A stretch of 24,101 nucleotides of DNA from a virus. The stretch is from positions 1 to 24,101 of IMG/VR virus record IMGVR_UViG_3300009285_002968. The stretch is one strand, 5' to 3'. Below are positions 1 through 24,101 of this stretch, piece after piece; the first letter of the stretch is position 1; each line of letters starts with the position of its first letter. Below the pieces are notes generated by a model that was not told where the DNA came from, did not search any database, and worked only from the letters and a program-made list of their open reading frames with translations. A program made the position numbers and the translations under genes.

Positions 1-1
1 T

Positions 2-127
2 TCTCGTAAATCAGATTCCTATGTTTGTAAAAAATGTTTAGAATTAAAGAAACTCATTTTAAGACGAAATTTAAAAAATTTCGGCTATGACAAAGAAAGA
101 AGAATTAGAACAAAGAGAAGCGCTTAA
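2..127 (+). CDS. C-terminal end of a possible upstream gene (partial)
   Basis: An open frame enters from the left edge and stops at TAA 125-127, giving 41 residues with no start inside the window. It is basic and contains one CxxC pair (YVCKKC near residue 8), which could be half of a zinc knuckle of the kind seen in small phage DNA-binding proteins or HNH nucleases. It would overlap the terminase start by 41 nt. A terminase small subunit would be expected here, but nothing in these residues proves it. The other two forward frames are closed early in this stretch, which slightly favours this frame. It could also be chance. Confidence 0.3.
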   Translation, partial: SRKSDSYVCKKCLELKKLILRRNLKNFGYDKERRIRTKRSA

Positions 128-1646
128 AGAAGTTCTGCGTCGTTGTCAGGAATCTCCTCTTTTTTTTATTGAACGTGCTTTTAATTTAATTCCGCAGGAA
201 TTAAATTGCCAAAAGGGGCACGATCATAATTTTAAATCTTGTTATTCCCTTTTTGAAAAAGATAAAAATATCACATGGCAACAAGCGCAAGTATTACAAG
301 CTCTAGCTGATGGCAAGGCGGGACGCTCTTCCCGGCGTATTTCAGTTGCCAGTGGCAACAATATAGGGAAATCAACTATAGCGGCATGGGCGACTCTTTG
401 GTTTTTACTTTGCCATGAGCAGGCACAGGTATCGGTAACTTCTCCGTCTCAATCACAGCTCTATGATGTCCTCTGGAAAGAATGTAAGTTGTGGTTGGAT
501 AAGATGCCTCTAGGCCTCCGTGCCTTCTATGACTGGCAACAAACACATATTCGGATGACACCAAGCCCAAATACTTGGTTCGCCCGTGCGGCGACGGCGC
601 GGAAAGAAACACCGGAGGCATTTTCAGGAATTCACGGAGAAAATGTTTTGCTCGTGGCAGAGGAAGCAAGCGCTATTGATGACGCGATTTACAGCACTGC
701 GGAAGGAACGCTTGCTTCAGAGAATAGTCTAGTTCTCCTCATTTCAAACTATACCCGCGCGGAAGGATATTTTCATGATACTTTCACTAAAAATCGCGCC
801 TACTGGAAAAATTTTACATTCTCATCCGCAGAGTCTCCGCTTGTCCCACAGAGCTTTCTTGATATAAAGGCGGCGGAAGGATTGGACTCGGATGCGTATA
901 GGGTGTTCGTCTTGGGACTTCCTCCGCATGCGGAAGGAATGGATGAACAGGGCTTTATTCCACTTATTCAGCAAGGCGACCTGCGAATAGTTCCGGATGA
1001 AGGGAAGATGCCGGAGAACGCAAAGATGGGAGTTGATGTTGGAGGAGAAGGAAAAAACGAAACGGTGTGGGGAATACGAGACCAGTTTAGGGCGCGAATT
1101 ATTGCCAGAGAACCTTTCTCTACGCCTAAGTCGGTGGCGGAAAAAACGATAACTCTCATGTCGCATTATGGAATAATGGACGGCAAAATATATATTGATA
1201 ATTTTGGCGTGGGCGCGAATGTGGCGCAGGAGCTTGCGCTATCCCCTAAGCGCCTTAGGGTTCAGGCAGTAAATGTTGGGCAGGAGGCGATGGATAAGAA
1301 AAGCTATATAAATCTTCGGGCGGAGGCATATATGCGTTTCCGCAATTGGTTGCGCTCAGGAGGGGAACTTATGCGAAATGAAGATTGGAAACAGTTACTC
1401 TCTATTCGCTACAAGGTGGAGACTTCGGGTAAATATAGGATAATGTCGAAGCTGGAAATGGCTAAAAGAGGGATAAAGTCACCTGATGCGGGGGATGCCT
1501 TGATGCTTACATTTCTTGACCCGGAAGGGTCCCGCCGCTTTGGGCTTCCGTTATCGGACGCGGAGAAGGAAGATAGGATATTTAAAGAGCACATGCGATT
1601 AAAGAAATTATCCACTTTTAATAAACCGTCATTTCTGCGAAGATAG
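87..1646 (+). CDS. terL: Terminase large subunit (packaging ATPase/nuclease)
   Basis: This is the motor protein that docks on the portal, pumps DNA into the prohead with ATP and cuts the concatemer. The 519 residues have the usual two-domain layout. The N-terminal ATPase has a Walker A-like loop at about 89-97 (SGNNIGKST) and a Walker B strand at about 186-194 (NVLLVAEEAS, acidic pair at the end). The C-terminal RNase H-like nuclease has acidic motifs at D317 (MGVDVGG), D371 (YIDNFG) and D467/D470 (SPDAGDAL), the expected metal-binding set. Length is normal for the family. The start at 87 is the only reasonable one: an in-frame stop lies at 72-74 and the next Met is at residue 140. There is no clear ribosome binding site (aatttcggct precedes the ATG). 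The portal is not adjacent; it lies about 17 kb downstream. Confidence 0.96.
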   Translation: MTKKEELEQREALKEVLRRCQESPLFFIERAFNLIPQELNCQKGHDHNFKSCYSLFEKDKNITWQQAQVLQALADGKAGRSSRRISVASGNNIGKSTIAAWATLWFLLCHEQAQVSVTSPSQSQLYDVLWKECKLWLDKMPLGLRAFYDWQQTHIRMTPSPNTWFARAATARKETPEAFSGIHGENVLLVAEEASAIDDAIYSTAEGTLASENSLVLLISNYTRAEGYFHDTFTKNRAYWKNFTFSSAESPLVPQSFLDIKAAEGLDSDAYRVFVLGLPPHAEGMDEQGFIPLIQQGDLRIVPDEGKMPENAKMGVDVGGEGKNETVWGIRDQFRARIIAREPFSTPKSVAEKTITLMSHYGIMDGKIYIDNFGVGANVAQELALSPKRLRVQAVNVGQEAMDKKSYINLRAEAYMRFRNWLRSGGELMRNEDWKQLLSIRYKVETSGKYRIMSKLEMAKRGIKSPDAGDALMLTFLDPEGSRRFGLPLSDAEKEDRIFKEHMRLKKLSTFNKPSFLRR

Positions 1647-1649
1647 ATT

Positions 1650-1811
1650 ATGAATATATCTATCGAAGACAAAAAACAGTTGCAACAAATAATGGGATAT
1701 CCTGTGGAGGAAGTATTGGATAAGACTCTTTGGAGGGGGGTGGAGGCTATGATGAAAAGAAATATATGCCTTTACACGATCAGACTTTATCTGATGATTA
1801 GAAATAGATAA
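1650..1811 (+). CDS. Small unknown protein, possibly frameshifted
   Basis: A 53-codon frame begins 4 nt after the terminase stop and ends 3 nt before the next gene, so it fills the gap neatly. The first 27 residues (MNISIEDKKQLQQIMGYPVE...) look like a real helical protein. After the run of six G at 1735-1740 the frame changes character to Met/Arg/Leu-rich text. The -1 frame after the same run reads GGYDEKKYMPLHDQTLSDD and stops at TAG 1799-1801; this looks more natural. Either the G-run is a sequencing or assembly indel, or a -1 slip makes a product of about 49 residues. No function recognised. Confidence 0.45.
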   Translation: MNISIEDKKQLQQIMGYPVEEVLDKTLWRGVEAMMKRNICLYTIRLYLMIRNR

Positions 1812-1814
1812 ATT

Positions 1815-2039
1815 ATGAAAGAATCACCAATTATTCTTACTCCCGAACAGAAAACTGAATTTTTAAAAAAGAAACAGAAGGAGTTTATGAACTATGTCCA
1901 GAAGGCTGAAGCAGTTACGGGTATGGGTATTCGTCCAGTTGTCGAATATACGCCGTTTGGGGTAATCCCTAAAATAGTTATTGTGCCATTAGAAAAAAAA
2001 GATGACACTAAAAGCCCTCCGAAATCAAGCGATAATTAG
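1815..2039 (+). CDS. Hypothetical protein, 74 aa
   Basis: A short, lysine-rich protein. A helical, charged first half (EQKTEFLKKKQKEF) is followed by a stretch with beta character around residues 40-58 (PVVEYTPFGVIPKIVIVPLE) and a hydrophilic tail. It starts 3 nt after the preceding small frame and its last 38 nt overlap the co-chaperonin start in another frame, as in a tightly coupled operon. No ribosome binding site is visible. The position between terminase and capsid genes suggests a small assembly or structural accessory protein, but I do not recognise the family. Confidence 0.7.
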   Translation: MKESPIILTPEQKTEFLKKKQKEFMNYVQKAEAVTGMGIRPVVEYTPFGVIPKIVIVPLEKKDDTKSPPKSSDN

Positions 2040-2313
2040 TTACGAAGAGCCGGAAGATTACGCGGAGGGGAAAAGCGGAATAACGCTTCCTTCGCAGGTT
2101 ATGCTTAGGCGTTTTTTAAGAGGCCGCAGCCAAAAAGTTCTTGATAATCCGCCGGATATTGTTCGGTTGGGAACGGTTGTTTCTTCGGAAGCAATCCCTA
2201 CAGGAACAAGAATTTACTTTAATAAACATGACGGGCGCGAATTTAAGCACGAAGATAAAATATATTACGCAATTCCTGAGAAATGGATATTAGGATATGA
2301 GTTATCCACTTAG
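2002..2313 (+). CDS. GroES-like co-chaperonin (Cpn10 fold)
   Basis: The 103 residues follow the layout of GroES. A first strand (LKALRNQAIISYEEPE) is followed by a flexible acidic/Gly-rich loop at about 18-32 (YAEGKSGITLPSQ) that matches the GroES mobile loop, including a hydrophobic triplet I-T-L at 27-29 in the place of the I-V-L that contacts GroEL. The core follows: RLGTVVSSEAIPTGTRIYF, a G-D-R-E turn near 77-80, and KIYYAIPEKWILGYE. Known phage relatives such as T4 gp31 replace host GroES on GroEL so that the capsid protein can fold. The capsid gene lies 1.5 kb downstream, which fits that role. The start overlaps the previous gene by 38 nt; the region before position 2002 carries only an A-run, not a Shine-Dalgarno. 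The residue evidence is good but distant; specific action on the capsid protein is inference. Confidence 0.78.
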   Translation: MTLKALRNQAIISYEEPEDYAEGKSGITLPSQVMLRRFLRGRSQKVLDNPPDIVRLGTVVSSEAIPTGTRIYFNKHDGREFKHEDKIYYAIPEKWILGYELST

Positions 2314-2390
2314 AGTTTTTCTAAAATCTTTTTTTGTGATATTGATTAAGTATGCAGTCTAAACTCCCTAAGCCTAAAAAGAGAAAAACT

Positions 2391-2428
2391 AAGCCAAGCT
2401 ACTGACGTGTTCAAAGTTTGGCTTTTTT
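2391..2428 (+). terminator. Probable Rho-independent terminator
   Basis: AAGCCAA at 2391-2397 pairs with TTGGCTT at 2418-2424, and ACT 2400-2402 can extend the stem with AGT 2415-2417, leaving a small bulge. The second arm runs into a six-T tract (2423-2428). It follows the co-chaperonin gene and would separate the terminase/co-chaperonin unit from the capsid unit. It overlaps the GTG start that the longest reading of the next gene would use. Confidence 0.5.
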
Positions 2429-2445
2429 CATGGACGACGAGGCTG

Positions 2446-2778
2446 ATGCTGAAAATGGTTGACTTGCCTCCGGTGGAAGAAAGGGAACAGAGGATGGATG
2501 ACTGGCTTGCGGGAGCGTGGATGACTCCGGGATTTAGAAGCTATGTCGCTTACCGGAAAGAAGAATTGAAAAAAGAGTTGGCTTCAGGGATTGGGGGGCA
2601 TCCGGAACCGAGAGTGGCGTATCTTATCCGCTTCGGACAGCAGTATGAAGCACTCGCGCTAGGCACATTTGCCAAGCTGGCGTGGGAGCGTAAAGAGAGG
2701 CAAAAGAGAATTTCGCTGGCAAAGGAACAACCTTTGCCCACGAGAGAACGGCAACAGGGACCCCAGCCTGTTAAGTAG
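2446..2778 (+). CDS. Hypothetical charged helical protein
   Basis: About 110 residues with many Glu, Lys and Arg and a helical look (EEREQRMDDWLAGAW, YRKEELKKELA, AKLAWERKERQKR), ending in a Pro/Gln-rich tail. The frame is open back to a GTG at 2407 (123 aa), but that start lies inside a likely terminator hairpin. The ATG at 2446 or the one at 2455 is therefore preferred; a GAGG at 2439-2442 is badly spaced for either. It sits directly upstream of the scaffold-like gene. It could be a head-assembly accessory protein; I do not recognise the family. Confidence 0.65.
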   Translation: MLKMVDLPPVEEREQRMDDWLAGAWMTPGFRSYVAYRKEELKKELASGIGGHPEPRVAYLIRFGQQYEALALGTFAKLAWERKERQKRISLAKEQPLPTRERQQGPQPVK

Positions 2779-2809
2779 GGAGAATTACTGGCTTACCCAC
2801 CACGAGAAA

Positions 2810-3364
2810 ATGGAGAATGAAACAAACCCGGAAGTCATACCGGCGATACCAAACGAAGACGCAAGCGGAGATCCGTTAGATAAATTATTTAGCGAGAGTC
2901 CGGAGAAGGTCTTAGAGGAAGCGAAAAAATTTCGTGGGATAGCCCATCGTTTAGGCGAGAAGCCGCCCAAAGAAATTATCAAGGAAGTCCCTGTGATTGT
3001 GGAGAAACCAAAAGAATCTCCATATCTCACTAAAGAGGATTTTTATCGCTCGAACACTAAGAAGGCAAGGGTTTTGCTCGACCAGGAGGTTCAGGACAAC
3101 TTCGATGAGATTGCAAAACTTGCAGTTTCCAGAAGGGGTCAGGAAACTCCGGAAGATATAGCGGAAGATTATAAAGACGCATTCGTCGTCTGGAAATTCC
3201 GCAAAGGAGACTCGAAAGAGAATCCCGCGGCAGACCTCGCTACGACAGGTGTTCGTTCTCCGTCCGGAGGTGCTCCGAAAGAAGCGCCGAAGAAGGAAGA
3301 GGAAGACCCTCGTTTCCGAATACCAACTCCACCTACGGAGTGGTATCCTAAACCCTCAAAATAG
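2810..3364 (+). CDS. Probable capsid scaffolding/assembly protein
   Basis: The 184 residues are strongly hydrophilic and acidic, with a Glu-rich N-terminal half (SESPEKVLEEAKKF), a Pro/Lys linker (about 52-70, KEIIKEVPVIVEKPKESPY), a helical middle and a disordered Gly/Pro/Glu tail ending in PTPPTEWYPKPSK. Scaffolding proteins of tailed phages look like this and are encoded just before the major capsid gene, as here. The frame is open back to 2669 but that extension lies over the previous gene and has shadow-like composition; ATG 2810 (MENETNPE) is the natural start. No protease or conserved motif is seen, so the role rests on position and composition. Confidence 0.6.
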   Translation: MENETNPEVIPAIPNEDASGDPLDKLFSESPEKVLEEAKKFRGIAHRLGEKPPKEIIKEVPVIVEKPKESPYLTKEDFYRSNTKKARVLLDQEVQDNFDEIAKLAVSRRGQETPEDIAEDYKDAFVVWKFRKGDSKENPAADLATTGVRSPSGGAPKEAPKKEEEDPRFRIPTPPTEWYPKPSK

Positions 3365-3390
3365 TTTTTCATACAATTTATCTCCGCATT

Positions 3391-3412
3391 TATTAGATTA
3401 ATAACTAATCAA
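3391..3412 (+). promoter_or_regulatory. AT-rich leader before decoration gene
   Basis: The 22 nt upstream of the ATG start with TATTA and contain GATTA-ATAAC-TAATC, an inverted repeat. Related leaders, also starting with TATTA 22 to 24 nt before the start and containing CTAA elements, precede the major capsid gene (3841-3862) and the next gene (4856-4879). They carry no Shine-Dalgarno sequence and may be a shared start element of the capsid genes. Confidence 0.3.
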
Positions 3413-3832
3413 ATGCCATTTTTACCTTATAATTTCGATGAAGGAAGGGTTGTTTTGTTGCAAGTCGCAGCTACTACTTTCACAAAAGGCGATGCTTGCG
3501 TGCATGATGGCTCGGGGCAGATGGTCAAAGCTACAGCGGGAAATGGAGCGGGATTAATGTATGTTATTGCTGAAACCGTTTCAACAACCGCGACTGCCGG
3601 AGACCTTCACGCTTTTTGGGATGCGGGTCCAAGTATGGAGTTCGTTGCAAATACTACGGCAGATCCTACTCAAGCGCAGTGCGGAACTTTTGTTGACCTT
3701 GTGACTAACGCGGGGACATTGGACACGGCAGCTTCAACTGACGATCTTTTCTTTGTATCGAGAATTGACGGAGCGCTTGCTGACAGAAAAGTGATTGGTC
3801 ACTTTACTCCTTACGCTCCAGCCGTTGAATAA
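3413..3832 (+). CDS. Probable capsid decoration/stabilisation protein
   Basis: The 139 residues are beta-rich and lack charged helices. The N-terminal half contains a KGDACVHDGSGQMVKATAG stretch, the pattern of small beta-barrel proteins (DUF2190-like, lambda gpD-like) that sit on the capsid surface, and it ends in an acidic domain with VSRIDGALADRKVIGHF. The gene lies 30 nt before the major capsid gene, the classic place for a decoration protein. There is no Shine-Dalgarno; the start is preceded by an AT-rich leader that resembles the leader of the capsid gene. A head-stabilising role is likely, but family membership is by pattern only. Confidence 0.68.
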   Translation: MPFLPYNFDEGRVVLLQVAATTFTKGDACVHDGSGQMVKATAGNGAGLMYVIAETVSTTATAGDLHAFWDAGPSMEFVANTTADPTQAQCGTFVDLVTNAGTLDTAASTDDLFFVSRIDGALADRKVIGHFTPYAPAVE

Positions 3833-3862
3833 ACGGAATCTATTATTAACTAATTAACTTAA

Positions 3863-4846
3863 ATGCCATTAACTACTACAGATTATCCCAAACTCACCCA
3901 GAAACTGAACGAGGTTTTCAATGAATCAGCCTCGTCTGCTATGGAGGAGTGGATTGGGAGACAAATCTTTGATGTCATTGACACAGACTGGAAAATCTAT
4001 GACTACCTTTCATTGCATGGGGTAGGTGGATTTGCCAGGGTTGCTGAAGGTGGAGAGTTGCCGACTGTATCTTCCGTTGAGGGAGATTCGGCTGCTTGGA
4101 CACAGAAACGCTACGGGGACAAAATCTCTGTCACGAAAGATATGAGAATGTTCGACCGCTACGATCAGATGACGGAGGCGGTGTCTTCCGGCGTTGATGA
4201 AGCGTTTCACCTCGTTGACCAGTCAATGGCTGACGTTCTTACGAACGGTTTTAGCGGAACAACTTATACGGATGTATTCGGCGACACCGTTGCTAATACT
4301 GCGGTTGATGGGGTTGTTCTCTTCTCGGCTTCACACACAAATAACCTCAATTCGACAACTTACAGGAACTTGATTAGAAATGCCGCAGGGACGGCGAACC
4401 CGGCTCTCGATAGAGACCCGATTGTAAAGGCTCGCTCGGACGCGCGGACATTCAAAGATCCGAACGGTATCAACAGGCCGACAATGCTCGATACTCTCAT
4501 TGTATCAGCGGCGAATGAGGACTTGGCCGAAAGGCTAGTTTACTCGCAAGGCGTTGCAGGAACTCCGAACGTGGACATCAACCCAATTAAGGGCAAGATT
4601 AAAAATATAATCGTTTGGTCTAAATTGGACACTCGTTCAGATGGAACAAATACTTCTGCTTATTGGTTTATGTCTGATTCAAGAAAAGTAAAGAAATCTT
4701 TGAAAGCTCCATTTGCCCAGAAACCAAAAATGCAGGCGGCCGAACAGGTTACTGAAACCCAAAACTGGCTTTATCCGATTGACGCTTACTACGTTATTGG
4801 GATTGGTTACGTTCCTTTTGTCTGGGGTTCGACAGGAGCTAACTAA
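3863..4846 (+). CDS. Major capsid protein (HK97 fold, Mu gpT-like)
   Basis: The 327 residues form the shell subunit. Recognisable features in order are: an N-terminal helical arm with EEWIGRQIFDVIDTDW; a GELPTVSSVEGDSAAWTQKR stretch leading to DKISVTKDMRMFDRYDQM, similar to the E-loop/spine region; VVLFSASHTNNLNSTTYRNL, which recalls the LFS-x-H-N element of Mu gpT-type capsid proteins; PTMLDTLIVSAANEDLAERL; and a C-terminal WLYPIDAYYVIGIGYVPFVWG like the A-domain end. No protease domain is fused, and the length suits a mature-size subunit with separate scaffold. It follows the decoration-like gene and, further upstream, the scaffold-like gene. The start is the first ATG after an AT-rich leader. 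Confidence 0.9.
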   Translation: MPLTTTDYPKLTQKLNEVFNESASSAMEEWIGRQIFDVIDTDWKIYDYLSLHGVGGFARVAEGGELPTVSSVEGDSAAWTQKRYGDKISVTKDMRMFDRYDQMTEAVSSGVDEAFHLVDQSMADVLTNGFSGTTYTDVFGDTVANTAVDGVVLFSASHTNNLNSTTYRNLIRNAAGTANPALDRDPIVKARSDARTFKDPNGINRPTMLDTLIVSAANEDLAERLVYSQGVAGTPNVDINPIKGKIKNIIVWSKLDTRSDGTNTSAYWFMSDSRKVKKSLKAPFAQKPKMQAAEQVTETQNWLYPIDAYYVIGIGYVPFVWGSTGAN

Positions 4847-4879
4847 AGCTAGTTCTATTATCAGCTAACCGCTAAATCA

Positions 4880-5203
4880 ATGCTTAATTACGCAAATCTA
4901 GTTGGGCAAGGAAGAGCAAAAGACATCGGCATCCCCTGGACTCCAGAGGAAAACGAACTTCTGCATTTAATTGTTCAAGAGCGCGGTATGGCTCGCGTGA
5001 CAGTGGCGGATTATTTAAGGATGGGCGACATTGAATCTTTAGAAGATTTTGATGCAGTCATCAAAAAAGGAATAATTCCGCAAACACGTGAAGAGCTTGA
5101 AAAAGAAGCAAAAGCAAAGGGAGTGAACTTTGATGAGGGAACTCCTGACACAGTGCTTGCGAAGCACGTTGGTAAGGCGAAAGAAAAAAAGAAACCAAAA
5201 TGA
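4880..5203 (+). CDS. Small head-region protein with Lys-rich tail
   Basis: The 107 residues begin with a helical part (YANLVGQGRAKDIGIPWTPEENELLHLIVQERGM, in pieces) and continue with VTVADYLRMGDIESLEDFD, then end in a strongly basic tail (AKEKKKPK). The position right after the major capsid gene suggests a head-completion or connector protein. I do not recognise the family. Near its end the frame carries the heptamer A AAA AAG (5185-5191), correctly phased for -1 slippage, and the -1 frame leads straight into the next gene, whose ATG overlaps this stop (ATGA, 5200-5203). A minor fusion product is possible. Confidence 0.72.
   Translation: MLNYANLVGQGRAKDIGIPWTPEENELLHLIVQERGMARVTVADYLRMGDIESLEDFDAVIKKGIIPQTREELEKEAKAKGVNFDEGTPDTVLAKHVGKAKEKKKPK
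5185..5191 (+). promoter_or_regulatory. Candidate -1 ribosomal frameshift site (A AAA AAG)
   Basis: The codons GAA AAA AAG AAA contain a heptamer in the phase needed for simultaneous -1 slippage, the same heptamer as in E. coli dnaX. After slippage the ribosome would read GAA ACC AAA and continue in the frame of the 5200 gene. No clear downstream stem is seen, so efficiency is uncertain. Confidence 0.35.
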
Positions 5204-5676
5204 ATTACTTAAAACAAAATCATCTTGCGTTGCTTATAATTGCCTACTTGATTGCCGCCCCATTTTTAATGGGAAAGGAAGTGAAACTTCCTGATCTTGG
5301 AGCGTCAAATGCTCTTACCACCATTACGAATAGGTGGCGCTTCAGCACCGAAGGAAGTCAGTTTTCCAGGATTCTTCATGGAACTTGCAATCTCACGATA
5401 AATTCCGGTTATCTAAGCACTACGAATGCGTCAAATACGATGCAGGCGACCTGTGCGGTAACTGGAGTTGATTCAGGAGATGTTGTATTTGTTTCTATGC
5501 CACGAGCAAGTCTGATAGGGAATCAGGCCGTTCGCGTAGGCTTCTGGGCTATAGCTACGGAAGCAACTTCTACAGACCTCATTGGAGTAACAATTTTCAA
5601 TGGTTCTGGCGCAGCGACTACATCCTTCCCACTTGCAACGACTTCAGTTCAGTACCTAATCTTCGACACACCGTAA
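5200..5676 (+). CDS. Exported or membrane-anchored beta-rich protein
   Basis: The 158 residues begin with a Sec-type signal or anchor: a basic start, then a hydrophobic segment at about 9-24 (LALLIIAYLIAAPFLM). The remainder is Ser/Thr/Asn-rich and beta-like, with two cysteines near 64-81 that could form a disulfide after export, and a segment SGDVVFVSMPRASLIGNQAV that resembles trimeric beta modules at the ends of phage fibre proteins. It carries TEATSTD, the ATST-type sequence common in Patescibacteria exported proteins. The ATG overlaps the previous stop by 4 nt. Its stop codon lies within the base of a long stem-loop. A role at the cell surface or on the virion is inferred; no enzyme motif is seen. 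Confidence 0.7.
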   Translation: MNYLKQNHLALLIIAYLIAAPFLMGKEVKLPDLGASNALTTITNRWRFSTEGSQFSRILHGTCNLTINSGYLSTTNASNTMQATCAVTGVDSGDVVFVSMPRASLIGNQAVRVGFWAIATEATSTDLIGVTIFNGSGAATTSFPLATTSVQYLIFDTP

Positions 5677-5732
5677 TCCTTTCACTTAGTCGCTCGCTCT
5701 TGTGAAACGGGCGATTAAGATGAGAGGGTTAC
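5673..5732 (+). ncRNA. Long stem-loop between two exported-protein genes
   Basis: Arm 5673-5693 pairs with arm 5711-5732 over about 20 base pairs, with one small internal loop (C5685 against two bases) and a 17-nt loop at 5694-5710. The start of the stem is GTAATCC against GGGTTAC. Several pairs are G-U and work only in RNA of the + strand; the opposite strand would have A-C mismatches. The stem ends before AAAAAAATTATTAG rather than a T-tract, so it is not a typical terminator. It may protect or process the mRNA. Confidence 0.55.
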
Positions 5733-5762
5733 AAAAAAATTATTAGTTTAAAAAAATAATAA

Positions 5763-6314
5763 ATGAAAAAAAATAGATTACTCTTTTTCTCTGGCCTAGC
5801 CGCTCTTCTCTTTGGCGGACTAGGCCTTTCTGTTGAAGCAAATCCATCTGGGTTCTTTACTAACTGTGCTACTAATACATCAACGTCCACCGTTAGCTTG
5901 ATGACCGCTGGCACTGCTACCACCACTCTTACTTGTAATCTTGGAGGAGCCGATCAAAGAGCTGTGGAGTCTGCCGTGTTAACGATTTTCTTCAACGCTT
6001 CTTCTACCTCCTCTGTTCTTAAGGGGAATCTTGAATACTCAAATAACGGAATCGATTGGTTTGAGAACAACCTTGGAGATCTTACTGATGTTGCGACTAC
6101 AAGCCCGACTGCTTCAATCGGAGCGGTTAAGGGATTTTCGATGCAGTATGCCTCCTCTTCACAGGGGCAACTTGGGCTGGCTAAACGAAACTATATCTCC
6201 AAAATAATGGAGGTCAAAACTCCAACTCGATATATCAGGGTGATTTTCTCTCTACCCGCTGGTTCGGCGAACGGAGGTGTCTGGGCACAGATTATAGGCA
6301 AGAAACAAAACTAA
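5763..6314 (+). CDS. Secreted protein with cleavable signal peptide
   Basis: The 183 residues start with a textbook signal peptide: KKNR, a hydrophobic core from about 6 to 22, and a likely cleavage after VEA at residue 26. The mature part is Ser/Thr-rich and beta-like (TSTSTVSLMTAGTATTTLTC), contains two cysteines near 35 and 58 that could pair, and has a region EYSNNGIDWFENNLGDLTD followed by TPTRYIRVIFSLPAG, which looks like a carbohydrate-binding-type or discoidin-like beta-sandwich. The ATST-like bias again recalls Patescibacteria surface proteins. It lies between head and tail genes of a phage, where exported proteins are unusual. The start follows an A-rich leader with no ribosome binding site. 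Function unknown. Confidence 0.75.
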   Translation: MKKNRLLFFSGLAALLFGGLGLSVEANPSGFFTNCATNTSTSTVSLMTAGTATTTLTCNLGGADQRAVESAVLTIFFNASSTSSVLKGNLEYSNNGIDWFENNLGDLTDVATTSPTASIGAVKGFSMQYASSSQGQLGLAKRNYISKIMEVKTPTRYIRVIFSLPAGSANGGVWAQIIGKKQN

Positions 6315-7805
6315 GTGATACCAATACTTCGGCATCAAAACAGAGTCTTATCCATAGACAACTCCCCAATCGTTGCTAATGCGGTTGGAGAAACTTATTT
6401 GACTGCCGAAGTATCTGCCTCAACGCTAACAGTAAAAAGCATAACTGGTTTTGGAATAAATCAGATTCTTCTCATTGGAGAATTGGGAACGGAGAACGCG
6501 GAGATTGTTTTGACTCATGCTTCAACAGCGCCTTCTGGGACAACAATTACGCTTTCAGCTTCTCTTGGACGCACGCATTATGTTGGGGAGAAAGTTAGGA
6601 TAATTCTCTTTAACCAATTTGAGTTAAGTCGCGCTCCAACGGCTGCGGGGACAAAAACTGTTCTTGTTGTCTCTGGCGGGATGCCTCCCTCTGGACTCGG
6701 CACGGGATTGATAGCCATTGATCCGGGGAAAGTGATTCAGTCTTACGAAGATGTTGAATTTACCACGGGTTATTATTTTGCCCGCTATAAGCATTCTGTA
6801 GAAACAACTTTTGGAGGATATACCGATGCTCTTATTTACGGAGGTTGGGCGAAAGATACTGTTCAATACATGATTGACGGCGCGCTTCGGAGAATTGGGA
6901 GAACTTTATCTGAATTATTTACGGAAGATGACGCGTTCAGGGAAATTAATGAATGTTTAAGATTCATTAAAGGAAAACAAGTTAGGTGGCCGGAACATTC
7001 AAGTTTCAATTATGTAGCTGGGCAAACTTCACGCGGAACCCATATTGTTGCTATGCCGACGGACGCATACGACCTTGAAACAAATAGGTCTATTCAGGCG
7101 GTGCGCGTAGGAAATAATCCGACTAAATTAATCTATCTTGATTCAGATGCCTTTGACGCGCAGATGGACGATACGGTTTATACGCAGGTTACAACGCAGG
7201 CGGTAGCCACCGATACAACGTTAGCAATAGATAATTCGTATGACTTTGAGGATTCCGGCACTGTGCACGTTTACGTATCCGGAACAAAGTATTCCATTAC
7301 ATACACCGGGGTTACCCGTTCTGCAAGCGCCGGAGTCCTCACGGGCATACCAGCTTCAGGGGACGGCTCGATTACAGTTACGATTGCTGTGGATGTTTAT
7401 GTTTGGCAGAATGAAACGGAAGGAATCCCGAAATATTTTACAGTGCGCAATAGTAATATAGAATTTTGGCCTCTAGCCGATGCTACAGAAGACAATCAGA
7501 ATATTTTTCTTGATTACGATAAAGTTGCGACTGCAATAGACAGTGATGGCGATACTATAGACTTTCACCGATATGATATGGTTCTTGACTACCTAACTTG
7601 GAAGATGTGGACGATTTTAAAAAATGATGGAATTTTGGATATGAATAATAATTATTACATTCAATTTAAGGAAAAATTGAATGATTCAATCCGCACTTCG
7701 CGCTCTGGGCAGGTATTTCCGTGGAGACCGAAAATTAATAGGATAAATTACCGAGGAGGGACAGGGTCGTATATTAGCTCTAGCGATAGAAGTGGAAGCA
7801 ACTAA
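6315..7805 (+). CDS. Head-tail adaptor-like virion protein with beta domains
   Basis: The 496 residues start at a GTG that follows the previous stop directly. The first 130 or so form beta-sandwich material (STLTVKSITGFGINQILLIG, GRTHYVGEKVRI). A helical segment at about 185-225 (DGALRRIGRTLSELF, AFREINECLRFIKGKQVRWP) and a C-terminal helical region (DYLTWKMWTILKNDGILD, YYIQFKEKLNDSI) resemble the adaptor proteins that ring the portal in short-tailed phages (T7 gp11/P22 gp4 type). Between them sits another beta insert with YSITYTGVTRSASAGVLTG. The next gene encodes a propeller/nozzle-like protein, the same order as adaptor and nozzle in podoviruses. The adaptor assignment rests on pattern and order; a structure comparison is the missing test. 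Confidence 0.6.
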   Translation: MIPILRHQNRVLSIDNSPIVANAVGETYLTAEVSASTLTVKSITGFGINQILLIGELGTENAEIVLTHASTAPSGTTITLSASLGRTHYVGEKVRIILFNQFELSRAPTAAGTKTVLVVSGGMPPSGLGTGLIAIDPGKVIQSYEDVEFTTGYYFARYKHSVETTFGGYTDALIYGGWAKDTVQYMIDGALRRIGRTLSELFTEDDAFREINECLRFIKGKQVRWPEHSSFNYVAGQTSRGTHIVAMPTDAYDLETNRSIQAVRVGNNPTKLIYLDSDAFDAQMDDTVYTQVTTQAVATDTTLAIDNSYDFEDSGTVHVYVSGTKYSITYTGVTRSASAGVLTGIPASGDGSITVTIAVDVYVWQNETEGIPKYFTVRNSNIEFWPLADATEDNQNIFLDYDKVATAIDSDGDTIDFHRYDMVLDYLTWKMWTILKNDGILDMNNNYYIQFKEKLNDSIRTSRSGQVFPWRPKINRINYRGGTGSYISSSDRSGSN

Positions 7806-9298
7806 TGGCAAAGATTCCCGAAGGAGTTAAATATGCTGACTTCATGGGCGGACAGGCAAACAACATAAACGTAACACTCGCCCCGAAGAATACGGTTGAA
7901 TTGGGATTGAATTTCGATTTTGATTACGAGATTGGGGCTGCGACTACCCGACTCGGATTGACTCAAATTGACTCACAACTTGTGAACGACAAATCTATTC
8001 TTGGTCTTTTCCAGCACGTTGATCAGGGAGACACAACAAAAAATAAATTATTTGCTTCTATAAATGATGCTACAAATACGAATTCAGATATTTGGGACTT
8101 AGACGGAACGCCTGCAATTTCTCTTGCGGACGATACACAGGGGCTTAAAACCTATTGGCTCAATTACGCTGGAGACACAGTTCGCCTTAATGGAACGGAT
8201 GCTCCGAAAGCCTACAATTCAGCCTCTTGGATAACTACAGGAGGAGTTTTTGACCTTGCTAATATGCCGACAGCATATAAATATCCTAAAGAATTTTTAG
8301 ACAGAGTTTACCTATGGGGGAATTCTTCTGCTCCTTACACACTGGCGTATTCTGGAATCCTTACTGCGGGCACAGTTTCATGGACTTCAGGCAATGGGAC
8401 AGTTCAAATCGAACCTGAAGACGGAGGAGGAGAAGGAACAGGACTCGGCAAAGTCCCCGGCTATATCCTTATTTTTAAAAGGCGTTCAATGAAGCGTTGG
8501 AATTACAGCTCTGCTTTCCCGGAATCTTTAGTTAATATTGGCGCTTATTCGCAGGAAAGTATTGTTGAAGGGGGAGGGCTTTGCGCTTTTTATTCAGATT
8601 CAAATGAGGACGCAAAGGGATTTTATGTAACGAACGGCGGACGACCGCAGTGCATTTCAAAAGATAATAATCGTCCGATTACAAAATGGGTCAATGCGAT
8701 TGGCGCTACAGCAAATGTCGCTGGATATGCTACTGACAGGGTTTTTGGATGGAGCGTTGGAGATTTAACAGTCGATGGGGAATCTTTTACAAATGTCGTG
8801 CTGCGTTATAACCGAATTTTAAATCAATGGAGCGTTAGAAGTTATCCAACGGAACTTAAAGTTTTCGCGCACTACGTCGCTTCAAAAGTTGGGCAGATTA
8901 TCGTTGGGGATGATGATGGGAATGTTTGGGAGTATGACAAAACAGGAAAATATCAAGACGGCTCAACGGACATCCTCTACAGGCTTCGCACCCAGCACGA
9001 TACTTTTAGCTACAACCAAATTAAATCAATGACGGATAGAGTCATTGTTAGGGGCAAGAATCTTGCTGGTGCAGTCGTTTCTATAATTAAAAATGAAGAT
9101 ATTGATACCACTGACCCAGTTGGAGGAGGTGCTTTATCAATCTGGAATAAAATTCTCGGCTGGATAGGAGTAAGTAAAAAAATTGAAGCAACAACAATGT
9201 CAGTTGAAATTAAAGGAACCGGAATGAATTCGGATCGAGTCCACGTTCGAGAGATTGAATTACCCGGAATAGAAGTTTTACAAAATTATAATGGCTAA
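7805..9298 (+). CDS. Tail nozzle/hub-like beta-propeller protein
   Basis: The 497 residues are almost all short beta strands with repeated blade-like units such as TKNKLFASINDATNTNSDIW, YPKEFLDRVYLWGNSSAPYT, GYILIFKRRSMKRWN, AKGFYVTNGGRPQCISKD, LRYNRILNQWSVRSYP and GQIIVGDDDGNVWEYD. That is the look of the podovirus nozzle or packaged-DNA-stabilising proteins (T7 gp12, P22 gp10), which close the tail channel. A last part from about 400 (TQHDTFSYNQIKSMTDRVIV) may contact the fibre. The start overlaps the adaptor stop by 1 nt and the stop overlaps the fibre start by 8 nt, so the three are co-translated. Family-level assignment is inferred from fold-like pattern and order. Confidence 0.65.
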   Translation: MAKIPEGVKYADFMGGQANNINVTLAPKNTVELGLNFDFDYEIGAATTRLGLTQIDSQLVNDKSILGLFQHVDQGDTTKNKLFASINDATNTNSDIWDLDGTPAISLADDTQGLKTYWLNYAGDTVRLNGTDAPKAYNSASWITTGGVFDLANMPTAYKYPKEFLDRVYLWGNSSAPYTLAYSGILTAGTVSWTSGNGTVQIEPEDGGGEGTGLGKVPGYILIFKRRSMKRWNYSSAFPESLVNIGAYSQESIVEGGGLCAFYSDSNEDAKGFYVTNGGRPQCISKDNNRPITKWVNAIGATANVAGYATDRVFGWSVGDLTVDGESFTNVVLRYNRILNQWSVRSYPTELKVFAHYVASKVGQIIVGDDDGNVWEYDKTGKYQDGSTDILYRLRTQHDTFSYNQIKSMTDRVIVRGKNLAGAVVSIIKNEDIDTTDPVGGGALSIWNKILGWIGVSKKIEATTMSVEIKGTGMNSDRVHVREIELPGIEVLQNYNG

Positions 9299-11954
9299 AC
9301 TTGCCTACAACATAGATGACGTATTAGGAAACCCAATGGCAAGAGTTATGGAAGAACCGATTCCTTCTTTTGACGATACTTTTTATTCTGCTGTTGGCCC
9401 CGCCTCCCTTGATTCCGGCCAGCTCTTATCAAACATAGAACAGAAATCTGGGACGCTTTGGAATGGGAAGACTACTTTTGCAAACACAGTCGCCGGTTAT
9501 CGCTTAGGGGTTGATTCTTCAGACGGGCTTCTTAAATTTTATATCGGAGATGCAACGAATTATCTAAACTGGACGGGAACGGCGCTGACTATTGCGGGGT
9601 CTCTTTCCGCGACTTCAGGGACTATTGGAGGATGGTCTATAAATTCCACTTCTATTTACACAGGAACAGAAGATTTTTCTGGATATACCGCAAACGCTGG
9701 GGACATCACGATTTATTCTAATGGAACGGATGCAAGTATCCACGCAAAAAATTGGTTTATAGATACTGCCGGAGTTCTTAACTGCACTGCGGCAGTTATT
9801 TCCGGGGCGATTACTACCACTGCGAGTTCTGTTTTAGACGGACAGTATCTTTCCGCTTTGAGCGTAGGCAATGCCGCGATAAATGATTTAGCTGTTACTA
9901 AACTTACTGCAGGCACTATTTCTTCAAAATCTATTGTTTTAGCTATTGCGGCAGGAACTGGTGACGTTGAAATTCGTTCTGGAATTGCCGCAGGAGATTT
10001 TGCAAACACCGGAGCCGCGTCAGGCTTTATCATTGGCCTTGACGATAGCGATTCTGATAAAGCAAAATTTTACTTCGGCAGTTCTACTAATTATGTTAAA
10101 TATGATGGGACAACTACAACTTTCAAAGGCGCGGTTACAATAGATTCTGGCTCTGGAATTGCAAATCTTTCTGATGCAGGGGCGCTCGCGACGGAAGATA
10201 GTGTAACTTCTTCGCTTGCTAACCTCGCTCTTAGAGGCTGGATACAAACTTCCGCATTTACTGTAACTGATTTAAATACGATTGCTTGGGGCACTGGAAC
10301 ATTTACGGCTTCAGATGGGACATCTTATTCCATCTCCGCTGGAAACACAGGCAACATGTCAGCTAAGACTTATGTTTATTTGGACATTGCAGTATCCACA
10401 ACTGCTTATCAAGTAACTACGACAGCGACAACGGCAATCGGCAATGGCAAAGTTCTTATTGCAATTTGTCAAAATGGGGCAACGGAAGCAGTTTTTATGC
10501 TTCTTAATAATAATTCTTACAACATTGATGCGGCGAATATCGTAGCGGGTTCAATAACTGCAAATGAGATAGCCGCTACGACAATCACTTCAGATAAACT
10601 TTCCGTCTCCCAACTCTCCGCCATCGCTGCTGATCTCGGCACGATCACCGCTGGAACAGTTACAGGCGCAACGCTACGCACTTCGGTTTCCAACCCAAAA
10701 TTTAATATAACTTCAACAGCTTTTCAGGGCATTGAGACCGGAGGTAATGTTGTCTTTGAAGTTGTCATTGACGGCGCAAACGCAGGCGACGTGATAATGG
10801 GTGATGACGCTACCGGTTCTTATGCTATGTGGGACGATTCAGCAGGAACTTTCCAGGTCTTTGCGGACAATATTCCCGTCTCAATTATTGGAACTTTTGG
10901 AGGAGATGGTTCGGACGGTGCACTTACGATTACTTCTGGCACAACAACTGTTTCTGCGGCGGGAGCGCAAGTTTTTTTGAGAAATTATACTTCTGTATCT
11001 ATAACGAGCACCGCAACTTTAACTTTTTCAAACCCCCATGCCTCGGGAACTATTTTTATAGTGAAATCTCAAGGCGCCGTGGTTCTCACCGCAACTACCC
11101 CTATAGATGTGTCAGCTCTTGGGGGTACTTCTGGAACGGGTGGGGCAGGTGGGTTGGGTGGTTCTAACGGAGCGACAGGTACTGATGGAACAAACGGAAG
11201 CGGAATTTTTGATGAATTAACAACCCACGATGGCGTTGGCGGTGCGGGCGGCGGAGGTGCCGGAGGAACTGGAGGTGTAGTTTTGTCTACCATTTCTGTC
11301 TATTTACGAAACGCTGTCGCTTTATCAAGAAGAATGACAATCTTCGCATGTGGTTCCGGAGGAGGAGGCGGAGGCGGTGGAGAAAGCACCTCATCTATTA
11401 ACGCATGGGATGGAGGAGCGGGGGGACGAGGCGGAGGGGCTATGTTAATTGAATGTCGTGGAGATTTGAATTTTACGGGCACTATAAATGCTTCCGGGGC
11501 GAATGGTTCTGATGGAGAGGATAGTATTGGGGGATCAGGCGAATCCAATGCCGGTGGTGGAGGCGGTGGCGGAGGCGCTGGGGGAATGGTTGCTATTTTG
11601 TATGCAACAGCAACAGCGACTTCTGGGACTATAAATACGGCGGGTGGAGCTGGTGGTGCTGGAGGAGATGGTGATTCAAATGGGGGAGGCTCTGCAACAG
11701 AGGTACAGGGTGGCTCCGGAGGTGGTGGAGGAGGTGGGACTGGAGGCAATGGAGCTGCTGGGGGGACAGGTTCAGCTAACGAAGCTGATGCAGGAGATGC
11801 GGGTGGCGCTGGAAGCAATGAAAGAAGCGGCGGCGGAGGAGGCGGAGGCAGTTCGAGACGTGGCAATTCTGCCGGAACTACATCTGGTGGTGCGGCAGGT
11901 TCGGCAGGTTCTTCTGAAAATGTTTATGTGGCTCAAAATAACGTGTTCGCTTAA
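9291..11954 (+). CDS. Tail fibre / receptor-binding protein with polyglycine C-terminus
   Basis: The 887 residues have a fibre layout. A short N-terminal anchor (about 1-60) is followed by a repeated fibre module: LGVDSSDGLLKFYIGDATNY near 70-90 recurs as GLDDSDSDKAKFYFGSSTNY near 247-267. In between are GTIGGWSINSTSIYTG and other elements typical of phage host-recognition proteins, and later ITANEIAATTITSDKLSVSQ. From about residue 605 to the end the protein is dominated by glycine (GGTSGTGGAGGLGG, GGGGGGGG runs) interrupted by strands (AMLIECRGDLNFTGTINASG, MVAILYATATATSGTINTAG). This resembles polyglycine-II receptor-binding domains such as the S16/T2 gp38 adhesin tips, and the GTINASGG repeat family. 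Receptor binding is a strong inference. The many antisense proline-rich frames here are mirror images of the glycine codons. Confidence 0.85.
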   Translation: MAKLAYNIDDVLGNPMARVMEEPIPSFDDTFYSAVGPASLDSGQLLSNIEQKSGTLWNGKTTFANTVAGYRLGVDSSDGLLKFYIGDATNYLNWTGTALTIAGSLSATSGTIGGWSINSTSIYTGTEDFSGYTANAGDITIYSNGTDASIHAKNWFIDTAGVLNCTAAVISGAITTTASSVLDGQYLSALSVGNAAINDLAVTKLTAGTISSKSIVLAIAAGTGDVEIRSGIAAGDFANTGAASGFIIGLDDSDSDKAKFYFGSSTNYVKYDGTTTTFKGAVTIDSGSGIANLSDAGALATEDSVTSSLANLALRGWIQTSAFTVTDLNTIAWGTGTFTASDGTSYSISAGNTGNMSAKTYVYLDIAVSTTAYQVTTTATTAIGNGKVLIAICQNGATEAVFMLLNNNSYNIDAANIVAGSITANEIAATTITSDKLSVSQLSAIAADLGTITAGTVTGATLRTSVSNPKFNITSTAFQGIETGGNVVFEVVIDGANAGDVIMGDDATGSYAMWDDSAGTFQVFADNIPVSIIGTFGGDGSDGALTITSGTTTVSAAGAQVFLRNYTSVSITSTATLTFSNPHASGTIFIVKSQGAVVLTATTPIDVSALGGTSGTGGAGGLGGSNGATGTDGTNGSGIFDELTTHDGVGGAGGGGAGGTGGVVLSTISVYLRNAVALSRRMTIFACGSGGGGGGGGESTSSINAWDGGAGGRGGGAMLIECRGDLNFTGTINASGANGSDGEDSIGGSGESNAGGGGGGGGAGGMVAILYATATATSGTINTAGGAGGAGGDGDSNGGGSATEVQGGSGGGGGGGTGGNGAAGGTGSANEADAGDAGGAGSNERSGGGGGGGSSRRGNSAGTTSGGAAGSAGSSENVYVAQNNVFA
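11120..11910 (+). repeat. Glycine-codon low-complexity region of the fibre gene
   Basis: Dense GGN codons, mostly GGA and GGT, encode alternating polyglycine runs and Ala/Ser/Thr spacers. There are at least six runs of five or more consecutive glycine codons or near-continuous glycine, for example around 11355-11383, 11553-11584, 11716-11745 and 11827-11850. Such runs are prone to slippage and recombination, so the region may vary in length between related phages. Confidence 0.85.
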
Positions 11955-12296
11955 ATGAAAAACTACGACGAAACAATCGAAATAAAATGCCGATTTTGCG
12001 GAACTATCTGCGGAAAGTTTGAAAGATTTTTCTATCAGAAACCTTTAGTTACAGAAGATATCCGTTGCGATAATGATACTCTTCTCTACGGCACGTTCAA
12101 AGAAATGGAAATTAAAGCCACACAAGATTTGCAGATGTCCTATAATGAATTTAAGGATTTAATGGTAAAATGCGAGTATAAGAAGCCACTTTTCAAAAAG
12201 GAATTTTCCAAAATTAAAACGGAAAAAATGGAAGGATTTACAGATTTAACAAAAGGTGAGCAAAGGGAAATTATTAGTAGGTTAGAAGATTTTTAA
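11955..12296 (+). CDS. Small cysteine-containing protein, possible zinc-binding
   Basis: The 113 residues start right after the fibre stop. A cysteine cluster, KCRFCGTICGKF near residues 11-22, with further cysteines at IRC (about 38) and VKC (about 73), could bind zinc. The remainder is helical and charged (YNEFKDLMVKCEYKKP, KGEQREIISRLEDF). It is a small, soluble protein between the fibre and the internal-protein genes. Fibre-assembly chaperones are often found next to fibre genes, so such a role is possible, but I do not recognise the family. Confidence 0.7.
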   Translation: MKNYDETIEIKCRFCGTICGKFERFFYQKPLVTEDIRCDNDTLLYGTFKEMEIKATQDLQMSYNEFKDLMVKCEYKKPLFKKEFSKIKTEKMEGFTDLTKGEQREIISRLEDF

Positions 12297-12297
12297 T

Positions 12298-13473
12298 ATG
12301 GATCCAGAATTTTTATATTTCGAGGACAAGGCAAACGGCGGTTACTACACCGTAGAAAAATCTTTTTATGCAACAAACAAAGAGGCCATTGATTCTTATC
12401 AGTCTTCGCAGGGGCGTAATTTTGTGCAACTTGACGCTCCTCCTCCGGGAGTAACTCTACAGCAACTTGACGCTCCCGGTCTTACGGCTGGTTTCAAAAT
12501 GCCGACTGAAGGCAGAGGAGCCATTGACCCAAACGCTCCGTCGCAATTCATTACCGCAGGGACTTTTGATCCGACTTATGGTTTAACTCCTGTTGAAGGA
12601 GGATTTGCCGCCCCCGCCGGAACTCCTGCGCCAACTACTACAACAGGCACTTCAATTCTCCCCGCAGGCGTGAATTCTTTGACTCCAAATCCTGTTGACT
12701 CGCAAACCGCCCAGCAGATAGCAAATACTCAAACCCAACAGGATACAGATTTGAATGAAATTCTTGCGAATTCAGGGCTAGATGCCGACCAACAAGAAAT
12801 GATTAGACAACTTTACGGAGTTATATCAACTCAAGACCAAGCGCTTGCGGCGAAATTTAAATTAGCTTTTGAACAGGCGGCAGCAATGGGAGACCCCTAT
12901 TGGAAATCACAAATAAGGTTGGTGGCGGATGAACTTCAAAGAGGATTTGTTTCTTTGGAACAGGATTTACAATTTAAAGAAACACAATTAAGGAATAGAA
13001 TGACAGATTTGCAATCTGATTTGGAAGCAACGAAAGATTTTCTATCTCTTGAGCAATCTTCCCAACTTACTGACCTTGAACGCCAATATAAACAAACTCT
13101 TGCTAATACTCAGAACGATTTAGCGGCCAGAGGATTTACGCAATCTACGGAACGAATGAATAAAGAACAGCTTTTGAGCGATACAACAGGAAGTATGCGT
13201 GAATCAATTACTCGAAGGATCGGAGAACAAGTTAGACGCGCGGAAACGGGAGCTACAACAGGAGTCCGTGACATTAATTCTGAAATTGTAAGGTTGCAAG
13301 AATTGGCAGAACAGGGAAAATTAGATTTATTTCGTGCTGCAGAGCAAAAATTAGGTAGTTCTAATCTCCCTACTCTTCCCGGTGCCCCCGCTGCCTTAGG
13401 CCAAATATATGGTGAGATCCCTTCGAGCCAGTTGCAAGATGTCGTAAGTGCAAGCACTTCTTTAATCTTTTAA
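12298..13473 (+). CDS. Probable internal/ejection virion protein (coiled coil)
   Basis: The 391 residues fall into two parts. The first 150 or so are Pro/Thr/Gln-rich and probably disordered (QLDAPPPGVTLQQLDAPG, GTPAPTTTTGTS). The rest is a long helical, Gln/Glu/Arg-rich region (EQDLQFKETQLRNRMTDLQS, DLERQYKQTLANTQNDLAAR) that should form a coiled coil, ending in a Pro/Gly/Ser tail. This resembles the small internal core proteins of podoviruses that leave the head with the DNA. The gene at 14208 has the same architecture, and only the HNH gene lies between them. The start is 1 nt after the previous stop, with no ribosome binding site. The role is inferred. Confidence 0.6.
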   Translation: MDPEFLYFEDKANGGYYTVEKSFYATNKEAIDSYQSSQGRNFVQLDAPPPGVTLQQLDAPGLTAGFKMPTEGRGAIDPNAPSQFITAGTFDPTYGLTPVEGGFAAPAGTPAPTTTTGTSILPAGVNSLTPNPVDSQTAQQIANTQTQQDTDLNEILANSGLDADQQEMIRQLYGVISTQDQALAAKFKLAFEQAAAMGDPYWKSQIRLVADELQRGFVSLEQDLQFKETQLRNRMTDLQSDLEATKDFLSLEQSSQLTDLERQYKQTLANTQNDLAARGFTQSTERMNKEQLLSDTTGSMRESITRRIGEQVRRAETGATTGVRDINSEIVRLQELAEQGKLDLFRAAEQKLGSSNLPTLPGAPAALGQIYGEIPSSQLQDVVSASTSLIF

Positions 13474-13477
13474 TAAT

Positions 13478-14200
13478 ATGAAATTTCAAAAACAACAAAC
13501 TCCATGGAATAAAGGTAAAAAACTTCATTACCCCATTTGGAATAAAGGGAAGAAAGGTATTCATCTTTCTCCCGATACAGAATTTAAAAAAGGGTCTCGG
13601 GGTTTTACCGGAAAACATTCTGAAGAATCTAAATTAAAAATGAGTTTAGCTTCAAAAGGAAGGATAATGTCAGACGAATCTCGTAAAAAAATAAGTTTAG
13701 CGTTAAAGGGCAAAACGCCAAAGAATATTGTAGCAGGTTGGAATAAAGGAATGAAAATGCCACCTATGTCTGAAGAGACAAGACTAAAATATAGTCTTGT
13801 TCAGAAAGAGAGGGTAAAATTGGGATTAAATAATCTCCTTAATGGGGATGGTGCAAAAGGATGGAATAAGGGGATTAAGTTACCGCAAATTACCGGAGAT
13901 AAACATTGGAATTGGCAAGGTGGTATTTCTCCTGAACGACAAAAATATATGAGAACACTTGAATATAAAAGCTGGAGAGATGATATTTTCAAAAAAAATG
14001 ATTATAGTTGTCAGTTTTGCAAAAAGCGTGGGGAGAGAATTGAAGCTGATCACATTAAACCTTTTGCATGGTTCTCTGATTTACGTTTTGACGTTTCTAA
14101 TGGCCAAACGCTTTGTGTTGATTGTCATAAATGGAAAACGAGTATGGATATGAAAATTTTCACAGGGCGTGTTCCAGAATTAAATATTATTTATCAATAA
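13478..14200 (+). CDS. HNH homing endonuclease with NUMOD3-type motifs
   Basis: The 240-residue protein is a free-standing homing nuclease. It carries four WNKG motifs (at 10, 21, 88 and 129) and NUMOD3-like DNA-binding repeats at about 44-84 (HSEESKLKMSLASKG, SDESRKKISLALKGK). The C-terminal HNH domain has CQFC (178-181), the catalytic D191-H192 (EADHIKPF), N208 and CVDC-H (213-217), that is the HNH core with a zinc ribbon. Codons are more AT-rich than in the neighbours. The gene sits in the 734-nt interval between two structurally similar virion genes without breaking either one, the usual behaviour of free-standing homing genes, which cut near-identical sites lacking the insertion. Confidence 0.93.
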   Translation: MKFQKQQTPWNKGKKLHYPIWNKGKKGIHLSPDTEFKKGSRGFTGKHSEESKLKMSLASKGRIMSDESRKKISLALKGKTPKNIVAGWNKGMKMPPMSEETRLKYSLVQKERVKLGLNNLLNGDGAKGWNKGIKLPQITGDKHWNWQGGISPERQKYMRTLEYKSWRDDIFKKNDYSCQFCKKRGERIEADHIKPFAWFSDLRFDVSNGQTLCVDCHKWKTSMDMKIFTGRVPELNIIYQ

Positions 14201-14207
14201 CAATTAC

Positions 14208-15566
14208 ATGGCAACATTTTATGTAAAACTAGGCGGAACAGGAGAACAGATTACTACAATATCTCCGGGAACCATTGACCCAGGAGCTACTTACATTCAA
14301 TCTGGCACAGGGGCGCAGTTTTCTGGAGCAACAATTTTAGGTTCGGCAGGGAATCAGCAAGTTACTCCTCCGCCTACAACGGCTCCTACGGCGTCCTCTC
14401 CTGCCACCCCAACTCTCCCGGCATATACCCCACCCGCGCTTCCGGAATTGCCTCCTCTGCCTTCTTATACAGAACCTGGAGCAAAGCCGACATATACTCC
14501 CCCAAAATCAAATCTTGCCCAATTTTCTATGATTATGGGACAGGCAACAGACCTTGCCCGTAAGAAATTTATGGATTTGGCAAATACTCAAGCACTTACA
14601 AATATTCCTTTCGGAGCATTGCCAGCAACAAGTTTTGCTCAATTAGTTGGTAATCTAGGGAAAATCCAGCAATCAACAACCATGCCTTTAATTGAGCAGA
14701 CTCTCGCCTTTGCAAGAGAGGATTTTGAAAATACTCTTGAAGCATACAAAATAAATTTCCAGTTGGACGTTGATGAATATAATTATCTTCGAGACCGCAA
14801 AGACCAGATTTTAGACCTTGCATTTAAGAGGAAAGAAAATTTGGCTCTTCTTGGCTACGACCAGCAAGTTGATATTGCAAAATTAACTTATCAGGATAAA
14901 AAAGCCTTGGTCCTGTTGGAATATGATAAACAGCTTGATGCTTACGATAAGCAGTTAGCATTAGACAATCAGAAAAAACAAAATATTCTTGGCTATCAGG
15001 AGGCGGCATTGAAAGCAGGCGCAACCCCAGCACAGATGGCCACTATCGGTTCTGCGACAACTGAAGAAGAAGCCTTAAAACTTATGGCTCCACTGTATGC
15101 TAAGGCTGGAGAAAACTTGCAATCTACTAATGTCAGAACTGATCCTAATACTGGAATAGAATACTGGGATCTTTTGTATGTAAATACAATCACTGGGAAA
15201 ACAAGAGTTGAGAGTATTTTGAAAGGGCAAGGGGTAGTGCCGAGTGGTTCTGCGCCAAAACTTACACCTTCAGAGGGATTTTTTGACGCTAAAATTGAAA
15301 GTGATGCAAGGGAGGATGCAAATACTTTGCTCACACAGGGGAAAACCCCAGAAGAAGCATATCAACAATTACGACTTATATATAGTCCGCAAGAAATTTC
15401 TGATGATGCGTTAAAGAAATTAGTGGGGATAACAGAAAATACAGAAACGGCTGAAGGACAACCTGCAGAAGGAAGCACGGCTCAAGAAGCCGCGAATAGC
15501 TGGCTAAAAGAGGCTTTTTACGGTGTAGGTTCGGTGGCAGGTTCTATTTTTAAAGCTATGCAATAA
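14208..15566 (+). CDS. Probable internal/ejection virion protein (Pro-rich plus coiled coil)
   Basis: The 452 residues start with Gly/Thr-rich beta-like sequence, then a long Pro-rich linker at about 60-105 ([20 protein letters not shown]). They continue with a helical region rich in Leu, Asp, Lys and Gln between about 150 and 290 ([40 protein letters not shown]), and finish with [20 protein letters not shown] and an acidic tail ending in a weakly hydrophobic helix. The layout parallels that of the 12298 gene, so the two may be distant paralogues or work as a pair. It lies 3 nt upstream of the 821-residue internal protein. No enzyme motif was seen. Confidence 0.6.
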
Positions 15567-15568
15567 TA

Positions 15569-18034
15569 ATGGGAAGATTATCAACTACAACTAGCAGGGG
15601 AAGATTAAGTTCGGGGTTAGATTTATCTTCGATTGAAGGTTTAGCCAGTTTTGCCAAATCAAGAGGGTTTGAAGAGGAGGCAAAGAAAGCGTTAGAGCCT
15701 CCAAAACTTTCTTTTTTACAAAGAATAGGAAGAGTTTTAACTTCATTTGAAACTGGCAATGCTCTTTATCAAAAGCGATATGAGCAAAAATCTTTTGGCA
15801 GAGAATATCTTTCTGACATAGGAAAAGACATAAAAGCTGGAATTACTGGACACGAAACTCGACTTACCCCTAAAAAAACCTTTAAAGATATTTTAGTTAA
15901 AGAAGGAATGAAAGATAGACCGGGTAAACTTGATGCTGTTGATGTTGTTGGATTGGCTGGAGATATTATTTTTGATCCAACTACATTTTTTGGGGGATAC
16001 GCAGGACGAGGGATAGCAAAAGGAGTTGGAAAAACTGTAAAGCTGGCAGAAAAAGCTCCGCTTATTGGCAAGACAGTTACGGCTGGGCGCGAAGGGGTTG
16101 AAGGACTTTTTAAGCCATTCGCAAAGATTGAAAAACTTGGAGAGAAAGGAACGCAGTATCGCGCCAATTTTGAAAAGTATGTTAAGGGTACGCGCTCAGA
16201 GATGGATGATTTTCTTAGTGAGGTTGCGACTAAGGCTAAGGGCGTTAAGCAAATAAAGGGAGCAGGGAAAACTATAGGAGAAGCAGTCGAGACTGGAACA
16301 AAGACAGGCAATAATCTTTTAGATGAGGCTATGGATTCTTTGGTTTCTACTCAAAGCAAATTTAAACAGGCAGAAATTACTAGAGGAATATTGGAGCACG
16401 AACTTCCTGATTATATGCACCATATGCTAACTACTGAAGCTCAAGACTTTATGTCTAAGGGGGGAGACTTAGCGCAATTTGTTAAACCTATTAGGGTAAA
16501 ATTAGGAGCGGCGAAAGAAAGAAAAATTGGAGGTATCGTTACTGAAATAAATAAAGAATATCAAAAGAAACTAGGCTTCAATCTTTTTGAAGAGGATGCT
16601 TTTACTGCGTTTTCAAAACGAGGAATAGACTCTATTAAAGCTATCAACACTCACGATTTTCTTGAAAGAGCAGGAACGCAATTTGGACAGAAAGTAGAAA
16701 AAGATTTCATTGATGAAGCTGGCGTTAGATGGATTGAAACTGGAGCAAAGCAATTAAAAGGAATTCGCGTTCCAGAGGCCATTGCCAGACACATAGACGA
16801 AACACAAAAGTTTTTAACAAATGACGAAGCTACTAATGGATTCCTGCGGGTTTATGATAAGCTCAATAATTTTTGGAAAGGAACGGTTACGGGATATTTC
16901 CCAGCTTTTCATACTCGGAACGCTATAGGAGGAACATTTAATAATTGGCTTGCCGGATTAAAAAACCCTCTTCGGTATATGGAAAATGAAAAGATTTTAC
17001 AAGGCAAGGCAGGAGTTGTTAAAGGCACAAAGCAGTATGGAGATTTGACTTACGATGCCATTAGGCAGGCATACAAAGAATATGGCGTTACTGGCCAAAC
17101 AGGAATACTCGATGTCAGAAAGTTTTTAGAGAAAGAAATTAGTCCCACGATTGGCTCAAAGATTGCTACATTGCCCCAAAAAACTATGGGGGTTATTGAG
17201 GATAGATTGCGTGGTGCATTGTTTCTTGATCGCGTTATCAAAGGAGATACTTTTGAACAAGCCGCCAAACAAGTTATCAAATTTCATTTTGATTATATGC
17301 CGGAGGGATTCACGGCTTTTGAAAAAAATGTAATGAAGCGCGTAATTCCGTTTTATACTTGGACTCGGCATAACATTCCCTTGCAGGTTGAGCAGATGAT
17401 TATGCAACCTGGAAAATATGCGGGAATATTTAAAGGATTTAGAGCTTTTGGAGTTCAACCTTCAAGCGAAGAAGAATCGATCTTGCCTCGTTGGTTAAGA
17501 GAGCAAATGACAATAAAAGGAGAGGGAGGCTATTGGTCTGGGTTAGGTCTTCCGCTAGAAGAAGCAACGCAAAAATTATCTGCGCCACTTAGGGGTTTTG
17601 GAATTTCTATGTCTCCATTTTTGAGAACTCCAATAGAAGCCCTAACTGGATATAATATTTTCAAAGAAAGAAGAATTGACGAAGATCGTTATGGAAAACA
17701 GTATAAAAACGCTCCGCAATTTTTAAAAGATTGGTTGGAACTTAAAGAAAGTAAAACAAAAGACGGAAAAATTTTTTATACACTAAATCCCCACAAACGA
17801 TATTGGCTGGAAGTTATCGGAAGCAGAGGATTAAGTACGGCAATTCGGGTATCAAATTATACAGATGATAAAAAGAATTTAGCGATTTTACTTACTACGA
17901 TTCGTAAATACGATTATGATGTTGAGGATTTAAAACGTTGGAGTGATGATGAAAAAAGAGATGAATTAGAAAAAGCTCTTATTGAAGCTGGAGAATTAAG
18001 AGAATTTAAACGAACTTATGTGCCAAAAAAATAA
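15569..18034 (+). CDS. Large internal virion protein, probably ejected with DNA
   Basis: The 821 residues are the largest internal-type protein here. The N-terminus is basic and Ser/Thr-rich. Glycine/alanine-rich amphipathic stretches ([40 protein letters not shown]) could insert into membranes. The central part holds [20 protein letters not shown] and [13 protein letters not shown], then [20 protein letters not shown]-type sequence near 590-610; these elements are familiar from very large phage internal and polyvalent proteins. The C-terminus is charged and helical. No lysozyme or polymerase motif was seen. It would correspond functionally to T7 gp15/gp16 or to polyvalent-type proteins, forming or escorting the DNA delivery channel. 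Exact family unproven. Confidence 0.65.
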
Positions 18035-18124
18035 TTACCAACCAACAGGAGCAATAATTACTCCAGCAACTGCCCCGAGAATAAAAAGCCCAATAACTAT
18101 TATATATACGAATATATTTTCCAT
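18035..18124 (-). CDS. Possible antisense mini-protein with one membrane helix
   Basis: The complementary strand has a 29-codon frame from ATG at 18124 down to TAA at 18035, ending exactly at the base after the stop of the 821-residue gene. The protein starts MENIFVYIIVIGLFILGAVA and ends in GW; nearly all of it is one glycine-containing hydrophobic helix. A GAGG lies just upstream of the start. It is the only candidate on this strand and is short enough to be chance. If real it could be a holin-like or membrane peptide, but nothing further supports that. Confidence 0.3.
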   Translation of the reverse strand: MENIFVYIIVIGLFILGAVAGVIIAPVGW

Positions 18125-18131
18125 ACCCTCA

Positions 18132-18161
18132 TTACTACCATTTACCTCTATTATTAGTCAA
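18132..18161 (-). promoter_or_regulatory. Candidate promoter for the antisense mini-ORF
   Basis: On the minus strand TTGACT (18156-18161) is followed after 18 nt by TAGTAA (18132-18137), close to a sigma-70 pair. The start of transcription would fall almost at the mini-ORF ATG. Only the -35 box matches well. Confidence 0.25.
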
Positions 18162-18183
18162 GTAATTAAGGTAAAATATTGGT

Positions 18184-18930
18184 ATGGCTTATAAAGATAA
18201 GGAAAGGGAAAAAGAGTATCAAAGAGAATATTATTTGAAGAATAAAAATAAACTTTTGATACAAAATAAAAAATATTATCTTGAAAATAAAGAGAAAATT
18301 TTAAAGTGTAATAAAAATTATTATCTTGAAAATAAAGATAAAATAAAAGTAAAACGTGTAGGTTATCATAAAGAATATTACAAAAATAATTTAGAAAAAA
18401 TAGAAAAATACCGTTTAGAGCATAAAGAAAAAAATAAAGAATATCAAAAAGTATATATATTAGAAAACAAAGATAAGATCGCAGAGTATCGTTCTAAAAA
18501 TAGAGATAAAATTTTAGAAATACAAAAAAATTGGCGTATTAAAAATAAAGAAGAAATAAGGAAATATGATAGAAAGTGGAGAGGCGAAAGATACATTTCT
18601 GATATTGGATTTAAGCTTCGTTCTGTTTTAAGGAGTTCTGTGCGAGATATAATTAAAAGAAATCAAAAATCAGGTTCTGCTATACGCGATCTTGGTTGTT
18701 CTATTGATGAACTCAAATTTTACATCGAAGGGCAATTCCAACAGGGGATGACATGGGATAACTGGGGAGTGATAGGCACCGGCAAAAAGTGGAATATAGA
18801 TCATAAGATACCGTTAGCTTTCTTTGACCTTACTGATAGAAAACAATTTCTCGTTGCGTGTCATTACACTAACTTACAACCTCTCTGGGCATTAGAAAAT
18901 ATTAGAAAAAGTAATAAAATTTTAATATGA
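18184..18930 (+). CDS. HNH/His-Me finger endonuclease with coiled repeats
   Basis: The 248 residues have a C-terminal nuclease: GCSIDELKFYIEGQF, then WNIDHKIPLAFF with D206-H207, followed by HYTNLQPLWALENIRKSNK with N230 and N239, the usual His-Me finger spacing. The first 135 residues are an unusual lysine/asparagine/tyrosine-rich array of roughly 15-residue units (YYLENKEKILKCNKN, YYLENKDKIKVKRVG), probably a DNA-contacting helix. The gene is far more AT-rich than its neighbours, preceded by 149 nt without a gene on the + strand, and its TGA stop overlaps the portal start (ATGA). It is likely a second mobile homing-type nuclease placed just before the portal. No zinc cysteines are seen. Confidence 0.85.
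   Translation: MAYKDKEREKEYQREYYLKNKNKLLIQNKKYYLENKEKILKCNKNYYLENKDKIKVKRVGYHKEYYKNNLEKIEKYRLEHKEKNKEYQKVYILENKDKIAEYRSKNRDKILEIQKNWRIKNKEEIRKYDRKWRGERYISDIGFKLRSVLRSSVRDIIKRNQKSGSAIRDLGCSIDELKFYIEGQFQQGMTWDNWGVIGTGKKWNIDHKIPLAFFDLTDRKQFLVACHYTNLQPLWALENIRKSNKILI
18274..18338 (+). repeat. Direct repeat inside the nuclease gene
   Basis: A 20-nt sequence beginning TATTATCTTGAAAAT occurs at 18274-18293 and again at 18319-18338, 45 nt apart, which is one 15-residue repeat unit of the protein. It indicates recent tandem duplication of that unit. Confidence 0.8.
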
Positions 18931-20852
18931 AAACTGAAGAAACATTGCCTCCAACTTATTTACCTACTGTTAAAGAAGCAGAGATAATTTCTGATACTTA
19001 TAAAAAATTAAGGGATATGATGGATTTGAAAATAAAAACCATGCCGCATTTCAGCGGGCCTGAAGGAGATAGAAGTTTTCTCCAATACATAGATGACTCA
19101 GAGAGAATTTTAAATGGGTGGACACCTAGTAGAGAAAGTCAGGGGAGAGATAGTTGGGAATCAAACATTATTGATAACATTACGCGCGTGAAGCTCCGCA
19201 CCATTGTTACCGCGGTCGGGCTTAATGTTCCGGCTATGAAATTCAAAGCTACCAGCGCTAATGGAATTCAATCCTCCCAGCGCTCCGAGATTATGAAGCA
19301 GACTGTCCGACACACCTTCTTACAGGGAAACCCTACAATGCAGGCATTCCTTGAACTCTGGCAGATGATGGCTCACGGAGTTACCTTCGTTTACGACGGC
19401 TATCTTTCAGGAGGAATGAAAAGGAAAGTTGTTACGGGTTTTAATTCAGAGACCGGAGAGGTTGAAACTGAAGAAAAATATGTGAAGGTGGACGGAAGAC
19501 CTTTTAATGCTATTCTTGACCCGCAGGATTTCTTCTGGTGGGACTTTTACAAAAGAGATATTCAAGACCAGCCTCATTTGGCTTGGCTCCAACGCTATAC
19601 GAAATCTGAAGTTGAGCAGGAATTTGGAAAGTTCAAAAATTATAAATACATAAAAAACAAAAAAGAACTTTCCAGCGCTTCACTTGAGCAGGAAACTCTC
19701 CACTTTAAAGCATGGTCGGATAGGCTTGACGACCATGACTACGAAGTTTTCAGATTTTATTCAAAAGAAGATGATGCTTATAGAATTCTTATAAATGGAG
19801 TAATTATATTGGATGCCCCGCTTTTGTGGGGGGATAAGCAAAAATATTATCCATTTGCTAAATCTATTTCTGAACCCTTTGCCAACTCCAACTTCTTCGT
19901 TGGAATAAGTTTTCCTGCTTTGCTTGAAGGCTATCAGATAGAAAAATCTACAACTTTAAATCTTCTTGTTAATAAACTTTATCGCTCGGTTGTTAAGCCA
20001 TATCTAGTCGGACTTGTTAATAAAGATGTTCTCGATATTGAATCTGAAATTATCAGTCAAGATTCGCGAATTTACGTTCCGGATATAGATCAGGTTAAGC
20101 CATGGCCTGCGGAGGGAGTCAATCAATCTGAACTTGCGATGCTCGCCGCAATGGATAGGTCTATTGATCTTCTTTCCGTAGATGTTACTCAACAAGGCCA
20201 ACAGAACAGGAGAAGTGCCACCGCAACCGAAATTAAAATTGCAGACGAGAGAGCGCGTCAGATGAAAGGAATGTTATTTATGTTCTTAGAAGACCTATGG
20301 CTTCAAAAAAATAAATTACGTGTCCGCACTATCCTTACTCAGTATCTTAAAGACAAGGCAAAAAGAGAAAACTACCGTGACAATATAATCACCGTGCCCG
20401 ACGTTACCTTCTCTGACGGGGCAAGGGGAACGCTCGATATTCACGTTGCAAATACCAAGTCAAAAATGCTTTCTATGTCTGAGATTAAAGCTAGAGAGCA
20501 GATAGCGCAGGAGCAGGGACTTCCCTACAAAATAATCTCTATGACAAAAGATTATCTTGACGACTGGGAATACGACTTTCAAGTTGTCACTGAATCTCTT
20601 TACAGCCAAGATCAATTCAAGAAAGGACAGGATTTCCAAGAAGAAATGCAGGTTGTCGCTACGGTCTTCCCAGAATATCTCGCGTCTAATAAAGATAAAT
20701 ACTGGAAAGAGTTTCTTGAAATTAAAGGAAAATCCGCCGATGATTTTAAACCCCCGCCTCCTCCGCAACAACAGGGTATGCCCGGACAAGAAGGAATGGA
20801 GGGCGGTATGCCGGGTCAGAGTTTATTGGGTCTGGGCGCACCAAAACAATGA
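18927..20852 (+). CDS. Portal protein
   Basis: The 641-residue protein forms the dodecameric ring through which DNA enters and leaves the head. It has the features of large podovirus-type portals: an acidic N-terminus, NIIDNITRVKLRTIVTAVGL near 80-100, a membrane-like wing with FLELWQMMAHGVTFVYDGYL, GRPFNAILDPQDFFWWDF near 190-208, a central FPALLEGYQIEKSTTLNLLV near 330-350, and ATATEIKIADERARQMKGML, the long helix near 430 that lines the channel in this family. The tail is disordered, rich in Pro, Gln, Met and Gly. The start overlaps the nuclease stop by 4 nt. In most phages the portal gene follows the terminase; here it is about 17 kb away, after the internal proteins. Confidence 0.85.
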   Translation: MKTEETLPPTYLPTVKEAEIISDTYKKLRDMMDLKIKTMPHFSGPEGDRSFLQYIDDSERILNGWTPSRESQGRDSWESNIIDNITRVKLRTIVTAVGLNVPAMKFKATSANGIQSSQRSEIMKQTVRHTFLQGNPTMQAFLELWQMMAHGVTFVYDGYLSGGMKRKVVTGFNSETGEVETEEKYVKVDGRPFNAILDPQDFFWWDFYKRDIQDQPHLAWLQRYTKSEVEQEFGKFKNYKYIKNKKELSSASLEQETLHFKAWSDRLDDHDYEVFRFYSKEDDAYRILINGVIILDAPLLWGDKQKYYPFAKSISEPFANSNFFVGISFPALLEGYQIEKSTTLNLLVNKLYRSVVKPYLVGLVNKDVLDIESEIISQDSRIYVPDIDQVKPWPAEGVNQSELAMLAAMDRSIDLLSVDVTQQGQQNRRSATATEIKIADERARQMKGMLFMFLEDLWLQKNKLRVRTILTQYLKDKAKRENYRDNIITVPDVTFSDGARGTLDIHVANTKSKMLSMSEIKAREQIAQEQGLPYKIISMTKDYLDDWEYDFQVVTESLYSQDQFKKGQDFQEEMQVVATVFPEYLASNKDKYWKEFLEIKGKSADDFKPPPPPQQQGMPGQEGMEGGMPGQSLLGLGAPKQ

Positions 20853-21670
20853 TAGACCAATATCTCACAGTTCAGGGGATGAAAGAGTTGGGACAATTTC
20901 TTGGAATGAAGCTCGACGAATTAAAGCGCGTTAATAAGATGGAGATGGATATGCGCCCGATGGAGAAGATGATGGAGGAAGACCACCGCTTAATGGCTCG
21001 GCTTATAATGCGTCTTGAAACTGCTTTAGGAAGAATTAAAGAACCAAAATTCACAGGGCAGGTTAAGGTTGATACTTCAACATTTAATAAAGAACTTCAA
21101 AATATCGTTAGTGAAATAAAAGACTTAGGCGAAGGACTTGTTCAAAGAATGCCTGACAATTCCGCCCTTGAGCGGGGATTAAAAATGCTTTTGGAAAAAG
21201 AACAGGATAATTCAAAAATTCTCTCCGCGCTTAGCGACTTAAAAACTATAATTGATAAAAAATTAAATATCCCTAGCACGATAAAAATTGACGACAATCA
21301 ATTCAGGGAACTTTCGGGCACTGCGCGCTATGGGGGTGGAGGAGTTATTGGATTAGGAGGAAGTGGAGCATTGCAAGGCAGAAGAATTACTATTAATAAT
21401 ACAACCCTAACGCTTGCAAATACGGAGTATAACTACGCGTTTCCGGCTACTACGGTTGCGTGGGTTGTTAAAACGCGGGCGCAGAACGTAAAACTTCTTT
21501 ACGCTTGGGGAACGGGGACGCTACCTACTTCAGGAGATGGCTCGGCTTATATGACTGTGCCTCAAAACTTTTTACGTTCACAAGATAATGTGGATTACGC
21601 TAATAAAACAATTTATCTACAGGCAGATGTCGCAGGAACTATCGTAGAAATAGAATCATATCAGAGTTAG
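20849..21670 (+). CDS. Virion protein: coiled coil plus C-terminal beta domain
   Basis: The 273 residues start with helical, Met/Glu-rich sequence (DMRPMEKMMEEDHRLMARLI, ALERGLKMLLEKEQDNSKIL) that should form a coiled coil up to about 145, then a Gly-rich hinge (RYGGGGVIGLGGSG) and from about 177 a beta-sandwich (ITINNTTLTLANTEYNYAFP, VKLLYAWGTGTLP, KTIYLQADVAGTIVEIESYQ). The last domain is typical of phage virion proteins that decorate head or neck; the coiled coil would trimerise it. The ATG overlaps the portal stop by 4 nt, so it is co-made with the portal. A neck or head fibre is the best guess. No enzyme motif seen. Confidence 0.68.
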   Translation: MIDQYLTVQGMKELGQFLGMKLDELKRVNKMEMDMRPMEKMMEEDHRLMARLIMRLETALGRIKEPKFTGQVKVDTSTFNKELQNIVSEIKDLGEGLVQRMPDNSALERGLKMLLEKEQDNSKILSALSDLKTIIDKKLNIPSTIKIDDNQFRELSGTARYGGGGVIGLGGSGALQGRRITINNTTLTLANTEYNYAFPATTVAWVVKTRAQNVKLLYAWGTGTLPTSGDGSAYMTVPQNFLRSQDNVDYANKTIYLQADVAGTIVEIESYQS

Positions 21671-21671
21671 G

Positions 21672-24101
21672 ATGACTCAAAATAAAAAAATCACAATAAT
21701 AATAATAATAATAGGAATAGCTACACTTTTTTCTATCCTCTTAATCCGTGATACAAGCGCCCAATCAGCGAGCGTCTGGTTTCCAGACGGGCAGGGAGAC
21801 AGCTATTTAGTCCCCGTTGATAGTCTTTGGGGACTTAAAGTCCCAGGTTTAGCGACATCAACCACCGGATGTTTAGGAGTAAATTCAACTGGTTGGATTT
21901 CGGCTTCTGGCTCTGCCTGCGGCACAGGAGTTGGAGGTGGTGGGGATAACCCTGGTTTTGACTTCATTACTATTGGAGGAACTTCTCATTCCGCTTCAAG
22001 CACAAGACCATTTTATTTTGGACAAGGCCTTCTTGCAGCATCTTCCACACTCGGTTATCTAAATGTTGGCTACATCAACGCCACTTCCACAACTGCAACT
22101 TCAACATTTGCGGGGGGATTAACTGTCAACGGAACAGGATTTGTTGTTAATCAAGGAGTGCCTGCGAATAGTTTTATTGTGAATACGAACGGAAATGTGG
22201 GGATTGGGACGGCGGTGCCAGCTTATCGTTTAGATGTGGTTAATTCAGTAGACGATTATGTTGCCAAAATTTATAACAGCACTACTAATACTAATACGCA
22301 TGGGGGATTACTGATTGATATGGCGCAGGGAGCAGTGGGTGCTGGCACAGCGTATGCTTTAGATGTAAAAGTGGAAAATGTCAGTCAATTTGTGGTTGGT
22401 CAAAATGTTGTTGCTTTTGGAAGCGGTGTTAGTCTAACTCTTGGGTCTGACAAATATATCGGTTATGATGTGAATCATTACTACAAACCATGGGATGGCA
22501 ATAACGCGGTATTACATCTAAGTAGTGACTCACTAAGAACGCGATATGATGCTAGCAATTATTTAGAAACGACGATTGGTTCTACAGGATTAGTTACACT
22601 CAATGCTGTTGGGAGTGGTTCTGCCTTTAGCTTTTCCGATAACGTCGGCATCGGGGAAACTGCACCAGGGTCAAAACTTTCAGTTTCAGGAGGAGGAACT
22701 TTTGGAGCAAGCTATGATACAACCGTCGCGCCAACAAATGGACTTTTGGTTGAAGGCAACGTCGGCATCGGGACAACCTCGCCATATTCGCTTCTATCAA
22801 TTTCCAATTCCGCAAGCACCGCCGCCAACACTCCGTTATTCACTATCGCTTCAACCACCGCCGGTACAGCGACTTCAACTTTGATGACAGTGTTGGCGAA
22901 TGGCAACGTAGGCATCGGGACGGCGAGCCCAACATCAAAATTGCAGGTGACAGATATTGGCAATACATATATTTCATTAAATTCGACTGCTAATACTCCA
23001 GAGGTGGCATTAAGTATGAACACAAATACTGATAGTTCAAACTTATGGTTGACAGGGATAAATGACGACAGCGCAAAAAACTATTCCATTACTTACGGCC
23101 CTGCCATTACATTGGCTGGAACTAAATTTTTGATTACAACAACCGGCAACGTCGGCATCGGGACGACGACGCCCGGCCAGAAACTTTCCGTCGCAGGTGA
23201 CATTCTTGGAAACAATATAATAGGTTCGTATTTCACAGGAACATCAACCGCAACATCAACATTCGCGGGTGGCGCGAGTATTGCCGGACTTGCGACAACA
23301 AAAGGACTGACAATTACTGGCGGCTCTTTGAATCTTAACGCTACAAATTACACAGTGCTTGATGGCAACGGACTTATCTCAACCTCAGGAACTCTAGCCG
23401 TTGGCGCGGGAACGTGTATCACAGTCAACGCCAATGATGTCGCAGTTACTTCTAACTGCACAGACGCGGCAACAGTGGATTCAATCGAGGGAGCTTCTTT
23501 GCTTCGTTCTAACGCTTCGGATAACTACACTTCAGGCACGCTAACTTTTGATGCGGCGACAACCCTCTCAATCGCAGGCACGCTCAATTACACGAACTCT
23601 GCTACCTCCTCATTTAAAGGTGGTATCCTTACCTCACAAGGTTTTAGTGGATTCTTTGGCTCATTCAGAAATTTAGAATTAGGCGACGGCACAGCAAGTT
23701 CTACTCTCAAATTTGATACTTCCGACGGGGGGCAAATTACTATAGCAACCTCTACTTCTGGTAGGGATGTGGTTTTAGGAGCCACTGTAAAAACCTTTTG
23801 GGGCGTTTCAATTGCCTCAACCACGATAGATTTAGGAGCAGGATTCGGACGCGCTAACGCCATAATTCCTATTCCCGCCAAGCACTACGGATATTCCATT
23901 TCCCATATTCAGTGCTCCACTTGGGGAGGTACGAATGTCGTTGTTGACCTCGGCCCTGACAACAGCGCAGGCTCAAACGACATTACTTGCACGCCAACTT
24001 CCACAACGACAAGACAACGCATTACAGGAAGCAATGTCTTTACTTTTGGGCAGGGAGGATTTCTTAGAATCATAAGCCAGTCAGGAACAAACAATTGGGT
24101 T
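21672..24101 (+). CDS. Exported fibre-like protein with NVGIGT repeats (3' end cut off)
   Basis: The frame starts 1 nt after the previous stop and stays open for 810 codons to the window edge. The first 30 residues form a signal peptide: TQNKK, then a hydrophobic core from about 9 to 25 containing six Ile codons, and likely cleavage after TSA. The mature part is Thr/Ser/Ala/Gly-rich and beta-like. Five copies of NVGIGT/E start at residues 175, 324, 363, 412 and 493, most followed by a Pro and K-L-x-V, the repeat found in trimeric phage fibres and in Patescibacteria surface proteins. ATSTTATSTFAGG-type sequence (22080, 23241) is also present. The end in the window (HYGYSISHIQCSTWGGTN) resembles a surface-binding beta domain. 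It is the strongest hint of the host group. Function as adhesin or fibre inferred. Confidence 0.85.
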   Translation, partial: MTQNKKITIIIIIIGIATLFSILLIRDTSAQSASVWFPDGQGDSYLVPVDSLWGLKVPGLATSTTGCLGVNSTGWISASGSACGTGVGGGGDNPGFDFITIGGTSHSASSTRPFYFGQGLLAASSTLGYLNVGYINATSTTATSTFAGGLTVNGTGFVVNQGVPANSFIVNTNGNVGIGTAVPAYRLDVVNSVDDYVAKIYNSTTNTNTHGGLLIDMAQGAVGAGTAYALDVKVENVSQFVVGQNVVAFGSGVSLTLGSDKYIGYDVNHYYKPWDGNNAVLHLSSDSLRTRYDASNYLETTIGSTGLVTLNAVGSGSAFSFSDNVGIGETAPGSKLSVSGGGTFGASYDTTVAPTNGLLVEGNVGIGTTSPYSLLSISNSASTAANTPLFTIASTTAGTATSTLMTVLANGNVGIGTASPTSKLQVTDIGNTYISLNSTANTPEVALSMNTNTDSSNLWLTGINDDSAKNYSITYGPAITLAGTKFLITTTGNVGIGTTTPGQKLSVAGDILGNNIIGSYFTGTSTATSTFAGGASIAGLATTKGLTITGGSLNLNATNYTVLDGNGLISTSGTLAVGAGTCITVNANDVAVTSNCTDAATVDSIEGASLLRSNASDNYTSGTLTFDAATTLSIAGTLNYTNSATSSFKGGILTSQGFSGFFGSFRNLELGDGTASSTLKFDTSDGGQITIATSTSGRDVVLGATVKTFWGVSIASTTIDLGAGFGRANAIIPIPAKHYGYSISHIQCSTWGGTNVVVDLGPDNSAGSNDITCTPTSTTTRQRITGSNVFTFGQGGFLRIISQSGTNNWV
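21696..21713 (+). repeat. (ATA)6 trinucleotide repeat in signal peptide
   Basis: Six ATA codons in a row encode Ile in the hydrophobic core of the signal peptide of the long exported protein. Length change by slippage would keep the frame and alter only the helix length, so this is not an on/off switch. Confidence 0.85.
22641..23163 (+). repeat. Repeated DNA motif coding NVGIG
   Basis: The sequence AACGTCGGCATCGGG occurs at 22641, 22758 and 23148, and with one change at 22905 (AACGTAGGCATCGGG). The last three also share a preceding GGC. An older, diverged copy lies at 22194. Near-identity in codons as well as residues suggests recent duplication or gene conversion among the repeats. Confidence 0.85.

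Follow-up and report, generated by a model that had tools for sequence, protein, structure and literature searches.

A divergent GroES-family co-chaperonin in a phage head gene block, in a position occupied by a GroEL-like chaperonin or a portal-like gene in related phages

In the present study, profile searches and structure prediction identify a divergent co-chaperonin of the GroES (Cpn10) family in the head gene block of a phage, analyzed here as a single stretch of DNA of 24,101 nucleotides (the window). We propose, with a probability of about 75%, that this protein is a dedicated lid for host GroEL, comparable to gp31 of phage T4, and that it serves the folding of a head protein, with the major capsid protein (MCP) as the likeliest client. 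Its family and fold, the place of its gene, its shape and its exchange with a GroEL-like chaperonin (Cpn60) in related phages support this reading, and the remainder we infer.

Results

Identification of the co-chaperonin

An open reading frame (ORF) check of the window reproduced exactly the gene boundaries of the preliminary description (Table 1), and the start of the gene overlaps the 3' end of a 74-residue ORF. The product scored 22.5 bits over residues 3-98 against the Pfam model PF00166 (Cpn10), for which the cut-off is 21.1 bits; T4 gp31, used as a yardstick, reached 30.8 bits on the same model, and the cut-off was passed by 7 of the 10 primary family copies. The protein also matched PHROG 3188, "co-chaperonin GroES", at E 1.1e-6. 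Scores on the NCBIfam GroES models were far under the cut-offs (best 18.9 vs 120 bits) and a single-sequence phmmer search of the PDB reached GroES only at E 1.2, indicating that the protein is very divergent. The doubt arising from this divergence was removed with a profile of eight phage homologues, which matched solved Cpn10/GroES chains in the PDB at E 3.8e-19 to 1.8e-5.

The AlphaFold model of the protein (eight sequences, mean pLDDT 80.8) is predicted to contain the GroES-like beta-barrel. Using this model, ranks 1-35 of a Foldseek search were all Cpn10 chains, with T4 gp31 (1g31) at rank 33, and a VIA search returned 16 Cpn10 entries at Z 11.2 to 7.2, followed by barrel-sharing oxidoreductases at Z 6.4 and less. 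Profile and structure searches for the Cpn10 fold had been set beforehand as the test that could refute the assignment to the GroES plan, and both returned Cpn10; together with PF00166 and PHROG 3188, they bear out the assignment. The I-T-L triplet reported for the flexible loop was also found, directly after G26 (G26-I27-T28-L29). Homologues with 19-39% identity and intact frames occupy the same place in independent phages, which rules out a spurious ORF. In 50,697 phage records, no match was obtained by tblastn with the Cpn10, MCP or portal-like protein of the window, and the Cpn10 copy of the related contig G025 likewise matched nothing in the phage records.

Table 1. Position, strand and basis of assignment of features in the window
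Feature	Position	Strand	Basis
Terminase large subunit (terL), upstream border of the slot	87..1646	+	PHROG 2, E 2.3e-28
74-aa ORF between terL and cpn10	1815..2039	+	ORF list
Cpn10/GroES-like co-chaperonin, 103 aa	2002..2313	+	Pfam, PHROG, family profile against PDB, predicted fold
Long mobile loop, residues 15-53	2044..2160	+	Low confidence in model
I27-T28-L29 loop tip	2080..2088	+	Sequence; GroEL contact inferred from GroES
Short turn at the position of the GroES roof hairpin, residues 63-69	2188..2208	+	Model and alignment
Small conserved ORF, family C4, downstream border of the slot	2407..2778	+	Iterated family profiles
Scaffold-like ORF	2669..3364	+	Position alone, no profile match
Head decoration protein	3413..3832	+	PHROG 766, E 3.1e-5
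Major capsid protein (MCP), 327 aa, 36.0 kDa, proposed client	3863..4846	+	PF25209 (Phage_capsid_4), E 5.5e-15
Portal-like protein, displaced downstream	18927..20852	+	Family profile; putative label

Mobile loop and roof

Compared with the GroES of four bacteria, which form the whole bacterial side of the comparison, the window Cpn10 has a longer loop and a reduced roof: 29 residues separate the loop tip from the next strand vs 12-13 in GroES, and the roof segment comprises 6 aligned residues vs 19. The model shows no hairpin between strands 54-62 and 70-74, and the low confidence of the loop is as expected for a flexible segment. The same tendency was observed in all 10 primary phage Cpn10s (tip-to-strand distances of 15-33 residues and roof segments of 6-15, vs 12-13 and 19 in the bacterial proteins), and the second Cpn10 copy of contig G019 is bacterial-like (11 and 20 residues). 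The loop tip varies among the phage proteins (I-T-L, L-Y-L, I-L-R and I-E-L) and its middle residue in the window is polar (T); all 11 distinct phage sequences of the iterated search have a hydrophobic first tip residue, either I or L.

A longer mobile loop and a missing roof hairpin are features of gp31, for which PMC6318259 gives loops of 22 residues vs 16 in GroES, absent roof loops and a chamber that is 8% larger. In plan, the window Cpn10 clearly resembles gp31. Kinship in sequence was not detected: PHROG 931, confirmed as the gp31 family because gp31 matches it at E 3.7e-50, gave no match to the window protein at E 0.1, and was reached by four homologues at E 7.5e-9 to 0.03 (7.5e-9 for L053 and 1.6e-4 for L008). 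Thus, the window Cpn10 is gp31-like in plan and is not classed as gp31.

Gene arrangement

The cpn10 gene starts 355 bp past the end of the terminase gene and lies upstream of the capsid genes, confirming the placement described previously, since terL is identified by PHROG 2 and the MCP by Phage_capsid_4, in the expected order. The 74-residue ORF preceding cpn10 had no match in a Pfam search, and its homologue in locus L009 sits ahead of terL. The scaffold-like ORF probably starts at the ATG at 2810. The label of the portal-like protein derives from SU10_portal matches of two homologues, both under the cut-off. Elsewhere in the window, an HNH/NUMOD3 homing-endonuclease-like gene lies amid the virion genes (13478-14200), and the N-terminal half of a 248-residue ORF (18184-18930), for which a Pfam search gave no match, is made up of near-repeats with many Y, K and N residues.

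The terminase-adjacent slot in related phages

When Cpn10 or terL served as the single query protein, nothing beyond two contigs of the same virus was recovered; these are about 99% identical to the window in DNA over most of the match, without differences in cpn10, and further relatives were reached with the capsid protein as query. Iterated profiles for terL, portal, Cpn10, Cpn60, C4, scaffold-like, decoration and capsid proteins were then applied to all ORFs of the loci, yielding 12 Cpn10 sequences, of which 11 are distinct; the weak Cpn10 of locus L054 (16.6 bits, below the cut-off) was not recovered by this search. In total, 79 loci were examined, after three others (L028, L081 and L105), each a second locus of a contig already represented, had been dropped, and contigs G019 and G025 contribute two loci each. 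Sixty loci, in which one stretch covers both terL and a head gene downstream of it, were counted; L051, L006 and L007, the last two being near-copies of the window, are absent from this table. The other 19 did not qualify, among them L053 of G025 (where the capsid genes are on a different stretch from terL, Cpn10 and portal), L054, L070 and the rearranged L087, L095 and L107.

In all 60 counted loci, the interval between terL and the head genes is occupied by a Cpn10 gene (10 loci), a Cpn60 gene (12 loci) or a portal-like gene (38 loci); this slot is never empty and never contains two of the three. Grouped at 95% capsid identity, these loci represent 9 Cpn10, 10 Cpn60 and 29 portal kinds. The capsid proteins of the portal-type relatives are related to that of the window (41-56% identity). 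Among the Cpn10-type records, the portal-like gene was found 13-17 kb further downstream in the window, G003 and G013, and in G025, outside the 60 loci, terL, Cpn10 and portal genes lie side by side.

Several unusual arrangements were also observed. On the minus strand of G019 (L052), a contig with a 127-base terminal repeat, two Cpn10 genes, one roofless and one GroES-like, are arranged in tandem (317-604 and 580-888), and their products may form a mixed lid. In L087, L095 and L107, which belong to the capsid family, the head block is rearranged, with other genes upstream of C4 and no terL seen on the available stretch. Another phage lineage in the M50B98 genome (L054, G028:C20, 1632-7790) carries, in this order, terL, a weak roofless Cpn10, a Cpn60 and a P22-like portal, and thereby provides another example of chaperonin genes flanked by terL and portal; an intein-like insertion, which bears a LAGLIDADG domain, interrupts this Cpn60 of 839 residues.

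The GroEL-like alternative and its exchange with Cpn10

The Cpn60 of the slot, which belongs to PHROG 5725 ("chaperonin groEL"), is a real chaperonin, as indicated by Pfam scores, one structural model and ATPase-type motifs. All five proteins tested exceeded the PF00118 cut-off, the predicted structure of one matched GroEL/Hsp60-type chains at a Foldseek E of 1e-31, and G35-R36-N37, D47-G48, D82, D409 and G425-G427, which we take to be the ATPase-site motifs of GroEL, are invariant in nine sequences. In L069, the slot Cpn60 is divided between two ORFs, 199 and 265 residues long (6318-7791). Searches of whole records, possibly fragments, detected no Cpn60 in five Cpn10-type records (G003, G013, G017, G019 and G025), and the Cpn10 profile A3 found none in six Cpn60-type records (G007, G008, G011, G012, G014 and G022). 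Therefore, the Cpn10 of these five would need host GroEL, if any GroEL is used.

On a capsid tree of 75 rows, at least three changes between Cpn10 and Cpn60 are required among the chaperonin carriers, and at least two changes between the portal and chaperonin states. A tree of 24 rows, hand-picked after the first tree, again gave three Cpn10/Cpn60 changes, and for these selected rows a single clade was rejected both for the Cpn10 carriers (AU p 3.7e-71) and for the Cpn60 carriers (AU p 5.4e-40). In the same tree, the Cpn10-carrying L009 is nested among Cpn60 carriers with a support of 100/98.

Host

A related prophage with 49% capsid identity was observed on a contig of Candidatus Staskawiczbacteria, which belongs to the Patescibacteria. 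The contig carries genes for queuine tRNA-ribosyltransferase and alanyl-tRNA synthetase and other cellular genes, consistent with an integrated prophage, so that at least one member of the family is lodged in a patescibacterium. With all long ORFs on one strand and tRNAs, the contig was also considered as a misbinned large phage, an explanation rejected on the basis of the cellular genes. For the window phage itself, a patescibacterial host appears plausible from this relative. Among 383 sampled genomes of the class, just two carried the capsid family, namely the starting genome and one with a partial match (E 8.7e-6). Other genome matches are weaker evidence of host, as M50B98 is unclassified and the Lithacetigena match comprises 103 residues on a 3.8-kb contig.

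The preliminary description had raised the possibility that the host is a patescibacterium whose chaperone set is reduced. The Staskawiczbacteria genome with the integrated relative has both groES and groEL, and among 142 sampled genomes of the same class groES is present in 128 and groEL in 130. A reduced chaperone set as the reason for the phage gene was thus rejected for this candidate class.

Discussion

Proposed function and alternatives

Herein, we propose that the window Cpn10 would form a seven-subunit lid that docks on host GroEL via the hydrophobic tip of its long mobile loop. The host cage would thereby become phage-tuned, with a longer-legged and open-roofed lid, as with T4 gp31, and the retuned cage would fold a head protein, the likeliest being the MCP from the same gene block. 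A dedicated role in capsid folding had been suggested previously; the place of the gene and the repeated replacement by a GroEL-like gene fit the folding of a head protein, and the MCP would be the most likely client, because it is encoded in the same block and the exchange partner of Cpn10 is a whole chaperonin. The portal or tail proteins, or other virion proteins, could be the client instead. A capsid protein too large for the cage was considered and rejected, as the MCP, at 36.0 kDa, fits the GroES-capped cage, and therefore the cage-size reason for gp31 does not carry over. Moreover, in the 38 of 60 relatives with neither chaperonin gene in the slot a related capsid protein is still made, so this help is not needed family-wide. 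A broader interpretation, to which we give about even odds, is that the head block contains a "folding-cage slot", filled by either a roofless lid for host GroEL or a self-contained phage GroEL, the two having replaced one another no fewer than three times as answers to a single requirement, the folding of the adjacently encoded head protein; the tandem Cpn10s of G019 would then possibly represent a mixed lid.

Several alternatives were weighed against this function. It is rather unlikely that the co-chaperonin, together with host GroEL, mainly serves clients other than the MCP, such as the portal, the 821- or 887-residue protein or several phage proteins at once. The portal-like protein (73.9 kDa) and two further candidate virion proteins (86-93 kDa) are large, the portal gene has moved off the slot in chaperonin-type phages, as in the window (18927), G003 and G013, so that portal and chaperonin changed together, and the adjoining terL, Cpn10 and portal genes of G025 point in the same direction. 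However, the portal-type relatives make a homologous portal with neither chaperonin gene in the slot, and sizes of 74-93 kDa are at or beyond the capacity of the GroEL cage.

An accidental gene place would be expected if the phage protein competed with host GroES for GroEL in a host takeover, with a general redirection of folding and no special client. GroES genes do occur outside the head genes elsewhere, e.g. in Vibrio phage D71 by annotation, T4 gene 31 adjoins rIII outside the head block, and gp31 is able to substitute for GroES on host proteins (PMC6318259). Nevertheless, an identical slot in 10 of 10 Cpn10-type loci, common to Cpn60, is hard to explain by accident, and we consider this alternative improbable. 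Least probable, with a very small chance, is that the protein is a relic with a Cpn10-like barrel, no longer binds GroEL and now has a structural or assembly role in the virion. The great divergence, the variable loop tip and the lost roof are compatible with such a relic, whereas the retention of I or L at the first tip position in every distinct phage sequence is not readily so, and the exchange with a chaperonin that keeps ATPase-type motifs argues for a chaperone function of Cpn10.

These results suggest that the phages customize the folding cage for head building. With the two genes found in a single slot on closely related capsids, clients of one kind can meet a lid acting with host GroEL, a phage GroEL or neither, which makes it directly testable why some phages bring their own GroES and others their own GroEL. 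In addition, the loss of the roof and the lengthening of the loop alongside a 36-kDa capsid protein call into question size as the sole reason for these changes.

Comparison with known systems

The earlier statement that co-chaperonins are known in only some phages, usually outside the structural operon, was too narrow: PHROG 3188, which the window protein matches, is a family of phage co-chaperonins, and head- or tail-proximal examples exist. HTVC023P-type pelagiphages have a co-chaperonin among their core genes (PMC9599517), and ORF19 of siphovirus B8b is a GroES within the structural genes (PMC4294664); in Xanthomonas phage PBR31, GroES is annotated two genes ahead of terL-portal-scaffold-MCP. 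Phage GroES near head genes is thus already known, and the swappable slot is the newer part. We found no description of a terminase-adjacent slot with Cpn10, Cpn60 and portal replacement in the open-licence literature searched, a scope that does not include Marine et al. 2017 on virioplankton chaperonins. Unlike the window phage, PBR31, B8b and the HTVC023P type belong to other capsid lineages (tblastn, 50,697 records), and no swap with Cpn60 was seen in the records examined.

The slot Cpn60 is up to about 25% alike to known phage GroELs (EL gp146, OBP gp246, AR9 gp228 and those of Cellulophaga, Flavobacterium and Vibrio phages), and the EL, OBP and AR9 chaperonins are reported to be active without a co-chaperonin (PMC9598537). 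The gene positions differ: groEL lies amid replication or metabolism genes in phi38:1 and immuto and about ten small genes before terL in phi14:2, whereas the slot Cpn60 directly follows terL. The genomes of these three phages are 72-160 kb in length, vs possibly incomplete contigs of at most 32 kb for the slot Cpn60.

With bacterial GroES, the window Cpn10 shares the fold, length, loop tip and family profile; it differs in the loop and roof lengths given above and in that its gene does not adjoin groEL and lies in a phage head block. T4 gp31, which together with RB49 CocO (PMC9598537) is also among the closest known systems, is a phage lid for host GroEL, as the window protein would be, with a long loop and no roof (PMC6318259). 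The folds agree (VIA Z 8.8 to 2cgt_O, rmsd 1.7 over 63 residues; Z 8.4 to 1g31_A, rmsd 4.7 over 87 residues). However, the T4 capsid protein gp23, which requires gp31 for folding according to that source, is about 56 kDa vs 36 kDa for the window MCP, and gene 31 adjoins rIII, outside the head block, whereas the cpn10 of the window lies inside it.

Follow-up and report, generated by a model that had tools for sequence, protein, structure and literature searches.

The last gene of the viral record analysed here codes for a fibre-like protein with an N-terminal export signal, and related phages keep a gene of this kind in the same place. The best explanation that we can offer, and one to which we would give about an even chance of being right, is that this protein (SP-fibre) is one of a conserved set of phage proteins, made late and exported through Sec, that acts on the surface of the infected cell, in a lineage of uncultivated tailed phages that probably infects Patescibacteria. 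Patescibacteria are tiny symbionts that live fixed to other cells, and hardly anything is known of their phages. The window, meaning the whole stretch of DNA that was analysed, is the entire IMG/VR record of 24,101 bases, and its last base falls inside the SP-fibre gene.

A fibre-like protein with an export signal

SP-fibre lies in a structural operon that reads from left to right, with head and packaging genes around it, among them TerL, a decoration gene, a major capsid protein of the Phage_capsid_4 type and an Hc3-like gene. The features of the window are as follows.

87-1646: TerL
2002-2313: GroES-like gene beside the terminase (PF00166, 1.2e-4; phrog_3188, 1.1e-6)
3413-3832: decoration gene
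3863..4846, + strand: major capsid protein, Phage_capsid_4 (PF25209, E 5.5e-15; 63 IMG/VR relatives)
5200..5676, + strand: SP1, small signal-bearing protein (158 aa, 2 Cys)
5763..6314, + strand: SP2, small signal-bearing protein (183 aa, 2 Cys, VEA-NP site; related proteins of this kind in L235, L237 and L240)
7805-9298: Hc3-like gene (phrog_578)
9291..11954, + strand: fibre with a Gly-rich tip directly after the Hc3-like gene, non-exported (no signal)
18927..20852, + strand: portal-type gene, called from its relatives (43-51% identity to five of them), its size and its position
20849..21670, + strand: coiled-coil protein with a C-terminal beta domain (ANTEYNYAFP...), no signal; stops 1 nt before the SP-fibre start codon
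21672..24101, + strand: SP-fibre, signal-bearing fibre gene (810 aa read, open at the record end; same-position homologues)
21672..21761, + strand: signal peptide or export helix of SP-fibre, residues 1-30 (KK n-region, 19-residue hydrophobic core, TSA-QS)
21762..21941, + strand: N-terminal module of the mature protein, VWFPD...VDSLWGLKVPGL...CLGVNSTGWISASGSACG
22626..22916, + strand: NVGIGE/NVGIGT repeat block (nearest host-chromosome matches, 59-66% identity)
23754..24101, + strand: C-terminal beta domain with the conserved Cys pair C748/C773 (alignment; model pLDDT 76)

The fibre at 9291..11954 is a candidate for the receptor-binding fibre of the virion. The portal-type gene matched no Pfam or PHROG family, and the portal, the capsid and the 6315-7805 proteins had no match among cultivated phages. 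Two apparent homing-endonuclease genes are placed among the structural genes, one with NUMOD3 and HNH domains (13478-14200) and one that is HNH-like by reading and starts with repeated YYLENK units (18184-18930). Upstream of the portal slot, 15569-18034 codes for a large Cys-free protein that may be an ejection protein, and this protein ranges from 821 to 2,082 aa across relatives (L004, 4904-9976; L006, 4574-9943; G002, 25737-31985). The relative L003 has a 90-aa protein, also GroES-like by eye, in the interval between terminase and portal (5172-5444). A record from another metagenome (L180/L285, IMGVR_UViG_3300025146_000084) encodes proteins near-identical to those of the window (100% for the capsid protein, 98% for SP1); it reaches about 3.1 kb further upstream than the window start and stops before the portal.

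We called a signal where a protein starts with positive charge, continues into a hydrophobic core and is conserved in these features, with a motif of cleavage type in most members. Residues 1-30 of SP-fibre are MTQNKKITIIIIIIGIATLFSILLIRDTSA, followed by QS at the predicted cleavage site, and the top 17-residue Kyte-Doolittle mean of 3.21, at residue 9, is the maximum of the window. SP1 (5200-5676) reaches 2.42 and SP2 (5763-6314) reaches 2.13, with all other window genes at 1.54 or below. SP-fibre contains NVGIG(T/E) five times and ATST six times, where 5,000 shuffles of its own sequence average 0.001 and 0.15. Its match to a tail-fibre family (phrog_9942, 'tail fiber protein', E 2e-7) covers residues 387-615 only and is weak given the repeat text; this was the sole match in PHROGs, and Pfam and NCBIfam gave none. 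The first-pass annotation had described a signal-bearing, fibre-like NVGIGT/ATST protein inside a phage structural operon, and hydrophobicity, the TSA-QS site, the motif counts, phrog_9942 and the TerL and capsid neighbours all bear that description out. Tail fibres and tailspikes fold in the cytoplasm and carry no export signal, which sets SP-fibre apart from them, whereas its conserved signal and its Cys pattern would place it with XepA-like exported late phage proteins.

Judging from relatives, some 10-15 residues of SP-fibre appear to be absent at the record end. The annotation had proposed extending the contig to the end of the gene and searching the mature part against viral proteins; no contig extended the 3' end by exact match, and the direct search of SP-fibre in IMG/VR and cultivated phages returned nothing. 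The C-terminal domain had no significant PDB match (best E 0.003, low TM-scores).

The Cys pattern gives independent support for export. The six Cys of SP-fibre form three close pairs (67/83, 582/596 and 748/773). Across six phages, an even Cys count was found in 15 of 16 Cys-containing exported proteins versus 21 of 54 other structural-block proteins, a contrast with a Fisher p of 1e-4 that is too generous since the rows are related. In the SP2 family a Cys pair occupies two fixed columns in 4/4 signal-bearing members versus 0/15 signal-less homologues, and a model of the family puts the pair in the final two strands, adjacent to each other along the sequence. By counts this link between signal and Cys is strong; we downgraded it, because the SP2 tree needs one change only and the link is therefore a single event. 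That single event counts against a surface reading, as does the other SP2 kind, found in relatives (L235, L237 and L240), whose signal-bearing members lack Cys.

The conserved junction and other exported proteins

Relatives were obtained only through portal, capsid and coiled-coil profiles. In all 11 records with a visible junction (the window, G001, G002, G003, G005, G793, G803, L288, L290, L296 and L303), the coiled coil is directly followed by a fibre gene whose product starts with a hydrophobic helix; in L296 and L303 the position of the coiled coil is taken by a repeated C-terminal domain of the coiled-coil protein. The order of portal, coiled coil and SP-fibre is kept, and neighbours overlap or lie at most 10 nt apart. 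Just after the helix, most of the 11 records have a W(F/Y)-D...WG module, for example SAQSASVWFPD...VDSLWGL in the window, SAQGADIWFPD...VDPTWGL in G005 and GQITLWFLD...VDSSWGV in L296, and in several relatives an AxA/G-Q type cleavage site precedes it. The helix of G001, G002 and G793 has no clear cleavage site, and these fibres may stay anchored. When nine SP-fibres were compared by BLAST with all genes of these phages, their modules had homologues only in signal-bearing proteins. Position, conservation, export signal, Cys pattern and module make-up can all be read directly from this comparison of sequences. The annotation had suggested that the gene may have been taken from a host surface protein. 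A one-off theft does not fit, since divergent phages share the signal, the N-terminal module and the gene order, and the homologous modules within the phage family occur only in signal-bearing phage proteins. Because related viruses keep the gene in the same place, SP-fibre probably acts on the exterior of the infected cell rather than being a chance acquisition.

Two signal-bearing fibres (L267, 5972-9532; L266, 7628-11365) have, by eye, long right-handed beta-helix-like stretches of the tailspike or pectate-lyase type; L266 had no Pfam match, and neither had a match in PHROGs.

Exported proteins are also found elsewhere in these genomes. In the window, as in many relatives, one or two small proteins with a signal fill the post-capsid slot. 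A signal-bearing gene occupies the SP1 slot in 26 of the 56 capsid-protein records scored, part of which are near-identical, and on a capsid tree of 43 non-identical rows the trait changes about six times, in a clustered manner. A sister group without the slot signal has signal-less, often larger genes in the same slot. Behind SP-fibre, several relatives encode further exported proteins, namely a Laminin_G_3 lectin each in L003 and L303 and, in L288, a Gly-rich tip domain, and in G804 the phage's own signal-bearing fibre is followed by a CBM96 protein (Laminin_G_3, 9e-20 and 8.6e-26; CBM96, 2.8e-8; Gly_rich_2, 1.7e-9). Several unrelated neighbours of SP-fibres have canonical signals, such as AFA-AK and ATA-QS. 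The LamG lectin of L303 (10182-11453) is fused after a signal and a stretch, ERDYFVKNGKYLQI, that is type IV pilin-like by eye; in L003 a similar pilin-like stretch and LamG are two adjoining genes (11616 and 12029). Shortly after SP-fibre, L008 encodes a Phage_holin_4_1 holin and a protein with a weak papain-like match. Putative lysins lie beside the exported cassette in two relatives, papain-like in L008 (13805-14686; PF00112, 0.014) and NlpC/P60-like in L288 (9961-11250; 0.0038), both matches being weak, which suggests lysis of a protease or peptidase type in these phages.

Host and origin of the repeat text

The mature part of SP-fibre matched 44 of 287 Patescibacteria genomes of about 1 Mb (best E 1.9e-21; 59-66% identity over 60-95 residues), 17 of 198 Bacteroidota genomes (best 5e-14) and 26 of 144 Bdellovibrionota genomes (best 6e-12). 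Genomes of the latter two groups are three to four times larger than those of Patescibacteria, yet their best scores are weaker, and the search of Patescibacteria genomes that had been proposed earlier did place the best matches there. A profile of the N-terminal module was found in 4 of the 287 Patescibacteria genomes, in 1 of 198 Bacteroidota genomes (in a frame with stops) and in 0 of 58 genomes of a third group. The best host match (L172 in G286; E 1.9e-21 and 5.7e-19) lacks a signal within the first 60 residues, and its contig, C45, also carries the ribosomal-protein genes L7/L12 and L10, by sequence. Several other matching Patescibacterial proteins (L174, L175 and L176) are chromosomal giants with an N-terminal hydrophobic signal of their own. 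The fibre of L267 (G803) gave two matches only in 378 Patescibacteria genomes, both via the N-terminal module.

The repeat text had been put forward as pointing to Patescibacteria. This stands insofar as the chromosomal giants carry it, several of them with a signal, but it is not diagnostic: among the loci listed for the NVGIGTTSP codon pattern, 33 of 80 were CPR by title, and the remainder belonged to Bacteroidota, Pseudomonadota, Bdellovibrionota, DPANN and others. We therefore downgraded NVGIGT text as a host marker, as it is enriched in CPR without being exclusive to them. Capsid-protein relatives were found in 0 of 380 Patescibacteria genomes, and no portal relative came out of a pattern scan of GTDB genomes. 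An integrated or binned capsid or portal relative, as might mark a Patescibacteria phage, was thus not seen in these genomes, and a lytic phage need not have one. The gene text is closest to Patescibacteria, though not exclusively. Taken together, Patescibacteria are the likeliest host, as the annotation had proposed from the text: the matches of the mature part favour this assignment, and the capsid search does not.

The best host matches in the window are confined to about residues 319-415, which suggests that repeat blocks were exchanged with host proteins rather than that a whole host gene was captured. The earlier idea of a gene taken from the host may apply to this inner NVGIGT block and not to the rest of the gene.

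Proposed function of the exported set

We infer the following course of events. SP-fibre would share a message with the portal and coiled-coil proteins, and the exported set would be made late, together with the virion genes. The N-terminal helix would carry SP-fibre over the membrane via Sec, with cleavage at the AxA/G site or, failing that, anchoring. Outside, the protein would fold with disulfides into a long fibre of phage type, located on the infected cell or around it, where it and the other exported proteins (the lectins, the CBM protein and the carriers of the Gly-rich tip) would most likely bind surface glycans. The phage's own receptor could thereby be masked late in infection, such that new virions would not adsorb again to the dying cell or superinfect it, and the sticking of the infected cell to its partner might be changed as well or instead. 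A surface role is supported by the export signal, the conserved order, the additional exported proteins, the Cys pattern, the restriction of SP-fibre modules to signal-bearing proteins and the adhesin-type domains on neighbours. It is also supported by the precedent of XepA, a late phage protein that is exported and absent from particles, and by the likeness of the SP2 model to it.

The main rival to a surface role holds that the exported proteins are genuine components of the virion that are acquired outside the cytoplasm, being exported by Sec, folded outside with disulfides and bound to the virion via the coiled-coil protein during or after release. We consider this unlikely, while giving it real weight. 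The coiled-coil gene and SP-fibre are strictly paired in 11/11 records, and from this adjacency to a signal-less gene the fibre could join the virion. SP1 and SP2 lie in a head gene slot, and sister phages make the SP2 domain without a signal in the same slot, so that this domain has a role that can be reached from the cytoplasm. The SP2 fold is also weakly like virion parts, the Pan3 needle of a cyanophage and the HFTV1 turret of an archaeal virus. However, the separate signal-less fibre after the Hc3-like gene, in the window and in relatives, means that the virion need not depend on SP-fibre, and the holin and protease-like gene beside SP-fibre in L008 suggest ordinary lysis. To our knowledge, no tailed phage exports fibres before assembly. 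That this lineage secretes part of its own virion, with Sec-routed, disulfide-bonded fibres fitted at or after release and the coiled-coil protein as docking partner, strikes us as distinctly improbable. The hydrophobic segment could instead serve within the virion, as a membrane-active tip or as a hydrophobic segment for oligomerisation or attachment, and the helices of G001, G002 and G793 without a clear cleavage site are in keeping with this. We judge it very unlikely, given the cleavage-type motifs directly before the conserved module in most others, the Cys pattern and the canonical signals of several unrelated neighbours.

It is also doubtful, in our estimate, that a host surface protein was captured and kept, as cargo or as a moron-like gene, for the host's attachment to its partner. 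The inner repeat block is closest to Patescibacterial chromosomal proteins, and help with attachment has been proposed as the role of LamG lectins in Patescibacteriota phages (PMC12911398). Against capture, the N-terminal module, the gene position and the coupling are conserved across divergent phages, other SP-fibres have, by eye, long phage beta-helix or tail-fibre inserts, and the best host match of the window is limited to the repeat block. An assembly or binning artefact that joined a host gene to a phage contig has a probability close to nil. Although the record is metagenomic, the gene runs off its end and no other contig confirms the 3' end, the same junction is present in ten other records, several of which continue through, and this conserved junction largely refutes a chimera.

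If the surface reading is true, such phages would routinely remodel the exterior of the infected cell through a conserved, coupled cassette of exported fibres and lectins, and the cassette offers concrete candidate genes for superinfection exclusion or altered attachment. It also cautions annotators of such genomes against dismissing a fibre gene with a signal as a contaminant or as mere cargo from the host. XepA, PblB and Patescibacteriota-phage lectins are already known examples of phage proteins with a role at the surface of the cell (PMC6834076, PMC4508584, PMC12911398). In the literature searched, outside which most subscription journals lie, no paper that we found reports fibres with a signal from a structural operon of a Patescibacteria phage, and none describes a conserved, coupled cassette of such fibres inside a lineage-wide morphogenesis operon.

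XepA of the B. subtilis phage PBSX is a late phage protein, reportedly exported during phage development and missing from mature particles (PMC6834076). A model of the SP2-family member L199 (pLDDT 82), which is neither the SP2 of the window nor SP-fibre, is a beta-sandwich like SPbeta YomS (E 4.5e-5; TM 0.55/0.74, with 0.74 on the target) and like XepA (8e-4), at a sequence identity of 14-16%. XepA and YomS are both late phage proteins, as the SP2 family would be, and XepA passes the membrane. Unlike SP2, XepA is part of a lytic cassette, and its export was called on experimental grounds, whereas that of SP-fibre is read from its signal and Cys pattern. Streptococcal PblB is a phage tail-type protein and cell-surface adhesin, with a putative signal peptide predicted in the pneumococcal form (PMC4508584). 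It resembles SP-fibre by description in being tail-fibre-like, with a surface role that SP-fibre would share; in contrast to SP-fibre, it is tied to tail morphogenesis, is freed on lysis to coat other cells and belongs to another host group. The concanavalin A-like/LamG lectins of Patescibacteriota phages are reported attachment genes, proposed to aid attachment (PMC12911398), and exported LamG proteins lie in or beside the same cassette here, in L003 and L303. Those lectins were reported as auxiliary, whereas here they are members of a cassette within the structural operon, with a coupled fibre gene at its head. The giant NVGIGT/ATST proteins of Patescibacteria resemble SP-fibre in their repeat text and in matching the profile of its N-terminal module, and they often start with a signal as well; they differ from it in being chromosomal, 1,300-3,600 aa long and without phage synteny.
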